A stretch of DNA of 64,000 bases, taken from the NCBI GenBank assembly GCA_001045525.1, contig LDWW01000009.1, forward strand, positions 62,001-126,000, written 5' to 3'. This document shows positions 1 through 64,000 of this stretch, in pieces. A model generated the notes under the pieces. The model was not told where the DNA came from, ran no database searches, and worked only from the letters and a program-made list of their open reading frames with translations. The translations under genes were made by a program, and so were the position numbers. How positions within the stretch are numbered: the first letter of the stretch is position 1; the number at the start of each line of letters is the position of its first letter. The stretch is from Chitinispirillum alkaliphilum (GTDB taxonomy: Bacteria; Fibrobacterota; Chitinivibrionia; Chitinivibrionales; Chitinispirillaceae).

Positions 1-591
1 TTTCGAAAAATCGATACCCGTGCAGAGCAAATCTGCACAGATTTCAAAAGTTTGACTGCGCAGCTCTGGAAGACGAAATGAGTTTGTCTCCACAATTACT
101 GAGGTCAGGATATTTTGGGCAATCTGCTTGTCGATTTCAACCCCTAATTCATCCAAAACAAAATACACCAGCTCCCCGGCAGAGGAAGCCCGTTCATCTA
201 TTAAGGATATATCCGCAAATGAGTTTCGGTTACTGTGGTGGTCAATTTCAATAACCTCTGTGGCCCTGTCAAATACACCACCCAAATCATCAAGCATGCC
301 GTAACTGCCACAATCAACGGCAATTGCAAGATCAACGACACCATATAGTGAATTCTGAATAAATTCAATGCCGGGGAGATCCCTGTAGCGGGGAGGGATC
401 TCCTCTGAGCAGAGCATATAAACACGTTTGCCCAGTTTTTTGAGGCCGAGGCCAAGGGAAAGCAATGACCCTAATGAATCCCCGTCGGGGTTTCTGTGAC
501 CGCAGATCGCAATACTCTCTGCCCTATCTATGCTTTCTGATATTTCTGAAATAGATTGTCTGCTCCAAATACGATCTGCTATGGTAAACAT
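1..591 (-). CDS. DHH-family phosphoesterase (NrnA-like), 3' end off window
   Basis: The frame starts at an ATG at 591 and runs off the left edge; about 197 residues are visible. The N-terminal part carries the DHH-family metal motif HRNPDGDSLGS (near residue 32). Further on come a VDCGS stretch and the signature IDHHSN. This order (NPDGD, then D, then DHH) is that of the DHH/DHHA1 phosphoesterases such as NrnA (nanoRNase/pAp phosphatase) and related cyclic-di-nucleotide phosphodiesterases. By family these are cytosolic, Mn-dependent enzymes clearing short oligoribonucleotides or pAp. In many bacteria the gene sits near rbfA/truB, but that side is outside the window. The DHHA1 domain that would separate NrnA from other subfamilies is missing, so the precise substrate is open. 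Confidence 0.88.
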   Translation of the reverse strand, partial: MFTIADRIWSRQSISEISESIDRAESIAICGHRNPDGDSLGSLLSLGLGLKKLGKRVYMLCSEEIPPRYRDLPGIEFIQNSLYGVVDLAIAVDCGSYGMLDDLGGVFDRATEVIEIDHHSNRNSFADISLIDERASSAGELVYFVLDELGVEIDKQIAQNILTSVIVETNSFRLPELRSQTFEICADLLCTGIDFSK

Positions 592-807
592 GGTATGCTC
601 CCGGCATTCTTGATGGTATAGTGTGTGTGGTGTTGGACACTTTTAACCCCTGGCCCATATTCGGGATAAAGCAAAATCGGGACCACCTCCCCGGTTACCC
701 CGCACCAACCTGTGTGTCAGAAAACTGAGGCCTGTTCATTTTCCTTTTCTCAGATTGGGAATAGTGGGGAAAAATTGGGAACATGATCGAAATGAAGTAA
801 CCTTTTA

Positions 808-1449
808 CTACCAGAACCTCACAAGGGCGTAAATATAAGCAACCGCTTCGCCTGTCACATGTCTGAAGCCATAACTTGATTCCCACCAGTTCTTATCCTC
901 TCTGCCTACTGAAATAATTCCAAGACTGAAATTTCCCCCAAGTGCGCGCCTGAACAATAAATGACTTCTCCTGGAATGGGCATCATAGGCACAGAGGTCA
1001 AAAGAACCTAAACCTGAATCTAAATCCGCCCCCGAAAGTGCTTCTCTCAGTGCTAAGGCTGAAGTGTAGGTTCTGTCCCTGTCTGCAGATTCTGCACTTA
1101 TGGGCATAATCAAACTATCCGCCACGCCCATCTGCTTAAGTGTTGCTGCACCAAGTATTGCATAGGTACCGAAACCGGAGAGGTAATTGCCCCGGTCAAT
1201 AGTACCGCCCGTCACGATTAACAGCTTGTAATCTCCTTCCAGAAAAATCCGGGCAGCTTCCTCAAGAGCATAGTCCGGGAGCCACCCCTCCACTATTAAC
1301 CCATCCCCATCAATGTTTGCCGTTGGGGAGAGAAATGGGTGCAAACCAATAAGCAAACCCCAGAATACGGATATTAAGACCAAAAGGATAAAAAGCCATC
1401 CGGACAATGTCGGTACACGAACCGTTTTGAACTTAAACAGCTGAATCAT
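808..1449 (-). CDS. YdcF/ElyC/SanA-family (DUF218) membrane-anchored protein
   Basis: 213 residues. One hydrophobic segment near residues 18-38 suggests an N-terminal membrane anchor. The remainder resembles the YdcF/DUF218 fold: a strand leading to VEGWLPDYALEEA, then LLIVTGGTIDRGNY, and a later acidic SAESADRDRTYTSA segment where the family has its E-S-x-x-T region. The reaction is unknown; in Enterobacteria, ElyC and SanA affect envelope integrity and peptidoglycan precursor handling. It is the first of three proteins of this family within 3.5 kb and is transcribed away from the other two. The motif match is weaker than in the two neighbours, so the family call is good but not certain. Confidence 0.7.
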   Translation of the reverse strand: MIQLFKFKTVRVPTLSGWLFILLVLISVFWGLLIGLHPFLSPTANIDGDGLIVEGWLPDYALEEAARIFLEGDYKLLIVTGGTIDRGNYLSGFGTYAILGAATLKQMGVADSLIMPISAESADRDRTYTSALALREALSGADLDSGLGSFDLCAYDAHSRRSHLLFRRALGGNFSLGIISVGREDKNWWESSYGFRHVTGEAVAYIYALVRFW

Positions 1450-1696
1450 CTTGTCCCTTTCATATTATAAGTACATTTGTACCGGTACTGTTTTTTCTGA
1501 GGTAAAAGAGCAAGGCAGCCAGGGTGGCGCGCTATATTCTGTTAATTGCAGTGATCGTTTTGTGTATTACAGGTCTGAGATGCTCAATTCTCATTCCAAT
1601 AATCGAAAAAAAAATATAAACCTTACTGCTTCTGCTCTTTTTGCCAAATAGTAATTTTCAAATAAAGATACTAAAGAAAATTCACAGGTATGGAAA

Positions 1697-2467
1697 ATGA
1701 CTATTCTTATTAAATTCATCTCTCTTCCTCTCTACCCCTTGGGGCTTGTTATTACAATTCTTCTGGCAGCACTGCTTCTTCCCGCCGGATTCACAAAGCT
1801 CAGGCGCACCCTTTCTGTGGTGGCAGTCGTAATGCTCTATTTGTTTTCAACCCCTCCTGTATCAAGGCTTTTGGTGAGAGGGCTTGAAAACAGATATGAA
1901 CAGCGTCTCCCCCGCGAGGGGAAAAATCTGCCGATTGTAGTGCTTGGGGGAGGCGGTTCCCCTCTTTTTTCAACTGACCACTACCCGGAGATAAACCAGG
2001 CTGGTGACAGAATACTTCATGGGGCCAGACTTTATCAGCAGGGGGTTTCAGATCTGATAATCCCTACAGGAGGAGGAATATGGCTTAAAAACAGGGTCTC
2101 AGAGGCCCACCACTACGAAATGCTTCTTTCCGGAGTTCTGGGAGTGAATCCCTCAGACATTGTCACAGAATCCCTGTCGCGTAATACCTATGAACATGCG
2201 CCAAATGTGGCACAAATCCTCGATTCGCTTAACCTCCCTCATGAAATCATTCTGGTCACCAGCGCCTCACATATGCCCCGCTCTGTGGCGGTGTTCAGAA
2301 ATTATGGCTATACCGTCTACACGGCCCCGATAGACTACTATGGCAGAGGAGAGCTCTTAAGAAGCCCAACCGAGTTTTTCCCCCGTGCCTCCGCTCTGGA
2401 ACTGTCCACCAGAGCGATTCATGAGTACTATGGCTTTGTGGGGTATTGGCTCTTGGGGTGGATTTAG
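1697..2467 (+). CDS. ElyC/SanA/YdcF-family (DUF218) inner-membrane protein
   Basis: 256 residues with two predicted N-terminal membrane helices (about 8-28 and 38-55), followed by the DUF218 domain. Visible family motifs are IVVLGGGGSPLF, a basic/aromatic HGARLYQQG helix, LIIPTGGG, the acidic ESLSRNTYEHA segment and LVTSASHMPRSVAVF, which ends with the conserved S-x-H-x-x-R. This two-helix-plus-DUF218 layout is that of E. coli ElyC (YcbC), linked to peptidoglycan assembly and undecaprenyl carrier use. The catalytic activity is not established for the family. It reads towards the polysaccharide locus that begins at 3.5 kb, and a lipid-carrier role would fit that setting, but this is inference. 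Confidence 0.85.
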   Translation: MTILIKFISLPLYPLGLVITILLAALLLPAGFTKLRRTLSVVAVVMLYLFSTPPVSRLLVRGLENRYEQRLPREGKNLPIVVLGGGGSPLFSTDHYPEINQAGDRILHGARLYQQGVSDLIIPTGGGIWLKNRVSEAHHYEMLLSGVLGVNPSDIVTESLSRNTYEHAPNVAQILDSLNLPHEIILVTSASHMPRSVAVFRNYGYTVYTAPIDYYGRGELLRSPTEFFPRASALELSTRAIHEYYGFVGYWLLGWI

Positions 2468-2781
2468 GCTGCTTTTCGAGTACATTGGCAGAGTCTGTAC
2501 GGTGTTGTTGTGATCAGGGCTGCCTGTTCATCGTATTTGCACAAATCCGTTTTTGGAACTAATCTGTTATGATGATGGATTTAATACCCTTCCAGGGGCA
2601 CTTCTGAATATGTGTAACTCATTGAGTTTAAAACACAATATACTTGTATATTGATTGGGGAAATGGTAAACTTCTTTATGGACAGGATACCACTTCAGTG
2701 CGCAGTGTTGTCCGGAAGGTCCTTAACATATAAACTTCAGCATATATCAGCTAATCAGAACCAGTCTGATCATAAATATAT
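2468..2781. other. 314-bp intergenic region between two DUF218 genes
   Basis: No open frame with a credible ribosome site and no RNA gene was recognised here. The stretch holds a perfect 18-bp palindrome overlapping a weak sigma-70-like promoter at 2636-2672 (listed separately). The remainder is unremarkable, and the start codon at 2782 has no clear Shine-Dalgarno sequence. Confidence 0.6.
2636..2672 (+). promoter_or_regulatory. Palindromic operator-like site overlapping a weak promoter
   Basis: CAATATACTTGTATATTG at 2636-2653 is a perfect dyad (8-bp arms, 2-bp centre). The sequence TTGTAT at 2644-2649 sits inside it and is followed after exactly 17 bp by TAAACT (2667-2672). These boxes match sigma-70 consensus at 3/6 and 4/6 positions. 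A dyad covering a -35 box is what a dimeric repressor would need. The dyad is seen directly; its function and the promoter are inference. It lies about 110 bp upstream of the gene at 2782. Confidence 0.4.
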
Positions 2782-3447
2782 ATGGCCTCAGTGAACGCAA
2801 AAGTTTTGAAAAATGGTCGTTTGTCACTCATTTTCCTAACGATTATTGGAATTTCGGCAGGGTTAGGTGTTTTGGCGTACAGAAATGCAGGAAACTGGCT
2901 GCTGATACAAAATCCACTGCCACCCGATGCTGATTTGGTATTTGTGTTTGGAGGTGATGTTAAAAGAGTTGAATATGCTTTCGGGCTTATGGAAAATTAT
3001 CCTGATGCCATACTGGTTTGTGCGGAAAGAGATTTCGATCATTTAAAAAGAAGATATCCAGAGCGGGTTGGTGATTACCGGATAAAGATTGCGGATAAAT
3101 GTGAGAGCACTATAGAAGAGGTACGTTTTTTAAGAAGTCTTTTGGCCGAAGAAAACAGGCCATATATGTCAGTCCTTCTGGTTTCTTCCCCTTTTCATAT
3201 GAGAAGGATATCTGTTATGGTAAATATGGTTATGGGCAGGGCTTTAAGAAGGGATATACAATTTCTTTACACTCCGTATGACTCAGAAGAAAATTCAGTC
3301 AGAATAGAATCTTACTCGAAATGGTGGGAAACAGAAAGTACAAAAGGGATTGTTCAGTCGGAATTACTGAAACTGACTTACTACTTTTTGGTTGTTGTAA
3401 ATCCATTGATGGATGAAAACAGGATAAGAGAGCGTTTTTTAGACTAA
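2782..3447 (+). CDS. YdcF/SanA-family (DUF218) protein
   Basis: 221 residues. One N-terminal membrane helix (about 14-34) is followed by a compact DUF218 domain: ADLVFVFGGDVKRVEYA, DAILVCAERD, an acidic CESTIEEVRFLRSLL segment and VLLVSSPFHMRRISVM. The last matches the family's S-x-x-H-x-x-R box. It is SanA-like in layout and differs from the two-helix paralogue upstream. It is separated by only 20 bp from the Nudix gene and so could head the polysaccharide operon transcript. No clear ribosome site precedes the ATG. No catalytic function is established for the family, and a role in envelope or carrier-lipid metabolism is inferred from SanA/ElyC work and from the neighbourhood. Confidence 0.82.
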   Translation: MASVNAKVLKNGRLSLIFLTIIGISAGLGVLAYRNAGNWLLIQNPLPPDADLVFVFGGDVKRVEYAFGLMENYPDAILVCAERDFDHLKRRYPERVGDYRIKIADKCESTIEEVRFLRSLLAEENRPYMSVLLVSSPFHMRRISVMVNMVMGRALRRDIQFLYTPYDSEENSVRIESYSKWWETESTKGIVQSELLKLTYYFLVVVNPLMDENRIRERFLD

Positions 3448-3467
3448 TCTTTGAAGGGTGCGAAATT

Positions 3468-3962
3468 ATGACAGAACTTTACACCGTAGAAAAAAAACAG
3501 CATATACCTCAAAAGTTGTACAACGAAATAATAGGTAATGTTCCAATTGCGTGCGTTGATATCGCAATAATTGCAAATGGATCGGTATTGCTTGTAAAAA
3601 GGAAAGATCCACCGGCAAAGGATATGTGGTGGTTACCCGGAGGCAGGGTGCTAAAAGGTGAAATGATGAAAGAGACTGCACTGCGTAAAGCCCGGGAAGA
3701 AGTTGGTATTGAATGTCATGCAGGTCCGATTATCTACACCGCAGAAACAATCTTCCCCGATGGACCGTATGATATTCCGATTCACAGTATCAACAGCTGT
3801 TTTTTTCTCTATCCTGTTTCTGCTGAACAGATCCCATCCCTCGATGATCATCATGAGGATTATAGATGGGTAAATTGCATAGATAACAGCTATCACCAGT
3901 ATGTGCAAAGATGCCTTATGGCTGCGGGGTTTGAAATGAAGAGTGTGTCAGAAAAAAAATAA
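3468..3962 (+). CDS. Nudix hydrolase, GDP-mannose mannosyl hydrolase (Gmm)-like
   Basis: 164 residues. The Nudix box is at about residues 58-83: PGGRVLKGE followed by ETALRKAREEVGIE. It keeps G-x5-E and the R-x-x-x-E-E-x-G-U core but has Lys in place of the Glu that usually follows the first Arg. Substituted Nudix boxes are known in GDP-mannose mannosyl hydrolases. The C-terminal DDHHEDYRWV resembles the His/Asp-rich DEQHDDYRWL region that carries the catalytic His of E. coli Gmm. The family hydrolyses GDP-mannose or GDP-glucose to GDP and sugar. Placement 20 bp before GDP-fucose synthase copies the gmd-fcl-gmm order of colanic acid clusters and supports the assignment. Confidence 0.8.
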   Translation: MTELYTVEKKQHIPQKLYNEIIGNVPIACVDIAIIANGSVLLVKRKDPPAKDMWWLPGGRVLKGEMMKETALRKAREEVGIECHAGPIIYTAETIFPDGPYDIPIHSINSCFFLYPVSAEQIPSLDDHHEDYRWVNCIDNSYHQYVQRCLMAAGFEMKSVSEKK

Positions 3963-3982
3963 AATAAGGAGAATTTCACATA

Positions 3983-4915
3983 ATGGAAAGGGAAGCAAAA
4001 ATCTATGTCGCCGGCCACAAAGGCCTTGTCGGCTCTGCTATTGTGAGACGGCTCACTGCACAGGGGTTTACCAATATTGTAGGCAAGTCACATAAAGAAC
4101 TGGATCTCTCCAGGCAGGCTGAGGTGGAAGATTTTTTCTCAACCGAAAAACCGGAGTATGTGTTTCTGGGAGCCGCAAAAGTTGGTGGCATTCATGCAAA
4201 CAACACCTATCCTGCAGAGTTTGCCTATTCCAATTTTCAGATCCAGTGTAATGTAGTTCACTCGGCATACCTCTTTGGAACAAAGAAACTCTGTTTCCTG
4301 GGGTCATCCTGCATCTATCCGAAGTATGCTTTACAACCGATGCGGGAAGATTTCCTTCTCAACGGTGAACTTGAACCCACAAACAAAGCCTATGCGGTCG
4401 CAAAAATCGGCGGCATCATAATGTGTCAAAGTTACAATCAGCAGTACGGAACTAACTTTATCTCCGCCATGCCAACTAACCTTTACGGCCCCGGTGATAA
4501 CTACCACCCCACCGACTCCCATGTGGCTCCAGCTATGCTTCGCAGATTCCATGAAGCAAAAAAGAGTGGCGCTAAAGAAGTGGTAATCTGGGGAACCGGT
4601 AATCCAAAACGCGAATTCCTCTACTCAGACGATCTTGCTGATGCCTGTATATTTCTGATGAATAACTATAACGATAGTGAAATTGTAAACATCGGTTCCG
4701 GTATCGAAGTGAGCATCAAAGAACTTGCCTATACCATTAAAGAGGTTGTGGGCTATGAGGGAAAAATTGTGTTCGATCCTACAAAACCTGATGGTACTCC
4801 GAGAAAACTTCTGGACTGCACTAAGATTCACAGCATGGGATGGAATCATAGGTATGAGCTTGGGGAGGGGTTGAGGAGTGCGTATGAGGATTTTTTGGAG
4901 AGGTTTGGGAATTAA
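3983..4915 (+). CDS. fcl: GDP-L-fucose synthase
   Basis: 310 residues, full length for the family. An extended SDR epimerase/reductase: N-terminal NADP-binding [23 protein letters not shown] with the conserved Ser and Cys, catalytic Tyr/Lys in [11 protein letters not shown], and [18 protein letters not shown] with the conserved His. It converts GDP-4-keto-6-deoxy-mannose to GDP-L-fucose by 3,5-epimerisation and 4-reduction in the cytosol. It follows a Gmm-like Nudix gene. The enzyme that makes its substrate (Gmd) is not in the window and must be encoded elsewhere. The product would be the donor for a fucosyl residue in the polymer made by the downstream cluster. Confidence 0.96.
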
Positions 4916-4990
4916 ATAGAAAACCGAGAGAATTGCTTCGGCTGTAAATTAAAGTTTTGTGGTATACTTATAAGAAATAGGTTCGAATAG

Positions 4991-6145
4991 ATGATAAATA
5001 GATTTCCAAAACTCAGGGAGAAATGTACCGGGTGTGGTGCCTGCATGAGTATTTGCGGGCAAAAGGCTATTGTTTTAGAAATCGATGATGAGGGCTTTTA
5101 TTATCCAGCCATTAGTGAAAATAAGTGTGTGTCATGTGGTTTGTGCGCAAAAGTTTGTCCGGAACTGAAAGAAAAAAAAGAGAGTCCGGCTTCACAGGAA
5201 GCATATTATGGCTGGCACAGTGACAATTCTGTACGATTGAAAAGTTCCTCGGGGGGTGTTTTTTCAACCTTTGCAGAAAGTACAATCGAAGAAGGTGGGG
5301 TGGTTTTCGGAGCCTGTTTTGATGATGAATACACAAGGGTTAGCCACTGTTCAAGTAGAGATACTGATTATGAGAAATTTCGCAAATCTAAATATGTACA
5401 GAGCTTTACGGGTGATTGTTTTAAAAAAGTCCTGCATGAGTTAGAGTCTGACAAAAAAGTCCTTTTCTCAGGGACGCCATGCCAGGTTTCAGGTCTCGTA
5501 TCTTATCTGAAAAGGCCATACAGTAACCTTGTTACATGTGATTTTGTCTGCCATGGAGTACCCCCTTCAAAACTGCTCAATGATCATTTGAATTACATTC
5601 AAAAAAGAACCGGAAAAAAGATTAGTTCAGTCGACTTTAGGCCCAAGGTGTTAGGTTGGTCAAACCAAACTTTGAAGTGCACTTTTGCAGAGGGGGCTGA
5701 GTATGTTAAAATCCATACTGATGATGCATATTTTACAGCATTCTATGAAAATTTATCACTTAGAAAATGTTGCTACTCGTGCAATTACTCAGAGAACCAC
5801 CACAGGTCAGACATAACCGTTGCAGATTTCTGGGGATACAAAAGTTATGATCAAAGTTTAAATGATGAACAGGGCCTGAGTCTTGTTATTGCAAATACAT
5901 CAAAGGGTAAAGAAGTCATAGGGGCTGCGAAAAGTATTAGCCTTTTCCCCTTAGAGTGGATGTATGCTGAATATGTGTACAAAAAAAGAAATAAAGAGTC
6001 GTATAGTATAGAAAAAAGGACCGACTTTTTTAGATATTATCTCCAGCATGGATGGGAAAAAACAATAAGAGCATTTAAGTTGGAAATGAAAATGATCAAC
6101 AGAATAAAAATTAGAATCAAAAAAAAGTTATTTGCTCAATACTAA
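4991..6145 (+). CDS. FrhB/FdhB-family iron-sulfur protein of a polysaccharide locus
   Basis: 384 residues. Two 4Fe-4S ferredoxin motifs lie at the N-terminus (Cys12/15/18/22 and Cys46/49/52/56). Next come the FrhB_FdhB N and C domains: KSSSGGVFS, LFSGTPCQVSGL, CDFVCHGVPPS and the Cys-rich RKCCYSCNY, then DITVADFWG. The family includes the F420-hydrogenase beta subunit, but in exopolysaccharide clusters this form recurs next to polysaccharide pyruvyl transferases, where its reaction is not known to me. Here the next gene is such a transferase, 10 bp downstream. A flavin/Fe-S redox step on a sugar or on the pyruvyl donor is possible but unproven. From this gene on, base composition becomes visibly AT-rich. 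Confidence 0.88.
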   Translation: MINRFPKLREKCTGCGACMSICGQKAIVLEIDDEGFYYPAISENKCVSCGLCAKVCPELKEKKESPASQEAYYGWHSDNSVRLKSSSGGVFSTFAESTIEEGGVVFGACFDDEYTRVSHCSSRDTDYEKFRKSKYVQSFTGDCFKKVLHELESDKKVLFSGTPCQVSGLVSYLKRPYSNLVTCDFVCHGVPPSKLLNDHLNYIQKRTGKKISSVDFRPKVLGWSNQTLKCTFAEGAEYVKIHTDDAYFTAFYENLSLRKCCYSCNYSENHHRSDITVADFWGYKSYDQSLNDEQGLSLVIANTSKGKEVIGAAKSISLFPLEWMYAEYVYKKRNKESYSIEKRTDFFRYYLQHGWEKTIRAFKLEMKMINRIKIRIKKKLFAQY

Positions 6146-6155
6146 AGGCAAAAAA

Positions 6156-7358
6156 ATGAAGATCGCAATTCTGACATCGCACTGCCCATATAACTTTGGT
6201 GCCCATCTTCAGGCGTTTACAACTGCTAGGTATTTAAAATCACTGGGGCATACACCTGTTGTGATTGATTATGATAGAAAACGGCGAGAAAAAATATACA
6301 GAAGTAAAGTCCCTGAGGTACAGTGGGAGGCACACGATGGTTTTGTTACATATAAAATGCCTTTGTCAAAAAATGTTAACAGTAAAGAAGGATTGAAAAA
6401 ACTTTTTCTAAATGATCACTTCGATGGATTAATTGTTGGGGCAGATGCTGTATGGCTTTGGCCCGACAATATGAGAGAGATACCAGCATACTTTCTTGAC
6501 TGGTTTTTTGAATTACCATTGAGCAAAAATGTTCCTGCAGTATCCATGTCTGTTGCCAATATGGGATGCACTTATAAAAAACAGAGTAAAAGGGAAAAAG
6601 AACTAGTTGGGAGTTGTCTGAAAAAATTTACTTACATTACTGTACGTGATGAATGGACCAAAAAATCTATTAATAGATACATATTTGGTGGTGAAAAGGT
6701 AATAACTAATATTAATCCAGACCCTGTGTTTGTTATGGATCAGTTAATTGGTGATATAAAACTGGACAGGAAAAATATTATCGCTGAAGATCAAAAGTAT
6801 ATCATCTGTACTTTCCCGCCGAACTCTTCAGGGATACGTAAATGGTTTGATGAATTTAAGGGAATATTGAATCAGAAAGGTTATCTGGTTGGCTTGCTTC
6901 CATTACCTGAAGGTGTAGCTGACCTTGAATTTGACTTTGTAGTTCCTTATCCCATTGATCCTTTAGATTGGTATCTCTGGCTTAAAAACTCATCCGGCTT
7001 CGTGGGGCTGCGATTTCACGCAGTTGTTTGTTGTATAACAGCGGGTGTTCCGTTTATTAGTATGGATGTTTATGGCTTACCATCTAAATTTTTTATAGTA
7101 TTAAACAAATTGGGTTTTTATAATGTGTCAAAGTTCTTCGACAAAAAAAGCAAAATATTTCAATTGTTGAAGGGCACCGATTTTAGAAAGAATCGCGTAC
7201 ATTCAGTAAAAGGTATTAATAAGCTTAAACCAATAAAAGCTGTTAAAATGCTTATTGACACCAGTAAAGAAGATTTAAAAGAATTGCGGGATTTGAATAG
7301 TAGTGTTTTCAAGAAGAATTTCGAGAATATTTTGAATGTTTTCAAAAATAAAAATTAG
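6156..7358 (+). CDS. Polysaccharide pyruvyl transferase family protein (first of two)
   Basis: 400 residues from the ATG at 6156. A TTG 24 bases upstream would add eight residues overlapping the previous gene, but the sequence at the ATG matches the family's usual beginning (MKIAILTSHCPYNFGAHLQA). A two-lobed GT-B-like fold is suggested by DGLIVGADAVW near residue 95 and by GFVGLRFHAVVCCITAGVPF near residue 285. The family moves pyruvate from phosphoenolpyruvate onto hexoses to form ketals, or in some clusters acts as a glycosyltransferase-like enzyme. Adjacent to the FrhB-type protein, a pairing seen in other capsule loci. The protein's acceptor sugar cannot be read from the sequence. Confidence 0.85.
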   Translation: MKIAILTSHCPYNFGAHLQAFTTARYLKSLGHTPVVIDYDRKRREKIYRSKVPEVQWEAHDGFVTYKMPLSKNVNSKEGLKKLFLNDHFDGLIVGADAVWLWPDNMREIPAYFLDWFFELPLSKNVPAVSMSVANMGCTYKKQSKREKELVGSCLKKFTYITVRDEWTKKSINRYIFGGEKVITNINPDPVFVMDQLIGDIKLDRKNIIAEDQKYIICTFPPNSSGIRKWFDEFKGILNQKGYLVGLLPLPEGVADLEFDFVVPYPIDPLDWYLWLKNSSGFVGLRFHAVVCCITAGVPFISMDVYGLPSKFFIVLNKLGFYNVSKFFDKKSKIFQLLKGTDFRKNRVHSVKGINKLKPIKAVKMLIDTSKEDLKELRDLNSSVFKKNFENILNVFKNKN

Positions 7359-8640
7359 AATCATTTCTCATCGTAAGCAACTCCTTGGTGTCAGCTATTA
7401 TTTTGCGGCATCTTTGTTTAGTGCTTTAATCCATATTGTTTTGAATCCGTTTATTGCTTTAAATATGGAGCATAAAGACTATGCAATCACCGGTTTTTTT
7501 GCTTCGTTTGACAGTCTTCTCTCTCCTTTTATAGCATTTTCATTGGTAAATTATTACACCCGAAAATTTTTCCAATTAGGAGATGATGAACGTGGAAAAT
7601 TAAGAAATTCTATTGTACTGTCAACTGTAGTACTATCAGGAGGTATGTCTCTGGTTTCATTTGGGGGGTTATACACCTATTTTCGTTATACTGGCGTAAA
7701 CATTCCCTTCTACCCTTTTGCTCTAATGAGTATCACTTCGTTATTTATGAAGTGTTTCTATTCTTTATTGCTGGTAGATTTAAAAATGGGACGAAATGCT
7801 GCTAAGTTTTTTTGGATTAGTATCTGCCATGCTGTTTGTACTGCACTAATGTCGGTGGTGTTTGTTATTGTGCTGCAATGGGGTGCTTATGGTAAAATGC
7901 TTGGACTTATGCTTGGTTCTGTTATTTTTGGAATATATGCATTTTTTAAAACTCTTAGTAGCTTACAATTCGAAAAGAAATATTTGATACAATCTCTTGC
8001 GTTCTGTTGGCCCCTAACCATTGCTGCAATGCTCAATTATTTCTTTATGGGTGTGGACAGAATAATACTTGTTGGTTTAGATGACACAAGAAACCTTGGA
8101 CTTTACAATATTGCCGTCCTATTAACAGGGTATCTCGCTATTTTTGGGAATGCTTTAAGTAGCTCATTTCAACCTGATATCTTTAAATCAATAGCCGATA
8201 AGAAAAAGAAAAAAACGATCAAAATTATTGCTGGTCTTCTCCTGTTGAAATCGGTGCCTGTGGTTACGTTTATAATTTTTGCACCACTCTTAATACATGT
8301 TTTGACATTTGGTAGATTTTCTGAAGCGGCAGGGTTTGCAAGAATACTATCTTTAACAATACTTACAAGTGGTGCATATTTTGGTTTGTCATCAATACTT
8401 ATCGGTTATGGGTACTCAAAAGCAATATTGTTCATTAAGCTTGCAGGTTCAATACTTTCTGCTTTCATGTTTAAATATCTTATTGCTAATTATGGGTTTT
8501 ATGGGGCTGCATGGGGACAGGTGTGCTCTTTTTTGATTATCGTTTGTATCGGTACTGCGTTTGTTGCTATTTTGAAATCAAAGGAAATACTGGTCTACAC
8601 TATTAAACTCAGAAAAACTATATACAATCTAGATGAGTGA
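7336..8640 (+). CDS. Wzx-type oligosaccharide flippase (MOP superfamily)
   Basis: 434 residues, strongly hydrophobic, with about 12-14 predicted membrane helices distributed evenly and short basic loops. This is the layout of PST/Wzx lipid-linked oligosaccharide flippases, which move undecaprenyl-PP-linked repeat units across the inner membrane. Typical features include FFASFDSLLSPFIAFSL near the start and MLNYFFMGVDRIILVGL in the middle, where the family has a conserved charged R/D in helix 7. It starts at an ATG 23 bases inside the previous gene, so translation is probably coupled. The second Wzx gene in this window (55293-56609, minus strand) belongs to a separate locus. Confidence 0.85.
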   Translation: MFSKIKIRIISHRKQLLGVSYYFAASLFSALIHIVLNPFIALNMEHKDYAITGFFASFDSLLSPFIAFSLVNYYTRKFFQLGDDERGKLRNSIVLSTVVLSGGMSLVSFGGLYTYFRYTGVNIPFYPFALMSITSLFMKCFYSLLLVDLKMGRNAAKFFWISICHAVCTALMSVVFVIVLQWGAYGKMLGLMLGSVIFGIYAFFKTLSSLQFEKKYLIQSLAFCWPLTIAAMLNYFFMGVDRIILVGLDDTRNLGLYNIAVLLTGYLAIFGNALSSSFQPDIFKSIADKKKKKTIKIIAGLLLLKSVPVVTFIIFAPLLIHVLTFGRFSEAAGFARILSLTILTSGAYFGLSSILIGYGYSKAILFIKLAGSILSAFMFKYLIANYGFYGAAWGQVCSFLIIVCIGTAFVAILKSKEILVYTIKLRKTIYNLDE

Positions 8641-8733
8641 GTAAAAAAAGGCAAACTACTTTTGTAGAGAAACAGAATAAGGCTGTTGCAATCTTTGCGT
8701 TGAATTGAATAAGTTAAATGGGATACTTAGATT

Positions 8734-9657
8734 TTGAACAATAATAATTTTAAGCTCAATACATCTGTTTTATTCTTGGTATTTAACCGTCTTGGTACTA
8801 CCAAAAAAGTTTTTGAAGCAATCAAAAAAGCACAACCACCGAAGTTGTATCTGGCAGCAGATGGTCCTCGTAATGAAAAACTTGGTGAATACGAAATGGT
8901 TCAAGCTGTACGGGATTATTTATCCAATTCCATTGATTGGGATTGTGAGGTCAAAACCTTGTTTCGCGAAAAGAATCTAGGTTGTAAGCATGCTGTAAGC
9001 GATGCAATTAACTGGTTTTTTGACCATGAGGAGATGGGTATAATACTTGAGGATGATTGTTTGCCAAGTCAAAGCTTTTTCTGGTTTTGTGAAAACTTAT
9101 TGAAAAAGTATAAAGATGATAAAAGAATAGGAATGGTTAGTGGCTTTAATTATGGTATAGAAGATTGGAAATTTAGATATGATTATGTTTTTTCAAAATA
9201 TCCAATGATTTGGGGATGGGCAACTTGGAAAACTCGCTGGAAAAATTATTTAGAGGCATATGTTGATTATGATGAGATTGTTGCAACTAAACAATTGACT
9301 GAGATGTTTGGAAAAAATGAAGCCTCTCGGAGAATGAAACAGTTTGAAAATGCAAGGAGCGGAATTATTGATACGTGGGATTATGTTTGGGCATTATCGC
9401 TATATAAGAACTGTCAATTTACAATTATCCCGAAATTTAACTTGATAGAGAATGTTGGTTTCGGCCTTGATGCTACTCATACTACAGGTGTCTCAAAATT
9501 TGCAAAAATTAAAACGTCAGAAATCTCATTGCCTTTGATTCATCCTCCATACATTGTACAGGATCCAGATATATATAAGATCGTTTTCAATAAAACTAGC
9601 CTTCTAAAGAGGGTGTGCTACAAAGTAAGAAAAAAGATTTTTAGCTATGAAAAATAA
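8734..9657 (+). CDS. HlpA-like family 2 glycosyltransferase
   Basis: 307 residues. The N-terminus SVLFLVFNRLGTTKKVFEAI begins a GT-A fold; YLAADGPRN and then the acidic GIILEDDCLPS supply the nucleotide-sugar/metal site. The later MIWGWATWKTRW and DTWDYVWALSLY are typical of the glycosyltransferases annotated as hemolytic protein HlpA-like. It starts at TTG (8734), preceded by GGGAT at about 10 bases; no in-frame ATG exists nearby. The gene is very AT-rich. Expected to add one sugar to a lipid-linked intermediate; donor and acceptor are unknown. Its 3' end overlaps the radical SAM gene by 11 bases. Confidence 0.82.
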   Translation: MNNNNFKLNTSVLFLVFNRLGTTKKVFEAIKKAQPPKLYLAADGPRNEKLGEYEMVQAVRDYLSNSIDWDCEVKTLFREKNLGCKHAVSDAINWFFDHEEMGIILEDDCLPSQSFFWFCENLLKKYKDDKRIGMVSGFNYGIEDWKFRYDYVFSKYPMIWGWATWKTRWKNYLEAYVDYDEIVATKQLTEMFGKNEASRRMKQFENARSGIIDTWDYVWALSLYKNCQFTIIPKFNLIENVGFGLDATHTTGVSKFAKIKTSEISLPLIHPPYIVQDPDIYKIVFNKTSLLKRVCYKVRKKIFSYEK

Positions 9658-10786
9658 GGTACTCACTGTTTTATACTTCTGGAAGGGGTGTCTTAGACTT
9701 CTAAAAAGTTCTACTGTGTTCACAATTAAAGGAACCCGGAAAAGATATCCTAAAGTTATCCAGTTACCAATTACCTACCGCTGTAATGCCAAATGTGTTA
9801 TGTGTAACATTTGGAAAATGGATCACTCAAATGAAACTACTCTGGATGAATTCGGAGGGTTTATGAAAGATCCAATATTTAAAAAAGTTGAAGCTGTGGG
9901 AATTAATGGCGGAGAACCAACACTTTTACCAAACCTGGTGGAATATGCAGAAGAGATCATAAAGCTTCCATCACTAAAATCTCTAAATATCATTTCTAAT
10001 GGGTATAGCTCAAAGTTGTTATTTAAAAATGCTGAGAAGATCTATAAAGTATGTAAAGGAAAGGGTATAAAATTTCATATTTCCATATCATTGGATGGTG
10101 TCGGGGCTGTTCACAATGTTGTTAGAGGTGTACCTATTGCCTTTGAAAAAGTGATTGTGACTTTAGATGAACTTATTAAAAACAAACAAAAATATTGCGA
10201 TAGTTATGATATCGGGGCTACGATTGTTAATCAAAACATAAACCATCTTATAGAGCTGGATCAATATGCTAGGTGGAAAGGTTACAATATCAAATACCGG
10301 TTGGGTATTGAAAATAAAAGAATAGAGAGTAATAAACTTAATCACTCATACTCTGTCATACATGGACCCAATCGTCAAGGCGCTAAAGAGTTTTTTCATT
10401 ATCAAATGACTCAGGCAACTGATCTTGCTAGTCGCTTCAAATACTATTCTATTTTCTGCTGGCTGAATGACGATACACCTAAACGAAAACTTGGATGTGC
10501 ATGGAAAGAAGAGGGCGTTACGCTTGATGCAAAAGGTAACATTTACTACTGTGCTGTTGAGAGTGACTGTATAGGAACACTTCGGAATGGTAAAGGTGAA
10601 GAGATATTCTTCGATAAGAAAAATATTGAGTATAGAAAACACATCATAAAAAATCGTTGTAATAATTGTATTCACGACTATACTGGCAAACCTCAGTTTA
10701 TAAATGTGCTGTTATTTTTAGCTGATGTTATTAAGAATAGATTTGCTATGAACATTTATTTTGTAAAAGCAAGGTTTTTAAAATGA
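9647..10786 (+). CDS. Radical SAM/SPASM-domain protein in polysaccharide locus
   Basis: 379 residues. The radical SAM CxxxCxxC motif is at Cys46/50/53 (TYRCNAKCVMCNIW), followed by the GGEPTLL element (SAM amino binding) and the SLDGVG strand. The C-terminal third holds a SPASM-like cluster: GCAWKEEGVTLDAKGNIYYCAVESDCIG, quoted here in two parts as GCAWKEEGVT and YYCAVESDC, then NRCNNCIHDY. It should bind at least two Fe-S clusters. Such enzymes carry out radical modifications such as peptide crosslinks, epimerisation and dehydrogenation. A sugar substrate is inferred only from context. Its ends overlap the flanking genes (11 bases upstream, ATGA downstream), so it is an integral part of the operon. 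Confidence 0.9.
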   Translation: MKNKVLTVLYFWKGCLRLLKSSTVFTIKGTRKRYPKVIQLPITYRCNAKCVMCNIWKMDHSNETTLDEFGGFMKDPIFKKVEAVGINGGEPTLLPNLVEYAEEIIKLPSLKSLNIISNGYSSKLLFKNAEKIYKVCKGKGIKFHISISLDGVGAVHNVVRGVPIAFEKVIVTLDELIKNKQKYCDSYDIGATIVNQNINHLIELDQYARWKGYNIKYRLGIENKRIESNKLNHSYSVIHGPNRQGAKEFFHYQMTQATDLASRFKYYSIFCWLNDDTPKRKLGCAWKEEGVTLDAKGNIYYCAVESDCIGTLRNGKGEEIFFDKKNIEYRKHIIKNRCNNCIHDYTGKPQFINVLLFLADVIKNRFAMNIYFVKARFLK

Positions 10787-11925
10787 TAATAACAGTTTTG
10801 GGGTGGTATGGAACAGAAACAATAGGAGACAGAGGTATTCTTGCAGGGCTTATTTCCTTTTTTAATAGAGCTTATGGTTCTTTTGAATTAAAACTTGGAA
10901 GTTTATATCCATTTTTTAGCGACCGGACGATAAATGAGGATTACAGTTTATATAAAGAATTCACCGGTAAAGATCAAAAAATAGAAATATTTAATACAAA
11001 AAGATCAAAAGAACTCTTGAACGCCATATCATGTAGTGATTTAGTAGTTATGGGTGGTGGCCCTTTAATGGATCTTAATGAGCTTTTTATGATTGAATAT
11101 GCGATCAAAAAAGCAAAGAGGTATGGTATTAAGACTGCTCTTTTGGGTTGTGGAGTTGGTCCTTTGTTCCATAAAAAATACAGACAATCTGTTTTGGAAA
11201 TTGCCAAGAGTTGTGATATTGTTGTTTTGAGAGACAGTAAATCCAAAGAGAATTTGGCAGATATCTATAGAGAGTTTAAAGTTCCTTTTTGTAAAGAATT
11301 GGTTCTGACAAGTTATGATCCTGCAGTAGAATGTTGCTTGTTTTACCACCAACGTTATTCAGCAAACGCTCAAGACTATATAACTGTAAATTTGAGGGAT
11401 TTTCCCCGAGAGTACCTGGCGAATAAAGATATAGACATTAATGATGCATTGGTATGCTTTGTAAAAGATCTGGCTTTAAAGTATTCAGAAAAGGAAATAC
11501 GTTTAATACCCATGCATTACTTTCATATAGGTAATGATGATAGAGCGTTTTTGAATAAAATAGCAGTGACTTTGAATTTGCCAAATATCATGGTTCAGAA
11601 TGCGAACTTAACTCTCAAAGAAACTATGGAAACTTATCAAAATGCTTATTTTAATGTGGGAATGAGATTTCACTCCATAGTGTTCCAAACTATCACTAGT
11701 GGGAAAAATTATGTTCTCGACTATACGGAACCAGGAAAAGGCAAAATCAGTGGTTTTATAAGGGATATCGACACAACTGGGTTTTATGATGATAGGTATT
11801 TATCGCTTCAAGAACACATCGTTAGATCTACTATAATAAAAAACGAACATTCCCAATTTGAATTGCCTGAGAAAGACATGCGTAAAAGTTTGGATGTATA
11901 CAACGAAGTGTTAAGTAAGGTTTAG
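10783..11925 (+). CDS. Polysaccharide pyruvyl transferase family protein (second)
   Basis: 380 residues. Starts with MIITVLGWYGTETIGDRGI, the family's N-terminal glycine motif. DLVVMGGGPLMDLNE follows near residue 90, with LLGCGVGPL and VVLRDSKSKENL in the first lobe. NVGMRFHSIVFQTITSG near residue 290 is the conserved RFHS donor-side motif. Probably a PEP-dependent pyruvyl (ketal) transferase acting on a sugar of the polymer. It is not a close copy of the protein at 6156; the two share only the family motifs. It overlaps the radical SAM gene by ATGA, which suggests the two products work together. Confidence 0.87.
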   Translation: MIITVLGWYGTETIGDRGILAGLISFFNRAYGSFELKLGSLYPFFSDRTINEDYSLYKEFTGKDQKIEIFNTKRSKELLNAISCSDLVVMGGGPLMDLNELFMIEYAIKKAKRYGIKTALLGCGVGPLFHKKYRQSVLEIAKSCDIVVLRDSKSKENLADIYREFKVPFCKELVLTSYDPAVECCLFYHQRYSANAQDYITVNLRDFPREYLANKDIDINDALVCFVKDLALKYSEKEIRLIPMHYFHIGNDDRAFLNKIAVTLNLPNIMVQNANLTLKETMETYQNAYFNVGMRFHSIVFQTITSGKNYVLDYTEPGKGKISGFIRDIDTTGFYDDRYLSLQEHIVRSTIIKNEHSQFELPEKDMRKSLDVYNEVLSKV

Positions 11926-11928
11926 CAA

Positions 11929-13182
11929 ATGAGAATTATCACAGTAAGTTCCTCAGACATTAATGGCGGAGCAGCTCGGGCTGCTTATCGGCTTCACAGA
12001 TCACTTGTGACATCTGGTATCGAGAGTCGAATGCTTGTACAAAATAAAAGTAGCGATGACTATACTGTAACAGGTCCGCAAACAGTACTGAAGAAATGTG
12101 TAGCATATGCGCGCTCTGCAATAGGCAATCTACCTGTAAAGTTATATAGAAATAAAACCTCAACACCATATAGCTCTTCTTTGCTTGGTTTCAGTAATAT
12201 TGTAGAGAAAATAAACAGGCTAAGTCCAGATATTGTTCATCTTCATTGGATTTGTGGTGAAATGTTACCTGTACAGGATGTTGCTCGCATTAATGCGCCA
12301 GTGATTTGGAGTTTACATGACATGTGGGCTTTTACTGGTGGGTGCCATTACGATGTCGGATGTGGTTTGTTTGTAAAAGGGTGTGGTAATTGCAAAGTTC
12401 TTGGAAGCAACAAAGAGAACGATTTAAGTAGAAGTTCTTATAAACGAAAAAGAAAAGCATATTCTAAAATAAATAATCTTACTATTATTGGTTTGAGTAG
12501 ATGGCTTACAGAGTGTGCAATTAAAAGTGCCCTGTTGAGAAATGTAAAAATTATAAATCTACCAAACCCAATTGACTGCAGTGTTTTTAAAAAAGCCGAT
12601 AAAAGGTTTTCAAGGAGCCTTTGGAATCTACCTTCAGATAAAAAACTTGTTCTTTTTGGAGCAATGGGAGCTACGAGTGATAATCGCAAAGGCTACAAGG
12701 AGTTAAGCGAAGCGATAGCTAAGCTGGAAGATAAAACTGCTGAACTCGTTGTTTTTGGTAGCGGTAAGCCAAGAACTCAACCCAATTTCGGTTTTAAGAC
12801 ACATTATTTGGGTTGTTTGAATGATGAACCCAGCTTGGTGACTCTTTATAGCGCTGTTGATGTAATGGTTGTACCAAGTTTGCAGGAAAATCTCTCAAAT
12901 GCAATTATGGAAAGCCTTTCGTGTGGTACCCCTGTTGTTGCTTTTAATATAGGTGGTAATGGCGATATGATAGTTCACAAGCAAAATGGCTATCTTGCAA
13001 AACCTTTTAATACAACAGACCTTAAAGATGGCATCCAATGGGTTTTAAATGCACCAAACTATGATGAACTTTGTAAGAATGCCCGGGAGAAGGTGCTGAG
13101 GGAATTTGACAGCAATGTAGTTGCACAAAAATATATAGCTCTTTATAAAGAAATATTAAATAAAGAAGATGGTAAGGTATAA
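11929..13182 (+). CDS. Family 4 glycosyltransferase (GT-B)
   Basis: 417 residues. The N-terminal Rossmann domain begins MRIITVSSSDINGGAARAAY and contains DIVHLHWICGE and SLHDMWAFTGGCHYDVGC, with a small Cys pair (GCGLFVKGCGNC) common in this subgroup. The C-terminal GT4 domain has LVLFGAMGATSDNRKGY and the donor-binding EX7E region within VPSLQENLSNAIMESLSCGTPVVAF. The subgroup occurs widely in colanic-acid-like clusters. The acceptor is an undecaprenyl-linked glycan on the cytosolic membrane face. It begins 3 bases after the preceding stop and is followed without a gap by the next glycosyltransferase. Confidence 0.92.
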   Translation: MRIITVSSSDINGGAARAAYRLHRSLVTSGIESRMLVQNKSSDDYTVTGPQTVLKKCVAYARSAIGNLPVKLYRNKTSTPYSSSLLGFSNIVEKINRLSPDIVHLHWICGEMLPVQDVARINAPVIWSLHDMWAFTGGCHYDVGCGLFVKGCGNCKVLGSNKENDLSRSSYKRKRKAYSKINNLTIIGLSRWLTECAIKSALLRNVKIINLPNPIDCSVFKKADKRFSRSLWNLPSDKKLVLFGAMGATSDNRKGYKELSEAIAKLEDKTAELVVFGSGKPRTQPNFGFKTHYLGCLNDEPSLVTLYSAVDVMVVPSLQENLSNAIMESLSCGTPVVAFNIGGNGDMIVHKQNGYLAKPFNTTDLKDGIQWVLNAPNYDELCKNAREKVLREFDSNVVAQKYIALYKEILNKEDGKV

Positions 13183-14379
13183 GTGTCTGAAAATAAGGTG
13201 AAAAAAGAAGACGTGTGCAAAATAAAAGTCGCTCTCATCTTTCTTAACAGATCCGGTGGTACACTAAAGTGTTCAGTATTATTGGCAGAGTCTTTGTCTG
13301 AAATGGCAGAACTAAAGGCTTTTGTTTCAAGTGATGCTGACTGTGATATTTTAAAGAACCGGGCGTGTTTTACAAAAGTTACTACCGGAACCGGAAGAGC
13401 TAACAATTTTTTAAATACAATTAATCCCCTTAATTACTATCGAATCATACAAAAGATAAAATCATTTGATCCCGATGTAATACACTTTCCAATCGAGCAT
13501 GTTTGGAATTCTGTACTCTTCCTTGCTCTGAAAAAATATCCTGTTGTTCAGACTATTCATGATCCTGTTCGGCATTCCGGAGAGGGAAACCTGTTTTATG
13601 ATTATCTTAGGCATCTGGCAATACAACGAGCAGACAGAATTATTGTACTTAGCAAACAATTTGAAAGGTCATTTGAAAGATTCGGAATTAAATCAGATGA
13701 TATAGATGTAATCCCACATGGTAGCTTTGCATTTGACAGAGAAATCTCTGAGCCACCTTTAAAAAGGCAAGTCCTGTTTGCGGGAAGAATCAATAAATAT
13801 AAGGGTCTTGATGTACTGCTCAAGGCTTTTGCTATTATGCAGCATTCCATTCCGGGTGCTTCATTGATAATAGCAGGTAAAGGTGATGTAGAACCGTATC
13901 GCCACTTATTAGATAAGGTTAACAATGTAACCCTGATAAACAGATATGTAACGGAAGAAGAATTAAGAGAATTACATTCTGATTGCGATTTTGTCGTTGT
14001 TCCTTATATCGATGCTTCACAGAGTGGGGTAATTGCTGTTGCTGCCGCAAATGGGAGAGCTGTTATAAGCTCTGATGTTGGGGGTTTAAGTGAACAGATT
14101 GTTGATGGGAAAACAGGTTTTTTGGTTGAAAAAAGCAACCCGCAAATCCTGGCCGATAAAATTATGACGCTACTGAATAATGACAATCTGATTCTAACGA
14201 TGGGTAAGAATGCCCGCCAATTCTTTCGCGAAAAATATTGTTGGGAAGTCATATCACGGAGAACTAAAGAAACGTGTACTAAATCGATAGAAAATCATAG
14301 GGCCAACTCCCGTAAAAACAGATTAATTTTGCTGTTGTCCGCTGGAAAAAATTTGGTGGTAGAAAAGCTTAGTAAATAG
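13183..14379 (+). CDS. Family 4 glycosyltransferase (GT-B)
   Basis: 398 residues from a GTG immediately after the previous stop codon (zero-base gap). N-terminal lobe: IKVALIFLNRSGGTLKCSVLL, FDPDVIHFPIEHVW and QTIHDPVRHSG. C-terminal GT4 lobe: QVLFAGRINKYKGLDVLLKAF, SLIIAGKGDVEPY and the donor site VVPYIDASQSGVIAVAAANG, leading to VGGLSEQIVDGKTGFLV. The usual first Glu of the EX7E motif is replaced by residues of ASQSG, as in several bacterial GT4 enzymes. Specific sugar unknown. An inner-membrane-associated cytosolic enzyme of repeat-unit assembly. Confidence 0.92.
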   Translation: MSENKVKKEDVCKIKVALIFLNRSGGTLKCSVLLAESLSEMAELKAFVSSDADCDILKNRACFTKVTTGTGRANNFLNTINPLNYYRIIQKIKSFDPDVIHFPIEHVWNSVLFLALKKYPVVQTIHDPVRHSGEGNLFYDYLRHLAIQRADRIIVLSKQFERSFERFGIKSDDIDVIPHGSFAFDREISEPPLKRQVLFAGRINKYKGLDVLLKAFAIMQHSIPGASLIIAGKGDVEPYRHLLDKVNNVTLINRYVTEEELRELHSDCDFVVVPYIDASQSGVIAVAAANGRAVISSDVGGLSEQIVDGKTGFLVEKSNPQILADKIMTLLNNDNLILTMGKNARQFFREKYCWEVISRRTKETCTKSIENHRANSRKNRLILLLSAGKNLVVEKLSK

Positions 14380-14422
14380 TAAGATTATCAAAAAATCGTA
14401 AATTATAGGAATTATGTGAGAT

Positions 14423-15430
14423 ATGACAGAAGCAAACCAAAATGTGACTGGTGAACACATATGTCTTAATAGTGAGTTCAGTACAACAAGAGCTGTTACC
14501 AGACAAAGACCAATAATCTTTAATAAACCTGAAGAACAGTTTGAATCTGCACTGTTCATTTCAAATGGTGATAGTCCAACTCAAGTAGGTGGATTACGTA
14601 CTAAAGGGTATTTTAAGAGCAGTCTGCCAGGTAAGCCTCTCATTACAGTTGTTACAGTTGTTTTTAATGGAAAAAAACATTTTGAAGAGGCTCTTTTAAG
14701 TGTATTGGGACAAACGTATGATAATGTTGAGTATATAATTATTGATGGTGGCAGCACAGATGGAACTCTTGATATCATTCATGAACATGAACATGCTATC
14801 GATTACTGGGTGAGTCAAAAAGATGCCGGTATTTATGACGCTATGAACAAGGGTATCGGATTGGCGACCGGTGAGTTTATCGGCCTTGTTAATGCAGATG
14901 ATCTGATCTATCCCAAGACATTGAAAAATTTGTCTGGTATCATTCAAAAGAATTCACAGATCCAATATACCTATGGTAAAGTGAATTTTGCCAATGATGA
15001 GGGGGTTGTTTATGGAAGCAGTTCCCCACTCTCAAAAGAACTTGCAGTTGCCAGGCGTTTCAAAGAGATGCCCTATCCACATCTTTCTGTATTTGTTGCA
15101 AAAGATGCATATAAAAAAATTGGTAGGTTTAATACTCTGTTTAAGCTTGGTGCTGATTACGATTTTATTCTCCGTATGATACATAATAACTTGGTTGGTG
15201 AGAGACTTCCCGGGACTGTCGGGGTATTTAGGGCTGGGGGCCAGAGTGGAGGATTAAAAACATACATTGAATCCAGACGTATCCATTGTAATCATGGAAT
15301 TTCTCCATTAAAGCGAGAAATGAACTTCATTGGTTCGATTCTAAAGATGAGCATGTTTAGGGTATTACCAATATCGGTAGTTCGTATTCTTAAAAGAATT
15401 CCAAGAACATCAAAAAACTCATATAGTTGA
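14423..15430 (+). CDS. Family 2 glycosyltransferase with N-terminal extension
   Basis: 335 residues. The GT-A core starts only at about residue 72 (PLITVVTVVFNGKKHFEEAL) and continues with YIIIDGGSTDGTLDII and the metal-site GLVNADDLIYP. The preceding 70 residues are low in recognisable features apart from GGLRTKGYFKSS directly before the core, a linker seen in related enzymes. WVSQKDAGIYDAMNKG is characteristic of a GT2 subgroup found in capsule and colanic-acid (WcaA/WcaE-like) loci. The start ATG at 14423 follows a purine-poor leader; a later start cannot be excluded since no Met lies between residues 2 and 140. Donor unknown. Confidence 0.88.
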   Translation: MTEANQNVTGEHICLNSEFSTTRAVTRQRPIIFNKPEEQFESALFISNGDSPTQVGGLRTKGYFKSSLPGKPLITVVTVVFNGKKHFEEALLSVLGQTYDNVEYIIIDGGSTDGTLDIIHEHEHAIDYWVSQKDAGIYDAMNKGIGLATGEFIGLVNADDLIYPKTLKNLSGIIQKNSQIQYTYGKVNFANDEGVVYGSSSPLSKELAVARRFKEMPYPHLSVFVAKDAYKKIGRFNTLFKLGADYDFILRMIHNNLVGERLPGTVGVFRAGGQSGGLKTYIESRRIHCNHGISPLKREMNFIGSILKMSMFRVLPISVVRILKRIPRTSKNSYS

Positions 15431-15518
15431 AGGATGCGTTTGGTAAGTGCACGAATTAGTAGGCACAAATGATCGTCAAATCAGTTATTAACACCCAAAA
15501 TCCAGCGATGGTGATTAA

Positions 15519-16787
15519 ATGTCCGATGCCTTAACATTTATCTGTATCTATTTATTATTGGGTAAATTAGCCTTGGTAGTGATATCAAGAGTTAAGCCAA
15601 TCAGTGTTAAGGAAATGAATGTATTTACTTTGGCACTTCTGTTCAGAATCAGTTTAACTTATTTGTATTGGATGTTTTCTCTTACCGGTTCAGCTGATGC
15701 CCGGATGTATTTCAATTTTGCTCAATTTGGGGAATTCAATTTACAGCGTATGGTTTTTAACCCTGGTACTGAGTCTGTTCGGCATTTTACAGCCTTCTTT
15801 TACCCAATTGTACGAATTTTTGAAAACCAATATTTAATGACCTATATACCATTTTCGCTTCTGGGTTTTGTGGGTTCGATACTTTTTTACATGGTATTGA
15901 AACCATATTTCAATCAAAAAAAAGGTAAAAGAGAACTTTATATACTTGTATTCTTCCTTCCTAACCTTGTATTCTGGACAAGTAATATCGGTAAGGATTC
16001 ACTGGTATATTTCGGTTTGTCACTGGTGATTTACGGTTCACAGCTGAGTAAGTTTTCAGTAAAGCAGGTTGTAAGTATCGGTATTGGGTGTATTGTATCT
16101 TATTATGCCCGGCCACATCTTATTATGTTTTTAATGTTCGGGTTTGGAGCTGGTTTGTATCTTGAAAAATCCAGGTTCTCATTTAAAAATATCGCTGTTT
16201 TTGGTCTAATAATGTTATCATTTTTTATACTTCATCAAAGGCTGTTTCAATTAGCCGGTATCAGATTAGATGAACCTACAGAACAAACTTACGAGTACGA
16301 AGGTAGGGGCGGTGCTGGAGTCGGGGATTATTTCGAGGCTGGAATCGATCGTCTTGACAGAAGTGCTGAGAATCTGAGCATAGGCGGCTCTGCAACTGGA
16401 CCAAGAAGGTTTAATCTTATAATGGCTCCCTTGTATATAATAGAGTTTATCTGCAGCCCGTTTATTTGGCAGGCACGAACACCGATTCAATTACTTGCTG
16501 CTCTCGAGAGTCTGATTTATCAATTTATGCTTCTATACCTACTCTGGAACTGGAAACTGTTCGGAAAACCGCATTATGTTAAGTATAAATTCTGTTTGGT
16601 AATGTACATATTGATAATGGGGGTCCTTCTGGGCGCGGCACAAACTAACTTTGGGCTTACTGTGCGGCAAAAGTGTATGGTCCTTCCATTTCTGATTCTA
16701 AATTTCAGTAGTGTCCGGCAATATAAAAAAGAGCATAAAGTAAAGAAAAAAATTAAAGCTAAACCAGTTCCGGTTAATGTGCTATGA
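15519..16787 (+). CDS. Multi-pass membrane protein, candidate Wzy polymerase
   Basis: 422 residues with roughly 9-11 hydrophobic segments. After two N-terminal helices comes SGSADARMYFNFAQFGE-type sequence (TGSADARMYFNF near residue 60), and later NLVFWTSNIGKDSLVYFG near residue 150. Sequences of this kind occur in membrane proteins of exopolysaccharide loci that are taken as Wzy/EpsG-like polymerases or GT-C-like enzymes. A large acidic, Gly-rich loop follows residues 250-290. No other polymerase candidate lies in the 3.5-21.4 kb locus, which strengthens the inference. Wzy proteins have little sequence conservation, so the role is a hypothesis. Its stop overlaps the next start (ATGA). Confidence 0.55.
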   Translation: MSDALTFICIYLLLGKLALVVISRVKPISVKEMNVFTLALLFRISLTYLYWMFSLTGSADARMYFNFAQFGEFNLQRMVFNPGTESVRHFTAFFYPIVRIFENQYLMTYIPFSLLGFVGSILFYMVLKPYFNQKKGKRELYILVFFLPNLVFWTSNIGKDSLVYFGLSLVIYGSQLSKFSVKQVVSIGIGCIVSYYARPHLIMFLMFGFGAGLYLEKSRFSFKNIAVFGLIMLSFFILHQRLFQLAGIRLDEPTEQTYEYEGRGGAGVGDYFEAGIDRLDRSAENLSIGGSATGPRRFNLIMAPLYIIEFICSPFIWQARTPIQLLAALESLIYQFMLLYLLWNWKLFGKPHYVKYKFCLVMYILIMGVLLGAAQTNFGLTVRQKCMVLPFLILNFSSVRQYKKEHKVKKKIKAKPVPVNVL

Positions 16788-17941
16788 AAAAAATCGTATT
16801 TGTTACAACATTGCCGCAGACCGTGTTCTTTCTTTTGGGAGAGCATATTGAGTATTTAAAGGCAAAGGGATACTCTGTTGAAGTGATAACTTCAAAGGGG
16901 ATATGGCTTAATAGTGATCAGATTGCAGAGAAGTTTAATATCCCTGTACATACTGTGAGTTTTACGAGAACAATTACTCCGGTAAAAGATTTAAAGTGTA
17001 TGTTTAAGCTGATTATTCTGTTTTTAAAGCTAAGGCCTGATATTCTCCACGTCAGTACTCCTAAAGCATCGATTCTTGCGATTGTTGCCGCATTCCTTAC
17101 CGGTGTAAAAAATCGGATTTATACTGTACGGGGCTTAGTCTATTTGTCGCCTAAAAATAAGGTGTTGCCGGTTATGTTTTTAATTGAATTTATCGCTTGT
17201 CGCCTTGCAACAAAAGTGTTGGCTGTCAGTGATTCCAACAGGAAACTTCTGTTTAAACATAAACTGTGTAATAGTAAAAAAATAGAAGTACTTGGAAATG
17301 GAAGCAGTCATGGTGTAGATGCTTCAGAGCGGTTTAATCCCGCTCGTTTTGAAAAGGAAAGAGTTGCAACTTTCAGAGAGAGCATTGGTCTTAGAAAAAA
17401 CAGTGTTGTTTTTGGGTTTGTAGGAAGACTTGTAAAAGATAAAGGGATTGAGGATTTTGCCTGTGCATGGGAAATGTTTACAAAAAAGTACTCTGATGCT
17501 GAACTGGTCATCATTGGGCCATCTGTTGAACCCCGGGATTGTATCTCGAATGAGTGCTTTGAGTTTCTCAAGTTAAGAAAAGATGTCCATTTCTTTTTTG
17601 ATATTACCGATCCGGTAGAATATTACACTGTTATGGATGTTTTTGTACTTCCATCGTATCGGGAAGGATTCCCGAATGTAGTATTGGAAGCTGGAGCAAT
17701 GTGCGTTCCTGTAATAACATCTAACGCCCCGGGGTGTATCGATTCTGTTTTAGACAATGAGACTGGTTTAATAACAAGTGTCGGGGATCCTGCGTTACTT
17801 TGTCAAAAAATGGAGATTCTTTACTCAAATCCGCATTTGCGAAAGCAATTTGGTGATAATGCCAGAAAACGAGCACTGGAACTGTTTTCGCCAGAGCTGA
17901 TCTGTAATCTTCAGGAGAAGCTATACAGGGAGCTTATATGA
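16784..17941 (+). CDS. Family 4 glycosyltransferase, PglA/CapM-like
   Basis: 385 residues. N-terminal lobe: KIVFVTTLPQTVFFLLGEHI, LRPDILHVSTPKASILAIVA and RIYTVRGLVY, a pattern typical of the PglA/CapM/WcaL-like GT4 group that adds an N-acetylhexosamine early in repeat-unit synthesis. C-terminal lobe: VVFGFVGRLVKDKGIEDFA, LVIIGPSVEPRD and the EX7E donor site in PSYREGFPNVVLEAGAMCVP. It overlaps both neighbours by ATGA. If the CapD/WbpM-like dehydratase at 19480 supplies a UDP-diacetamido-sugar, this protein is a reasonable candidate for using it; that link is inference. Confidence 0.92.
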   Translation: MKKIVFVTTLPQTVFFLLGEHIEYLKAKGYSVEVITSKGIWLNSDQIAEKFNIPVHTVSFTRTITPVKDLKCMFKLIILFLKLRPDILHVSTPKASILAIVAAFLTGVKNRIYTVRGLVYLSPKNKVLPVMFLIEFIACRLATKVLAVSDSNRKLLFKHKLCNSKKIEVLGNGSSHGVDASERFNPARFEKERVATFRESIGLRKNSVVFGFVGRLVKDKGIEDFACAWEMFTKKYSDAELVIIGPSVEPRDCISNECFEFLKLRKDVHFFFDITDPVEYYTVMDVFVLPSYREGFPNVVLEAGAMCVPVITSNAPGCIDSVLDNETGLITSVGDPALLCQKMEILYSNPHLRKQFGDNARKRALELFSPELICNLQEKLYRELI

Positions 17942-18504
17942 GAATTTTTTCCAGAACAGAGAATGTTGTTTTCAGGTTAGTATCTTTACCAAACATAAAA
18001 AGTGAAAACGATAATAATGAAATAGAAACTGTTATTGTTCCTATCGATAAGATTGAAAAAAAAGTATGGGATAAAGTCGCAGCTATTCAGGGACGAAAAA
18101 GTGTATTGTATTTGCGTTATCGATACGGAAGGACTAACGCATTTGTCCTTACAGCATTTCATGGAGAAAAGCTTGCTCATGTGCAGTGGATAGTTCCGCA
18201 AAAACAGATCAGCAAAAGGTACCCATTTGTTGATCCGAAGTGCTACTCTATTATTTCTTGTGTTACAGCACCGGAATATAGAGGTAAAGGTATTTATCCT
18301 GCTCAGTTAAAGAAAGTAATCGGATCCGGAATATCTCAGAATGGTTATTACATATGGGCAGAATCAATGAACAAAGCAAGTTTACATGGGATTGTCAAAG
18401 CCGGTGGCACTTCGATAGGAAGATTTTTACACAAAAAGTTTATGGGTGGTTTAATTTCAAAAGTTTACTTTACGCCGGACGGGAAGATTGATCAAAATGG
18501 CTGA
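17938..18504 (+). CDS. GNAT-family N-acetyltransferase
   Basis: 188 residues. The acetyl-CoA pyrophosphate loop is visible as CVTAPEYRGKGIYPAQL (R-G-K-G-I) near residue 112. It is preceded by the beta strand AHVQWIVPQK and followed by YYIWAESMNKASLHGIVKAGG, where GNAT enzymes place the C-terminal helix for neighbour contact. Complete for a single GNAT domain. It sits between a GT4 gene and a FemAB/GNAT-like gene with ATGA and 8-base overlaps. An amino sugar of the repeat unit is therefore a likely acceptor, although GNAT substrates cannot be inferred from sequence. Confidence 0.82.
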   Translation: MRIFSRTENVVFRLVSLPNIKSENDNNEIETVIVPIDKIEKKVWDKVAAIQGRKSVLYLRYRYGRTNAFVLTAFHGEKLAHVQWIVPQKQISKRYPFVDPKCYSIISCVTAPEYRGKGIYPAQLKKVIGSGISQNGYYIWAESMNKASLHGIVKAGGTSIGRFLHKKFMGGLISKVYFTPDGKIDQNG

Positions 18505-19390
18505 GCCCAATTATTATGCGCAATATCTTAAAGAGGCTGGGTATCCGGTTTATAGTGCGGATGGTGTATACTGGTTTGGTTACAACGGATTTTTACTTCC
18601 CGCTTACCTGCCGCATTCTGTTCCGGAAATAAATGCGGAATCGGTTAAAGAGGTACTCAGAAAGTCTGGAAAACTATTTGCCAGATGGGACTGCAATTTT
18701 GATTGTAAAACAGAAAGTCATTGGTGGCATGTGATACACAAAGCTCCCTATTCCTTTGATCAATGCAGTTCAAATACAAGAAGTAAGATAAGACGGGGCT
18801 ATAAAAAGCTGAATGCTAAAACTGTATCAGTAAGTGAGATCTTAAATAGTGGTTATACGGTTTGTACAAAAGCCACCTCACGATACCATAGTGGCAATTT
18901 TTTAATTAGCCGGGAAGATTTCGAAAAAAGAGTGTCAGCTGCAGGCAAGTATCCTCAAACGATAGAGTATGTCGGTGTCTTTTTTGGGGAACTGTTGGTT
19001 GGTTACTCTGAAAATCATATCCAGAATGGTGCTGTGTTTTGGGAAAACATCTGGTACGATCCGGAATATTTGAGAATGTATTCAAGCTACGTTTTAACTG
19101 ATTATATGTTAAAGTATTATCTCAATGAAAAACAGATGTCGTACGTTTCTGATGGGTGCAGAAGCTTGTACCATGAAACGAATGTGCAGGACTTTTTTAT
19201 CGATAAATTCCATTTCTCACGGGCTTATAGCAGTTTAAATCTTACCTACTCACCAATCCTGAAAAATATTGTGAATTGTATCTACCCGTTCAGGTCAGTT
19301 ATTAGCTCCATGAGTTCAAAATTAAAAATTGACCTATTTAAAAAGGTGGATGGGTTGATGAAGCAGGAATGTATCTGCAGGTCAAAATGA
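18497..19390 (+). CDS. GNAT/FemAB-like acyltransferase-fold protein
   Basis: 297 residues from ATG 18497, which overlaps the previous stop by 8 bases; a TTG nine bases earlier is less likely. FWDCN-type features include LFARWDCNFDC near residue 60 and the basic SSNTRSKIRRGYKKL near residue 95, which resembles the segment of FemAB/BioF2-type acyltransferases. Later come TIEYVGVFFGELLVGYSE and SDGCRSLYHETNVQDFFIDK. The fold is probably a duplicated GNAT. FemAB relatives transfer aminoacyl groups to peptidoglycan precursors; others decorate sugars. Its place directly after another GNAT gene suggests the pair modifies the polymer or its sugar donor. Confidence 0.65.
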   Translation: MAEPNYYAQYLKEAGYPVYSADGVYWFGYNGFLLPAYLPHSVPEINAESVKEVLRKSGKLFARWDCNFDCKTESHWWHVIHKAPYSFDQCSSNTRSKIRRGYKKLNAKTVSVSEILNSGYTVCTKATSRYHSGNFLISREDFEKRVSAAGKYPQTIEYVGVFFGELLVGYSENHIQNGAVFWENIWYDPEYLRMYSSYVLTDYMLKYYLNEKQMSYVSDGCRSLYHETNVQDFFIDKFHFSRAYSSLNLTYSPILKNIVNCIYPFRSVISSMSSKLKIDLFKKVDGLMKQECICRSK

Positions 19391-19418
19391 TTTTTCCAGG
19401 GGAAATTAACATAAACCC

Positions 19419-19447
19419 TTGCATAGCAATATCATAGATGTTAGAAT
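19419..19447 (+). promoter_or_regulatory. Candidate sigma-70 promoter before the CapD-like gene
   Basis: TTGCAT at 19419-19424, a 17-bp spacer, then TAGAAT at 19442-19447 (5/6 match to the -10 consensus; -35 match only 3/6). It lies in the 89-bp gap, the second-largest within the locus, and would let the dehydratase gene be transcribed apart from the upstream glycosyltransferases. Sequence match only. Confidence 0.4.
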
Positions 19448-19479
19448 TATTATCTAAAAGAGCTCAGATATTTCTTTAA

Positions 19480-21378
19480 ATGGCGGATCATCATATGCTT
19501 TTTCTTCCAAATAGTCCTCTTATCAAATATCGTTTGTTGATAATTTTGTTTTTGCATCTCCTTTTTGCTCTCGGTGCATTGACACTTTCCTTTTACCTGC
19601 GCTTTGATTTTTCTTTTGGTCATGAACATTACCCTAAGCTCCTACTTTTTTCGTTACCGATTAATGTGGCTATCTTCTTAGGTGTTTCAGGTCTGCTGAA
19701 CTTGTTTCAGGGGGTTTGGAGATATGTAAGTGTCGATGACCTTAAAGACATCGTAAAAGCTTCAGCTCTTGCATCGTTACTCTTTATGTTTGTAATTACA
19801 TTCAGCGGATTATTCTCCGGCTATCCCCGATCCATCTACATAATGAATTTTGTCTTTTTTGTCGCTCTAAACGGAGGAACCCGTTTTGCCATCAGAGTTT
19901 TCCGGGAGTCCTTTGCTCCTCAGAGTGATTCAGCAAAAAACGTTCTTATAGTAGGTGCCGGTACTGCAGGAAACGAAATCGCCAAAACCCTTAAAGCTGC
20001 TAAGCGCAAAGAGTATGTACCAGTTGGATTTATCGACAGAGATCCCAAGCTCAAAGGAAATCGTATACAGGGGTTAAAAGTGCTTGGTGATCTCTCTACT
20101 ATTAAACACCATATTAAACGTCACCGTGTACATGAAATCTTTATAGCTATACCTGAAGCCACCAACAGACTGGTCAAAGAAATCATCGAGGCTTCAAAAG
20201 TCCCTGAATGGGACCTGAAGTTTAAAATTGTCCCCTCAATTCTGGATATTATGAGCGGTAAACTTACAATTAATCAGATTCGTGATGTGTCGATTGAGGA
20301 TTTGCTGGCAAGACCTGATATAAAGCTGGATGATGCTCATGTAAGAAAACAGCTCGCATCAAAAACAATTCTTATAACAGGGGCTGGGGGGTCTATTGGC
20401 TCGGAGCTCTGTTATCAGGTTGCTGCGTACCGTCCTGCCAGAATGATACTTCTGGATGCAAGTGAGCAGGGTGGGTATAATGTTGACCAGGAGCTTAAAA
20501 AAAGACATCCAGACATAGCCATACATACTGTCGTTGGAAATATGCTTGATGTTGGGTTTATGGAAATGCTCTTTAAGAGATATCCCCCGGACTATATCTA
20601 TCATGCTGCAGCCTATAAGCATGTTCACCTTATGGAGTGGAACCCCTTGGCCTGTTTGAAGAATAATGTTCTTGGTACGGCAATCCTTGCATCCCTTGCT
20701 GAGAAGTCCGGAGTTAAGCAGTTTGTAATGATATCAACTGATAAAGCTGTGAATCCAAGGGGGATGATGGGGTTATCTAAGCGCCTTGCAGAGAGAGTCG
20801 TTCTCGAAAGAAATCCCTCCGGAACGCTTTTTAATGTGGTGCGTTTTGGAAATGTTCTCGGTTCAAGTGGTTCTGTTATACCGCTTTTCCAAAAACAGAT
20901 CAGGGACGGGGGGCCGGTTACTGTTACCAGCCCGGAGACAAAAAGATTTTTCATGTCCATACCAGAAGCTGTTCAGCTCGTTTTACAGGCTTCCACACTC
21001 AATGAGTCAAAGGCAATATTTATGCTTGAAATGGGTGAGGCGGTAAAGATTGTCGATTTAGCCCGGAACCTAATTGAACTTTCAGGGTTTAAGGTAGGTG
21101 AAGATATTGAGATCACTTTTACCGGCATGCGCCATGGGGAGAAAATTGAGGAGGTCCTTTTGGCCGAACAGGAGAATCTGATCCCAACAGAGTTTGAAAA
21201 AATCAGGATTCAGAAGAGAAACGAAAATGATCCTGACAGGATAGAAAAATTTATCCATGAGCTCAAGAGTCATGTCGAACTGGGGAATTTGCCTGAAATA
21301 TACAGAGACATTCAGGAGCTTATCCCGGAAATGCAGGGCCCTACCTATGAGGAGTTGATGGGCAGGGTTTTCAGCTAA
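19480..21378 (+). CDS. Membrane-bound UDP-sugar 4,6-dehydratase, CapD/WbpM/PglF type
   Basis: 632 residues, full length for the family. Four N-terminal membrane helices (about 17-135) are followed by a first Rossmann domain (NVLIVGAGTAGNEIAKTL, about 158-260). The catalytic SDR domain begins ILITGAGGSIGSELCYQV near residue 302. The catalytic region STDKAVNPRGMMGLSKRLAE shows the M-x-x-x-K arrangement, with Met replacing Tyr, that is usual in the large membrane-bound dehydratases. These convert UDP-GlcNAc to a UDP-4-keto-6-deoxy sugar, the entry to bacillosamine-, QuiNAc- or FucNAc-type sugars. It ends the + strand locus and faces the lactate permease tail to tail. Confidence 0.93.
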   Translation: MADHHMLFLPNSPLIKYRLLIILFLHLLFALGALTLSFYLRFDFSFGHEHYPKLLLFSLPINVAIFLGVSGLLNLFQGVWRYVSVDDLKDIVKASALASLLFMFVITFSGLFSGYPRSIYIMNFVFFVALNGGTRFAIRVFRESFAPQSDSAKNVLIVGAGTAGNEIAKTLKAAKRKEYVPVGFIDRDPKLKGNRIQGLKVLGDLSTIKHHIKRHRVHEIFIAIPEATNRLVKEIIEASKVPEWDLKFKIVPSILDIMSGKLTINQIRDVSIEDLLARPDIKLDDAHVRKQLASKTILITGAGGSIGSELCYQVAAYRPARMILLDASEQGGYNVDQELKKRHPDIAIHTVVGNMLDVGFMEMLFKRYPPDYIYHAAAYKHVHLMEWNPLACLKNNVLGTAILASLAEKSGVKQFVMISTDKAVNPRGMMGLSKRLAERVVLERNPSGTLFNVVRFGNVLGSSGSVIPLFQKQIRDGGPVTVTSPETKRFFMSIPEAVQLVLQASTLNESKAIFMLEMGEAVKIVDLARNLIELSGFKVGEDIEITFTGMRHGEKIEEVLLAEQENLIPTEFEKIRIQKRNENDPDRIEKFIHELKSHVELGNLPEIYRDIQELIPEMQGPTYEELMGRVFS

Positions 21379-21437
21379 AAACCTGAAAAGGACAACCCCA
21401 AAACTGTTATTCGGAATGTACTTTTCCCCCTTCCCCG

Positions 21438-23108
21438 TCAAAACATAACTGATCCGGGAAAGATAATGAGAAGCACCCAGGCGACTATTCCTGCAAGAAG
21501 TCCGTACAGAAGGCATATCGGAAGATTCTCTTTTATAATTATACCCTCCTTGCCCACCAGACCCACCGTTGTAAGCGCTGCAACTACATTATGTATGCAT
21601 ATCATGTTCCCTGCCGCAGCTCCCACAGTTTGGAGTGCTAATACCGGAACAAGTAACACCTCCGCCTGCATAGCAGTGGAAAACTGGAATGGGCCAAACA
21701 TAATATTTGAAACTGTTGCACTTCCGGAAATGAAAGTCCCGAGAATGCCGACAAAAGGTGCTACAAGATACCATACTGCTCCGGTATATTCTGCTGCAAA
21801 GCGAGCAAGTACAATAAGCATGGAGTCTGTATCTGCAGCATCCCCTGAATGCATAAGAATGTAGACCATACCGAGGGTAAAAAACAGAGCTATTGAGGCA
21901 GGGACAATCATTGTAACGGTTTCTCTGGCTGCATGTACCACTTCTTTAAAGGGTCGCTTATGCAGGAGAGGGATCAGGAGTGCAATGAATATAAAGGGGA
22001 AGATTCCGGGGTTATAAAGCGGCTGAATGGTGCGCGATATAGTGGTGCCAAGTATCTGCTCCCACCCAATATCCCAGTATCGCAGGATAGGCGTAAGGCG
22101 AAAAACCGGGATTCTGGCCACAAGCAGTATTGCTCCAAGCAGGATATAGGGTAGCCAGGCTCTGAACGGCCCGATTTTCCCCTCTCCCCCCGGTTCACCT
22201 CTTCCTGCCTTAATTGCTCCCTCCCAGTTTGGTTTCCATTTCTCATGGGGAGGAAACTCCCATTTATGTTTGGGCACGAGGAACCCGTGTTTTACTGCAG
22301 GGATAAAAATAGCCATACCAATAAGTGCTCCCAGGAGAGTCGGTAACTCGGGGCCGATCAGGTTGGCAATAATCACTTGCGGCAAAGTAAAGACCACCCC
22401 TCCAAACAGTGCTACAGGCCAAACCCTTAAACCATCGATAAAGGAGCCCCCGATCACTTTGGTCATCAGGGCAACTATAGCCAGTGGGATAAATGTTCCG
22501 GTCAGGAAATTTATTATTGCTGCAAGGGCCCCGATGCTGAAAAGAAACTCGGCGAATGAAACTGCTTCCCCGTTTATCATCATGGGCCAAATGGTTATCT
22601 CCTCAAGGGCTGCAAGTCCTCCCCACACAGGTACTCCTACAGCTCCGAAAGTAACAGGGGTTGTATCTGCCATAAGTGTGGCTCCCGCGGCAATGAGTGG
22701 GGGGAACCCCAGCCCTACCAGCAACGGTGCAGCGACGGCTGCCGGTGTTCCGAACCCGGCTGCTCCTTCCAGAAAACAACCCATTAGCCATGCTATTATT
22801 ATCAGCTGCACCCTTCTGTCTGTGGATATCAGTGCCATCGAATGGGAAATTCCCTGAATTCCACCGCTTTTTCTCATGATCTGCAGTATTAGAAGGGCTC
22901 CAAACACGATAATCAGAATGTCCAGAGTGTTTATTGCACCTCCGAGTGTGGCGGCAAGAAGCCACAACGGGGGCATGTCCCAGAAAAGATATGCCAGAAC
23001 TGCAGCACTAAGCCACCCTATGGGCATGGCCCTGGCCGAAGGCCACAAAAGACCGATCATCAGAATTCCTACAATGAGAATGGGTATGGAAGCCAATAAT
23101 GGAAGCAT
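21438..23108 (-). CDS. L-lactate permease (LctP family)
   Basis: 556 residues from the ATG at 23108, which has AGGGG about 10 bases upstream. The open frame continues 40 codons further but without hydrophobic or family-like sequence. About 13-14 membrane helices; motifs include ILQIMRKSGGIQGISHSM, WLMGCFLEGAAGFGTPAAVAAP and GTFISGSATVSNIMFGPFQ, all hallmarks of LctP/LldP. The family symports lactate (or glycolate) with protons across the inner membrane. The gene stands alone on the minus strand. Lactate as a carbon source, or as a fermentation product to be exported, are both conceivable. No lactate dehydrogenase gene is near. Confidence 0.95.
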   Translation of the reverse strand: MLPLLASIPILIVGILMIGLLWPSARAMPIGWLSAAVLAYLFWDMPPLWLLAATLGGAINTLDILIIVFGALLILQIMRKSGGIQGISHSMALISTDRRVQLIIIAWLMGCFLEGAAGFGTPAAVAAPLLVGLGFPPLIAAGATLMADTTPVTFGAVGVPVWGGLAALEEITIWPMMINGEAVSFAEFLFSIGALAAIINFLTGTFIPLAIVALMTKVIGGSFIDGLRVWPVALFGGVVFTLPQVIIANLIGPELPTLLGALIGMAIFIPAVKHGFLVPKHKWEFPPHEKWKPNWEGAIKAGRGEPGGEGKIGPFRAWLPYILLGAILLVARIPVFRLTPILRYWDIGWEQILGTTISRTIQPLYNPGIFPFIFIALLIPLLHKRPFKEVVHAARETVTMIVPASIALFFTLGMVYILMHSGDAADTDSMLIVLARFAAEYTGAVWYLVAPFVGILGTFISGSATVSNIMFGPFQFSTAMQAEVLLVPVLALQTVGAAAGNMICIHNVVAALTTVGLVGKEGIIIKENLPICLLYGLLAGIVAWVLLIIFPGSVMF

Positions 23109-23146
23109 TTCAATTTTTCCCCTGGATAAATGAGAGTTACTGGTAA

Positions 23147-23175
23147 TATATAAGCGGTAACAAGAATCGTTCCAA
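23147..23175 (-). promoter_or_regulatory. Candidate sigma-70 promoter of the lactate permease gene
   Basis: Read on the minus strand: TTGGAA (23175-23170), 17-bp spacer, TATATA (23152-23147). Both boxes match the consensus at 4/6 positions. The predicted start of transcription leaves a leader of about 30 bases with AGGGG before the ATG. A run of nine G (minus strand) ends seven bases upstream of the -35 box. Confidence 0.45.
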
Positions 23176-23182
23176 CTTTTTA

Positions 23183-23191
23183 CCCCCCCCC
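23183..23191. repeat. Nine-base cytosine homopolymer in a divergent promoter region
   Basis: C9 on the + strand (G9 on the minus strand), 8 bases outside the candidate -35 box of the lactate permease gene and about 75 bases before the + strand gene at 23266. Long G/C runs of this size can change length by slipped-strand replication. Whether this one varies cannot be told from one sequence. Confidence 0.6.
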
Positions 23192-23265
23192 TCACACATA
23201 CAGGGCTTAGTGCAAAACTGGTCTGCACCTTGCTGTTTATGTGAATAAAAAAAGGGTGAACGATT

Positions 23266-23826
23266 ATGATCAGAATAATTATCTGCCTTACACTTATCTC
23301 TACTTTTTTTCCCCGCTTTTCCCATTCAGAAAATCTACCTCATTCTGCAGCCCGTGAAACGGTGTTGCTGGAAGATGAAGAGGACGAGGAAGATGAACCG
23401 GGACCATTTTTCAGCACTTTTGGACTGGGGCTGGGGGGGCTTGGAAACCTCGACAGCGACAATCTCGCCATAACAGGCTTTGTAGGAAGTGTTTTGGAGA
23501 TCGGGCCTACTGTTCAGGGAAAGATAATCCTTGATCTCACCACAGATTTCAGAGATGCACTTTTCACAAATGCCAAACTGGGAGTAAATTTCCTGGCACC
23601 AACTGCTTTCGCCTCTCCCTATTTGGGGCTGGGGCTGGGGTTGGGGTATGCACGGGGAGCAGGCGAAAACCTCTTCGGTGTTACCGTGGCCGGTTCCCTG
23701 GGGCTTATACTTCTGCGTACCTCCTCGATACAGCTCGACTTGGAGGGCAACATAAACGCCATGTTCAATACAACCGATGAAGGGGTTCCCTTTGCCTATA
23801 GTCTCAGACTGGGAGTGTTGTACTAA
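23266..23826 (+). CDS. Secreted/outer-membrane beta-rich protein of unknown function
   Basis: 186 residues. An N-terminal signal peptide (about 1-20, hydrophobic IIICLTLISTFF, cleavage near SHS-EN) is followed by a short very acidic stretch (LEDEEDEEDEPGP, about 36-48). The rest alternates Gly-rich and hydrophobic beta-like strands (FGLGLGGLGN, YLGLGLGLGYARGAG) and ends in an aromatic residue (LRLGVLY). That is the look of a small outer-membrane beta-barrel, whose last residue is often aromatic. AAAGGGTGA precedes the ATG. I do not recognise the family. It is divergent from the lactate permease; a functional link is not evident. Confidence 0.7.
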   Translation: MIRIIICLTLISTFFPRFSHSENLPHSAARETVLLEDEEDEEDEPGPFFSTFGLGLGGLGNLDSDNLAITGFVGSVLEIGPTVQGKIILDLTTDFRDALFTNAKLGVNFLAPTAFASPYLGLGLGLGYARGAGENLFGVTVAGSLGLILLRTSSIQLDLEGNINAMFNTTDEGVPFAYSLRLGVLY

Positions 23827-23862
23827 ATCTCTAATCAGCTGAAAAAAATTCCAAAAAAAAAT

Positions 23863-23889
23863 TAAAGAACCAAGAAAAACCGCCGATAT
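23863..23889 (+). promoter_or_regulatory. Sigma-28 (FliA) flagellar promoter
   Basis: TAAA (23863-23866), exactly 15 bases, then GCCGATAT (23882-23889). The sigma-28 consensus is TAAA-N15-GCCGATAA, so 11 of 12 specified bases and the spacing agree. It lies 156 bp before the FlgM-like start codon at 24046, with nothing else between. Sigma-28-dependent transcription of the gene for its own anti-sigma factor is known in other bacteria. This indicates that the organism has a flagellar regulon. Confidence 0.8.
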
Positions 23890-24045
23890 CCTTAATAGGA
23901 GAATGTGTTTGACCGATACAGCCTCAGGGCAAAAAAGAAGACAAAAGCAAAAAGGAGAGTGCTTTTGTCCTCTAAAAGGAGAAACGGCAATTTCTCATTA
24001 AACTGTATCGGTATAATCCTGGAAAACTTTAGCAAGGGATTGCAA

Positions 24046-24255
24046 ATGTCTGTCAGGCGCAGGGAAGCTGTGGACCAATCATGGTCAGGAAAAAAAGCAG
24101 ATAAAAAATCTGCAGAGAATGATATGGCTCCTTCTGAAAGACTTGAAATGCTTAAGAATATCAGAAAAAGAATAAACAAAGGGTTTTACAATTCTGATTC
24201 AGTGCTTGAGGATCTCAGTCATGCCTTTGCCAAAGCAGTCGATTCCTCGCTTTAG
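24046..24255 (+). CDS. Small FlgM-like protein (candidate anti-sigma-28 factor)
   Basis: 69 residues from ATG 24046 (AAGGGAT about 7 bases upstream). A longer frame opens at GTG 23905, but its 47 extra residues are Lys/Arg-rich without recognisable features, and that codon lies almost at the predicted transcript 5' end. The N-terminal half is polar and likely disordered. The C-terminal half, SERLEMLKNIRKRINKGFY followed by NSDSVLEDLSHAFAKAV, matches the FlgM pattern R-x-x-x-L-K-x-x-I-x-x-G-x-Y-x-x-D-x-x-x-(I/V)-x-x-x-(L/F). By family it would bind and hold FliA inactive until hook completion exports it. The short length makes homology uncertain, but the sigma-28 promoter upstream supports it. 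Confidence 0.6.
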   Translation: MSVRRREAVDQSWSGKKADKKSAENDMAPSERLEMLKNIRKRINKGFYNSDSVLEDLSHAFAKAVDSSL

Positions 24256-24379
24256 TCCGATACATGCACAATGTGAATGTTTGTGCGGGCATGATCACTT
24301 CTTACTCTCTGCGTTATCCTTCAAAATAAATAATAATAAAAAAATGGGCTCCCACTGCTGCAATTTCATAACAACAGAA

Positions 24380-24408
24380 TTGACATAATCTTTCCGGAAC
24401 TGTAAAAT
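24380..24408 (+). promoter_or_regulatory. Strong sigma-70 promoter of the FecR/PKD/FGE lipoprotein-lnt operon
   Basis: TTGACA (24380-24385, perfect -35), a 17-bp spacer, and TAAAAT (24403-24408, 5/6 of the -10 consensus). It is the best sigma-70 match I found in the window. It lies 55 bp upstream of the ATG at 24463, which has AAGGTGGAG in front. Confidence 0.75.
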
Positions 24409-24462
24409 TCAATAACCCGATGTCACAAAGAAATTCCTTAAAGGCTTTGAAAGGTGGAGTTA

Positions 24463-26775
24463 ATGAAATTTTCTGCCAAAACTGCTTCCATGCTCATTTT
24501 GCTTTCTCTCCTGTCCTGCTCACTAAACCGGAAATCAGAATTTGAAGTGCAGATTGTGGTTGGGGAAGCTAACCTTAAACGTTCGTCCGGAGCAGAGCCC
24601 CTTAGAGCTTTGCAAGGTCTTGGAGCTACTGATACAGTGGAGGTGGGTGCAGAGTCAAAGATAAAGATAGAGAGCAGAAGCGGCGGGGTTCTGTACGTAT
24701 TGGGGCCTGCCTTGTTTTCGCTCCAGCCATTTTTATCAGAAAATGTAAAGATCATGCTCCATAAGGGAGAGGTTTGCGCAATCTTGTCAGAAGAAGAAAG
24801 TTTTTATATTCAAACTCCTTATATTCAAATAGAAAGTAAAGCATCTCAAATATCTGTTTATTACAGAGAGAGGGAGAAGGGTACTGTTGTTGCTGTTCTT
24901 TCCGGGGAAGCATATGTTGGGTCCGGGGGTCAGATGCATAGGTTGGTTTCCTGTGAAACAGCTTCTTTTTCAAATCAGGAGAAAAATGATATCTCGCACA
25001 CAAACCCTGCTGTTTACGAACATCTGAAAAACTGGGTGGGTATAAGCGTTGTCGAAAAACCGGTCCGTCAAAATAACTGCGTAGAGAAATTTATCCTTTT
25101 TGAAGAGAGTCCTTCTGAAGAACCGGAGTTTCAGGAGGAGAGTGAGGAGAGTGAGGAAAACCAAATTTCGGTGAAGCAGTACAAAGTTGCACCACGGCAG
25201 GTTTCTGTAGACAAGCCTCCTTTGGCCCGCTTAAATATATCTCCCCGGCTGGGTGAGGCTGGGGAAGAGATTTTGCTGGATGCTGGTTTAAGCAGAGATG
25301 CCCAGGGTTTGGCTGAACATCTTATGGTTAGATGGGATCTCAATGGTGACGGGGTCTGGGATTTGCCGCAGGAGGGAGAATACTCATCCAAAAAGCAGAT
25401 TCTTCACACCTTTGACCATCCCGGTGTCTATAACGTCTCTGTTGAGGTCAGGGATAGAATGGGCCGGCATTCAGTTGCTTCAAAACAACTTGAGATAAAA
25501 GAGGCCATAAGAGTTGAGGAGATCAGCGGGCCTTTGCAGGCTTACACCGGTCAGCAGATTGAGTTTGCACTGAAGATCTCTTCCGGTTTGGACAGAATTG
25601 ATCAGTTTCGCTGGGAGTTCAACAAAGAGGGCTTCGGTAAAATTGAGAAAACCCACCAGCCTTCAATCTGGCTGGATTTTGATCAGCCCGGAGAATACAT
25701 GCTTTCAGTGTATCTGTCAGGGGAACCGGAATCAGAAATGTCAAAACAATTTCAATTCCGAATCGTAGATAGTCCGGTGGAGGTGAGTGCCGGAGGACCA
25801 TACAGCGGCCGTACCTATCACCCGGTTGTGTTTGAAGGTAAGGTGCAAAGCAGTTTCAGAAAAGTTGAAAAAATGGAGTGGGATTTTACCGGAACGGGAG
25901 TTAGCGATTTTTCAGGGGTAAGTTCTGTCTCAGAGTATATATTTAATGAGCCGGGTGTGTACAGGGCTGTTTTCACTGCAGAATTTGATGATGGTACCAG
26001 GGTTGCAGACACTGCAATTGTAACCATTGAACACAGGCCACCGCTGGCGAATGCTGGAGAGGATGTTGCCTCCAGGCCTGGAAGAAGGGTAAGGCTTGCT
26101 GGAACCGGCGATGATCCGGAGGGAAGGATTATAAGGTATGAGTGGGATTTTGGTGGAAACGGAGAGTTTGACTGGAGTTCCGGTGAGAGTGGGGAGGTTA
26201 CCCACAGATTTGATGAGTATACAAAGGCCGTTTTGAAGGTGACCAATGAGTATGGGGTGTCTGCTCTGGATACGGTTAATATCATAATCTGCCCACCGGA
26301 AATGGCTCTTATTGAAGATGGTAAGTACTGTATAGATATCTACGAATGGCCAAACAAGCGTGGGACGGTTCCTGAGGTTAATGTCACTTATCAGGAAGCA
26401 AAGGACTCCTGTGAAAGGGTGGGAAAAAGGCTTTGTACACCGCAGGAGTGGGAAATGGCATGCCGGGACTCAAGAGACAGAAACTCATACCCTTATGGTA
26501 GAAGGTATGATACAGACAAGTGTAACACATTGGGTAATCCTTTTGTTAAAAACCAGATCGCTCCCTCAGGGACCTTTCCTGATTGTGCCGGACGATCAGG
26601 GATTTACGATATGAGCGGAAACGTGGCAGAGTGGACATTTTCGGAAGACCGCGATAAGGCTTTCGTGTACGGTGGATTTTATCAGAGTGGTGAAAATGAG
26701 AGCAGATGCGACTCAAAGCTTCTGCTTGAGAAAAACAGGAACTATTTTTATACAGGGTTCAGATGCTGCAAATAA
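24463..26775 (+). CDS. Lipoprotein with FecR-like, four PKD-like and FGE/SUMF1-like domains
   Basis: 770 residues from ATG 24463; a GTG nine bases earlier lies inside the ribosome site. Lipobox LLSC with Cys19. Residues about 30-170 resemble a FecR domain (VVGEANLKRSSG, IMLHKGEVCAIL, VVAVLSGEAYVG). Then four PKD-like repeats: about 240-345 (MVRWDLNGDGVWDLP), 350-435, 438-525 (MEWDFTGTGVSDF) and 527-615 (YEWDFGGNGEFDW). The C-terminus is a formylglycine-generating-enzyme-type lectin-like fold: RVGKRLCTPQEWEMACR, GIYDMSGNVAEWTFSED and TGFRCCK. Probably an envelope-anchored structural or binding protein, since the last domain lacks the usual RGGSW element. It shares 13 bases with lnt, whose product would acylate its Cys19. 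Confidence 0.85.
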   Translation: MKFSAKTASMLILLSLLSCSLNRKSEFEVQIVVGEANLKRSSGAEPLRALQGLGATDTVEVGAESKIKIESRSGGVLYVLGPALFSLQPFLSENVKIMLHKGEVCAILSEEESFYIQTPYIQIESKASQISVYYREREKGTVVAVLSGEAYVGSGGQMHRLVSCETASFSNQEKNDISHTNPAVYEHLKNWVGISVVEKPVRQNNCVEKFILFEESPSEEPEFQEESEESEENQISVKQYKVAPRQVSVDKPPLARLNISPRLGEAGEEILLDAGLSRDAQGLAEHLMVRWDLNGDGVWDLPQEGEYSSKKQILHTFDHPGVYNVSVEVRDRMGRHSVASKQLEIKEAIRVEEISGPLQAYTGQQIEFALKISSGLDRIDQFRWEFNKEGFGKIEKTHQPSIWLDFDQPGEYMLSVYLSGEPESEMSKQFQFRIVDSPVEVSAGGPYSGRTYHPVVFEGKVQSSFRKVEKMEWDFTGTGVSDFSGVSSVSEYIFNEPGVYRAVFTAEFDDGTRVADTAIVTIEHRPPLANAGEDVASRPGRRVRLAGTGDDPEGRIIRYEWDFGGNGEFDWSSGESGEVTHRFDEYTKAVLKVTNEYGVSALDTVNIIICPPEMALIEDGKYCIDIYEWPNKRGTVPEVNVTYQEAKDSCERVGKRLCTPQEWEMACRDSRDRNSYPYGRRYDTDKCNTLGNPFVKNQIAPSGTFPDCAGRSGIYDMSGNVAEWTFSEDRDKAFVYGGFYQSGENESRCDSKLLLEKNRNYFYTGFRCCK

Positions 26776-28364
26776 TTTTAAATAAGATAAATACGTATAG
26801 CTCAGCAAAAAACCGCTGGTGGTTGCCGGCAGTCACGGGTTTACTGTATTCTCTTTGCATGCCGCCGTTTAACAGTTTTTTTAATCCTCTGTTTACTCCG
26901 TTTCCACTGTTTTCTTTTGTCGCGCTGATACCGCTACTCTTTTTTGCAACCAGAAATCCACGGAAAAAAGCTGCTGTTCATACTTTCATCTACCTGTTTT
27001 TCATGTCTTTGGGGCAGTATTACTGGATCGGGTTTGTGACTGTTAACGAATTGTGGCTGCTGATACTTCTGGGCACCTTTTTGATCTCTATTGCAGTAGG
27101 GCTATTCTATTTCGTTTCTGCTGCAGCCTTTAGAGTACTGAGCAAAAATCTCCCACGGGCATATCTGTTTATCTTTCCTGCAGTATGGGTGATGGTGGAT
27201 TATTTGCGTACTTTGAGTGATATCTCATTTCCATGGGCCTTAATCGGGTACAGCTCTGTAGGGATCCTTCCTCTGGCTCAGCTTTCATCTGTAACGGGGG
27301 TTTGGGGGGTCACTTATTTGATTGTGCTGGGAAATGTTCTGTTATATGAATATCTCAGGGCTGTAAAAAATGGCTCCTCCCAAACTAAGGCAAAGGGAAT
27401 CAACTTTGCGATGTGGGCTGTTTCCGTACTTCTGATCTCTGCCTGGGGTTGGGCGAGAATGGGCAGTGATCTGGGTGAAGAGAGGGCAAAAATCACTCTG
27501 CTTCAGACTTATATGGATCAGTTTAACTGGACCAGAAATTCAATCGATTCCGCTTTCACCATAACCGATTCAATGGTTTATGTTGCTGCTGCCGATGAGC
27601 CTGATCTGATTATACTCCCCGAAAGTGCCCTGCTCTGTTACCTTGACAGGCAAGTGAAGTATCGCGATCAGGTAAAATCATGGGTGGATAACACAACTAT
27701 TCCTATGATACTGGGTTCACTTCACTGGGATTTTGCTCCGGAAGAAGCTTGGCAGGATTATTATGTCTACAACTCTGCTTTTTTGGTTAAGCCGGGTGAA
27801 AGCCTTGAACCTTATCACAAAAAAAAGCTTGTCCCGTTCAGTGAAGCGATGCCTTTTGAAGCTCAGATACCGATTCTTTCACGGGTAAATCTGGGTTCGG
27901 CCGGGTTCAGAAGAGGAACAGCAGAAGGGCTTTTTTCGGTAAATGAATCCATCAAAGCCTCTCCAAATATCTGTTATGAGATAATCTATCCCTCTTTTGT
28001 TCAGAAGCGTTTGCCGCAATCGGTTAATTTGCTTGTAAATATCACCAACGATGGGTGGTTTGGACGATCTTCTGGTCCGTTTCAGCATGCTGCAATGGCA
28101 CAGATGCGTTCGATTGAAAATGGGGTCTCATTGGCCAGATCAGCAAATTCGGGTATCAGCATGAGTGTTGATCCTTTAGGGCGTGTGATTAACAGAAGTG
28201 GCTTGTATGAAAGGGTTATTATAACCGATGAGGTCCCTCTTATCCGTATCTCCACTTTTTACTCCCGGTTTGGAGACTGGTTTGTGTTACTCTCATTTGT
28301 GCTGACCATTTTTGGTGGGGTAAGCATTGGGATTAAAAAGAGCAGGTTTGGCAAAGACAGATAA
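26763..28364 (+). CDS. lnt: Apolipoprotein N-acyltransferase
   Basis: 533 residues. Six to eight membrane helices, mostly N-terminal, surround a nitrilase-type catalytic domain. The catalytic triad is visible: Glu287 in ILPESALLCY, Lys353 in YHKKKLVPFSE and Cys404 in NICYEIIYP. NITNDGWFGRSSGPFQH and RSIENGVSLARSANSGIS are strongly conserved family motifs. The enzyme transfers an acyl chain from phospholipid to the N-terminal Cys of diacylated lipoproteins at the periplasmic face of the inner membrane, the last step of lipoprotein maturation in diderms. The gene starts inside the end of the lipoprotein gene before it (13-base overlap), so the two are co-translated. Confidence 0.96.
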   Translation: MLQIILNKINTYSSAKNRWWLPAVTGLLYSLCMPPFNSFFNPLFTPFPLFSFVALIPLLFFATRNPRKKAAVHTFIYLFFMSLGQYYWIGFVTVNELWLLILLGTFLISIAVGLFYFVSAAAFRVLSKNLPRAYLFIFPAVWVMVDYLRTLSDISFPWALIGYSSVGILPLAQLSSVTGVWGVTYLIVLGNVLLYEYLRAVKNGSSQTKAKGINFAMWAVSVLLISAWGWARMGSDLGEERAKITLLQTYMDQFNWTRNSIDSAFTITDSMVYVAAADEPDLIILPESALLCYLDRQVKYRDQVKSWVDNTTIPMILGSLHWDFAPEEAWQDYYVYNSAFLVKPGESLEPYHKKKLVPFSEAMPFEAQIPILSRVNLGSAGFRRGTAEGLFSVNESIKASPNICYEIIYPSFVQKRLPQSVNLLVNITNDGWFGRSSGPFQHAAMAQMRSIENGVSLARSANSGISMSVDPLGRVINRSGLYERVIITDEVPLIRISTFYSRFGDWFVLLSFVLTIFGGVSIGIKKSRFGKDR

Positions 28365-28466
28365 ATGAGGTGTCCGCTTGTATTTCCTATCTCTTCCAAA
28401 TCGTCTGGCCAATTGATGTAAATACCAAATGAGTTACCGGTGTTGTGGTGAATATATTATATGCAA

Positions 28467-28486
28467 ATTCCTCATCATTCCTCATC
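28467..28486. repeat. Perfect 10-bp tandem duplication upstream of serS
   Basis: ATTCCTCATC occurs twice head to tail in the 211-bp gap before serS. It may be a small slippage event or a paired regulator site; no further copy was seen nearby. Apart from this, the gap shows AT-rich promoter-like sequence but no clear -35/-10 pair, and no T-box leader. Confidence 0.5.
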
Positions 28487-28575
28487 CCATACTCACTTAT
28501 GTATATTATCTCTTTAGAACCGATCTTTTTGCAGAATATGAAATGGAGCAATTACCGTAAGGAGTGTTTTTAGCT

Positions 28576-29850
28576 ATGCTTGATATCCAGCGTATAAGGG
28601 AAAATCCGGGGTTGATTGAGGATGCCGCAGCAAGAAAAAAGAGCCCTGTAGACATAAACGCAGTGCTTGAACTCGATCAGAAACGGCGCGAGATGATCCG
28701 TGAAGTGGAAAGGTTGAAAAGTGTCAGAAACAGTCGCTCCAAAGAGATCTCTCAGTTAAAGAAGGAGAAAAAGGACGCTGCGGATCTGATCAGAGAGATG
28801 AAAGAAGTCTCTGAATCAATAAAGACCATGGATGAGAGAGTGGTTGGTCTGGAAAGTGAAATGAATGAAGTGCTGATTCGCATTCCCAATGTACCTCAGG
28901 AGAGTGTACCTCGTGGGGAAAGCGAGAATGACAATGTGATTGTTTCAGAGTGGGGGGAGAAGCCGGAGTACGGTTTTAAACTGAAGGACCACCTGGAGTT
29001 GGGGGAATCTCTTGATATAATCGATTTTAAGAGAGGCGCTAAGATCTCCGGTGCAGGATTTCCTGTACTTAAAGGTCACGGGGCATTGCTTGAACGGGCT
29101 CTTATAAACTTTTTCCTCGATACTCATACTTTAAAGAACGGATATACAGAGATATTTCCCCCATTTCTGGCAAACAGAGCGAGTCATTTCGGAGTAGGGC
29201 AGCTTCCCAAAAACGAGGACCAGATGTACTTTGTCGGCAAGGATGATCTTTTTTGTATTCCTACCGCAGAAGTTCCGGTAACCAATCTCCATCGGGAAGA
29301 GACTCTTGAAGTAAACGAACTTTCTTTGAAATATTGTGCATACAGCGCCTGTTTCAGGCGTGAGGCTGGCTCATATGGAAAGGATACCAAGGGGTATCTG
29401 CGTGTGCATCAGTTCAATAAAGTGGAGCTTGTCAAAGTTACAGAACCCGAAAAGTCAGATGAGGAGCTTGAGGCATTACGTCAGGATGCAGAGGATATAC
29501 TTAAGGCTCTGGGTTTAAAATACAGGGTTCTTGAATTATGTGATGCAGATCTTTCCTTTGCATCTGCAAAATGCTACGACCTTGAAGTGTGGGCTCCGGG
29601 TGAAGGACGTTTTCTGGAAGTATCTTCATGCAGCAATTTTGAGGACTTTCAGGCCAGAAGAATGAATATGCGTTACAGGCCCGGAAAAGGTGAACGCCCA
29701 CGTTTTGTTCATACTCTGAACGGAAGTGGTTTGGCTACAGCAAGGATACTTGTCGCCTTGTTGGAAACATTTCAAACTGAAAAGGGTACGGTTATGATAC
29801 CGCCTCCTCTTCAACCCTACATGCATGGTTTAAAGGAGATTACACCCTGA
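28576..29850 (+). CDS. serS: Seryl-tRNA synthetase
   Basis: 424 residues from ATG 28576, with AAGGAG ending about 11 bases upstream; the frame also has a GTG at 28564 within that ribosome site. The N-terminal MLDIQRIRENPGLIEDA and the long charged coiled coil (about 30-105) bind the tRNA-Ser variable arm. The class II catalytic core follows: FRREAGSYGKDTKGYLRVHQF is motif 2 with TAEVPVTNLH before it, and LNGSGLATARILVALLE is motif 3. It charges tRNA-Ser with serine in the cytosol. The following kinase gene begins only 1 base after the stop. Confidence 0.98.
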   Translation: MLDIQRIRENPGLIEDAAARKKSPVDINAVLELDQKRREMIREVERLKSVRNSRSKEISQLKKEKKDAADLIREMKEVSESIKTMDERVVGLESEMNEVLIRIPNVPQESVPRGESENDNVIVSEWGEKPEYGFKLKDHLELGESLDIIDFKRGAKISGAGFPVLKGHGALLERALINFFLDTHTLKNGYTEIFPPFLANRASHFGVGQLPKNEDQMYFVGKDDLFCIPTAEVPVTNLHREETLEVNELSLKYCAYSACFRREAGSYGKDTKGYLRVHQFNKVELVKVTEPEKSDEELEALRQDAEDILKALGLKYRVLELCDADLSFASAKCYDLEVWAPGEGRFLEVSSCSNFEDFQARRMNMRYRPGKGERPRFVHTLNGSGLATARILVALLETFQTEKGTVMIPPPLQPYMHGLKEITP

Positions 29851-29851
29851 A

Positions 29852-31195
29852 GTGATATTTACTTTTTTGAATAAATTAAAAAACAATCGTCAGTTCAAGG
29901 ATTTTTTTCTGCAGACCAGAATGTTTTCAGTAAGAAATATTCTGCTCGTAATCTGTCTTGTATGGCTTGTTTTCTATCTGTTGTTTGTCTATACACTTAA
30001 GTCAAATCTGGACAGTCAGACAACTCAGCTCTCACAAGCAAGAGCTGAGCTTATCTCTATGAAAATTTCGGTTATGGATGAGCATGAGAAGCTGATCGAG
30101 GTTTTCAATGAGGTTATGGGCAACTCATGCAATCCGGTTATCATTGTAGACTCTGAGGGTATTCCTGTTTATTGGAAAGATATCGGGACAACCCTTTTGG
30201 GTTCATCTATGTCTTACACCGACAACGCTTCGGATGAGGAACTGGAGAAGGTCAGAAATCTGGCCCGTAAAATGAGAGGAAAAAACACACCTTTTTTAAT
30301 CGATACCGGCTCTGAGGTATACGGCAGCCTTGAATTAGTCTATGCAAACAGTTCGACTGTTCAGATGCTTGCGTGGATGCCGTTTGTGGAGATTGGTCTT
30401 GTTGCTGTGATTATTTTACTTATCTATATCTCTTTTCGAAGTATAAGAATTACGGAAAGAAGCAATTTGTGGGTTGGCTTGGCAAAGGAAACTGCTCATC
30501 AGCTTGGCACTCCGATTTCTTCCCTTATGGGGTGGTCAGAATATCTGCGTGCTGTTTGTGAACAGTGTCAGTCACAGCTTGAATTCGGAACAAATAATGA
30601 GGTATGCAGGATTTGCGACGATATCGATTATGATTTGAAAAGGCTTAACAAAGTAGCAGCAAGGTTTAGTCAGATCGGCTCGGAGCCGGACCGTCCGTTG
30701 TGTGATATTAGAGAAGTGCTCAATGACACCATAGATTATTTCAGGGTACGCCTTCCACTTCACAAAAGAAAGATTGATCTTACAACTGATTTCGCTGTTG
30801 TGCCGCTTCTGCCACTCAACAGAGATCTTGTTAGTTGGGTTATTGAAAACCTGATTAAAAACTCAATCGATGCAATAAGTTCTTCTGAGGGCCAAATTAC
30901 CATGGCTGTACAGTATGTGTCAAGCGAAAAAGTCATACGTTTCACACAGAAAGACAATGGTAAAGGTATATCAAGAGAGCAGCAGAAACGGGTGTTCTCT
31001 CCCGGTTTTACCACCAAAAAAAGAGGATGGGGGCTTGGGTTGACTCTGGCAAAGAGGATCATTGAAGATTATCACGGGGGTAAGATATATGTCGATTGGT
31101 CACAGAAACAGAAGGGGACTGAGATAGTGATTGAGTTGCCGGTTTCCCCGGAGTCTCATAAAGTATGCAAAAGTAAGGAGTTTGTGAAAGTATGA
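29852..31195 (+). CDS. Sensor histidine kinase, PorY-like partner of the PorX-type regulator
   Basis: 447 residues from GTG 29852 (AAGGAG about 14 bases upstream, inside serS). Two membrane helices (about 28-50 and 175-196) enclose a periplasmic or PAS-like sensor of about 120 residues. The kinase core follows: H-box GLAKETAHQLGTPISSLMGW with phosphoacceptor His216, N-box VIENLIKNSIDAI, G1 DNGKGIS and G2 GWGLGLTLAKRII. The HQLGTPISSLMGW form of the H-box is common in Bacteroidota kinases. Its last codon overlaps the start of the response regulator gene (ATGA), so the two form a two-component pair. PorY is the kinase of PorX in type IX secretion; equivalence is inferred from partner identity, not from overall similarity. 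Confidence 0.88.
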   Translation: MIFTFLNKLKNNRQFKDFFLQTRMFSVRNILLVICLVWLVFYLLFVYTLKSNLDSQTTQLSQARAELISMKISVMDEHEKLIEVFNEVMGNSCNPVIIVDSEGIPVYWKDIGTTLLGSSMSYTDNASDEELEKVRNLARKMRGKNTPFLIDTGSEVYGSLELVYANSSTVQMLAWMPFVEIGLVAVIILLIYISFRSIRITERSNLWVGLAKETAHQLGTPISSLMGWSEYLRAVCEQCQSQLEFGTNNEVCRICDDIDYDLKRLNKVAARFSQIGSEPDRPLCDIREVLNDTIDYFRVRLPLHKRKIDLTTDFAVVPLLPLNRDLVSWVIENLIKNSIDAISSSEGQITMAVQYVSSEKVIRFTQKDNGKGISREQQKRVFSPGFTTKKRGWGLGLTLAKRIIEDYHGGKIYVDWSQKQKGTEIVIELPVSPESHKVCKSKEFVKV

Positions 31196-32748
31196 CCGTG
31201 TCCAGGAAAAAAGTTTTGTGGGTCGATGATGAAATAGAGTTTCTCAGGGCGCATATCCTGTTTTTAGAGACGAGGGGTTACAGTGTGTTTCCTGTCTTCA
31301 GTGGAGATGATGCTGTACAGTTGATCAAAGAAAATGGTGATGACTACGATATTGTGCTGCTCGATGAGCAGATGCCTGGTAAAGACGGACTTACCACTCT
31401 TGAGGAGATAAAGGAAATTGCACCATCACTGCCGGTCGTTATGGTGACAAAGAGCGAAGAAGAAGAGGTGATGGAAGCCGCACTGGGATTGAAAATAGAC
31501 GGCTATCTTACAAAACCGGTTAATCCAAGTCAGGTACTGCTTGTATGTAAAAGACTGCTTGATTGCAACCAGCTCATCTCCAAACAGCTTAAGGAAAAAT
31601 ACCTCAGAAGTTATACTGAAATCAGAAGCCGTTTTTCTGCAGCTCTTAATGTGGCTGCCTTTGCCAGAATTTTTGATACTTTAAGTAAATGGAGCATCGA
31701 GCTTGCAGATGTGGAGGATGAAGGTCTTAGACAGATGCATGCCGGGTTGATCTCTGACTGCAATACTCTATTCTGTGACTTGGTTTCTGAGCAGTACCCC
31801 AGGTGGATTAAGGGAAAAGGGGGTCGCTCTGCAATGGCAACAGATGTTCTTGAAAAAATCGTGGTGCCAAGAATCGGACAGGGCGAAAAAACAGTAATGG
31901 TTGTTTTGAGCGGAATGAGAATCGATCAGTTTATGGATATTGAACCTGAACTCAGAAAAATTTTCAAAATAGATAAAAAATTATTCTGTTCGGTTTTGCC
32001 TTCAGACCTGAGATACTCAAGAGCATCACTGTTTACAGGTATGTACCCGGATAAGATACACAAGCTAATGCCTGATGTTTTTGAAGCTGATGAAAAGGTT
32101 TTGGCAGAAAAAGGGAAAGAGTTGCTGCTTCTGGGGCTTGAGAAGTTTGGAATAGGGGAAGACGATATATTCTATGAAGACGTTGCTAAAGGCTATACTC
32201 TTGAAGATATTAAGAAGGTTGTAGACATTTCGGAAAAGACACCTTTGACCGTTATTGCAATAGATATTGTAAAGCAGTTCATGAGCATGAGATCCGCCGG
32301 TACAATGCTCAAGGAAATTGCCTCTGATGAGAAAGCTCTGAGGAGTTTTACCACTTCATGGTTCAATACTTCTTCTGTACTTCAGCTGCTTAAGAGTTTG
32401 TCAAATGCTGGAAGAAGTGTGATAATTACATCAGATCATGGGCACATACTGTGCTCAAGAGGTACTGAAGTATATGGGGTAGATAATATCGGGCAGAACC
32501 TGCGCTGCTTGTTTGATCAGAAAATAAGTGCTGATGAAAGAAGAGTTGTGTTTCTGCAGGAACCAGCTCATTATGGCTTGCCAAATTTCTCTCCTGAAAC
32601 GAGATGTGTAATTGCAAGAGAGAATTACTACTTTATTTATCCTGAGGAATTTGAAAACTACCGGGAACAATATCTGAATAGCTTTCAGTGTGGTGGAATT
32701 TCAATGGATGAGATGATTATGCCGCTATATATCTGCAAAAGCAGATGA
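31192..32748 (+). CDS. PorX-like response regulator: receiver plus PglZ domain
   Basis: 518 residues. Receiver domain about 5-120, with acidic pocket Asp12/Asp13, phosphoacceptor Asp58 (IVLLDEQMPG), Thr86 and Lys108. A helical linker follows (about 125-200), then a PglZ/alkaline-phosphatase-superfamily domain: MRIDQF near 242-247, FCSVLPSDLRYSRASLFTGM near 265-285 and ITSDHGH near 408. This combination defines PorX, which in Porphyromonas and Flavobacterium controls type IX secretion. No DNA-binding domain is seen. Where I expect a D-x-L-R-x-D-Q motif in PorX, the sequence reads SGMRIDQ, with Ser240 at the first Asp. Two genes further along in this window (49297, 52145) encode proteins with T9SS sorting domains. 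Confidence 0.88.
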   Translation: MTVSRKKVLWVDDEIEFLRAHILFLETRGYSVFPVFSGDDAVQLIKENGDDYDIVLLDEQMPGKDGLTTLEEIKEIAPSLPVVMVTKSEEEEVMEAALGLKIDGYLTKPVNPSQVLLVCKRLLDCNQLISKQLKEKYLRSYTEIRSRFSAALNVAAFARIFDTLSKWSIELADVEDEGLRQMHAGLISDCNTLFCDLVSEQYPRWIKGKGGRSAMATDVLEKIVVPRIGQGEKTVMVVLSGMRIDQFMDIEPELRKIFKIDKKLFCSVLPSDLRYSRASLFTGMYPDKIHKLMPDVFEADEKVLAEKGKELLLLGLEKFGIGEDDIFYEDVAKGYTLEDIKKVVDISEKTPLTVIAIDIVKQFMSMRSAGTMLKEIASDEKALRSFTTSWFNTSSVLQLLKSLSNAGRSVIITSDHGHILCSRGTEVYGVDNIGQNLRCLFDQKISADERRVVFLQEPAHYGLPNFSPETRCVIARENYYFIYPEEFENYREQYLNSFQCGGISMDEMIMPLYICKSR

Positions 32749-32766
32749 GTCTTGAGATGATACAAT

Positions 32767-33186
32767 ATGATTAAGGAAAGTAAATCAGCAGAAGAAACAA
32801 GAAAACTGGGCGCTGCTTTAGCCCGTAAAGCAGCGCCTGGTAATGTATTTGCTCTGGTCGGTGATCTTGGATGCGGGAAAACTGAGTTTGTTAGAGGCTT
32901 TGTTCATGAATTGTTCCCTGAAGCCGTGGTTAGAAGTCCCACGTTTTCTATCGTAAACTCATATGGGCCATCTTCTTTTCCTCTCTATCACTTTGACTTT
33001 TACAGGCTATGTGATTTTTCTGAGCTCGATCAGATCGGTTTTGAAGAGTATGTCGCTTCTGAAGGTGTGTGTCTCATAGAATGGGCCGATATGTTCTCTG
33101 ACTGTTTACCGCCGGGGACTATTATAATTGAATTTCTCCAAACTGATTTGGACAAACGGACAATCAAGTCTGATTTTGATTGGTAA
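32767..33186 (+). CDS. tsaE: tRNA threonylcarbamoyladenosine synthesis ATPase TsaE
   Basis: 139 residues, normal family length. The N-terminal SKSAEETRKLGAALA is followed by the Walker A loop VGDLGCGKTEFVRGF, SPTFSIVNSY, the YHFDFYRL strand and IEWADMF near the C-terminus. TsaE works with TsaB and TsaD to make the t6A37 modification on ANN-decoding tRNAs; TsaE supplies ATPase turnover. It sits 18 bases after the PorX-like gene, so is probably co-transcribed with it. Tail to tail with the TatT gene; no clear terminator hairpin was seen in the 185-bp gap. Confidence 0.95.
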   Translation: MIKESKSAEETRKLGAALARKAAPGNVFALVGDLGCGKTEFVRGFVHELFPEAVVRSPTFSIVNSYGPSSFPLYHFDFYRLCDFSELDQIGFEEYVASEGVCLIEWADMFSDCLPPGTIIIEFLQTDLDKRTIKSDFDW

Positions 33187-33371
33187 TATCTCTGTTTTGT
33201 ACTGCTATTCAGTTATTCCAATGCAAATTTTTGTTCCGCAGGGTTGATCATAGTAGCCTCGTAATAATTTGGCCCTTAGCAGTTTCTCACTCTGCCCTGA
33301 TATATTTCTCCTCACAGTAAACCGGTTACAGGCGGGTAAAATGTACATGGATTGAGGTTGGATGAAGTGTT

Positions 33372-34283
33372 CTAATCTTCTGAACTGAAAAAGTGGTTCT
33401 TTTTATCAAGCAGCCATCGGGCATGATTTCTATAGACGGTATTCATGAAAACTGTTGATTGGTCCTCATAGGGGTTGATTCTGGTCGCTTGTGTCAAAAG
33501 CTCCCTGAAACTCTGTTTGTCGTTCTCTTTTACTGCAAAATTCAGAGCGCCGGAAACAAAAGTTGAGGCGTTTTTACCGGAAGAGTATGAGAGTGCTTTT
33601 TGGAAGTGTTCTTTTGCCTTGTCCATATCGCCCCCAAGGGAGGTTGGTGCGGAAGAGAGATACAGAGACAACGCTTCATGAGCGGCACCTTCACCGAAAT
33701 CGCTTTTAAGGGATATGGTTTTGTGGAGCAAGGCTGCGGGCCGACGCACTGAAAGCCCGAGTGCAAGATCTCTTCTGTCTGCTCTTATTGCTCCAAGCCA
33801 GGCAACAGAGCTCCAGTAAAGATAAGAGGTATCAGATATTGAAACTTGTGAGAGAGCTGAGTCGATGCAGCCTGTTCTTATACTATCTGTAATACCAGGA
33901 TAGAGGATTTCAAGACCTCGAAGAACGTGATCCCGTCCCCGCAGGTAGTGATTTTTTGCTCTTCTGCGTAGTATCGCAGCCTGTGGGTCGTTGTGCATTT
34001 GCAGGGTATCCGCGGGTAGCATAAGAAAAATGTGTGCATTGAGTATAAATAATTTCCCGGTGGTAAGATGGAGCTGAGGGTTATTGCTTTCCTGTTGAAG
34101 CAGTGTCTCGTAAAATTTCATTGTGAAGGGAAGTGCTTCTCTAATAAGCTCCGGATCGTCTTCACCGGTTAGAAAGGCCGCTTCACCTGAGAGACTTTCA
34201 GTTAAATTCCTCATTACCATTTTTCTTGGCGAACAACTGATTGAGAATATGGACAAACTTATAAGCAGAAGAATAATTTTCAT
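33372..34283 (-). CDS. TatT-family lipoprotein (TRAP transporter T-component)
   Basis: 303 residues from the Met at 34283; the frame continues 14 residues upstream, but the lipoprotein signal begins here (MKIILLLISLSIFSISC, Cys17). The mature part is all-helical with TPR-like repeats: HYLRGRDHVLRGLEILYPG, LYWSSVAWLGAI, GEGAAHEALSLY, SLGGDMDKAKEHFQKAL and a C-terminal ARWLLDKKNHFF. This series matches TatT (Treponema Tp0956), a trimeric periplasmic protein that pairs with the TRAP substrate-binding protein TatP. No TRAP permease or TatP gene is adjacent, so the partner is elsewhere or the role differs. Confidence 0.85.
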   Translation of the reverse strand: MKIILLLISLSIFSISCSPRKMVMRNLTESLSGEAAFLTGEDDPELIREALPFTMKFYETLLQQESNNPQLHLTTGKLFILNAHIFLMLPADTLQMHNDPQAAILRRRAKNHYLRGRDHVLRGLEILYPGITDSIRTGCIDSALSQVSISDTSYLYWSSVAWLGAIRADRRDLALGLSVRRPAALLHKTISLKSDFGEGAAHEALSLYLSSAPTSLGGDMDKAKEHFQKALSYSSGKNASTFVSGALNFAVKENDKQSFRELLTQATRINPYEDQSTVFMNTVYRNHARWLLDKKNHFFSSED

Positions 34284-34373
34284 AGTTTTGATACGTATTA
34301 TTTGGGTTAAGGGGTTTGGTGACATCCCGTCGCAGGATCATCATTCTTACATAAAAATTACTTTAAGGCACTT

Positions 34374-34417
34374 GTGAAAACATATTTTATCGGCTTAGGA
34401 CCGCTTTATGTTTTCAC
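34374..34417. promoter_or_regulatory. 11-bp perfect inverted repeat in the apt leader
   Basis: GTGAAAACATA (34374-34384) and TATGTTTTCAC (34407-34417) are perfect complements separated by 22 bases. The loop contains a minor CGG/CCG pair. The right arm ends 23 bases before the apt ATG and just before the ribosome site AAGAGGAGGAG. It could be a dimer-of-dimers operator (arm centres 33 bp apart, three helical turns) or an RNA hairpin affecting apt-asnS expression. The repeat is seen; the function is inference. Confidence 0.5.
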
Positions 34418-34440
34418 TTTCTAAGAGGAGGAGATTCTCC

Positions 34441-34962
34441 ATGGATCTTGACAAAGTAATACGCAAGGTGCCTGATTTTCCTAAACCGGGCATTCTTTTC
34501 TATGACATTACCAGTATCTTCACCAATCCGGAAGCTTTGAGGTATGTAGTCGACACTATGATCAATGAGTATAAGGATACCGGAATTGATGGAGTGATTT
34601 CCATAGAGAGTCGTGGGTTTCTTTTAGGTTCATGTTTTGCCTATAACAAACAGGTGCCTCTTGTACTTGCACGCAAGCAGGGTAAATTGCCGGGTAAGAC
34701 GATATCTCAAAGCTATCTGCTTGAGTATGGAGCTGCAACTCTTGAAATTCATGAAGCGGATCTTATTCCGGGTAAACGATGGCTCGTAATTGATGATCTT
34801 ATTGCCACAGGCGGAACTCTTGAGGCCGTGGCCTCAATGATTGAAAAGGTAGATGCCAGTGTCGCCGGTATTTTTTCCATTGTAGGATTACCATTTCTTA
34901 ACTACCACGAAAAGATCGGCAGGTATAATCCTGTCACTCTTATAGATTATGATTGTGAATAG
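34441..34962 (+). CDS. apt: Adenine phosphoribosyltransferase
   Basis: 173 residues from ATG 34441, directly preceded by the strong ribosome site AAGAGGAGGAG. An ATG at 34408 in the same frame lies inside the inverted repeat and adds residues not expected in the family. Motifs: VPDFPKPGILFYDIT at the N-terminus, ISIESRGFLLGSCFAY, LARKQGKLPGKT and the PRPP loop WLVIDDLIATGGTL. The enzyme salvages adenine to AMP in the cytosol using PRPP. Its stop codon is directly followed by the asnS frame. Confidence 0.97.
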   Translation: MDLDKVIRKVPDFPKPGILFYDITSIFTNPEALRYVVDTMINEYKDTGIDGVISIESRGFLLGSCFAYNKQVPLVLARKQGKLPGKTISQSYLLEYGAATLEIHEADLIPGKRWLVIDDLIATGGTLEAVASMIEKVDASVAGIFSIVGLPFLNYHEKIGRYNPVTLIDYDCE

Positions 34963-34989
34963 ATGTTTATTCACGGGGAGAATACGGGA

Positions 34990-36369
34990 ATGCTTATTAA
35001 AGATGTATTGTCAATGCCTTCAGCCGGAGCACAAATAAAGGTAAACGGGTGGGTGAGAACACGCAGAGATGCCAAAGAATTCTCTTTTCTGGAGATCAAT
35101 GACGGCTCTTCCCTGCAGGGACTTCAGGTGGTCATCCCCGGCACTCTGGAAAATTACAAATCAGAGGTTTATCACCTCACTACGGGAAGCAGTGTAACTG
35201 TTGAGGGGCTTGTTGTCGAATCACCCGGAAAGGGGCAGAACTATGAGCTGCAGGCAACTTCTGTTAAGGTATATGGGATTGCTCCAGGTGACTATCCTTT
35301 GCAGAAGAAAAGGCACAGCTTTGAGTTCCTAAGGGAAATAGCTCATTTGAGACCTCGTACCAACTCTCTGGGAGCTGTGGCGCGGGTAAGGAGTTCTCTT
35401 AGTTTTGCTGTACACAAATTTTTTTCCGAACGCAATTTTCTGAACGTGCACACCCCTGTTATTACCACCAGTGATTGTGAGGGTGCTGGTTCGATGTTCA
35501 GAGTCACTACAATCGATCCTGATCAGCCATCTGCAAAAGAGCACGGGAAGATCGACTACAGCAGGGATTTTTTCGGAAAACAGGCTGCCCTGACCGTAAG
35601 CGGGCAACTTGAAGGGGAAGCATATGCACTGGCGATGGGACGAATTTATACCTTTGGCCCGACATTCAGAGCTGAAAATTCCAACACCCCAAGGCATCTG
35701 GCTGAGTTCTGGATGATAGAACCTGAAATGGCTTTCTGTGATCTGGATGGTGATATGGATCTTGCAGAAGAGTTTGTCAGATATCTGGCTTCGTATGTAT
35801 TGGAGAACAATTCTCAGGATATAGATTTTTTCAACACCAGAATCGATAACTCCGTTTTGGCCACACTTGAAAAAATCTCATCCGAACCATTTGTCAGAAT
35901 AAGCTACACTGAAGCTGTTGAGTTACTTGAGTCAAGTAAAGAGAAGTTTGAATATCCTGTGGGCTGGGGTAAGGATCTGCAGACAGAACATGAACGGTAT
36001 CTCACAGAGAAAGTTTTCAATAAGCCGGTTATTGTATTTAACTACCCCAAAGAGATCAAGGCATTTTACATGCGGCAAAACGATGACGGCAGGACTGTGC
36101 GGGCAATGGATCTTCTTGTACCAAGAATAGGCGAGTTGATTGGAGGAAGTGAGCGGGAAGAACGCTACGATGTTCTGGTGCAGAGAATGAAAGAGAGCGG
36201 TCTCAATGAAAAGGATTACTGGTGGTATCTTGATCTGAGGAAATATGGAACCGTGCCACATGCTGGTTTCGGACTGGGTTTTGAGCGGCTGCTTCTGCTG
36301 GCTACCGGGATGCAAAACATAAGGGATGTGATTCCTTTTCCGAGATTTCCAGGAAATGCAGAGTTTTAA
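34990..36369 (+). CDS. asnS: Asparaginyl-tRNA synthetase
   Basis: 459 residues from ATG 34990, which has GGGGAG nine bases upstream; an ATG at 34963 immediately after apt is possible but has no ribosome site. The N-terminal OB fold ([20 protein letters not shown]) binds the anticodon. The class IIb core has [20 protein letters not shown] (motif 1 region), [24 protein letters not shown] (motif 2, read as two parts) and [12 protein letters not shown] (motif 3). The tail [20 protein letters not shown] is specific for AsnRS against AspRS. It charges tRNA-Asn directly, so the organism need not rely solely on the GatCAB amidation route for Asn. Confidence 0.97.
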
Positions 36370-36394
36370 ATTCTGATCTCTCTTCCCGAATGAT

Positions 36395-36428
36395 GGGTTT
36401 GAGCCCCCGATGGCTGAAACCCTCTTTT
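36395..36428 (+). terminator. Rho-independent terminator after asnS
   Basis: Hairpin with arms GGGTTTGAGCC (36395-36405) and GGCTGAAACCC (36412-36422), one mismatch, six-base loop, then TCTTTT. It sits 26 bases after the asnS stop in the convergent gap with the minus-strand lpxL-like gene. The T-run is present only on the + strand reading. Confidence 0.75.
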
Positions 36429-36429
36429 C

Positions 36430-37320
36430 TTACCTGTACTTAACGTACCCTTTGAATCTTCTGTGAAACCACCCAAACCAGTGTCCCGGGGCATTGCTTA
36501 TCAGCTCAGAGAGCACATCGTTGTGGAGGTGTTGGATTCTACTGATAGCAGCCTCTTCTGTGAGACCGGTGGTATCGGGATTTGGGATCTCTTTTATACG
36601 GATATCATAGCTGTAGTCATCGTTCATCAAGGCATATACAGAAATTACTGCCGCACCGGTTTTGTGTGCAAGCCCTGCGACTGTGCGCACTGTGTTAGCT
36701 GGTTTCCCGAGAAAGGGAGTCGGTGTGCCCATTTTCCCAAAGTGCTGGTCTATCAAGATAGCCACCATTTCGTTTTTTTTCAGGGCGCCAAGCATTTTTC
36801 TCAGGCCTTTGTTAGTGTATATAGTCTTTACACTTGCGGATGTCCTTTTTTTCAGAAGCCAGGATTCCACAATATTATTTCGCATCGGTTTGGCTACGAC
36901 ATTCACTTTACCTATGTGTGAGCCGAAAATGTCAGCCAGAAGTTCCCAGTTCCCAAAATGTGCAAGAAGAACGATAATCCCCTTGTTTTTGCTGAATGAT
37001 GAGGTGAATATTTCAAGATTGTGGATCCGGTGAGGCGGGAGTTTCTTTTTATTGCGGAGGAAATCTATCAGGTAAAGGCCCATAGTTCTATAGAGCGTTT
37101 TAAGAAACTCCGAGTGCTTTTCATCTGGAATAAGCTCTGTATGTTGAATGTTTTTAATTACAACAGAGCGGTATATTCCGCACAAATACATGACTTTACC
37201 AGCTATAATGCCGAGAAACAGAGCTGCTCTTCTGGGGAGTGCACTGATGAAAAACTGGAGTATCCGCAGAAGAGCAAATTCCGTATAATATGACAATTTT
37301 CTGAATAGTGTATGTTTCAT
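36430..37320 (-). CDS. LpxL/HtrB-family lysophospholipid/lipid A acyltransferase
   Basis: 296 residues from ATG 37320, ten bases after the plsC stop; the open frame extends 19 residues further into plsC. A single N-terminal hydrophobic segment (about 20-45) anchors it to the membrane. The catalytic H-x4-(D/E) box is HFGNWE in IVLLAHFGNWELLA near residue 107. AILIDQHFGKMGTPTPFLG and a C-terminal PGHWFGWFHRRFKG further match the family (in E. coli LpxL/LpxM, W-x-x-RRFK). It adds a secondary acyl chain to lipid A from acyl-ACP. Last gene of a minus-strand operon with plsC and dnaE. Confidence 0.92.
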   Translation of the reverse strand: MKHTLFRKLSYYTEFALLRILQFFISALPRRAALFLGIIAGKVMYLCGIYRSVVIKNIQHTELIPDEKHSEFLKTLYRTMGLYLIDFLRNKKKLPPHRIHNLEIFTSSFSKNKGIIVLLAHFGNWELLADIFGSHIGKVNVVAKPMRNNIVESWLLKKRTSASVKTIYTNKGLRKMLGALKKNEMVAILIDQHFGKMGTPTPFLGKPANTVRTVAGLAHKTGAAVISVYALMNDDYSYDIRIKEIPNPDTTGLTEEAAISRIQHLHNDVLSELISNAPGHWFGWFHRRFKGYVKYR

Positions 37321-37330
37321 CTTGTGATTT

Positions 37331-38074
37331 TCAGGCTGTCGGAGCTGTAAGGTTTTTCTCAATTTCGTCTCTGACAAGAGATGAAATTTCTGCTTTTGTC
37401 ATACCTTTGAGATTTTTCGGGTCAACAGGCTCTGAAATCTTCAGTGTGATTTCTCCGGGAATGATTTTGGTGGATTTCTTAGGAAGCACTCTTGCACTTC
37501 CGATTATTGTAACCGGGACAATTTTCACTCCAGCTTTGATTGCAAGTGAAAAGCTGGCGGTTTTAAATTTTTTCAGCTTGCCATCTTCGCTTCTGGTGCC
37601 TTCTGGAAACAGGATAAGTGATACCTTTTCTTTGTGAAGGGTTTTGACTGCTCTTTGTATGGATTTGTGAGCATTGCGGGCATTTGACCTGTCAATCCAG
37701 GTGTGTCCTACAGCCCGGAGTCCCCATCCAAACAATGGTATCATGAACAGTTCTTTCTTTGCGATAAAGCTTACCGCGTGGTGAAGACCGGAGTAGAGTG
37801 CGGGTATGTCCAGAGCGCTTTGGTGGTTGGCAAAGAACACATATCTTTCGTCGGGACTGAGTTTCTCTTTGCCTATAACCCTAAGCTTAACTCTTCCGAT
37901 TGCAAGAAGATGGGTGTTCCAGGCCTGGGCTACTTTTCTGGCGTTATTCTTTGTAAAAAGGCTTAAAATGATGCAGGTCATTGCATACAAAGTTGTGCTG
38001 ATAACGGTCCATATCACAAATAAAAAGGAGTGAAACAGGCTGCCCTTTTTTATGTGTTTGTTTTTGCTATCCAT
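37331..38074 (-). CDS. plsC: 1-acyl-sn-glycerol-3-phosphate acyltransferase (PlsC family)
   Basis: 247 residues. One or two N-terminal membrane helices (about 12-38). Acyltransferase block I is FFANHQSALDIPALYSG (H-x4-D), block II lies near HTWIDRSNARNAHKS, block III is LILFPEGTRSEDGKLKKF and block IV KIVPVTIIGS. The enzyme makes phosphatidic acid from lysophosphatidic acid on the cytosolic face of the inner membrane. The ATG lies 25 bases inside the end of dnaE, so the genes are coupled. Related PlsC-fold acyltransferases act on other lipids, but block III here has the typical AGPAT form. Confidence 0.9.
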   Translation of the reverse strand: MDSKNKHIKKGSLFHSFLFVIWTVISTTLYAMTCIILSLFTKNNARKVAQAWNTHLLAIGRVKLRVIGKEKLSPDERYVFFANHQSALDIPALYSGLHHAVSFIAKKELFMIPLFGWGLRAVGHTWIDRSNARNAHKSIQRAVKTLHKEKVSLILFPEGTRSEDGKLKKFKTASFSLAIKAGVKIVPVTIIGSARVLPKKSTKIIPGEITLKISEPVDPKNLKGMTKAEISSLVRDEIEKNLTAPTA

Positions 38075-41000
38075 ACATTTTCCTTTCCGATTTTTGTCCG
38101 AAGTTGCTCAAGAAACTCACTCTGCGGGGAGACACTGAAACGTTTTGCCCTGATCTTGTATTCATTCTGAGCTGCTGTTGTCAGGTGAAAAATCACAGAG
38201 CATTGCCCACTGTTACTGGTAAGAATATCCTGTATCTCTACAATAAAGTCTTTCTCAAGCCCCAGGGTGTTGAGTTGTAAATGAATGCTTCTGGTTAATT
38301 TCTCCCGTGCTTCCGAAAGAGCAATGCAGTTGTCTACCCGTAATTTAGGTTTTTCATCATTACCTTTTTTGCTGATCTGCCCATGAACCAAAATCATGGA
38401 ATCTTCTGTCAGAAGGTGACTGAATTTCTCGTAGGAATCCCCGAATACAAGCAACTCAATCTCTCCCCCCATGTTTTCAAGCTGAATAAAAGCCATCTGA
38501 CGGCCGTCTTTTTGAACACTTGTTTTTATTCTGGTAATCATTCCCCCCACTGTGGCCATCGAATTCTCTTTTATCTCCGGCAGTTCATGGTGTTCGAGAG
38601 AAATGGTGGAAAAACCCTGAATCTCATCACTGTACCTCTCAAGGGGATGGCCGCTGATGTAAAATCCAAGGATCTCCTTTTCTTTTTGCAGAAGAGTATT
38701 ATAGGGCCAGGGTTCAACCCCCGGAAGGGGAGGCTCGGGAATATTCACCGCTGAAGCGCCGTCTGTATCGAAGAGGTTTTCGAAGAGGTTTGCCTGACCC
38801 GATATCCTGTCTTTTTGAAAACTGCTTCCATACTCTGTCGCCTTATCGATTGCTTCGATAAGCTGAGCCCTGGTTCCCTCAAGGCTGTCCATTGCTCCGG
38901 CACATATAAGTGATTCAAGTGCTTTTTTACTCACCTTACTGAGGTCCACTGATTTGCACAGGTCAAATATCGATGTGAAACTCCCTTTGTCTTTGCGGCT
39001 GCAGATAATTGCTTCAGCAGCTTTGCCCACATTTTTTATCGCCCCCATGCCCAGTCTTATATTGCCGTTATCGATACTGCACATATATTCACTTCTGTTG
39101 ACATCGGGAGGAAGTACCTTGATCCCCATACGGTCAATTTCGTTTTTAATAATAAGGAACCCATCGGGAGTTCCCATAAAGGATGTCAGGTTAGCGGTCA
39201 TATATTCAAGCGGGTAATGGGCCTTGAGATAGGCAGCCTGATAAGAGACATGTGCATAGACTGTGGCATGTGCCTTGTTGAATCCGTACTGCGCAAATTT
39301 TGCCATAAGGTCAAAAACACCTTGGGCGATCTTGCCATCAATGCCCTTGTTTTTTGCACCCTCTACAAATTTTTGTCCCATTTCCTCCATGGTTTCCGCT
39401 TTTTTCTTACCCATGGCTTTACGCAGAATATCTGCCTGACCAAGTGTAAACCCACCCATCATCTGGGCGATACGCATCACCTGCTCCTGATATATGATAA
39501 CCCCGTAGGTAACTTCGAGGATATCGGCAAGCATTGGGTGGAGATAGGTGATCTCTTCTTCCCCATGTTTACGATGTATAAAGGTGTCGATGTTCTCCAT
39601 GGGACCGGGGCGGTAGAGCGCGGCCATAGCGATAATGTCCTCGATGCAGGTAGGCTTGAGTTTGCGCAAATAATCCTGCATCCCCTTGGATTCAAACTGA
39701 AAAACTCCCGTCGTCTCTCCCCGGGCAAACAGCTGATAGGTTTCCTGATCGTGATCCGGAAGTTTCCAAAGGTCAATTATCTTGCCGTGATATTTTTGTA
39801 TAAGACGCATAGTTTCCTGGAGCACAGTCAGTGTGCGAAGCCCAAGAAAATCCATCTTAATCAGACCCACCTTCTCCACATAGTTCATATCAAACTGCGT
39901 CATCACAACACCGGACCCGGGTTGTTTGAAAAGTGGTGACCAGTTTACAACATCAGCGGGGGCGATTATAACTCCTCCGGCGTGCATTCCAGCCTGCCGT
40001 GCCAAGCCTTCAAGGACTGCGGCATGACGGAAGAGTTCTTTGTACTGATCGTTATTTTGTATAGCCCTTTGAAGTTCGCCGTTATTGTTGATTGATATTT
40101 CAAGATTCTTCTCATTGACCATGCCGGAGAGACGGTTGGCTTCGGCTACAGGGATACCCATTGCCCTTGCCACATCCTTGACCACCATCTTAGCCTTCAT
40201 TCTTCCGAAGTTTATTATCTGGCAAACCGCATCTCTTCCGTACTTGTCAATAACATAGTCAATAACCTTGTACCGGTCCCGATCTGCAAAGTCAATATCA
40301 GCATCAGGCATACTGATACGCTCGGGGTTGAGAAATCTTTCAAAAATCAGATCATACTTTATAGGATCGACATTTGTTATCCCTATCACATAAGCCACAA
40401 GACTGCCCGCCGCAGAGCCCCTGCAGCCAACCATCACTCCCTGTTCCTGTGCCGCAAGAACAAAGTCCCTTACGATCAGAAAGTAACCGGCAAAGCCCAT
40501 GGAGTTGATTATATTCAGCTCAAAATCAAGCCTCTCCTCCAGGCCCGGAGTAACGTGAGAGTATTTCTCTTTGAGACCATTTCTGGATAAAACAGTGAGG
40601 TAATCCCCGGGACCTTCCAAACCCCGCGGAATCTCCGGAACCGGAAGCTGTGGTTTTTCCATAATCGAGACATTACACCTTTCAGCAATCTCGATTGTGT
40701 TGGACATGGCTTCGGGGATGTCGGGAAAAAGCTGTGCCATTTCTTCGGGTGATTTGAAATAAATCTGGTCTGAAGAGAAACGGTATCTGTTAGGATCGTT
40801 CATAGTGGTCTGTGTTTGAATACACAGAAGCACTTCATGGGAAACAGAATCCTCTTTGGTAAGGTAGTGGGCATCATTTGCAACAATGAAAGGAACTCCC
40901 ATTTCCCGCCCCAGGGCTATAAGCTGCTCATTGGCTATGATTTCATCATCTATATCATGGTTCTGAAGCTCGAAATAAAAATTCCCCTCACCAAAGATGG

Positions 41001-41496
41001 AAAGATACTCCTGGGTGATTCTGCGTGCCTTATTCATATCGCCCGACAGAATCGCCTGAGGGATAGCTCCTGCGACACAGGCTGATGTGGCTATTATTCC
41101 TTCACCGTACTGACGCAGAAGCTCCATATCGATTCGCGGTTTATAGTAGAACCCTTCAAGATATCCCAATGAACTCAGCCTAAGGAGATTTTTCCATCCG
41201 GTGTTGTTTTTAGCCAAAAGAATAAGGTGGTTATAGTTTCTCTCATCCTTCACGGTGGTTCTGTCTTTGCGAGAATTGGGCGCCATATACGCTTCAAAAC
41301 CGATAATCGGTTTTATGCCCTTACTCATGCATGTTTCGTAAAATTCCACAGCCCCGAAAAGCCCGCCGTGATCGGTGATGGCAAGTGCAGGCATATCGAA
41401 TTCAACTGCGCGTTTGACCAGATCGGGTATTCTGATAGCTCCGTCAAGAAAACTGTATTCCGTGTGATTGTGAAGATGAACGAAATTTGAACTCAT
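38050..41496 (-). CDS. dnaE: DNA polymerase III alpha subunit
   Basis: 1148 residues, full length. The N-terminal PHP domain begins FVHLHNHTEYSFLDGAIRI and keeps the His residues of that site. The polymerase core includes the catalytic Asp pair in PDADIDFADRD near residues 396-403, GRGAAGS-type CRGSAAGSLVAY and the finger motif GFNKAHATVYAHVSYQ. Tandem helix-hairpin-helix (about 830-870) and an OB fold (TVGGMITRIKTSVQKDGRQM, near 990-1050) are present. It is the DnaE1 type, the main replicase in organisms lacking PolC. Its ATG overlaps the stop of the upstream helicase-associated protein gene (ATGA). Confidence 0.98.
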   Translation of the reverse strand: MSSNFVHLHNHTEYSFLDGAIRIPDLVKRAVEFDMPALAITDHGGLFGAVEFYETCMSKGIKPIIGFEAYMAPNSRKDRTTVKDERNYNHLILLAKNNTGWKNLLRLSSLGYLEGFYYKPRIDMELLRQYGEGIIATSACVAGAIPQAILSGDMNKARRITQEYLSIFGEGNFYFELQNHDIDDEIIANEQLIALGREMGVPFIVANDAHYLTKEDSVSHEVLLCIQTQTTMNDPNRYRFSSDQIYFKSPEEMAQLFPDIPEAMSNTIEIAERCNVSIMEKPQLPVPEIPRGLEGPGDYLTVLSRNGLKEKYSHVTPGLEERLDFELNIINSMGFAGYFLIVRDFVLAAQEQGVMVGCRGSAAGSLVAYVIGITNVDPIKYDLIFERFLNPERISMPDADIDFADRDRYKVIDYVIDKYGRDAVCQIINFGRMKAKMVVKDVARAMGIPVAEANRLSGMVNEKNLEISINNNGELQRAIQNNDQYKELFRHAAVLEGLARQAGMHAGGVIIAPADVVNWSPLFKQPGSGVVMTQFDMNYVEKVGLIKMDFLGLRTLTVLQETMRLIQKYHGKIIDLWKLPDHDQETYQLFARGETTGVFQFESKGMQDYLRKLKPTCIEDIIAMAALYRPGPMENIDTFIHRKHGEEEITYLHPMLADILEVTYGVIIYQEQVMRIAQMMGGFTLGQADILRKAMGKKKAETMEEMGQKFVEGAKNKGIDGKIAQGVFDLMAKFAQYGFNKAHATVYAHVSYQAAYLKAHYPLEYMTANLTSFMGTPDGFLIIKNEIDRMGIKVLPPDVNRSEYMCSIDNGNIRLGMGAIKNVGKAAEAIICSRKDKGSFTSIFDLCKSVDLSKVSKKALESLICAGAMDSLEGTRAQLIEAIDKATEYGSSFQKDRISGQANLFENLFDTDGASAVNIPEPPLPGVEPWPYNTLLQKEKEILGFYISGHPLERYSDEIQGFSTISLEHHELPEIKENSMATVGGMITRIKTSVQKDGRQMAFIQLENMGGEIELLVFGDSYEKFSHLLTEDSMILVHGQISKKGNDEKPKLRVDNCIALSEAREKLTRSIHLQLNTLGLEKDFIVEIQDILTSNSGQCSVIFHLTTAAQNEYKIRAKRFSVSPQSEFLEQLRTKIGKENVWIAKTNT

Positions 41497-43307
41497 TTAT
41501 GTAAGACTCCGATTCGCTTGATCTTTCTTAGATAGAACTGTTTTTTTGTCCTGGTTCGCGGGACTTCCGCCTCCACTACAGGCTCGATCCCCTTCCTAAG
41601 GGTAAGGGGGACTATAGTGTAGATATTTTCCTTTATGTATGGGCTTCCCTCATAGTCAACTGTTATTCTTTGACCTGTAAGAATCGCAAAATCGATCACA
41701 TGAGATATTTCGTTTAGGTCCAGGGATTTGAGGTCTGCTCCGTATTTGGTCCCCTTCATTGGTGCTGAGATCTCTTCACCTTTTTCGGCAAACTCGGTTA
41801 ACGGTGTCCAGTTCGCCTCACCTGAAGGGGTTTGTTCTGGTTTTGTTTCTTTGCATTGAAAAAATTCATTTTCTGCCGAAGGCATTCTGGGATCAAAACC
41901 CAAGCCGGAAAGTATCTCCCGCACCTTGTGTTCGTGTTTGGGGTGAATCCTGAATACCGCATGTGCCAGAACTGGTTCAAGATACTCCCGAAGCTGCTCC
42001 AGGGAGGTAAGCTGAGAAGTGATCCTTTCGTCTGATGACACCAGAAAGCTGTCTGAACTCAGGTAAAGACGGGAAAACTCTCTGATCCACTCCCTGACTG
42101 TGGTTGTTACATTATGAGGAGCTCCGGTCTGAGAAAACCAGCTCATGATTGCTTCTGAATCTATCCCTTCGCTCAGGGCATTTAAAATGGTTTCCCGGTC
42201 TACGGAACCTCTGTATACTTTGTCAAAAGAAAGGAGCCTGCAGATTTGGATATACCCGAAAAGATCTAAAGGTGATGCTTCCTGGGGGAGGATGGTTGAG
42301 AAATCCGGCATCACCGTTATCATGCGCTGAATATCTGCAGGGTCGGGGAAATTTTCTATGTGATATGCCGAGGCAAACTGGATATCCCCATTATGCTTTC
42401 TTATACTGAGCAGACCAAGTGTTTCAAAAGCCTTCAGTCCGTGGATAAACCCCTTCCTGTCTGACTCCGGGATAAACGATGTAGATAACCAGTGGTTCTC
42501 TGAAATTTCCAACACCTCTCGGAGGAGATCGAGTTTAAATGCCCCCGAAAACAAAAGTGCGTATTCCTTCAGGTCTTCAAGCTGCTCATCAGTCTGTTTT
42601 CTGAGCCACTCTTTAAGGCAGGTCTGATTGATCAGGTATTGCGATTCGGTTTCAGTCAGAAAATTTTGGCTCAGGCAAAAGCTTGTGAGAAAACCTGAGG
42701 AATGCGGATCCTGTGCACCGCTTCGGCCCGAAATTGTGTTGTCGTGAGTTAGTTTTTTGAGCTGATTCAGGGCTTTTCTGGCCAATCCGCCGGTTTTGCT
42801 TTTAGTCAGCTGCTTTTGAAAGGCAAGTCCGCATGTAATGACCGTATCATTCACAGGACGCCAGACTGGGATCGTTTCAGGGTGAAGGTTTTTTTGCTCT
42901 TTACAGGAGTTGTAAACTGTGCTGGCTAAAAGGGCTCTGAGGCTCTTTTCAAACTGATCAAAGCCAAAGTAGCGAACCGCCCCCGATTCGTCCTTTGCGG
43001 TGAAAACCAAAAAAGATTTGACCAGTGGGCTTTCGATGCTTTCAACCGATTCGGCATAAAGCCCCCGCCCCCCTGAAAGATATATCGATGCACATTTGAG
43101 CTGAAGGGAACTGTCGAGTTCCATAAATCTCTCTTTAAGAGAGCTGGGTGAAGCGAATTTACGGGAGGCCTCCTCGATCATCGCAGAGGAAAGCACCCGA
43201 CGTGACTCATCCGATTTTCTGAAAAAATGCTTCAAAACCCATTTAGGAGGAAGCATTTTCAGATATTCGGTGAAATGCAAAGCGCAGGGTGTTTCTACCC
43301 TCTTCAT
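41493..43307 (-). CDS. Helicase-associated (XPB/Ssl2 N-terminal-like) plus WYL-like protein without a helicase motor
   Basis: 604 residues. No Walker A/B motif or other helicase motor motifs are visible. The central part, around residues 325-420, has the pattern of the Helicase_C_3 (XPB/Ssl2 N-terminal-like) domain: VMPDFSTILPQEASPLDLFG, then SFDKVYRGSVDRETILNALSEG. The C-terminal 70 residues resemble a WYL module: HVIDFAILTGQRITVDYEGS, IVPLTLRKGIEPVVEAEVP and TKKQFYLRKIKRIGVL. Similar stand-alone proteins occur in Actinomycetota as helicase-associated domain proteins. WYL domains sense nucleic acids or nucleotides. It is the first gene of the operon, ATGA-coupled to dnaE, so a DNA maintenance or damage-response role is plausible but unproven. 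Confidence 0.7.
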   Translation of the reverse strand: MKRVETPCALHFTEYLKMLPPKWVLKHFFRKSDESRRVLSSAMIEEASRKFASPSSLKERFMELDSSLQLKCASIYLSGGRGLYAESVESIESPLVKSFLVFTAKDESGAVRYFGFDQFEKSLRALLASTVYNSCKEQKNLHPETIPVWRPVNDTVITCGLAFQKQLTKSKTGGLARKALNQLKKLTHDNTISGRSGAQDPHSSGFLTSFCLSQNFLTETESQYLINQTCLKEWLRKQTDEQLEDLKEYALLFSGAFKLDLLREVLEISENHWLSTSFIPESDRKGFIHGLKAFETLGLLSIRKHNGDIQFASAYHIENFPDPADIQRMITVMPDFSTILPQEASPLDLFGYIQICRLLSFDKVYRGSVDRETILNALSEGIDSEAIMSWFSQTGAPHNVTTTVREWIREFSRLYLSSDSFLVSSDERITSQLTSLEQLREYLEPVLAHAVFRIHPKHEHKVREILSGLGFDPRMPSAENEFFQCKETKPEQTPSGEANWTPLTEFAEKGEEISAPMKGTKYGADLKSLDLNEISHVIDFAILTGQRITVDYEGSPYIKENIYTIVPLTLRKGIEPVVEAEVPRTRTKKQFYLRKIKRIGVLHK

Positions 43308-43430
43308 ATCTCCAGTGCCTTGTTGTGGGTTTGGGTACTTTGTTTGTGATCAGGAATTTAAATCCACCAAATTAGCAGTCATTAAATATATATAGCGGGG
43401 AAGCTGTTTTGTAAGAAGGAGATTAGTCAA

Positions 43431-43553
43431 ATGGGTGAATTACTCAGGGGTGTCGATAAACACACCACAACCGGTAAATCTCTTTGCACACAGGATAGTC
43501 AAAAATGTATGTTACTACTTCTTATGAAACATTTAAAAAGGGAGTATGCATGA
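43431..43553 (+). CDS. 40-codon ORF translationally coupled to the Trm112-like gene
   Basis: Starts at ATG 43431 with AAGGAG nine bases upstream, a better ribosome site than most genes here. The product starts MGELLRGVDKHTTTGKS and ends LLMKHLKREYA, with a Cys pair (residues 19 and 26) and a short Leu-rich run. Its TGA overlaps the ATG of the next gene (ATGA), which suggests either a leader peptide that couples translation or a small protein. I do not recognise the sequence. The coincidence of ribosome site, frame and overlap is the whole of the evidence. Confidence 0.5.
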   Translation: MGELLRGVDKHTTTGKSLCTQDSQKCMLLLLMKHLKREYA

Positions 43554-43810
43554 TTGATAAAGAATTGCTTGATATCCTTTGTTGCCCCGAAACAAAACAG
43601 GATCTTACTTTGATTGAAGGCGAAAAGGTAGCAGAAATCAACAGCAGGATAAAAGAAGGTAAGGTAAAGAACCGGGCAGGGGAAACTGTGAAGGAAAAAA
43701 TCGATTCAGCTCTGCTCAGAGAAGATAAAAAAGTTCTTTACCCTGTGCGGGAAGATATTCCGATCATGTTGATCGACGAGGCGATTCCCTGCGATCAGTT
43801 TGCCTTTTAA
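43550..43810 (+). CDS. Trm112/YcaR-family small zinc-ribbon-like protein
   Basis: 86 residues from ATG 43550 (AAAAGGGAG about 8 bases upstream). It begins MIDKELLDILCCPETKQDLT, the standard Trm112 opening with C-C-P, and ends YPVREDIPIMLIDEAIP, the usual closing strand. The eukaryotic/archaeal Trm112 is an activator of several methyltransferases; bacterial relatives (YcaR) are small, of less certain role, and often near lpxK/kdsB. A middle insertion of charged residues (about 24-60) is somewhat longer than in YcaR. Only one Cys pair is visible rather than the four Cys of zinc-binding forms. The 3' end overlaps the convergent gene by 47 bases. Confidence 0.85.
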   Translation: MIDKELLDILCCPETKQDLTLIEGEKVAEINSRIKEGKVKNRAGETVKEKIDSALLREDKKVLYPVREDIPIMLIDEAIPCDQFAF

Positions 43811-44384
43811 CCCACCGTCTCACAAATATATACACAACCAGGAGAATGGCGATCAGAACCGCCTGAATCATCATCATGGGGGTGAAAATCGCCGTGCCAT
43901 TCTCCTGAATCTGACCCCTCAAGATCAGGCTTTGAAGAGAATCGCCACATGCGCTGAATCCATCAATTACCATCTCGTATTTGCCATCTGAATCGGTTTC
44001 GAGCATCTCCCATGGTATCACCCATTCGAAATTTATTGCTCCGACCTCTTCATAAAGCTGATCGTTTATGGCAAAGTTATCATATCTTTTTGCCGGAGGA
44101 ATTTGTACTATAAGCGAGAGGTTTTCATTCAGTGATGAAAAACTGAATATCCACTCAGGGCAGACATTTTTGTTTTGAGTTGAAAAATACCCGGCCGGTC
44201 CTTCAGGGGTGTTTATCGCATCCCACACCCATTCATCCTGCCACTCTCTGGCTTCTGCGCTGTTCCACTCCAGCAAAAAACCATCGGGGCTGATTGGTCT
44301 GCCATGCTGCTCGATAAAAATAGTGTTATCGGAATAAGCTGAAAAGGCTAAAAACGCCAAAATGCAGAAAAATGTCGGCTTCAT
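43764..44384 (-). CDS. Exported single-pass membrane protein of unknown function
   Basis: 206 residues. Signal peptide about 1-18 (FFCILAFLAFSAYS). The middle is Trp-rich and acidic (LEWNSAEAREWQDEWVWDA near residue 37), with FEWVIPWEMLETDSDGKYEM further on. Near the C-terminus is one hydrophobic helix (MMIQAVLIAILLVVYIFV, about 170-187) followed by a basic tail (RRWVKRQTDRRESPRR). The layout is that of a periplasmic domain held by a C-terminal inner-membrane anchor. The W-x-x-A-E-A and I-P-W-E elements recall carbohydrate-binding family-9-like domains, in which such strands are common, but that is only a suggestion. Last of three minus-strand envelope genes. Confidence 0.75.
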   Translation of the reverse strand: MKPTFFCILAFLAFSAYSDNTIFIEQHGRPISPDGFLLEWNSAEAREWQDEWVWDAINTPEGPAGYFSTQNKNVCPEWIFSFSSLNENLSLIVQIPPAKRYDNFAINDQLYEEVGAINFEWVIPWEMLETDSDGKYEMVIDGFSACGDSLQSLILRGQIQENGTAIFTPMMMIQAVLIAILLVVYIFVRRWVKRQTDRRESPRRST

Positions 44385-44400
44385 AGATCTCCCTTCACCC

Positions 44401-45162
44401 CTATTTTACACACCTGAATCCCACACTCACCTCCGCAAACCCCGGTGAAAACCAGTTGCGGTTGGTGGTGCGAAGCTCTGAAGGTCCGCTGTACCATCCG
44501 CCGCCCCGTATCGTTCTGTACTGACCTGCCCCCGGCCCCCTGGGGTTGGAATCGGAGTAGTGGGCGTAAGCTGTTTTTTCGTAGAAATCGGAGGTCCACT
44601 CCCACACATTGCCTGTCATATCGTATAAACCCCACCTGTTAGGTGTGCATGATCCCACCGGGCGGGGGCCGTTACTGTTTTGGTCTGTGCATCTGTCGGG
44701 AAAATCGTCTCCCCATGAATATCGGTTATCTGTACCGGCTCTGGCGGCGTATTCCCATTGAGCTTCACTGGGCAGTCGCATACCCGCAAACCGGCAAAAG
44801 TCCCTTGCCTGAAACCATGTAACACAGATTATCGGGAATTGCTCATTTCTGTACTGCAGTGGAACTATTACACTTTTAAAACCATTGCCAGTCCACTGAA
44901 AACACTTGCCGTCATCGTAGTGAGCAGGGGTGCATCTGCCAGCCTGAACACACTCGTTGTACATCCCCCAGGTTACCTCTTTGGCATGCATTGAAAACGG
45001 GCTTATGTGCAATTCCCTGACAGGACGCTCATCTTCAGCCCCCTCGGTGCTGCCCATTTTAAAGCTTCCTCCAGGGATGGGGACAACTTCCGATACTGAA
45101 ATAGTGTACAGTAAAACAAGCAAAAAACATGCTAATCCGAAAATTTCAATTTGTGATCTCAT
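44401..45162 (-). CDS. Exported FGE/SUMF1-like (sulfatase-modifying factor fold) protein
   Basis: 253 residues. An N-terminal hydrophobic segment (about 8-25) serves as signal or anchor, followed directly by a complete FGE-type domain: VVPIPGGSFKMGSTEGAEDE, EVTWGMYNECVQAGRC, VTWFQARDFCRFAGMRLPSEAQWEYAARAG (read as two halves), GLYDMTGNVWEWTSDF, YRTIRGGGWYSGPSE and a terminal VGFRCVK. This is the canonical order, including the RGG(S/G)W element that the lipoprotein at 24463 lacks. Most bacterial members are not sulfatase activators and have adapted to ligand binding or other oxidations. Export to the periplasm argues against acting on nascent cytosolic sulfatases. It starts one base after the stop of the PEGA gene. 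Confidence 0.88.
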   Translation of the reverse strand: MRSQIEIFGLACFLLVLLYTISVSEVVPIPGGSFKMGSTEGAEDERPVRELHISPFSMHAKEVTWGMYNECVQAGRCTPAHYDDGKCFQWTGNGFKSVIVPLQYRNEQFPIICVTWFQARDFCRFAGMRLPSEAQWEYAARAGTDNRYSWGDDFPDRCTDQNSNGPRPVGSCTPNRWGLYDMTGNVWEWTSDFYEKTAYAHYSDSNPRGPGAGQYRTIRGGGWYSGPSELRTTNRNWFSPGFAEVSVGFRCVK

Positions 45163-45163
45163 A

Positions 45164-45883
45164 TTAGTTCGAAGATTTTTCTATTCCAAAGATAACAACA
45201 CCAAATAAAATAAAGGCCCCTGCTGCTATAGATGAAAAAATATTACGTTTTCTTGCCGGTTTAGTTGGCTCTGAAATCTCTTGTTCCGTTATTTCACTCT
45301 TTTTTACTGCAGACTCCTGTTCCGGGGAGCTCTCCCTAACAGGTTCTAAAGTGATATGCAGCGAATCCCTTTTCCCACCCACCAGCTCTGTTTCTGTTTG
45401 CGCAGGGTGATACCCTTCCAGGATTAAGGTGATTGAATAGTGTCCCGGGCGAATCTGCTCATCCAATGGAGTGGTTCCGATTTGCCTGTCAGCGATTAAT
45501 ATTTCTGCTCCGGCGGGCTCGCTTGTTATCAGAAGTGTTGCAGGTTTCTGAAGTTCAAGGAAGATGTCCCGTTCCCCGTAAGCCTCCGCTCTGACCCTCA
45601 CTCTTCTTCTGAAATGACCAGTTTTGCTTACATCCAGAACATATGTTCCTGTGTCCAGATCTGTTATGGTCACCGGACTTGTGCCATAGTTTGTGCCGTT
45701 TAGGGATATGGTTGCTTCAGAAGGCCGGGTGGTGATATTGAGTGTAACGCTGTTTTCTGTGTTTCTCTGAAATGAGGTATCTGCGGTTAAGCTGTCCGGT
45801 TCATCGGCGTAACTAAAAGACATTACTGCGCCGATAAGGATGAAAGCTGAAATTGATTTTACCAGGGCTTTGCCCAAATCCAT
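45164..45883 (-). CDS. PEGA-domain protein with signal peptide and C-terminal membrane anchor
   Basis: 239 residues. Signal peptide about 1-26. Two PEGA repeats follow: about 48-112 (LNITTRPSEATISLNGTNYG, then GTYVLDVSKTGH) and 113-180 (LLITSEPAGAEILIADRQIG, then GHYSITLILEGYHPAQ). A charged Glu/Lys/Pro-rich linker (about 182-213) leads to one C-terminal membrane helix (IFSSIAAGAFILFGVVIFGI). PEGA repeats are small beta-folds found in surface-layer and envelope proteins. First gene of a three-gene minus-strand set with the FGE-like protein and the unknown anchored protein. A joint envelope function is likely, but the exact role is not known. Confidence 0.85.
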   Translation of the reverse strand: MDLGKALVKSISAFILIGAVMSFSYADEPDSLTADTSFQRNTENSVTLNITTRPSEATISLNGTNYGTSPVTITDLDTGTYVLDVSKTGHFRRRVRVRAEAYGERDIFLELQKPATLLITSEPAGAEILIADRQIGTTPLDEQIRPGHYSITLILEGYHPAQTETELVGGKRDSLHITLEPVRESSPEQESAVKKSEITEQEISEPTKPARKRNIFSSIAAGAFILFGVVIFGIEKSSN

Positions 45884-45945
45884 TTAAATGCTCCGTTTTT
45901 TATACAGTTTTTGTTTGCTCTTATGCAAAGGGAACCTGCATAGAA

Positions 45946-45966
45946 GTATATTTCATTAAAATATAC
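45946..45966. promoter_or_regulatory. Inverted repeat in the PEGA/ndk divergent region
   Basis: GTATATTT (45946-45953) and AAATATAC (45959-45966) are perfect complements around a 5-base centre. It lies 63 bp upstream of the PEGA gene start (minus strand) and 103 bp upstream of ndk (+ strand). An operator for the divergent genes is possible. The arm GTATATT is shared with the dyad at 2636-2653, though in a different orientation. Confidence 0.4.
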
Positions 45967-46018
45967 AACGGGTTTGTCTCATTTCCATCATACAGAGTAG
46001 TTTTCTGTTACTACGGTC

Positions 46019-46045
46019 TTGTGCACAAATCTGCATGGTTATAAT
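46019..46045 (+). promoter_or_regulatory. Candidate sigma-70 promoter of ndk
   Basis: Perfect -10 TATAAT at 46040-46045, with TTGTGC (46019-46024) 15 bases upstream as a weak, short-spaced -35. A transcript beginning near 46052 would have a very short leader with AAAGGAG before the ATG at 46069. Confidence 0.45.
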
Positions 46046-46068
46046 TCAGCTGCTGAAAGGAGATGCTC

Positions 46069-46491
46069 ATGAGTGTGCAGGAAAGAACTCTTGCCATAAT
46101 TAAGCCGGATGCTGTTGGTAACAAAGTCGCAGGGGAGATAATTTCTATTGTCGAAAAGAGTGGACTTGAAATCAAAGCCATGAAAATGGTTCATCTGAAT
46201 TCTCTTACAGCCGGGGAGTTTTACGACGTGCACAGGGGGAAGCCTTTCTATGACAGTCTGCTTACTTTCATGTCCAGCGGACCATCTGTAGCTATGGTGC
46301 TTCAGGGTGAAAACGCCATTTCAAGATGGAGGGAGCTTATGGGAGCAACAGATCCTCAAAAAGCTGAGCCTAACACTATAAGAAACAAATATGGTAGTGT
46401 GGTTCAGAAAAACGCCTGCCATGGTTCGGATTCTCCAGAAAATGCACTGAAAGAGGTATCCTTCTTTTTTCCGTCTGTGGAGCTTTTGTAA
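46069..46491 (+). CDS. ndk: Nucleoside diphosphate kinase
   Basis: 140 residues from the second ATG (46069); the first, 46063, is only one base from the AAAGGAG ribosome site. The sequence begins VQERTLAIIKPDAVGNKVAGEI and ends with the active-site region IRNKYGSVVQKNACHGSDSPENA, in which His of N-A-C-H-G-S-D is the phosphorylated residue. It equilibrates NTP and NDP pools in the cytosol. Normal length. The next gene, lptD, is 52 bases downstream. Confidence 0.97.
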   Translation: MSVQERTLAIIKPDAVGNKVAGEIISIVEKSGLEIKAMKMVHLNSLTAGEFYDVHRGKPFYDSLLTFMSSGPSVAMVLQGENAISRWRELMGATDPQKAEPNTIRNKYGSVVQKNACHGSDSPENALKEVSFFFPSVELL

Positions 46492-46543
46492 TAATTGAAA
46501 GGTTTGCCTGGGTAACTGTCATCAAAAGAATTTTAAAATCGAA

Positions 46544-49054
46544 ATGCTGAAACTCCCTGCTTATAATATATGTAGCTTGTTTTCGAGGTGCTTTGCACTC
46601 TTCGTTCCGGTTATGCTGTTCATCATTTTTGTAGGCACCACCGTCTATCCTGATAGCGGTGATGTCGTCGTTTCCGTTCAAAAAAGTGAACCGGGAATAA
46701 CCGATAGTGTGAGCTATCAGTCTGATTATATCGAATATGATGCAGTGAAGAGGGAATTCTACCTTATTGGCAGGGCTGTGGTCAGGTATCAGAATGTGAC
46801 ACTGCTGGCAGATACAATAATATACACAACCGAAACCGATCAGTTCAGGGCAACGGGTAATCCTCATTTAATTGAGGGAAATGACACTACTTCCGGCGAA
46901 TCCATGGTTTACAATATAAGGACAAGGCGGGGGAGAGTGCAGTATGCAACCGCCCGTTTTGATGATGCGTGGTTTAGTGGAAACCAGGTCATAAAAAGTG
47001 AGAAAGATGAGCTTTTCGTGGATGAGGGCGATTATACTTCGTGTGAGTATGTAGAAAATCCCCACTATTTTTTCTATGGAAAAAACATAAAAATCGTTCC
47101 TGACGACAAAATTATCAGCCGCCCGGTGGTGTTTAATATCGGTGATGCTCCGGTGGCCGTTCTTCCCTACTTCATTTTCCCCCTGGACAGAAGCAGAAGG
47201 AGCGGGTGGCTCACGCCTGTATGGGGTGGAAGTCCTGGGAGGGGGGGCTATGTTGATAACGTGGGATACTATTTTGTACCCAATGACTATGTCGATTTTT
47301 TGTTGAGCTCAAAAATTCAGGAATTTAACTATTTCGTGCTCAATGCTGAGAGCCAGTACGCACTGAGGTATGTTCTTGATGGGAAAATATCTGCCCGATA
47401 TGTTCTTGATGAAGATATTTTAAGCCGCAGTCGGATGTGGTCAGTTGATTACAGGCATAATCAAATGCTTACTCCCGATGGTAGAACCCGTTTAAGCGGA
47501 AGGGGCAGCATCGTTTCGCAGCGTAATTTCTACCAGAGATTCAGTGAAGACTCCGATGAGTTACAGGAGCAGAACCTTACCGCTAATATGACTCTGAATC
47601 ACCGTTTCAGTGCTATAAATGCAAGCGCTCTTCTCAGATGGAACAGAACACATAACCTTGTCACTGATCAGATCAGGGAAGATATCCCTTCCCTTGAATT
47701 CAGACTTCCCAACCGCCCGCTCTTCTCTGCCACAGCGGGGCAAGACCCTTCCTGGTACAACAAAATCTACTACTCCTATAATACGAGGGCAAATGTGCGA
47801 AGAAATGCATACGGTAACGATTCCCTTCCGGGATTTGTTAGACCGGGTATGGTGCATGATTTCAACATGTCCGCCCCACAGACTCTTTTCCGGTATATAA
47901 CCCTGAACCCAACATTTTCAACCAGTCTTTCATCATTTTACGGGGCCATAGATACAACTGTAAGGGATACCAATTGGGTTAGCCGTACTGTTGAATATGA
48001 AATCTCTGATATTTCTGGGGATGAGAGATATCCTGATTATGAGCTGGTTAACATCTCCCCGAACATATTTATTAATGAATATGGGGATATGGATACCACC
48101 TATATTGTAACCAAAGTAAGTCAGCCAGAGGCGCATCTGGTGCGCGATACTCTTGATCAGTTTGTTACAACCGGGGCCTGGCAGGCTGGTGTAAACGCAT
48201 CGACCAACCTCTATGGTACATTCGCCTTTCGTCTTTTCAATATGACCGGTCTTCGTCACACGCTGACCCCAAGTATCGGGTATCAGTATCTGCCGGAGCA
48301 CAATCTCGACAAGCAGTTCTTTGATATAGGAATTCCCTACACACGCCCAAGGGAACGCCAGCAACTCCTGACCCTGAATATAGCCAATCAGTTTCAGGGA
48401 AGGCGTCAGGTGGCTTCGGGTGATAAAGGAAAGACCCGGGAGGAGAAATTCCAGCTGCTCTCTGTGGGGATGAGTACCGCCTATGATTTTGAGGCTGATA
48501 ACAGACGATGGAGAGACCTGAATCTCAACGCATCAACCTCTCACCGCAACGTAAACGTACGGTTCAATTCCGCTTTCTGGTTGTATGATCAGAATGATCT
48601 GCTATCGGCCCCCATAATGAAAAATTACCGGTTGAATATCTCCACCGGGAGTTTCAGGGTCAGAGGTACACTCTGGGATGGGGATCTGCTCTCTTTTGAC
48701 TCTCACCAGGAATCTCAGTCACCACAAGCTGCTCAGGAATGGAGCCTAAGCATAAATCCCTCCTTTACCTATTCTGCTTCCCGCACCGCGCCGGGAGAAC
48801 CCTTTGTCCCCTCAAAACAGTATACCCTAAGTGCCTCTGCAGGGTTGAACTTCACCAATAGCTGGTCTCTGAACTGGAACGGGGCGTATAATTTTATAAC
48901 GGATCAGTTTGTCAGGAACAGTTTTGTGCTCAGGGCTGATCTGGAGTGTTGGGAGATGCAGTTTACCTGGCGTCCTGAAAGACTCAACCCCGGATATCAT
49001 TTCAGGATAAACATAAAGAAAATACCCGATATTAAGTGGGAGCAACGAGGGTAG
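46544..49054 (+). CDS. lptD: LPS-assembly outer-membrane protein LptD
   Basis: 836 residues. A long hydrophobic signal (about 14-36) precedes an OstA/LptA-like beta-jellyroll (DYIEYDAVKREFYLIGRAVV to GNPHLIEGNDTT), which forms the periplasmic slide for LPS. The conserved transition DEGDYTSCEYVENPHYFFYG and LPYFIFPLDRSRRSGWLTPVWG, read in two parts, is typical of LptD. Around 550 residues of beta-barrel strands follow, rich in alternating aromatic residues, to the C-terminal end. LptD inserts LPS in the outer leaflet with LptE. Only a few Cys residues are seen (one in YTSCEY, one near the C-terminus), so the four-Cys disulfide pattern of E. coli LptD is absent. Confidence 0.93.
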   Translation: MLKLPAYNICSLFSRCFALFVPVMLFIIFVGTTVYPDSGDVVVSVQKSEPGITDSVSYQSDYIEYDAVKREFYLIGRAVVRYQNVTLLADTIIYTTETDQFRATGNPHLIEGNDTTSGESMVYNIRTRRGRVQYATARFDDAWFSGNQVIKSEKDELFVDEGDYTSCEYVENPHYFFYGKNIKIVPDDKIISRPVVFNIGDAPVAVLPYFIFPLDRSRRSGWLTPVWGGSPGRGGYVDNVGYYFVPNDYVDFLLSSKIQEFNYFVLNAESQYALRYVLDGKISARYVLDEDILSRSRMWSVDYRHNQMLTPDGRTRLSGRGSIVSQRNFYQRFSEDSDELQEQNLTANMTLNHRFSAINASALLRWNRTHNLVTDQIREDIPSLEFRLPNRPLFSATAGQDPSWYNKIYYSYNTRANVRRNAYGNDSLPGFVRPGMVHDFNMSAPQTLFRYITLNPTFSTSLSSFYGAIDTTVRDTNWVSRTVEYEISDISGDERYPDYELVNISPNIFINEYGDMDTTYIVTKVSQPEAHLVRDTLDQFVTTGAWQAGVNASTNLYGTFAFRLFNMTGLRHTLTPSIGYQYLPEHNLDKQFFDIGIPYTRPRERQQLLTLNIANQFQGRRQVASGDKGKTREEKFQLLSVGMSTAYDFEADNRRWRDLNLNASTSHRNVNVRFNSAFWLYDQNDLLSAPIMKNYRLNISTGSFRVRGTLWDGDLLSFDSHQESQSPQAAQEWSLSINPSFTYSASRTAPGEPFVPSKQYTLSASAGLNFTNSWSLNWNGAYNFITDQFVRNSFVLRADLECWEMQFTWRPERLNPGYHFRINIKKIPDIKWEQRG

Positions 49055-49236
49055 GAAGGCTAAAAGGATTGAAACGGCCTATTACGCCTCGGTTTTGAGC
49101 ATTATTTTCCCCCTGCAGGGTAATTATAACACAAAGAAACTTTTTTTTCTGCATCTTGTGTGAATTTTTCTTATATTACCAATATGTTTGAGTAATTGTA
49201 CATAAACATGAAGTAACAGTAATCACGGGGAATTGT

Positions 49237-49256
49237 TTAAAAGAGACTTCTTTTAA
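49237..49256. promoter_or_regulatory. Short inverted repeat upstream of the first deacetylase gene
   Basis: TTAAAAG (49237-49243) and CTTTTAA (49250-49256) flank a six-base centre, 40 bases before the ATG at 49297. The ribosome site AGGAGGGGG lies between the repeat and the start. Within the 242-bp gap after lptD this is the only symmetric element I see; no convincing -35/-10 pair was found. Confidence 0.35.
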
Positions 49257-49296
49257 GCGTTTAATCATTTAAGCTCCAATTAGGAGGGGGTGCCTT

Positions 49297-51903
49297 ATGT
49301 TTCTTAAGATCGTGTCAGTGTGCGCCTTGGTTGCCATGAGCGTTTCTGTTCATGCTGCTGACTTTGCTTTTCCATCTCACATGCCTCCCGGAGGAAAGAG
49401 TCCAAGTGAGGTAAATCAGTACATTGTCTTCAATTTTGACGACAATGCGTATTCCGGGTTGTCCGGAACCCAGTTTGAACCGGACCCAAGGGTTGTAAGT
49501 AATCCTACTTGGCAGCAACAGGGATTTGTGGGACAGCAGGATGCAGCCTGTGGTCTTAGTATTGAGGCTGGGGAAATGGGTATGTCCTGGGCTTTAAGTA
49601 CTCTCGCTGGTGGTCAGGCTGATCCTGGTTATCCGACTTTTGATGCAGGTACAGAGTATCCGCCCAGCACTATAGTTGAATTTCAGGGTACATTGTACCA
49701 GTCAAACAGATGGGTTCACGGTAGTGAGGGTAATCCCCAGGTAAACACATCAGGCTGGGAAAATCGAGGCCCTGCATCTACCGGTGGCGGCAGCCGCTCA
49801 AGAACCAATCCCGACGGTTCAAACATCAGGTTTACTTTCAGTATGCTGTCAGGTCTCTTTGTAGACACCTGGGGTAGAGAGTGGGAATCGAGAGAAAGTA
49901 AGTTCGGGTATTTTGTTCCTTCACCCAGTGAAAGCAGAGATCACGACAGAATTGCAGTTTCCTGGGGTAGGGAGATGGGTATCGGTTCCAGTCAGGGTTC
50001 TACCGACATTCAGCCAAACCAGCTTGTTGCTGTGGTAAAGCAGGCTATTGAAGCTGGGCATGAAATTGCAGACCATACTATCGACCATATGGAGAGTAAC
50101 TCTCCGCTTCCAGGTGACAGTCCATTACACAATAGCACCTGGAACCAGGAGATGGGTTTTGGCAGATGGGGTAACGAAGGGTTCAACGCCACAGATGAAA
50201 ACGTAACTCCATGGGGTACTTTTCGCGAATCTGAGCATTTCGGTCAGCCTGTAGGGCATACGGCCCAGACTCGTGGCTGGACAATGTATGCGGGTAGATT
50301 TATCTCTCAGAACGCCTGGGAAGGGGCTCTCGCGCTCTCACTTGAACAGTATGACACCTATCTTTCAGGAACTCCCGGTTATACCCGTCCTGTAGGTTTC
50401 AGAGCTCCTCGTCTGGAGGGTAACTCAGCCATGCTTTATGCATTGAAGGCTCAGGGGTACCTCTACGACTGCTCTGTTGAAGCCGGGTATGAGCCTAACA
50501 TGGATGGTACAAATGCACCATGGCCATTCACCACAGATAATGGTATACCTAATAAGGCATATCAGATCAGTGCCGGCTGGGGTACAACACATTGTACTGA
50601 GAATAGACACCATGGTCATCCATATGATTCAGCTCCTGCAGGACTGTGGCAGCTTCCTGTACAGGTAATGGTTGTTCCCGAGAATCTGCGTGATCAGGTT
50701 TGGGTTAACCATGCACGTATCAGATCTGCTTCACCAGACGGTCAGTTCAGAAATGCTCAGGATTCACTGGATACATACAATTCATTCATAGATGGTGGTA
50801 AGATCACAGGATTTGACTTCAACATGCTCATCCTTTGGGGTATGACTGGACACACATGGCTTGAAACCATGAAACACAACCTCGAATTGAGGATGAACAA
50901 CAACAAGGCACCTCTTCTTTACGGTGCTCACACAGATTACTATACTCCAATATACGACCATGCTACACTGTTGGAAGATTTTAATAGATCTTCTTACGGT
51001 CTTGTGGTAACAGAGGGCTGGAACACCTGGGTCGACCGCAGGGATGCAATGGAAGAATTTGTTGACTGGGCAGTTCAACGGGGTGCTTACTTTGTGGATG
51101 GTGTAACTCTGATCGAAAAAATCAGAGAAATGCAGCAGAATGAAGAGGTTGGTGACGCAGGTGATTTCATGTATACATGGCAATTCCAGGGTGATGATCT
51201 TGGTACCACTACTTCAGCTCAGTCATTTTCTGGTAGTCTCGACAATGCAACGGTTTCAATCGGTGCAAGACAGGGAGAAGCCTGGCCAAACCCTGCATAC
51301 AGAAGTACATTCAATGCTGGTCATCTCGAAGGTTTGACTCATATCTCTCTTGATTACCAGACAACAGCTCCGATATCACTGAGACTGGTAAGACCTAACG
51401 GTGATGCCTGGGAAGTTATTCTCTCCAACATGGCAAGACGCACTATACAAAGTGGTCTTATCCCTGTAAGCGCTTTTCAGCGTGACTGGTATGCAGAGCA
51501 CAATGATCCTCTCGATCTTTCTGAGATCACATACCTTGAAGTTAAGCTGATCAACGCAGGTCGTGAGCAGGAACAGCATACTTTAAGTCTTGGAAATATC
51601 AAAGTCTACGGTGCAGAAAACGTAAGCGTTGCTTCAACACCAAGATCTGTAAGAAGCGGTGCGATTGAGCTGCGTTCAATCTCCAATAATGCTCTGAGCC
51701 TTAACATTCCTCAGTCCGGCAGATACACTGTAAGTGTTATCTCCGCAAACGGTAGAGTTGTTAAAACTTTCAACAACGCCGACCTGACTGCAGGAATCAA
51801 CACTCTTAGCATAGACAGAGGTCTTTCAAGAGGTGTATACATGATCAGAATCAATGAGCGTGGTGCTGATACTCAGAAAGTACTGAGAGCAACCGTTCTT
51901 TGA
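49297..51903 (+). CDS. Secreted polysaccharide deacetylase with inserted chitin-binding-like module and T9SS sorting domain
   Basis: 868 residues. Signal peptide about 1-20 (ALVAMSVSVHAA). The NodB-type metal site is split. Motif 1, FNFDDNAYSG, is near residue 47. The H-x4-H motif, AGHEIADHTIDHME, is near 255. GFRAPRLEG near 368 gives the R-x-P element. Between them, about 110-160, lies a CBM5/12-like segment (GTEYPPSTIVEFQGTLYQSN, then W-E-N-R-G), the type that binds chitin. A CBM-like beta-sandwich follows at about 630-775. The C-terminal 80 residues form a T9SS type A sorting domain (SGRYTVSVISANGRVVKTF, then GLSRGVYMIRINERG). Probably deacetylates chitin or another N-acetylated glycan outside the cell. 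Confidence 0.85.
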   Translation: MFLKIVSVCALVAMSVSVHAADFAFPSHMPPGGKSPSEVNQYIVFNFDDNAYSGLSGTQFEPDPRVVSNPTWQQQGFVGQQDAACGLSIEAGEMGMSWALSTLAGGQADPGYPTFDAGTEYPPSTIVEFQGTLYQSNRWVHGSEGNPQVNTSGWENRGPASTGGGSRSRTNPDGSNIRFTFSMLSGLFVDTWGREWESRESKFGYFVPSPSESRDHDRIAVSWGREMGIGSSQGSTDIQPNQLVAVVKQAIEAGHEIADHTIDHMESNSPLPGDSPLHNSTWNQEMGFGRWGNEGFNATDENVTPWGTFRESEHFGQPVGHTAQTRGWTMYAGRFISQNAWEGALALSLEQYDTYLSGTPGYTRPVGFRAPRLEGNSAMLYALKAQGYLYDCSVEAGYEPNMDGTNAPWPFTTDNGIPNKAYQISAGWGTTHCTENRHHGHPYDSAPAGLWQLPVQVMVVPENLRDQVWVNHARIRSASPDGQFRNAQDSLDTYNSFIDGGKITGFDFNMLILWGMTGHTWLETMKHNLELRMNNNKAPLLYGAHTDYYTPIYDHATLLEDFNRSSYGLVVTEGWNTWVDRRDAMEEFVDWAVQRGAYFVDGVTLIEKIREMQQNEEVGDAGDFMYTWQFQGDDLGTTTSAQSFSGSLDNATVSIGARQGEAWPNPAYRSTFNAGHLEGLTHISLDYQTTAPISLRLVRPNGDAWEVILSNMARRTIQSGLIPVSAFQRDWYAEHNDPLDLSEITYLEVKLINAGREQEQHTLSLGNIKVYGAENVSVASTPRSVRSGAIELRSISNNALSLNIPQSGRYTVSVISANGRVVKTFNNADLTAGINTLSIDRGLSRGVYMIRINERGADTQKVLRATVL

Positions 51904-51941
51904 TAAAATGTGTACTGATGACTGATAGTATCGATTGACTT

Positions 51942-51974
51942 AAAGGACGGTTTGAATTCCAGAACCGTCCTTTT
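51942..51974 (+). terminator. Rho-independent terminator after the first deacetylase gene
   Basis: Perfect 11-bp stem AAAGGACGGTT (51942-51952) and AACCGTCCTTT (51963-51973) with a 10-base loop, closed by T-residues. It lies 39 bases after the stop codon and separates the two deacetylase genes into independent transcripts. Confidence 0.85.
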
Positions 51975-52057
51975 GTGTCGGAAAAGATCAGCATTTAGGA
52001 ATTATCCGGTTTAAAGCCATAGCTTGTACAAATAAAGAGAGATTGAAAGGAGGACTG

Positions 52058-52085
52058 TTGACATCCTAAGTTTTTGAAGTACATT
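52058..52085 (+). promoter_or_regulatory. Candidate sigma-70 promoter of the second deacetylase gene
   Basis: TTGACA (52058-52063, perfect) with a 16-bp spacer and TACATT (52080-52085, 4/6). It lies 60 bp before the start codon at 52145 and just downstream of the preceding terminator, so a promoter is expected here. Confidence 0.5.
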
Positions 52086-52144
52086 TTGTATTTATAGTTT
52101 AACTTTTTAATGACCTGACAATCAAGCTTTTTAGAGGAGGTATG

Positions 52145-54397
52145 ATGAAGGGTGCAAAAATATTGACATTGTTGCTTGCGGCCGGGATGGTTGCGGGTGC
52201 CTTTGCTCAAAACTACAGAAACAGAGGCGTATGGGATCCTACTGAGGTGTATGAGGGATCCTACAGACTCGGTACAGGTGATACTGTACAATACGGTACT
52301 TTCCCACCTGATGATCCAAACGGAGCACCACTTTACTGGTGGGCAAAATGGTGGACTCAGGGAGAAACTCCGGGTGAATTTGCCGCTCGTGGTGGAACAT
52401 CGCCCTGGGTAATGATCAATTCTGCATCCATGCCCGGTGGACAGTACAACTGGGTGGGATGGAACGGACAGCTCGAAAACACCCTTAGCCCGGGTGAAGC
52501 AGTAGTTCCTACCTGGAAAGATGGTGCAGAGGGTGCCTACACACTAATCCATGATGACATCGGTGCACTGCGTTGGGATCTTGATATCCAGCCCGGTCTT
52601 GATGTGCTTGCTGATTTCCCGCAGGTTAAAACTGCATGGGGTGTGTTTGTACAGCCGGCTACCCAGGATGAATGGGATGGTATGATGCAGATGACTATCG
52701 ATGGTCACGAAATGGTTAACCACTCATGGAACCATACCAATGCTGCTGAGCAGTGGCTCTGGTATAACCCGGGTGAAAGAATTCCGCCTGCAGAAGTTGT
52801 TGTTCCGCGTACTCTTACCGGTTTGACAGTTGATCCGCTGTGGCCGCCTTCTTCTGTGGATGGAAATCCTACATGGCCGAACCCGGACCAGTTTACTGTA
52901 GAGAATAATGTCGTGGAGGTTACTTTTGGTCCTACATACTGGACCGGATATGATCCTTCCACAAGTGAACCTCTGACTATGACTGTAACACCAAAACCTG
53001 GTGCGGAAAAGGTAACTCTTCCTACCGGTATGGAAGTATGGGTTCTTTACACCAAAAAAGATACTCTCACCGGAGAGAATGAAGGTTACGTTGCTCCTAC
53101 AGGAGCAAACTGGATGGAACTTGACTTTCTTGAGGAACATTTCCCTGAAAGAGTCAACTCAGTAGTTAGAAATGACCTGGGAAGACCTGGTTGGGTTTGT
53201 ATGCTTCACCTGACAGATCCATGGGATGAGGCTGACATCGACTCTAACGTTGTGTTGAGTAAGAATATTATCGATGAGCAGGTATACGACAGAATCAGAG
53301 CCACCGGTGGATTCGGTCCTTACTTTGCACCGAACAAATCCACTGAATACTATGTCTACCCTTATGACTCATACTCAGAAGAAAGTCACGGATGGCTTGA
53401 GGCCGCAGGATATGTTGGTGCACGTGGTGGTGCAAAATCAGGTGAACCAATGCCCGGTGATTTCTTCCATCCATATGCTATCGATTATGATGCATTCTAC
53501 ATCTACGGCGGTGACACTTCCAATGTGATTAATGCCGGTGGTAACAACCCTCACCAGCTGCTTTCACTCGATGGTATGGTAACCGCAATTCTTGAAACTA
53601 ACGGATACATGATCCGTGAGCTTCACTCTGTTAATATCGTTGAGGACTGGAAAAACATCAACGACCCTCTACACGACGGATGGTGGGGTGGTATTCCCAA
53701 TGACCTGTACAGAGATCACATCGAGTGGATTGATGGTCTTATAACTCAGAACAGACTCGCTGTGCTTACTCCTTCTGAAGCTGTTAAATACCGTATGGTT
53801 GCAAATGCAGTTACAGGTGTGAACATGTCACAGTCCGGAAGTGAGTACAGACTCACCGTTAATGCAGATAATATTGCTGATAAGTACAAAGATGAAATCT
53901 CTGTTATTGTCAGACTTAACAATGGTGTAGAAAAGCTTGCAACCGAGTATGTTAACGGTGAACAGCAGCTTGCCGGTGCTACATGGGAAAAATGGCCAAG
54001 AATGGCTCCGCGTAAGCTCGATGCTGCCGGAACTGCATGGTCTGTAAGTATCAACCCATATCTTGGTGAACTGAAACTTCTTCCAAATCAGGATCACGAA
54101 GGTGGTATCAGAGACGATGTATCTGTAGCCCGCGGAACAAGAAACAGTGCCGCTCTTAGTGGTGCAGCTTTCCTTGGAATGCAGAACAATCAGATTTCTC
54201 TAAGACTTCCTGCAGGAAACTATGAGGCTGCAATCTACAACCTCAATGGTCAGGTAGTTAGAAACATCTCTCTTACCTCCGAAGGTGGTATTGTAAGAAC
54301 ATCAATGGATGCTTCCATCAGCAGAGGTCTCTATCTCCTCAGAGTTAGAAATCAGGCTGGTGATGTTGCATTACAGAGCAGAATCATGTTGAAATAA
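52145..54397 (+). CDS. Secreted polysaccharide-deacetylase-like protein with T9SS sorting domain
   Basis: 750 residues from the second of two adjacent ATGs, with GAGGAGG 5 bases upstream. Signal peptide about 1-19 (LTLLLAAGMVAGAFA). NodB-type features: the Asp pair in LIHDDIGAL near residue 136 and the H-x4-H element in GHEMVNHSWNHTN near 187. An insertion of about 90 residues (Pro/Trp-rich, beta) follows the second motif. YVYPYDSYSEESHGWLEAAGY resembles the family's later strand. The C-terminal 75 residues are a T9SS type A sorting domain (GNYEAAIYNLNGQVVRNISL, then ISRGLYLLRVRNQAG). The motif spacing is irregular, so activity is less certain than for its neighbour, from which it may derive by an old duplication. 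Confidence 0.8.
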   Translation: MKGAKILTLLLAAGMVAGAFAQNYRNRGVWDPTEVYEGSYRLGTGDTVQYGTFPPDDPNGAPLYWWAKWWTQGETPGEFAARGGTSPWVMINSASMPGGQYNWVGWNGQLENTLSPGEAVVPTWKDGAEGAYTLIHDDIGALRWDLDIQPGLDVLADFPQVKTAWGVFVQPATQDEWDGMMQMTIDGHEMVNHSWNHTNAAEQWLWYNPGERIPPAEVVVPRTLTGLTVDPLWPPSSVDGNPTWPNPDQFTVENNVVEVTFGPTYWTGYDPSTSEPLTMTVTPKPGAEKVTLPTGMEVWVLYTKKDTLTGENEGYVAPTGANWMELDFLEEHFPERVNSVVRNDLGRPGWVCMLHLTDPWDEADIDSNVVLSKNIIDEQVYDRIRATGGFGPYFAPNKSTEYYVYPYDSYSEESHGWLEAAGYVGARGGAKSGEPMPGDFFHPYAIDYDAFYIYGGDTSNVINAGGNNPHQLLSLDGMVTAILETNGYMIRELHSVNIVEDWKNINDPLHDGWWGGIPNDLYRDHIEWIDGLITQNRLAVLTPSEAVKYRMVANAVTGVNMSQSGSEYRLTVNADNIADKYKDEISVIVRLNNGVEKLATEYVNGEQQLAGATWEKWPRMAPRKLDAAGTAWSVSINPYLGELKLLPNQDHEGGIRDDVSVARGTRNSAALSGAAFLGMQNNQISLRLPAGNYEAAIYNLNGQVVRNISLTSEGGIVRTSMDASISRGLYLLRVRNQAGDVALQSRIMLK

Positions 54398-54427
54398 TTT
54401 AATTTTGATGTGACGATGTGAATTGTG

Positions 54428-54457
54428 GGCCTCCGATCAATGACGGAGGCCTTTTTT
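54428..54457 (+). terminator. Rho-independent terminator after the second deacetylase gene
   Basis: Perfect 8-bp GC-rich stem GGCCTCCG (54428-54435) and CGGAGGCC (54444-54451), 8-base loop, followed by TTTTTT. Thirty bases after the stop codon. Confidence 0.92.
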
Positions 54458-54514
54458 GTTTGCAAATGCATGGCACCTCTCTGTAGGATGAAAGTTCTCC
54501 ACGGGCTCAATGTG

Positions 54515-54536
54515 AGCAGACCCCGGGTCTGCTTTT
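54515..54536. terminator. Hairpin between convergent transcripts
   Basis: AGCAGACC (54515-54522), loop CCG, GGTCTGCT (54526-54533), with T-residues running to 54536 on the + strand. It begins 11 bases beyond the stop of the minus-strand glycosyltransferase at 54547. On the minus strand no T-run follows, so it is either a second + strand terminator or a 3'-end-stabilising hairpin for the minus operon. Confidence 0.5.
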
Positions 54537-54546
54537 AATGGTAGTG

Positions 54547-55272
54547 TCAGACAGTTTTGTTTGAAACTGTCCGGATGAATAATTGCAATCTGCCTTTAAG
54601 CTTTTCACAAAAATGCAGGTTGCTTTTATGGCATCCTGTAGAAGAAACGTTATCTGCATGACGTCTGTAAAGGATAAGTTCCCTTTCTTCAATTTTTATT
54701 TTTTTTCTGAGCCTCAGAGCTCTTTGTGCAATATACCAGTCATGCATCGGTATATTTTCGGGAATAGGAAGGAGTGTGGAAAGAAACGTATCTGTAAAGG
54801 CCATGCAGGCTCCGACATATCGGTTGCCGGCAAGGTTTTTCAGATAACTCAATGAAGGGGTAAGGCAATCGAATATAGTTTTATTCAGAGATTTACCATC
54901 TCCGTCGATAAAAAAACCATTGTGAACCAGTAGGTCGTGATTTTCCAGCTGCGAAAGACAGTGTTTGACTTTTTCCGGCAGCCACACATCATCCTGATCG
55001 CTTAGAAAAACGTACCTGCCATTTACCTTGTTAAGTAGCCTGGAAATGTTTTTTATCACTCCCAGATTTTGTTCATTGACGATTAATTTTATTCTTGGGT
55101 CCTTGAAGGATTTGATTATTTCAAGGGTAGAGTCTGCAGACCTGTCGTCTCCGATTATAAGCTCATCACCGGCACTTAGCTGAGACAAAACAGAATTAAT
55201 CTGCTCACCAATATAGGACTCTCCATTGTAGGCTGTCATCACTACGCTAATCTTTTTGTCTCTGTTTTTCAC
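54547..55272 (-). CDS. Family 2 glycosyltransferase, rhamnosyltransferase-like
   Basis: 241 residues. GT-A fold: ISVVMTAYNGESYIGEQINS at the N-terminus, LIIGDDRSADSTLEII with the nucleotide-binding Asp pair, and the metal-site VFLSDQDDVWLPEKV near residue 93. The SDQDDVWLPEK form is frequent in alpha-1,3-rhamnosyltransferase-like GT2 proteins of O-antigen clusters. Somewhat short at its C-terminus. Last gene of the minus-strand glycan operon, 20 bases after the flippase gene. The donor cannot be deduced. Confidence 0.9.
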   Translation of the reverse strand: MKNRDKKISVVMTAYNGESYIGEQINSVLSQLSAGDELIIGDDRSADSTLEIIKSFKDPRIKLIVNEQNLGVIKNISRLLNKVNGRYVFLSDQDDVWLPEKVKHCLSQLENHDLLVHNGFFIDGDGKSLNKTIFDCLTPSLSYLKNLAGNRYVGACMAFTDTFLSTLLPIPENIPMHDWYIAQRALRLRKKIKIEERELILYRRHADNVSSTGCHKSNLHFCEKLKGRLQLFIRTVSNKTV

Positions 55273-55292
55273 CGGGAAACACTCTCCGTAAT

Positions 55293-56609
55293 CTACGCGA
55301 TGCTACTGTTTTGGGAGATCAGGGTACTGTATTTTCTCTTTCTTATCTTAGGTAAGATCAGATAAAGTAAAATAAGAGAGATTATAAGTTCAACAATACT
55401 TGAGATCAAAATGCCTTCAACCCCTAAAGCCGGAACCAGTAATGCGGTGAGTGAAATCCATATAACCGCACTCTGCAGTTCCACTATCCAGTAAGATTTC
55501 CATGCTTCGAGTATGAACAGCTGCATGGAAAGCAGCCAAACCCATAATTTTATGAATGTGGTCAGTACAAATGCATAATACCATGTAAAGGGAACAATGA
55601 TATCGTCTGTGTATAAGAGTCTCAGTAACGTTTTCTGCGCCGGGCCAATGAGTGCTAAAAAAAAACAGAGGACCAGTAGAACCAAAAATACTCTTAAAGT
55701 ATGGTATTTCCACTCTCTTGCTTTGAAGCCGACACTTCTTCCGAGTGCGGGCAGATAATAGACACTTAAAAAGGTAGTAAAAAGAAGAATCGGATAATTG
55801 AAAAAACGCAAGAGTGCCTGGTACAATCCAGTTACCTCCCACCCTTCATTCCGGGCAAGAATCTGCCTTGCTGCAATAAGTGAAACCGGAGAAACAACTA
55901 CTGCAGGAAGGGCCATAACTGCCAATCGTCTGTATGCGGGCCAGAATGTTTTCAGGGCTGAGAAGTTAATCAGGTGTTTGAAGAAAAATTTTGTTGCACG
56001 AAAAAAATTAAACAAAGATAAACACATTATTGAGATCACTGGCGGTAAACTGAAGATAAGCGGACTCATTGTATTGATGTCCATCGGAGTGTAAAAAACC
56101 AACCCTAAGATTACCAGCGGGCTCAGTGAGGTAATAGTCTGAATGCTTATTAGTGATCCCCACATCCCCCTTCCCATAAACCACGATTGAAGACATGTGC
56201 AGGGACCGCTGAAAAATATCAGCAAAGCACTTATCCTCAAAGCAATCAGCCAATCTGGTGGCAGTTCGAGATGTGTGATTATATGAGGGGAAGAGAGGAA
56301 AAGCAGTACACTCAAAACCGCACCGGTAATCATAGTAAAGGCGGAAAAAGCGGCCAGTGGTATTTTGGAAGTATGAGGATCTTTCTGTTCTGCTGTAAGC
56401 TTTACAAGGCCATCCTGTCCACCTCCAGTGCTGAGAGACTGGAAAAGCATCCACACGGTTTGAAACTGTCCAAGTTGGGCAAGGCCTGAAGGTCCAAGCC
56501 ACATAGCTATCAGCTTCTGGGTGAGCAAAGCAAAAAGTGTGCGGCTTCCGGTAAGAAAAACCGCCACTGCACCTGAGGACTTCAATGATCTTTGTTCTTT
56601 ATTTTCCAA
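55293..56609 (-). CDS. Wzx-type O-antigen flippase of the second glycan locus
   Basis: 438 residues from TTG 56609, which has AAGGGA five bases upstream inside the end of fdtB. The open frame extends 11 residues further to another TTG without a better ribosome site. About 12-14 membrane helices. The opening AVAVFLTGSRTLFALLTQKL and IAMWLGPSGLAQLGQFQTVW resembles the WzxE group, which is specific for Fuc4NAc/Fuc3NAc-type glycans (enterobacterial common antigen). That fits the amino-deoxyhexose genes next to it. It flips undecaprenyl-PP-linked repeat units to the periplasm. Translation overlaps fdtB by 11 bases. Confidence 0.85.
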   Translation of the reverse strand: MENKEQRSLKSSGAVAVFLTGSRTLFALLTQKLIAMWLGPSGLAQLGQFQTVWMLFQSLSTGGGQDGLVKLTAEQKDPHTSKIPLAAFSAFTMITGAVLSVLLFLSSPHIITHLELPPDWLIALRISALLIFFSGPCTCLQSWFMGRGMWGSLISIQTITSLSPLVILGLVFYTPMDINTMSPLIFSLPPVISIMCLSLFNFFRATKFFFKHLINFSALKTFWPAYRRLAVMALPAVVVSPVSLIAARQILARNEGWEVTGLYQALLRFFNYPILLFTTFLSVYYLPALGRSVGFKAREWKYHTLRVFLVLLVLCFFLALIGPAQKTLLRLLYTDDIIVPFTWYYAFVLTTFIKLWVWLLSMQLFILEAWKSYWIVELQSAVIWISLTALLVPALGVEGILISSIVELIISLILLYLILPKIRKRKYSTLISQNSSIA

Positions 56610-57708
56610 AAAAATCCCTTGCCTGACGAACGATGTACTCAACCTCAGCTTCTGTAATGTGGGGGCCTATGGGTAAACTGAGGACCTCATTGGCCAATTG
56701 ATTACTCACCGGGCAGGGGGAGAGATTCAGTTCCCTGAAAGCTTTATGCTGATCGATGCTTTTGGGATAATGAACCAGACATTGTACTCCCCGCGATTTT
56801 AAATGGCTGATCAATCTGTCCCGCTGAGAATGGCGGATCACAAACAGGTGCCATGCTGACTTGTATGTATTATCATCACCTCGCGGGAGCTGAATCTCTT
56901 GGGGCAATTCCCCAATGAAATATTGGGCGGTTTTACGTCTGTGCTCCAGCTGCCAATTCAGAAATTTCAGTTTGTGAATCAAAAAAGCAGCCTGGAGCTC
57001 ATCCAGCCTGGAGTTGACTCCAATCTCCTCATGCTGATACTTTGTTAAAGATCCGTAGTTCTGAAGAGAACGGATGGTTTTGGTCCGGTCTTTTGAAGAA
57101 GTAACAACTGCACCGGCATCTCCAAGTGCACCAAGATTTTTACCGGGATAGAAACTGAAACAGGCCATGTCTCCAAAACTCCCGGCCCTCTTTCCGTCGT
57201 ATAGTGCACCGTGGGCCTGGGCAGCATCTTCTATAAGGGTAATGTTTTTTTCCCCGGCCCATTTTAACAGTTTCTCCATCTCGCACATTCTGCCATAAAG
57301 ATGAACTGCAATGATTACACGTGTATGGCTGGTTACATATTCGTCGAGTTTGTCAACATCGATATTGTATGTGCCGGTGCAAGGAGGAACCAGTACCGGT
57401 TTGAGTCCTGCGTGTAGTACCGCAAGTGCAGTGGCAATAAAAGTGTTACCGGGAACAAGCACTTCGCTCTGCGGTTTCAGATTTAATGATCTGAGGCTCA
57501 GGGTGAGAGCATCTAATCCGTTTGCAACTCCGATCGCTGAGATGGTGCTGCTTTGGGGATTGCAAAATTGTGCGAATTCATTTTCAAACCGCGCTACATA
57601 GGGACCATTCAGGAATACCCCCGACCGATAGATCATTTCAGCATCTCTTAGCCATGCTGCCTTAAACTGTTCGTGGTGCGATGACCAGTCGAGGAAGGAT
57701 ATATTCAT
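56599..57708 (-). CDS. fdtB: DegT/DnrJ/EryC1 sugar aminotransferase, FdtB-like
   Basis: 369 residues from ATG 57708, which overlaps the stop of the acyltransferase gene (ATGA) and has AGGGAG upstream; eight additional residues in the frame are unlikely. PLP-dependent fold: SAIGVANGLDALTLSLRS near 51-68, IEDAAQAHGALYDGKRAGSFG with the PLP-stacking region, and the catalytic Lys in FSFYPGKNLGALGDAGAV. Together with the ketoisomerase encoded at 58686, it should make dTDP-3-amino-3,6-dideoxy-galactose (Fuc3N) or the gluco isomer (Qui3N) from dTDP-3-keto-6-deoxyhexose and glutamate. The isomer cannot be decided from sequence. Confidence 0.9.
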   Translation of the reverse strand: MNISFLDWSSHHEQFKAAWLRDAEMIYRSGVFLNGPYVARFENEFAQFCNPQSSTISAIGVANGLDALTLSLRSLNLKPQSEVLVPGNTFIATALAVLHAGLKPVLVPPCTGTYNIDVDKLDEYVTSHTRVIIAVHLYGRMCEMEKLLKWAGEKNITLIEDAAQAHGALYDGKRAGSFGDMACFSFYPGKNLGALGDAGAVVTSSKDRTKTIRSLQNYGSLTKYQHEEIGVNSRLDELQAAFLIHKLKFLNWQLEHRRKTAQYFIGELPQEIQLPRGDDNTYKSAWHLFVIRHSQRDRLISHLKSRGVQCLVHYPKSIDQHKAFRELNLSPCPVSNQLANEVLSLPIGPHITEAEVEYIVRQARDFFGK

Positions 57709-58679
57709 CTGAAAGTCTCCCTTATTGGCCACTCATAACAATCCTGACATATGGCATGGGCACTGAACTTTTCCTTGAAACGTATAAGGCCTTCATTGAG
57801 AACCAGTCCGTTTTGTTCTGTGGATATACCGAAGCTGAAGTGCTTGACGCTGTTGTGTGTTGCTATGAGCTTGTCAAGTAGAATCATCAGACCATCAATT
57901 TCCTGTCCTTCAGGGGTGTTGAACAAATACTGGGTATGAACAGTTGTTTTGTTTATAAAAAGAACAACACCAGACAGAATATTTACCCTATCTCTGAGGC
58001 AGTAGAAAACAATATTTTCGGGGAAAAACTCACTAAGCTGTTTGAGTTCCTTCAGACTGTGAACAGGGCTAACACCGTATTTGGTTTTAAGATTGTCTTT
58101 GAGCCCGATATAAAACCTCTCCAAATCTGAAGAGGAAGTTATGGTTGAAAACGTGAGATCGTTTGCTCTCATGATACTGCGGATTCGGGTTTTCTGTCTT
58201 TTGCTAAGCCCCCCGTAAGTTCCCGGTGGAAGTACAGAGTAAGGCTGGGTGTAGAGTAGCCTTGCTCCCTGGGTAAACAGAGCGTAACGATCCTCAAGTG
58301 AGGGGACAGTATAGTAGATATGAGGCATGGCCCTGTAAATTACTTTTGTAAAATGTTGGTTAGACAGATACATTTTAAGCAGAGAGAAAATCTCCAGTAC
58401 TGCAGACATTCCGATATGGGGAGCCTGCACAAGTCCACCAAAACTGAGTCCGGCATGTGAGTGCCACTCTTTACTCTCTGGTGTGGGGGATATTTCCACA
58501 CCGGGAAGCAAAGCTACCGGATTTTCTCCCTCGAAAACGATTATGGAGTGGTCATTAAACTTTTGTTTCTGGTGCAGGAAATATTTTCTGCAGAAAAAAA
58601 AATGAGCATTAACTGCAGAATCGAGAAAACGATCCCAGATTTTATGCATCTCTTCCTGATATCGGATCAGTTGCAGCAA
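57705..58679 (-). CDS. GNAT/BioF2-type acyltransferase between fdtA and fdtB
   Basis: 324 residues. Starts at TTG 58679 with AAGGAG about 9 bases upstream; the first in-frame ATG is 10 codons later. A FemAB/BioF2-like double-GNAT fold is suggested by HSHAGLSFGGLVQAPHIGMS near residue 74, LSKRQKTRIRSIMRANDLTF near residue 158 and GVVLFINKTTVHTQYLFNTP near 245. The usual enzyme for the N-acetylation of dTDP-Fuc3N is FdtC, a left-handed beta-helix protein; none is in the window. This protein may therefore act on the 3-amino group. It is translationally coupled to fdtB. Confidence 0.75.
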   Translation of the reverse strand: MLQLIRYQEEMHKIWDRFLDSAVNAHFFFCRKYFLHQKQKFNDHSIIVFEGENPVALLPGVEISPTPESKEWHSHAGLSFGGLVQAPHIGMSAVLEIFSLLKMYLSNQHFTKVIYRAMPHIYYTVPSLEDRYALFTQGARLLYTQPYSVLPPGTYGGLSKRQKTRIRSIMRANDLTFSTITSSSDLERFYIGLKDNLKTKYGVSPVHSLKELKQLSEFFPENIVFYCLRDRVNILSGVVLFINKTTVHTQYLFNTPEGQEIDGLMILLDKLIATHNSVKHFSFGISTEQNGLVLNEGLIRFKEKFSAHAICQDCYEWPIRETFR

Positions 58680-58685
58680 AACGGA

Positions 58686-59090
58686 TTATCTCCTTGCTTT
58701 TGTCAGAAATTCATCATAATCCCGAATATATTCAGCTTCATCATAGAAGGTTGAAGCCAGGACAAGGCACACTGAGCCACTGCTGAAATTTTCAAGCTCC
58801 CGCCATATCATAGTGGGTAAATAAAGTCCTCTGAATGCCCGGTTAAGATGAAAGGATTTGCGGCTGAAACCATCATCCAAAACAACATCAAAACTACCAT
58901 TTAGGGCTATAAGTATAGCCTCACATTCAATATGTGCATGTCCACCCCTCGATGCGCCTCCGGGGACATCATACAGATAATAGACCCTTTTGATAGGAAA
59001 GGGAATCTGGATATTTTGCACAAATGCCAGATTGCCACGGGGGTCTTCAACACGTGGTATATCCAGATATTTGACTTCTGATAAAGACAT
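58686..59090 (-). CDS. fdtA: dTDP-4-keto-6-deoxy-glucose 3,4-ketoisomerase
   Basis: 134 residues, a single cupin domain of the FdtA/WxcM C-terminal type. Motifs: DPRGNLAFVQNIQIPFPIKR, VYYLYDVPGGASRGGHAHIE with the catalytic His pair, and LNRAFRGLYLPTMIWRELEN. The family shifts the keto group of dTDP-4-keto-6-deoxy-D-glucose from C4 to C3, giving the xylo (FdtA, for Fuc3N) or ribo (QdtA, for Qui3N) product; sequence alone does not distinguish these safely. RmlA and RmlB, which make the substrate, are outside the window. It is preceded by a candidate promoter in the 102-bp gap. Confidence 0.92.
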   Translation of the reverse strand: MSLSEVKYLDIPRVEDPRGNLAFVQNIQIPFPIKRVYYLYDVPGGASRGGHAHIECEAILIALNGSFDVVLDDGFSRKSFHLNRAFRGLYLPTMIWRELENFSSGSVCLVLASTFYDEAEYIRDYDEFLTKARR

Positions 59091-59128
59091 CGGTTAGCTC
59101 CGAAATTAAATCTGTGCTGTGGCCTGTT

Positions 59129-59157
59129 ATTATAAAATACTATATATTTATTCGAAA
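59129..59157 (-). promoter_or_regulatory. Candidate sigma-70 promoter of the fdtA operon
   Basis: On the minus strand: TTTCGA (59157-59152, 3/6), 17-bp AT-rich spacer, perfect TATAAT (59134-59129). The start of fdtA is 38 bases beyond the -10 box with GGAG in front. It would allow expression of the sugar pathway independent of the two upstream glycosyltransferase genes. Confidence 0.5.
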
Positions 59158-59192
59158 TTCCCTCTTTGGTCGTTTTCATTCCATCAGGGGTG

Positions 59193-60299
59193 TTAGCGAA
59201 ACAGTTTTCTGAATATATCATGCAACATGATAAAGGGAGACCATAATGCTTCTATTGCTCTCTGTAATACTTTGTTATTAGCCCGTTTTAGGCCTCTTTT
59301 CCGTTGGGGGATCGAACGCATAAACCTGACAAGAAGATCTGTATTTTCCTCCCAGGTATAAGAGGATGTTCCGGATTCTGCCTGTGCAAATTCCAACAGT
59401 TCATCAAAAGTTGTAGTGCGAAGGAATCGGATCATTTTGTCACTGGTTTCAAATATTTTTCCCCCGAATTCACCGTGTGCCCCTCCGGATAGAGCAAGCG
59501 GAAGGGTTTTGGAGGCAAGAGCCTCTAAAAGCGGAAGATCGCTCGATTCATATCTGGAGAGAGCAAGCAGTACTGCAGAAGTTTTCAGAAGAGTGGAAAT
59601 CTCATCTGTTGAACAGTTAAGATGCACCTTCAATCCGGCTTCCCTGAAAGGCTGAGCCAATTGATCATTCCCCTTAACAGCCATCACGATTTCAAAACGA
59701 TCTTTACATGCATTCGCTATTTTTAGCAGCTCATTCAATCCCTTGTAGCCCATCTCCCCTTTGCCGAGGCGGCCAATATAGAGTAGCCTATTTTCCCTTT
59801 TGTCTGAAAATGCAGATAGAACATGTGAACCACTGTTGGGGATTACCGCTGCATCTTTGAGATCGAGCAAATTTTTAATATATTTACTGACCGTAACACA
59901 GCCATCCACGTTATTTGCAAGTTTTCCTCTGTGTGAAATGAGCCGGCTTTCTAAAGTGAGTTCGCCGGTTTCTGATACCTTTGGTGCAACACCATGCTCA
60001 TAATATACAGTTCGGCTGATTTCACTTAATGCCGGGAGCATGCTAAAGAAGGGTTCTGTGTGGGCTATGACCCAGTCGTAATTGCCCCTTTCTATATGTG
60101 TTTTCAAAAGAAAGGGAACAAAGGGGACACGAATAATCCGGTATGGTTCCTTGCCAAAAGCGCACTTTTCGTAGCGGGTTGCAAAAACATCTACCTCGAA
60201 GTTTTTTTTGCATAGTTTCAAAGACTGCTCATGGATAACTCTGCTCACACCATAGCCCCGGGCCATCACGGAAGTTAAAATGGCTATGCGATTTACCAT
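59193..60299 (-). CDS. Family 4 glycosyltransferase (GT-B)
   Basis: 368 residues. N-terminal lobe: RIAILTSVMARGYGVSRVIH, YDWVIAHTEPFFSMLPAL and TVYYEHGVAP. C-terminal lobe: LLYIGRLGKGEMGYKGLNEL, FEIVMAVKGNDQLAQPF and the donor site LALSRYESSDLPLLEALASKTLPLAL (read as two parts), with the EX7E motif. Basic C-terminal residues may serve membrane contact. It overlaps the preceding glycosyltransferase by 7 bases. Donor unknown. Confidence 0.9.
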   Translation of the reverse strand: MVNRIAILTSVMARGYGVSRVIHEQSLKLCKKNFEVDVFATRYEKCAFGKEPYRIIRVPFVPFLLKTHIERGNYDWVIAHTEPFFSMLPALSEISRTVYYEHGVAPKVSETGELTLESRLISHRGKLANNVDGCVTVSKYIKNLLDLKDAAVIPNSGSHVLSAFSDKRENRLLYIGRLGKGEMGYKGLNELLKIANACKDRFEIVMAVKGNDQLAQPFREAGLKVHLNCSTDEISTLLKTSAVLLALSRYESSDLPLLEALASKTLPLALSGGAHGEFGGKIFETSDKMIRFLRTTTFDELLEFAQAESGTSSYTWEENTDLLVRFMRSIPQRKRGLKRANNKVLQRAIEALWSPFIMLHDIFRKLFR

Positions 60300-61162
60300 T
60301 TAAGTAACCGCCTTGGAGTCAGAAGCTTAATTGTGCGAATCCAGAAGTGAAATGAAAAAACAGCAAGCTTGGGAAGCATCCTGAGCGCCTGGGACTTATC
60401 GCTGTAAGCCAGTTCTGAAAACCAGTTTGTTTTCCATCTTTTGATAGCTTCGTTGTGAAGTGGGTGGGTTCGGTAGCAGTTTACTATGCGAATGATTTCC
60501 TGGTACATAAATGAAGTGTTGCAGTGCATGTTTTTCCCATGCTGCCTGTAAAATGTAAAAGGGATGTTTAGCTGATCGATCCTGTAGCCGTCAGCAAGCA
60601 TTTTAAGCCAGAGCGGAAGATCCTCTATGGAAAAATCAAGATTCCAGCCGCCATACCGGGACAAGACTTCACGCCTCATCATAACAGTGGCTGCATGAAT
60701 CTCGGCTCTGCCAGTAAAAAGCTCCTGAAAGGAAATCTGCTGTTTTTTGCGTAGCTGGCGTTTCTCACCCCCCCTTAGAGGTAAGCCGTCTCCATCAATC
60801 CAGGATGGTAAACCACACACAGCCGCAGTCTGCCGGTTCGCCTGGAGATAGTCGACCTGCAGCTTAATGCGATCCGGGTACATTTGGTCGTCTGAGGCAA
60901 AGGTACAAATGTATTCACCGCCGGAGAGCGAAAATAATTCATTCAGAGTTACAATCAACCCGCGGTTTTCCCTGCAAATCAGGGTAAAGTCAAACTTTTC
61001 CCGAAGTGAATGTAAGATTTTGGGTGAATCATCAGGTGAGCCGTCATCTATTACTATCAGTTCAATGTTTTCATAAGTTTGAGACATGATCGATTCCACA
61101 CACCGGGCGATGTAATTTTCGTGGTTGTAGGATGGTAGAAGAATCGAAACACGGGGTGTCAT
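60293..61162 (-). CDS. Family 2 glycosyltransferase
   Basis: 289 residues from ATG 61162 with GGAG nine bases upstream; the frame extends a further 24 residues, which lack family sequence. GT-A core: MTPRVSILLPSYNHENYIAR, ELIVIDDGSPDDSPKIL and the metal-site ICTFASDDQMYPDRIKLQ. HAATVMMRREVLSRYGGWN, then FSIEDLPLWLKML, is a region common to rhamnosyl/galactosyl GT2 enzymes. First gene of the minus-strand glycan locus. Confidence 0.9.
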   Translation of the reverse strand: MTPRVSILLPSYNHENYIARCVESIMSQTYENIELIVIDDGSPDDSPKILHSLREKFDFTLICRENRGLIVTLNELFSLSGGEYICTFASDDQMYPDRIKLQVDYLQANRQTAAVCGLPSWIDGDGLPLRGGEKRQLRKKQQISFQELFTGRAEIHAATVMMRREVLSRYGGWNLDFSIEDLPLWLKMLADGYRIDQLNIPFTFYRQHGKNMHCNTSFMYQEIIRIVNCYRTHPLHNEAIKRWKTNWFSELAYSDKSQALRMLPKLAVFSFHFWIRTIKLLTPRRLLKW

Positions 61163-61475
61163 TACGTATGCTCCGGCAGGAGGTTGAGATGAGTAGTTTA
61201 TATAAAATTGGTTTTTGAGCTTGAATGCAGTCAAATGGAGTGGTAAAATCGGGGTGAGGGATGAAAAAAAAAGAGAGAACCTGTTAAGCTCTCTCTTCCT
61301 CAGGCTGAAGCCTGCATCCCATCATCAACACACACACATCTGCCGCTTGCGCAGCAGAACACCTGTAATATATAACAAGCAACGGCTGTGCCAAACTCTA
61401 AAGTGCACTGATTGGGTTATGTATGGGTTTTCTACTGGTAAATGACTCCGGAAGAAGTTCGTGAATCGGTAAAAA
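61163..61475. other. 313-bp intergenic region with several palindromes
   Basis: No gene recognised. It contains a minus-strand terminator (61263-61297), directly followed by the 14-bp near-palindrome CAGGCTGAAGCCTG (61301-61314). An AC-rich run (61327-61340) and a CTGC/GCAG hairpin follow at about 61340-61360. This chain of small hairpins resembles repetitive extragenic elements, but no second copy lies in the window. The part next to 61162 should hold the promoter of the glycan operon; TTGACT at about 61236-61231 on the minus strand has no -10 partner at normal distance. Confidence 0.5.
61263..61297 (-). terminator. Rho-independent terminator after the HAD phosphatase gene
   Basis: On the minus strand: AAGAGAGA, about 12-base loop region, TCTCTCTT, then a run of eight T. 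It lies about 180 bases after the stop of the HAD gene at 61476 and shields the glycan operon that begins at 61162 from read-through. Confidence 0.75.
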
Positions 61476-62162
61476 TTACCGCTTCGTGAAATGTTTACTC
61501 CTGGGGTTTGTTACATCGATGATTTTCCATCCAAGCCTGTTTGCGTAGGTCCTCAATTTAGAGTCGGGGTTTACCGCAACAGGATTTTCCACTGCATTCA
61601 ATACGTAGCGGTCAGAAAATATGTTTGCATAGAGCCAGGTGTGGTTTCGGTCGAACTTGAACCGTTCTTTCAGATCTCTGAGCACTTCAAGTTTTCCCAT
61701 TCCATAGGGGAGGATTCCATTGAGGCGTCCGGTGTAACGATTGTCTTTGATCTGAAGTGTTGCCGCCTGATACCCGTCAAACCCAAGCTCCCTGACAAAG
61801 CAAGCTGCAATTACATCCAGCGTGCCGGTAAGCAGAATCAGCTGGTGTCCCTTTTGGCGATGGTCTTCAATAACTTCCTTCATCTCAGGAAAGATCATAT
61901 CTTTTATGCGGGGTTGAAAGTAATCGTGTGCAACCAGTTCAAATTTCTCCACAGGTTTTTTCTTGAGGTATCTTTTGTTTGTTCTGACCATGTCGTGAAG
62001 GTTGCCTCTGGCGGTCCAGATGGCAGAGAGCATCTTGAAAATGTCTTTTACATTCAAACCGCCGGTTTTGAGCAGGTAGAAAAAAAAGGTGCTCTCGGCA
62101 CTTGTGTTGGGAATGAGTGTGCCGTCAAGATCAAAAATTGCAGCCTGTTTTTGTGTAAGCAA
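61476..62162 (-). CDS. HAD subfamily IB phosphatase (SerB/CicA-like)
   Basis: 228 residues from TTG 62162, supported by GGGGAG seven bases upstream; no ATG is near. HAD motif I is AAIFDLDGTLIPNTS (nucleophile Asp14 area), motif II is LILLTGTLDVIA, and motif III Lys is in GMGKLEVLRDL. Motif IV reads WLYANIFSDRYVLNAVENPV, where the usual first Asp of the D-x-x-x-D pair is Asn. VAVNPDSKLRTYANRLGW closes the domain, as in subfamily IB enzymes close to phosphoserine phosphatase. Substrate unknown; candidates are phosphoserine, lysophosphatidate or sugar phosphates. An antisense frame of 242 codons overlies the gene but has no family features. Confidence 0.88.
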   Translation of the reverse strand: MLTQKQAAIFDLDGTLIPNTSAESTFFFYLLKTGGLNVKDIFKMLSAIWTARGNLHDMVRTNKRYLKKKPVEKFELVAHDYFQPRIKDMIFPEMKEVIEDHRQKGHQLILLTGTLDVIAACFVRELGFDGYQAATLQIKDNRYTGRLNGILPYGMGKLEVLRDLKERFKFDRNHTWLYANIFSDRYVLNAVENPVAVNPDSKLRTYANRLGWKIIDVTNPRSKHFTKR

Positions 62163-62382
62163 TGTATTTCTCCCCTCATTATGCTAATATTCCTCTCTTT
62201 ATTCAGAAAAACAAAATAACAATTATCATACCACCGATTTATTTCCTTCGCCCCGTGTTGAGAAGGAAAACTGTTTTTTCAACCCGCCCCCTTTTTTCAT
62301 ATCAAACCTATTTTGCTGCTATTATTTTAATAATCAGGCAGTGTTTCTATTTCATTTCACCAACTCCGAGGTTGTATCCATT

Positions 62383-63162
62383 GTGAAAAATCCAATCAAC
62401 TCTTCAAAAATCCAGATTATGCCCTGTTTAGACATGCAGAACGGACGTGTCGTCAAGGGAGTCAACTTTGAACACATCAAGGATGCCGGTGATCCTGTTG
62501 AGTGCTGCAGAGCTTATTGCCAGGCCGGAGCCGATCAACTCGCACTCCTGGACATAACTGCTACGGTTGAGGGTCGAAGCACAATGCTGGAAACGGTGAG
62601 AAAAGTGGCTCATGAAGCCACCATCCCTTTTACCGTGGGAGGGGGTATCTCTGACCTTCATTCCGCATCCAGTGTACTTAATGCAGGTGCCGATAAAATC
62701 TCCATCAGCAGCTCCGCTTTCCGCAACCCGCAGGTGATCAGGGATATGGTGGATAGATTCGGTTCCGACCGCGTTACCGTGGCGGTTGATGCGGCACGGA
62801 ACAATGCAATGCCTTCGGGCTACGAAGTCTACATAGATGGGGGGCGCACCGCCACCAACACCGATGCCATAGAGTGGATCAAAAGGGTGGATGGGTTTGG
62901 GGTGGCAACGATCCTTCCCACAAGTAAGTCAACTGACGGAGTGAAAACCGGTTATGATCTGCCGCTTATTGAAAAAGCCAGGCAAGCGGCTTCGGTTGCT
63001 GAGATTGTGGCTTCTGGTGGTGCCGGAACACTTGAACATTTTCTCGATGCGGTGAAGGCGGGGGCAAATGTGCTTCTTGCGGCTTCGGTGTTTCATTTCA
63101 AACTGATCTCGATCCCTGAGCTTAAGCAGTATCTGAAAAACAACGGATGCAACGTGGGCTGA
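62383..63162 (+). CDS. hisF: Imidazole glycerol phosphate synthase cyclase subunit HisF
   Basis: 259 residues from GTG 62383, with GAGG about 12 bases upstream; the open frame extends 14 residues further without conserved sequence. TIM-barrel landmarks: QIMPCLDMQNGRVVKGVNF with the catalytic Asp, LLDITATVEGR, PFTVGGGISDLHSA, GADKISISSSAF, VTVAVDAARNN with the second catalytic Asp, SKSTDGVKTGYDLPL and IVASGGAGTLEHF. It closes the imidazole ring in histidine synthesis using ammonia from HisH. Some positions are less usual (GVATILPTSKSTDG where GxGEILLTSMDxDG is common), so it may be a divergent form. No other his gene is within view. Confidence 0.9.
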   Translation: MKNPINSSKIQIMPCLDMQNGRVVKGVNFEHIKDAGDPVECCRAYCQAGADQLALLDITATVEGRSTMLETVRKVAHEATIPFTVGGGISDLHSASSVLNAGADKISISSSAFRNPQVIRDMVDRFGSDRVTVAVDAARNNAMPSGYEVYIDGGRTATNTDAIEWIKRVDGFGVATILPTSKSTDGVKTGYDLPLIEKARQAASVAEIVASGGAGTLEHFLDAVKAGANVLLAASVFHFKLISIPELKQYLKNNGCNVG

Positions 63163-63182
63163 TTTCTTCTGAAATCAGCTTG

Positions 63183-64000
63183 CTAATTCCTGAAAACAGC
63201 AATCTTCTGGCTGAACATTCGGTTAAGTGTTTCAGACAACTCTGCTGCAGTAAACGGTTTGCGCAGAAAGCTTGTGAGCGGATTTGATTCCAGACTGAAG
63301 TTTTCTGTTTCGGTGCTGTAGCCCGAGCAAAACAGGACTGAAATGTCCGGTTTGATTTTTCTGATCTTGCTGTAAACCTCATTGCCTGAGATGCCAGGCA
63401 GAATAATATCAAGCATAATCAGGTCGATCCCCGAGCCCTGAGAGGTGAAAATGTTGATCGCTTCCGGTCCATTAGGGCACTCTGTTACGATGAATCCAAG
63501 CTTTTTAAGCAGTTTCGCAGTAGTGCTTCTTACCCGATCATCATCTTCAACCAAAAGTATTTGCTTTCCTATATATGTGCAAGATGTGTCGTTTTCCTTT
63601 GAGGAGCACACTTTTTCCGTGCCGGTGCTCAGTGGAAAGGTAAGGGTAAATACCGCTCCCTGATCTGGTTTTGAGAAAACATCGATAAATCCGCCATGTG
63701 CTTTTACCGTGCCGTACACAGCGGCAAGTCCCATGCCTGTGCCCTTGCCCGGTTCCTTGGTGGTGAAGAAAGGCTCGAAAAGATGTTTCATTATATCTGG
63801 TCCGATTCCAAAACCTGTATCACTTATAGAAAGTGTTATAAGAGAGGGTGAATTGTTATGATCCGGTTTTTGAGTTCGGCAAAGAGTAGTACTGAATTTG
63901 ATTGTCCCCCCATCTGGCATGGCATCTCTGGCATTGATAGCCACGTTGAGAAGCGCGCTTTGAATCTGACTGGGATCGCCGGCTATCGTGCAGCGGGAAG
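63183..64000 (-). CDS. Hybrid sensor histidine kinase with C-terminal receiver, 5' end off window
   Basis: The frame remains open to the right edge; about 272 residues are visible. First is the N-box (QSALLNVAINARDAMPDGG), then G1 (SDTGFGIGPDI), F-box (LFEPFFTTKEPGKGTGMGLA) and the end of the ATPase domain. A receiver domain follows: ILLVEDDDRVRSTTAKLL, phosphoacceptor in DLIMLDIILPGISGNEV, VLFCSGYST and LRKPFTAAEL. The TTKEPGKGTGMGLA kinase followed by a receiver is the layout of PAS-rich hybrid kinases. The H-box and sensor part lie outside, so the signal cannot be deduced. It converges on hisF with a 20-base gap. Confidence 0.92.
   Translation of the reverse strand, partial: SRCTIAGDPSQIQSALLNVAINARDAMPDGGTIKFSTTLCRTQKPDHNNSPSLITLSISDTGFGIGPDIMKHLFEPFFTTKEPGKGTGMGLAAVYGTVKAHGGFIDVFSKPDQGAVFTLTFPLSTGTEKVCSSKENDTSCTYIGKQILLVEDDDRVRSTTAKLLKKLGFIVTECPNGPEAINIFTSQGSGIDLIMLDIILPGISGNEVYSKIRKIKPDISVLFCSGYSTETENFSLESNPLTSFLRKPFTAAELSETLNRMFSQKIAVFRN

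Follow-up and report, generated by a model that had tools for sequence, protein, structure and literature searches.

Organisation of the locus

The window analysed here is a stretch of 64,000 nucleotides from the genome of Chitinispirillum alkaliphilum (4.43 Mb in 160 contigs), in which a sensor histidine kinase gene and a gene for a PorX-type regulator lie between serS and tsaE. In Bacteroidota the switch pair of the sensor kinase PorY and the regulator PorX governs type IX secretion. The features that bear on the argument, given as window positions with their strand, are the following.

28564-29850, + strand: serS (seryl-tRNA synthetase), which opens the conserved block; the majority of Fibrobacterota loci, and several loci of other phyla, have a homologue 5' of the kinase gene or porX
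29852-31195, + strand: putative PorY-family sensor histidine kinase, 447 aa, with HATPase_c domain and H-box AKETAHQLGTP; 629 bits to A1, our profile of Fibrobacterota kinases
29996-30367, + strand: extracytoplasmic sensor segment (kinase residues 49-172), with weak resemblance to PAS/CACHE domains
30497-30499, + strand: codon of the predicted phospho-accepting His216 of the kinase, a column invariant in A1
31192-31195, + strand: ATGA overlap of kinase stop and porX start, read from the sequence
31192-32748, + strand: porX, encoding a receiver, three-helix linker and PglZ/APS domain, 518 aa (NF052313, 498 bits; AlphaFold model)
31210-31560, + strand: PorX receiver domain, with D12, D13, D58, T86 and K108 intact
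31363-31365, + strand: codon of the predicted phosphorylation site Asp58 of PorX, invariant across all PorX examined
31879-32745, + strand: PglZ/APS domain, its catalytic site lost (S240, L273, K361, S365 and C500 substituted; D415 and H416 kept)
32767-33186, + strand: tsaE, 3' of porX in most FCB loci (PF02367, 127 bits)
49297-51903, + strand: protein with T9SS type A sorting domain (TIGR04183, 28.1 bits; cut-off 23)
52142-54397, + strand: protein with T9SS type A sorting domain (TIGR04183, 27.7 bits; cut-off 23)

The kinase reading frame opens with a GTG one base past the serS stop codon, and its own stop overlaps the start of porX by ATGA, as the sequence-only reading of this DNA had described. 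The same reading had placed two genes with type A sorting domains 17-20 kb away, and these are the last two features listed; the product of the second has weak similarity to polysaccharide deacetylases (PF01522, 19.7 bits, below cut-off). An LptD gene (PF19838, 219 bits; 46544-49054) adjoins the pair. Upstream of Lnt, at 24454-26775, lies a lipoprotein-like reading frame with a FecR-like, two PKD and an FGE-sulfatase domain, which scores 36 bits to GldK.

A variant PorX with a degraded PglZ site

The combination of receiver and PglZ domain had been read as the architecture of PorX, and family model, structure and tree agree with this. The regulator matches the NCBIfam model T9SS_RR_PorX (NF052313) over residues 7-517 with 498 bits against a cut-off of 300, contains the Pfam domains Response_reg (81 bits) and PglZ (44 bits), and is about 33% identical over its full length to PorX of Porphyromonas gingivalis. 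The 17 best PDB matches of its AlphaFold model (pLDDT 88) are all solved PorX chains, led by 7pvk (TM 0.84). In an unrooted tree lacking a true outgroup the protein groups with PorX of its own order and was not seen to fall outside the PorX clade; a Fibrobacteres sequence (L085) nests within the clade of the host's phylum, in keeping with the earlier assignment of this DNA to a probable member of the Fibrobacterota. No second receiver-PglZ family was seen among 151 genomes of the phylum. The PglZ domain is homologous to that of BREX PglZ (NF033449, 52.6 bits), which has neither receiver nor kinase and whose model has a cut-off of 250 bits, far above the score of the host protein.

The PorX proteins of P. 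gingivalis (PMC5005315, PMC4800418, PMC8050853) and Flavobacterium johnsoniae (PMC10951265, PMC11320123) allow a closer comparison. The former is, like the host protein, a receiver-linker-PglZ regulator; the latter has the same fold (TM 0.75-0.82) and, again like the host protein, an intact receiver. They differ from it in the PglZ site, and in the motor genes of their genomes: F. johnsoniae PorX binds GldL and is active as a zinc phosphodiesterase, whereas the host protein has lost five of the seven site residues and its genome has no recognisable GldL, nor are PorL, PorM and PorN of P. gingivalis detectable there. The zinc ligands and nucleophile of the F. johnsoniae enzyme are D237, T271, D360, H364, D414, H415 and H499 (PMC11320123); at the corresponding positions the host carries S240 for aspartate, L273 for the nucleophilic threonine, K361 for aspartate, and S365 and C500 for histidines, and keeps D415 and H416. 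This loss went unnoticed in the sequence-only reading. It makes the host protein a variant and not a standard PorX, the bi-zinc phosphodiesterase site being common to the characterised members but not demanded by the family model.

All seven residues are present in each of the 79 PorX examined from outside the Fibrobacterota, with threonine or serine accepted as nucleophile. These were found with scan patterns placed in the receiver and ranked by similarity to the host PorX, so that there was no selection for an intact PglZ site. Among 39 sampled Fibrobacterota PorX the full site occurs in only four, from families f3 and f6, which are presumably enzyme-active.

L038:5965-7551: PorX with intact site
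L039:5983-7551: PorX with intact site
L040:5986-7566: PorX with intact site
L041:6317-7894: PorX with intact site

By parsimony the state of the whole site changed at least three times. Within the host's own order, receivers of degraded but kinase-bearing PorX are 0.584 identical to outside PorX and those of intact PorX 0.590, and the PglZ domain falls from 0.412 in intact copies to 0.317 in degraded copies with a kinase. The fold of the PglZ domain is predicted to be retained in the host protein, which on these substitutions is most likely a pseudo-phosphodiesterase; our literature search found no paper linking PorX with the word 'pseudoenzyme'.

The site could instead be altered rather than dead, binding a ligand or a single metal through D415 and H416 and sensing rather than cutting. 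That both residues remain in the host and in most degraded Fibrobacterota copies, that the predicted fold is kept, and that mutants of the zinc site in P. gingivalis matter more than loss of catalysis (PMC11320123) all speak for this, and family f13, in which none of the seven residues is kept, speaks against it. We regard such a sensing role as possible, if somewhat improbable; it is a variant of the explanation that we favour below, and is compatible with it.

The partner kinase and its linkage to porX

A search with the A1 profile found one strong kinase (269-428 bits) in each of the 20 non-Fibrobacterota PorX genomes tested, the next-best kinase in these reaching at most 108 bits. The host kinase has transmembrane segments at about residues 30-48 and 173-191 and its histidine at H216; two Bacteroidales members of the family (385-398 aa) have segments at 10-28 or 15-33 and at 151-169, a loop of about 120 residues and H188. 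The published plan of PorY is 395 aa, segments at 14-36 and 149-173, and H193 (PMC5005315). This match of the Bacteroidales members, together with the presence of one such kinase per PorX genome, identifies the family as that of PorY, and membership of the host kinase is supported at the level of sequence, the comparison with P. gingivalis PorY (PGN_2001) being by published plan only: in both, two transmembrane segments flank an extracytoplasmic loop some 115-125 residues long, and the histidine-kinase core follows the same plan. The trees of PorX and of the kinase, both unrooted, agree in outline.

The sensor segment was modelled with a pLDDT of 76. Its best Foldseek match is the extracytoplasmic PAS domain 3cwf (E 0.03, TM 0.4-0.5), and no match in the fold search had E below 0.001; the resemblance to PAS/CACHE domains is weak and suggestive only. 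The PorY of a Gemmatimonadetes MAG (L088:4256-4981) appears to carry a duplicated sensor segment. PorY of Cloacimonadota and PorX of family f13 sit on very long branches, with more than 1.4 changes per column (L171, L172, L071, L072). One of these loci, L071, looked like a kinase-PorX fusion of 923 aa, which is a reading-frame artefact, the kinase being out of frame.

The order SerS-kinase-PorX-TsaE recurs across the Fibrobacterota and in other phyla, so that kinase and PorX can hardly be neighbours by accident. SerS-kinase-PorX is found in Zixibacteria, one Ignavibacterium MAG and several other MAGs, kinase next to PorX in Gemmatimonadota, and PorX next to TsaE in most of the PorX-bearing phyla found. 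Close parallels to the host are the SerS-PorY-PorX(-TsaE) loci of Zixibacteria and the Ignavibacterium MAG (L081, L083, L105) and the PorY-PorX locus of the Gemmatimonadetes MAG (L088). Kinase and PorX are linked in all four, and the genomes of L083, L105 and L088 are, like the host's, without GldL/M/N; unlike the host protein, all four PorX retain seven of seven PglZ site residues. In Bacteroidota the kinase is located away from porX, and in P. gingivalis porX and porY lie apart, whereas the host genes are adjacent and overlapping. Read most simply from this distribution, with the trees unrooted, the linked SerS-kinase-PorX-TsaE block looks like the older arrangement and the separation in Porphyromonas like a derived one.

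The ATGA overlap itself is not kept in relatives, which rules it out as a conserved coupling device: kinase-porX junctions range from -11 to more than +200 bp, and that of the sister species is +15. The earlier proposal that the cognate kinase is fixed by a fusion-like coupling fails for the same variability, and because within the Fibrobacterota the kinase was lost three to four times and moved once.

Receiver conservation and presence of the kinase

In eight Fibrobacterota genomes no kinase lies beside PorX, and a whole-genome search of seven of these (all but G100) found none elsewhere; in two further genomes, of genus g12, the kinase has moved to another site. Compared with the 79 outside PorX, receivers with a linked (29 proteins) or moved (2) kinase reach identities of 0.541-0.603, and the eight whose kinase was lost 0.309-0.538; overall the values are 0.58 with the kinase kept and 0.41 with it lost. 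Control proteins of the same genomes are unchanged (SerS 0.528/0.529, TsaE 0.320/0.328). The difference in receiver identity by kinase presence gives a Mann-Whitney p of 9e-6, a test that ignores relatedness; the three to four independent losses go in the same direction in nearly every pairing and are too few to reach significance on their own. As the receiver decays where the kinase is lost and SerS and TsaE do not, these sequence comparisons offer genetic evidence that the adjacent kinase would be the partner of this receiver.

Distribution of PorX and SprA

Full-length PorX occurs in about 47 of the 151 genomes of the phylum, in families f1-f6, f11, f13 and f14. One large family, f8, presumably the Fibrobacteraceae, contributes about 94 sampled genomes that have none. 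SprA scores above the cut-off in 145 of the 151 genomes, among them nearly every member of f8. PorX is therefore, as far as sequence searches tell, not required wherever SprA occurs, type IX secretion being able to run without the pair, which contradicts a published generalisation (PMC10951265). Within the host's own family one genome that is 98% complete (G050) has no PorX and another of the same genus (G064) has one, a probable recent loss.

Outside the phylum, a pattern scan of genome contigs recovered PorX in KSB1, Zixibacteria, Ignavibacteria, Balneolota, Rhodothermota, Gemmatimonadota, Calditrichota, Cloacimonadota, Kapabacteria and Bacteroidota. The idea of a PorXY-like circuit in a diderm outside the Bacteroidota thus holds for its two components, PorX and a PorY-family kinase, and has to be widened in that the circuit is not peculiar to this host, PorX being FCB-wide.

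The conserved linkage of the pair is with serS and tsaE and not with type IX secretion genes, and many genomes with SprA have no PorX, both of which would suit an old regulator of envelope or growth that belongs to the SerS/TsaE neighbourhood, with control of type IX secretion confined to Bacteroidota and co-occurrence with SprA due to shared ancestry. We consider this unlikely, given that SprA is over cut-off in all 20 of the non-Fibrobacterota PorX genomes tested and that neither PorX nor SprA is over cut-off in the control genome of Bacteroides ihuae.

Type IX secretion components of the host genome

The host genome encodes a SprA/Sov translocon (443-447 bits, cut-off 200; contig C39), 13 matches to the PorV family and 44 to sorting domains; PorV family and sorting domains were found in 29 of 29 genomes. 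A type IX link of the host pair is plausible because of these components. With 44 sorting-domain matches in 4.43 Mb, about 0.6 would be expected per 64 kb and the two found are one tandem pair, so the nearness of cargo genes, which had been counted as evidence for the link, is uninformative.

The profiles for GldL (PF22827), GldM (PF12081) and GldN (PF19841) had no match in the host and 30 other non-Bacteroidota FCB genomes and were positive in four of four Bacteroidota controls. TIGR03513 was likewise negative for GldL over 29 genomes, save one weak sub-cut-off match in G131; TIGR03517 was negative for GldM in the host genome, the only one covered, in agreement with the Pfam N-terminal model, which was run alongside the Bacteroidota controls. 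GldK-like proteins with an FGE domain reach 36 and 19 bits in the host against a cut-off of 350. An FGE-domain gene (L036:7922-9088) lies directly upstream of host sprA (L036:9057-15269) and overlaps it, a candidate for a GldK-like role. Of the genes named in the sequence-only reading (porK/L/M/N, sprA and porV), SprA and the PorV family were thus recovered, so that the core is not wholly absent; GldL/M/N went undetected and the GldK-like matches are weak. A full PorKLMN-type system is not shown in the host, and its GldL/M/N may have diverged too far for these profiles to recognise.

We also think it unlikely that Fibrobacterota replace GldLM by a PMF-driven motor, divergent or analogous, on which phosphorylated PorX docks through its receiver as a CheY-like switch, as in F. 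johnsoniae. In favour of this, a phosphomimetic F. johnsoniae PorX receiver binds GldL and the D54A form does not (PMC10951265), and it is the receiver that stays conserved in every lineage retaining the kinase. Against it, the motor profiles are negative in 31 of 31 non-Bacteroidota genomes and positive in four of four Bacteroidota, and for Melioribacter and Ignavibacterium a published survey lists no components beyond PorV, SprA and Plug (PMC11705866).

A model for the PorY-PorX pair

The best explanation, which we think probable, is that the host carries an FCB-wide PorY-PorX pair in its old linked arrangement, acting as a phospho-switch on how an SprA-type secretion system is expressed or assembled. 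The membrane kinase would sense an envelope signal through its extracytoplasmic domain, autophosphorylate at His216 and pass the phosphate to Asp58 of PorX. Phosphorylated PorX may then tune type IX secretion by dimerising or docking under the control of its phosphate, its most likely target being expression of the SprA/PorV-type system. In P. gingivalis SigP is an ECF sigma factor, and by analogy the route might lead through such a factor. Since the PglZ catalytic site is, by sequence, gone, PorX of the host lineage would not act by oligonucleotide hydrolysis, and docking on PorL/GldL is improbable because GldL is undetectable in the genome at profile level. Most likely, then, the host protein would be a phospho-switch with a pseudo-phosphodiesterase that acts without PorL.

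More tentatively, at slightly less than an even chance, we propose that throughout the non-Bacteroidota FCB phyla PorY-PorX controls a type IX system lacking PorLMN, that PorX of the Fibrobacterota has repeatedly become a pseudo-phosphodiesterase, and that the conserved task of PorX may be some other phospho-dependent binding, neither docking on PorL nor hydrolysis. Our literature search found no experiment on PorX in Fibrobacterota. Two models compete for the action of PorX: in one it switches the rotary PorL/M motor in the manner of CheY, in the other it is an enzyme acting on oligonucleotides. These genomes present a natural test of both, with motor genes undetected and the enzyme site, by sequence, destroyed; the kinase-receiver pair is nonetheless kept, and the receiver decays only upon loss of the kinase.

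Follow-up and report, generated by a model that had tools for sequence, protein, structure and literature searches.

The window, a stretch of 64,000 nucleotides of Chitinispirillum alkaliphilum (contig LDWW01000009.1), contains two neighbouring genes in the same orientation, whose products are here called P1 and P2. Their features, numbered from the first position of the window, are the following.

49297..51903, + strand: P1, predicted secreted CE4-type deacetylase of 868 aa (open reading frame; profile match to insect chitin deacetylases)
49297..49359, + strand: P1 putative signal peptide, approximately residues 1-21 (recognized by inspection of the translation)
49438..49443, + strand: P1 motif 1, D48-D49 (catalytic base and metal ligand), D48 in 18/18 and D49 in 17/18 aligned relatives
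49606..49794, + strand: P1 inserted CBM5/12-like module, about residues 104-166, between motifs 1 and 2 (profiles, alignment, model)
50074..50088, + strand: P1 motif 2, H260-T-I-D-H264, H260 in 17/18 and H264 in 18/18
50398..50418, + strand: P1 motif 3, RAPRL, R369 and P371 both in 18/18
50929..50931, + strand: P1 motif 5, H545 (presumed catalytic acid), in 16/18
51145..51615, + strand: P1 second beta-sandwich, CBM11/CBM29-like, about residues 617-773 (VIA-align)
51661..51900, + strand: P1 T9SS type A sorting domain, about residues 789-868 (TIGR04183, 28.1 bits)
51942..51973, + strand: terminator-like hairpin between P1 and P2 (-21.2 kcal/mol, z -3.88), then a T-rich stretch
52142..54397, + strand: P2, predicted secreted CE4-type deacetylase of 751 aa (open reading frame; model match to CE4 structures)
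52142..52207, + strand: P2 putative signal peptide, approximately residues 1-22 (recognized by inspection of the translation)
52223..52420, + strand: P2 N-terminal CBM5/12-like module, about residues 28-93, with AKWWTQG at 68 (hhalign of the family profile)
52553..52558, + strand: P2 motif 1, D138-D139, in 13/13 P2-type relatives
52721..52735, + strand: P2 motif 2, H194-S-W-N-H198, in 13/13
52751..53179, + strand: P2 insert after motif 2, about residues 204-346 (about 143), predicted beta-rich domain (alignment, model)
53624..53626, + strand: P2 motif 5-like histidine H495, in 13/13
54158..54394, + strand: P2 T9SS type A sorting domain, about residues 673-751 (TIGR04183, 27.7 bits)
54427..54452, + strand: terminator-like hairpin after P2 (9 base pairs, of which 7 are G-C), followed by a run of T

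Both translations begin with signal-peptide-like stretches and both end in sorting domains that score above the TIGR04183 cut-off of 23 bits, as the preliminary description of this DNA had stated. The sorting domain of P1 superposes on the T9SS substrate domain 8glk_D (Z 10.5, rmsd 1.8, 73 aligned residues) and that of P2 on the substrate domains 8qb1_A and 8gl6_D (Z about 8). A gene for the T9SS component SprA is present in the genome together with neighbours (446.9 bits), which, in combination with the sorting domains, makes P1 and P2 predicted T9SS type A cargo. BLASTP aligned the two proteins significantly in their sorting domains alone, so they do not form a pair of close paralogues.

The catalytic domains are recognized by profiles and models. 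In single-sequence Pfam scans NodB (PF01522) scored 17.6 bits for P1 and 19.7 bits for P2, both below the cut-off of 23.1. A profile of 13 rows (A1), built from P1 and its relatives in the same genome with P2 among them, found the insect chitin deacetylases 5zns (E 1e-29) and 5z34 (E 1.7e-28), and a profile of P1-type proteins only reached 5zns at E 3.9e-5. The P2 model (mean pLDDT 71.6) matched ten CE4-type structures with Z values of 14.2-16.4; in the best match, 7fbw (Z 16.4, rmsd 2.8), 184 residues were aligned across a range of 420, so that the barrel of P2 is discontinuous around its insert. The core of the P1 model is of low confidence (mean pLDDT 62), and no CE4 structure was among the 50 matches listed by each of its comparisons with known structures (Foldseek/VIA), an absence which is uninformative because matches to the CBM11/29-like domain and the sorting domain fill most of both lists. 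Residues 5-590 of the same model also match an archaeal virus turret, 8qpg (Z 10.8, rmsd 3.2, 201 aligned residues).

The Asp-Asp pair and the His pair that had been read from the sequence are in place (D48, D49, H260 and H264 in P1; D138, D139, H194 and H198 in P2), the spacing of the histidines being H-x3-H, of the form H(S/T)xxH, and not the H-x4-H given earlier. We regard P1 and P2 as CE4 (NodB) enzymes whose metal-binding and catalytic residues are intact and whose activity is predicted. Some relatives are degenerate: the 85%-identical paralogue of P1 on contig C16 has N in place of H545, and in the P1-type protein L044 asparagine replaces both D49 and H260 and phenylalanine replaces H545. 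The asparagine at motif 5 of the C16 paralogue suggests that members of the P1 family need not all be active. Such relatives, and the presence of two putative CBMs on P1, would fit the alternative that P1 or P2 lacks catalytic activity and serves at the surface as a chitin-binding adhesin with a degenerate CE4 fold. This alternative is very improbable in our view, because every residue checked is kept in both P1 and P2, with no metal ligand lost, and because the checked residues of the P2-type proteins are found in all 13 with the exception of H443, which is Q in one.

In P1, a segment lies between helix alpha-1 (GMSWA) and strand beta-2 (TFNMISG) of the barrel, and the distance from D49 to H260 amounts to 211 residues, compared with 58-86 in ten further P1-like deacetylases encoded by this genome (those of A1 other than P2 and the C16 paralogue). 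The C16 paralogue carries the same insert. Conservation around the segment was read from an alignment of 18 P1-type proteins (A2), assembled without the split or partial matches L041/L046 (genome G026, contig C174, in-frame TAA), L043 (at a contig edge), L039/L059 (C-terminal part) and L045 (partial). The loop between helix 1 and strand 2 has 74-141 residues in 8 of the 18 and 8-23 residues in the other 10. With a further homologue, L077, which carries the module, 9 of 19 distinct P1-type proteins possess it and 10 do not, and in the latter the sequence runs continuously across the site with nothing else altered nearby.

The only Pfam family found for the segment of P1 is CBM_5_12, at 15.7-16.1 bits and thus below the cut-off of 26.2, and phmmer with P1 alone found the chitin-binding domain 2rts over residues 111-160 (E 0.036). 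Profiles are clearer. The profile of the P1 inserts (A4) matched 2rts at E 9.1e-6 and Vibrio deacetylases at E 0.0017 (C-terminal part of 4nz1); the two top rows of this PDB search are SAKe proteins, which reflect summed weak repeats. Compared by hhalign with seven CBM5/12-like domains of the same genome (A10; five above and two below the Pfam cut-off), A4 gave a probability of 96.1 and P 3.5e-9. The profile-profile scores of the P1 insert and of the P2 N-terminal module were 49-50, whereas the 40 column shuffles made for each reached at most 12-14; for the P1 insert the highest shuffled probability was 0.5, and none of the 40 shuffles came near the real match. Because the shuffled scores are far lower, chance is excluded for both CBM5/12 calls. 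The P1 model draws three strands in the insert (126-129, 132-136 and 154-159; block pLDDT about 70-78). At the position where the clearest CBM5/12 domains of the genome have R-W-W, P1 has R-W-V; the WW pair of CBM5/12 has a role in ligand binding.

The segment might instead be an enlarged loop of the NodB domain that resembles CBM5/12 by composition, being rich in Trp, Tyr, Gly and Pro, and does not bind chitin. The sub-threshold score of P1 itself agrees with this, as does the Pfam scan of eight P1-type inserts, in which L026, L029, L031 and L038 had no match. Against it stand the insert of L036 at the same site, which with 34.1 bits exceeds the CBM_5_12 cut-off, the profile match far above composition-preserving column shuffles, the strands drawn in the model, and the 10 of 18 aligned relatives that lack the segment while the nearby sequence is otherwise unchanged. 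We consider an enlarged loop quite unlikely. The evidence supports a CBM5/12-type module inserted in the NodB/CE4 domain, a putative chitin binder, as had been proposed. The module is separable, since 10 of 19 distinct relatives are cleanly without it at the same site. We describe it as a predicted optional cassette in the helix-1/strand-2 loop. On a tree of the P1-type proteins the insert label needs 3 changes, and a single origin of the insert may still be compatible with this tree.

It had also been proposed that the inserts of P1 and P2 could position the active site on crystalline chitin. In a beta/alpha barrel the loops leading from helices to strands lie at the bottom, on the face opposite the C-terminal ends of the strands. 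In an insect CE4 homologue the active site is described at the top centre of the barrel (PMC6463723). As the P1 insert joins a helix to the next strand, its loop is expected to lie away from the active site, on the opposite face, and the proposal is not supported for P1. The CBM of P1 is more likely a two-point tether on the barrel than a part of the cleft. In the P1 family the catalytic domain is lengthened at three more places, namely behind motif 1, strand 2 and motif 2. These extensions are present in all 18 aligned members with varying lengths and should lie on the active-site side.

The P2 insert does lie near the active-site loops, following motif 2, but it is a family-wide feature of the P2-type proteins, as judged from their alignment, and not a CBM5/12. 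The Pro/Trp-rich segment that had been noticed after motif 2 is real; its length is about 143 residues and not about 90. Its model contains about eight strands (block pLDDT 45-93), and a recognisable copy is found in 11 of 13 P2-type proteins, while the corresponding segment is long but divergent in L049 and short in L059. Its comparison with the CBM5/12 profile gave an hhalign probability of 0.1, inside the shuffled range, and searches of Pfam and, by profile, of the PDB gave no significant match. In L051 the same region holds an additional segment that looks like CBM5/12 by eye and has no Pfam CBM match. On contig C45, a protein with InlB repeats ends in a copy 65% identical to the P2 insert, indicating that this domain can occur outside the barrel, although a truncated second P2 or a misjoined contig may instead explain the C45 copy. 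An alignment of the P2-type inserts (A6), which includes the C45 copy but neither L049 nor L059 (2 of 13), matched 6 of 167 genomes when used as a query; it had no match in G027 and G034, whose P2-type proteins are those excluded from A6.

By profile comparison only, the N-terminal domain of P2 is also CBM5/12-like. Its family profile matched the CBM5/12 domains of the same genome by hhalign (probability 96.4, P 1.4e-9; 0 of 40 shuffles near), the single-sequence Pfam score is 8.8 bits, a search of the PDB with the profile gave nothing significant, and the direct comparison with the profile of the P1 insert is weak (probability 18). In P1, the CBM11/29-like domain between the catalytic and the sorting domain aligns with 1v0a (VIA-align Z 13.0, rmsd 2.8, 142 aligned residues). 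The N-terminal module of P2, the CBM11/29-like domain and the three further extensions of P1 had been overlooked in the preliminary description, the observations of which are otherwise largely real; its mechanistic reading stands in part and several details do not.

The most probable reading, to which we give good though not full confidence, is that P1 and P2 are two unlike deacetylases on the surface of a bacterium living on insoluble chitin, with chitin or its partly deacetylated form as the predicted substrate. The published description of this bacterium reports strain ACht6-1 as an anaerobe that uses insoluble chitin as its exclusive growth substrate, attaches to it by its cells, and has GH8 enzymes with sorting domains (PMC4814513). 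The T9SS would anchor the exported proteins on the outer membrane, where their CBM5/12 modules would keep them on chitin, that of P1 being fixed to the barrel at two points, probably at its back or side rather than at the mouth of the active site. The metal site would deacetylate by the usual CE4 mechanism, with the beta-rich insert of P2 beside motif 2 probably shaping the substrate cleft, and chitin deacetylated at its surface would become accessible to further enzymes of the organism, among them its cell-linked GH8 hydrolases.

The substrate could be another acetylated glycan. CE4 includes deacetylases of peptidoglycan and of other polymers, and the structures nearest to P2 are an acetylxylan esterase, PelA and PgdA (7fbw, 9cgy and 2c1i), which would suit enzymes acting on the peptidoglycan of the cell itself or on another surface polysaccharide instead of chitin. 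This is unlikely given that both proteins carry CBM5/12-like modules, that T9SS sorting should place them beyond the outer membrane and away from peptidoglycan, that P1 groups with insect chitin deacetylases, and that chitin is described as the only growth substrate (PMC4814513). No match to the LPMO family PF03067 was found in the C. alkaliphilum genome, which fits an obligate anaerobe and lends weight to a deacetylase route.

Several known systems resemble P1 in part. The insect chitin deacetylases BmCDA1 and BmCDA8 (CE4; 5ZNS and 5Z34) share with P1 the CE4 barrel, the Asp-Asp of motif 1, the H(S/T)xxH of motif 2 and the R-A-P of motif 3; unlike P1, they lack a T9SS domain, and their aligned part contains no CBM at the junction of alpha-1 and beta-2. 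Both have a long open cleft and a loop insertion between beta-5 and alpha-5, and the spacing from Asp to His is 55 residues in BmCDA1 (Asp206-His261; PMC6463723), compared with the 211 of P1. BoPDA from Bacteroides ovatus is described as a non-modular CE4 enzyme with a chitin-binding-like beta-sandwich that is insertional and linkerless as in P1, and is likened to a chitin-binding domain of Pyrococcus furiosus; its topology is the inverse, with the CE4 domain inserted in the CBM, its metal site is a His-Asp dyad, and a role in capsule synthesis is proposed (PMC11713874). The CE20 esterases XacXaeA and Fl8CE20_II likewise have a beta-sandwich inserted in a discontinuous catalytic domain; this beta-sandwich is optional among the members, like the module of P1, and varies more than the catalytic portion; in contrast to P1, they are SGNH hydrolases in which the ancillary domain forms part of the active site, while the site of P1 should be remote (PMC12313940).

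The Vibrio chitin oligosaccharide deacetylases DA1/VcCDA and VpCOD are CE4 enzymes like P1, and residues 300-361 of 4nz1 are those that match the P1 insert profile (E 0.0017). They differ in that the matching segment is C-terminal (300-361 of 419) and not internal, presumably following the catalytic domain, and in the lack of a T9SS domain. In the literature searched (titles and abstract openings, subscription journals being mostly outside reach) no CBM inside a CE4 domain was found, the nearest cases being the inverse arrangement of BoPDA and the CE20 esterases. The domain arrangement of P1 is real and uncommon, and lies inside a known enzyme family.

Most chitin deacetylases are reported to be highly inactive on crystalline chitin, and fused CBMs to bring a slight gain (PMC5855634). 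P1, with its module held at two points, and its natural module-free relatives offer a ready test of whether rigid placement of a CBM improves activity on crystalline surfaces, which bears on how anaerobes without LPMOs open crystalline chitin; if the module adds affinity only, it is a modest addition to the known CE4 architectures. One may speculate further that obligate anaerobes on insoluble chitin, in which no LPMO is detected, use paired surface-anchored, CBM-bearing deacetylases, one with its CBM built in, to open the crystalline surface and supply chitosan-like chains to GH8-type enzymes of the same cell, the loop of P1 being a reusable docking slot whose module was gained or lost several times. 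We hold this wider proposal to be rather unlikely as a whole.

An operon of P1 and P2 was considered and is weakened by the terminator-like hairpin that separates both genes; equally good folding was obtained in none of 200 shuffles. Counts of promoter-like sites around the two genes were not above those in shuffled sequence. On contig C60 of genome G034 a C-terminal fragment resembling P1 precedes a P2-like gene, suggesting that the two types may have stayed adjacent; in the six remaining genomes with both types, the P1-type and P2-type genes are on different contigs among the matches listed. The GC content of P1 (0.476) and P2 (0.469) compares with a mean of 0.429 (sd 0.046) for 46 ORFs of the window and their third-position GC is ordinary, so that composition makes no case for recent horizontal acquisition. 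A search of plasmids yielded a single weak match.

P1-type and P2-type genes occur in an identical set of 8 of the 167 genomes of the phylum. None of the 20 further genomes listed from the family to which the window belongs (f1) has a match, and the other seven positive genomes belong to families f2, f3 and f5, a scattered distribution that is compatible with transfer or loss. A scan with two peptide patterns of genome_contigs (84,980 species), which is insensitive to distant relatives, found 16 loci, all in metagenome-assembled genomes. By their titles, eleven are Fibrobacteres/Fibrobacterota, Fibrobacter or Chitinivibrionia, four are simply 'bacterium isolate bin_47' and one is Draconibacterium, which comes from the same SulCav sample series.

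The segment after motif 2 of the secreted CE4-type deacetylase P2, predicted to be beta-rich, has a copy in an InlB-type repeat protein, and relatives of P2 and of its neighbour P1 were located as follows.

L014:7666-8895 (G000, contig C45), minus strand: InlB-type repeat protein (TIGR02543) with a C-terminal copy of the P2 insert
L081:153-12034 (MAG record WRFX01): four P2-type genes clustered on a single contig
L013:6610-10815, minus strand: second P1-type protein, 85% identical to P1 over 18-779
L044:1159-3921, plus strand: P1-type protein from a different genome
L015:6397-8337, plus strand: CE4 paralogue in the own genome with a weak CBM5/12-like segment

The P2 insert and its InlB-type copy share 65% of amino acids and 69% of DNA across 372 bases, and the match ends directly ahead of the stop codon.

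The L013 protein contains MBG repeats, its C-terminal domain is unlike that of P1 and the motif 5 histidine is replaced by N. In the L044 protein the metal-site residues D49 and H260 as well as H545 of motif 5 are all replaced, and it is therefore probably no longer a metal-dependent deacetylase.

In the L015 paralogue the CBM5/12-like segment (near residue 440; 13.2 bits) lies C-terminal to the catalytic domain, which is the usual position.

Within the window, a codirectional ORF run at 4991-17938 has a GC content of 0.33-0.39 versus about 0.45 in most of the remainder.
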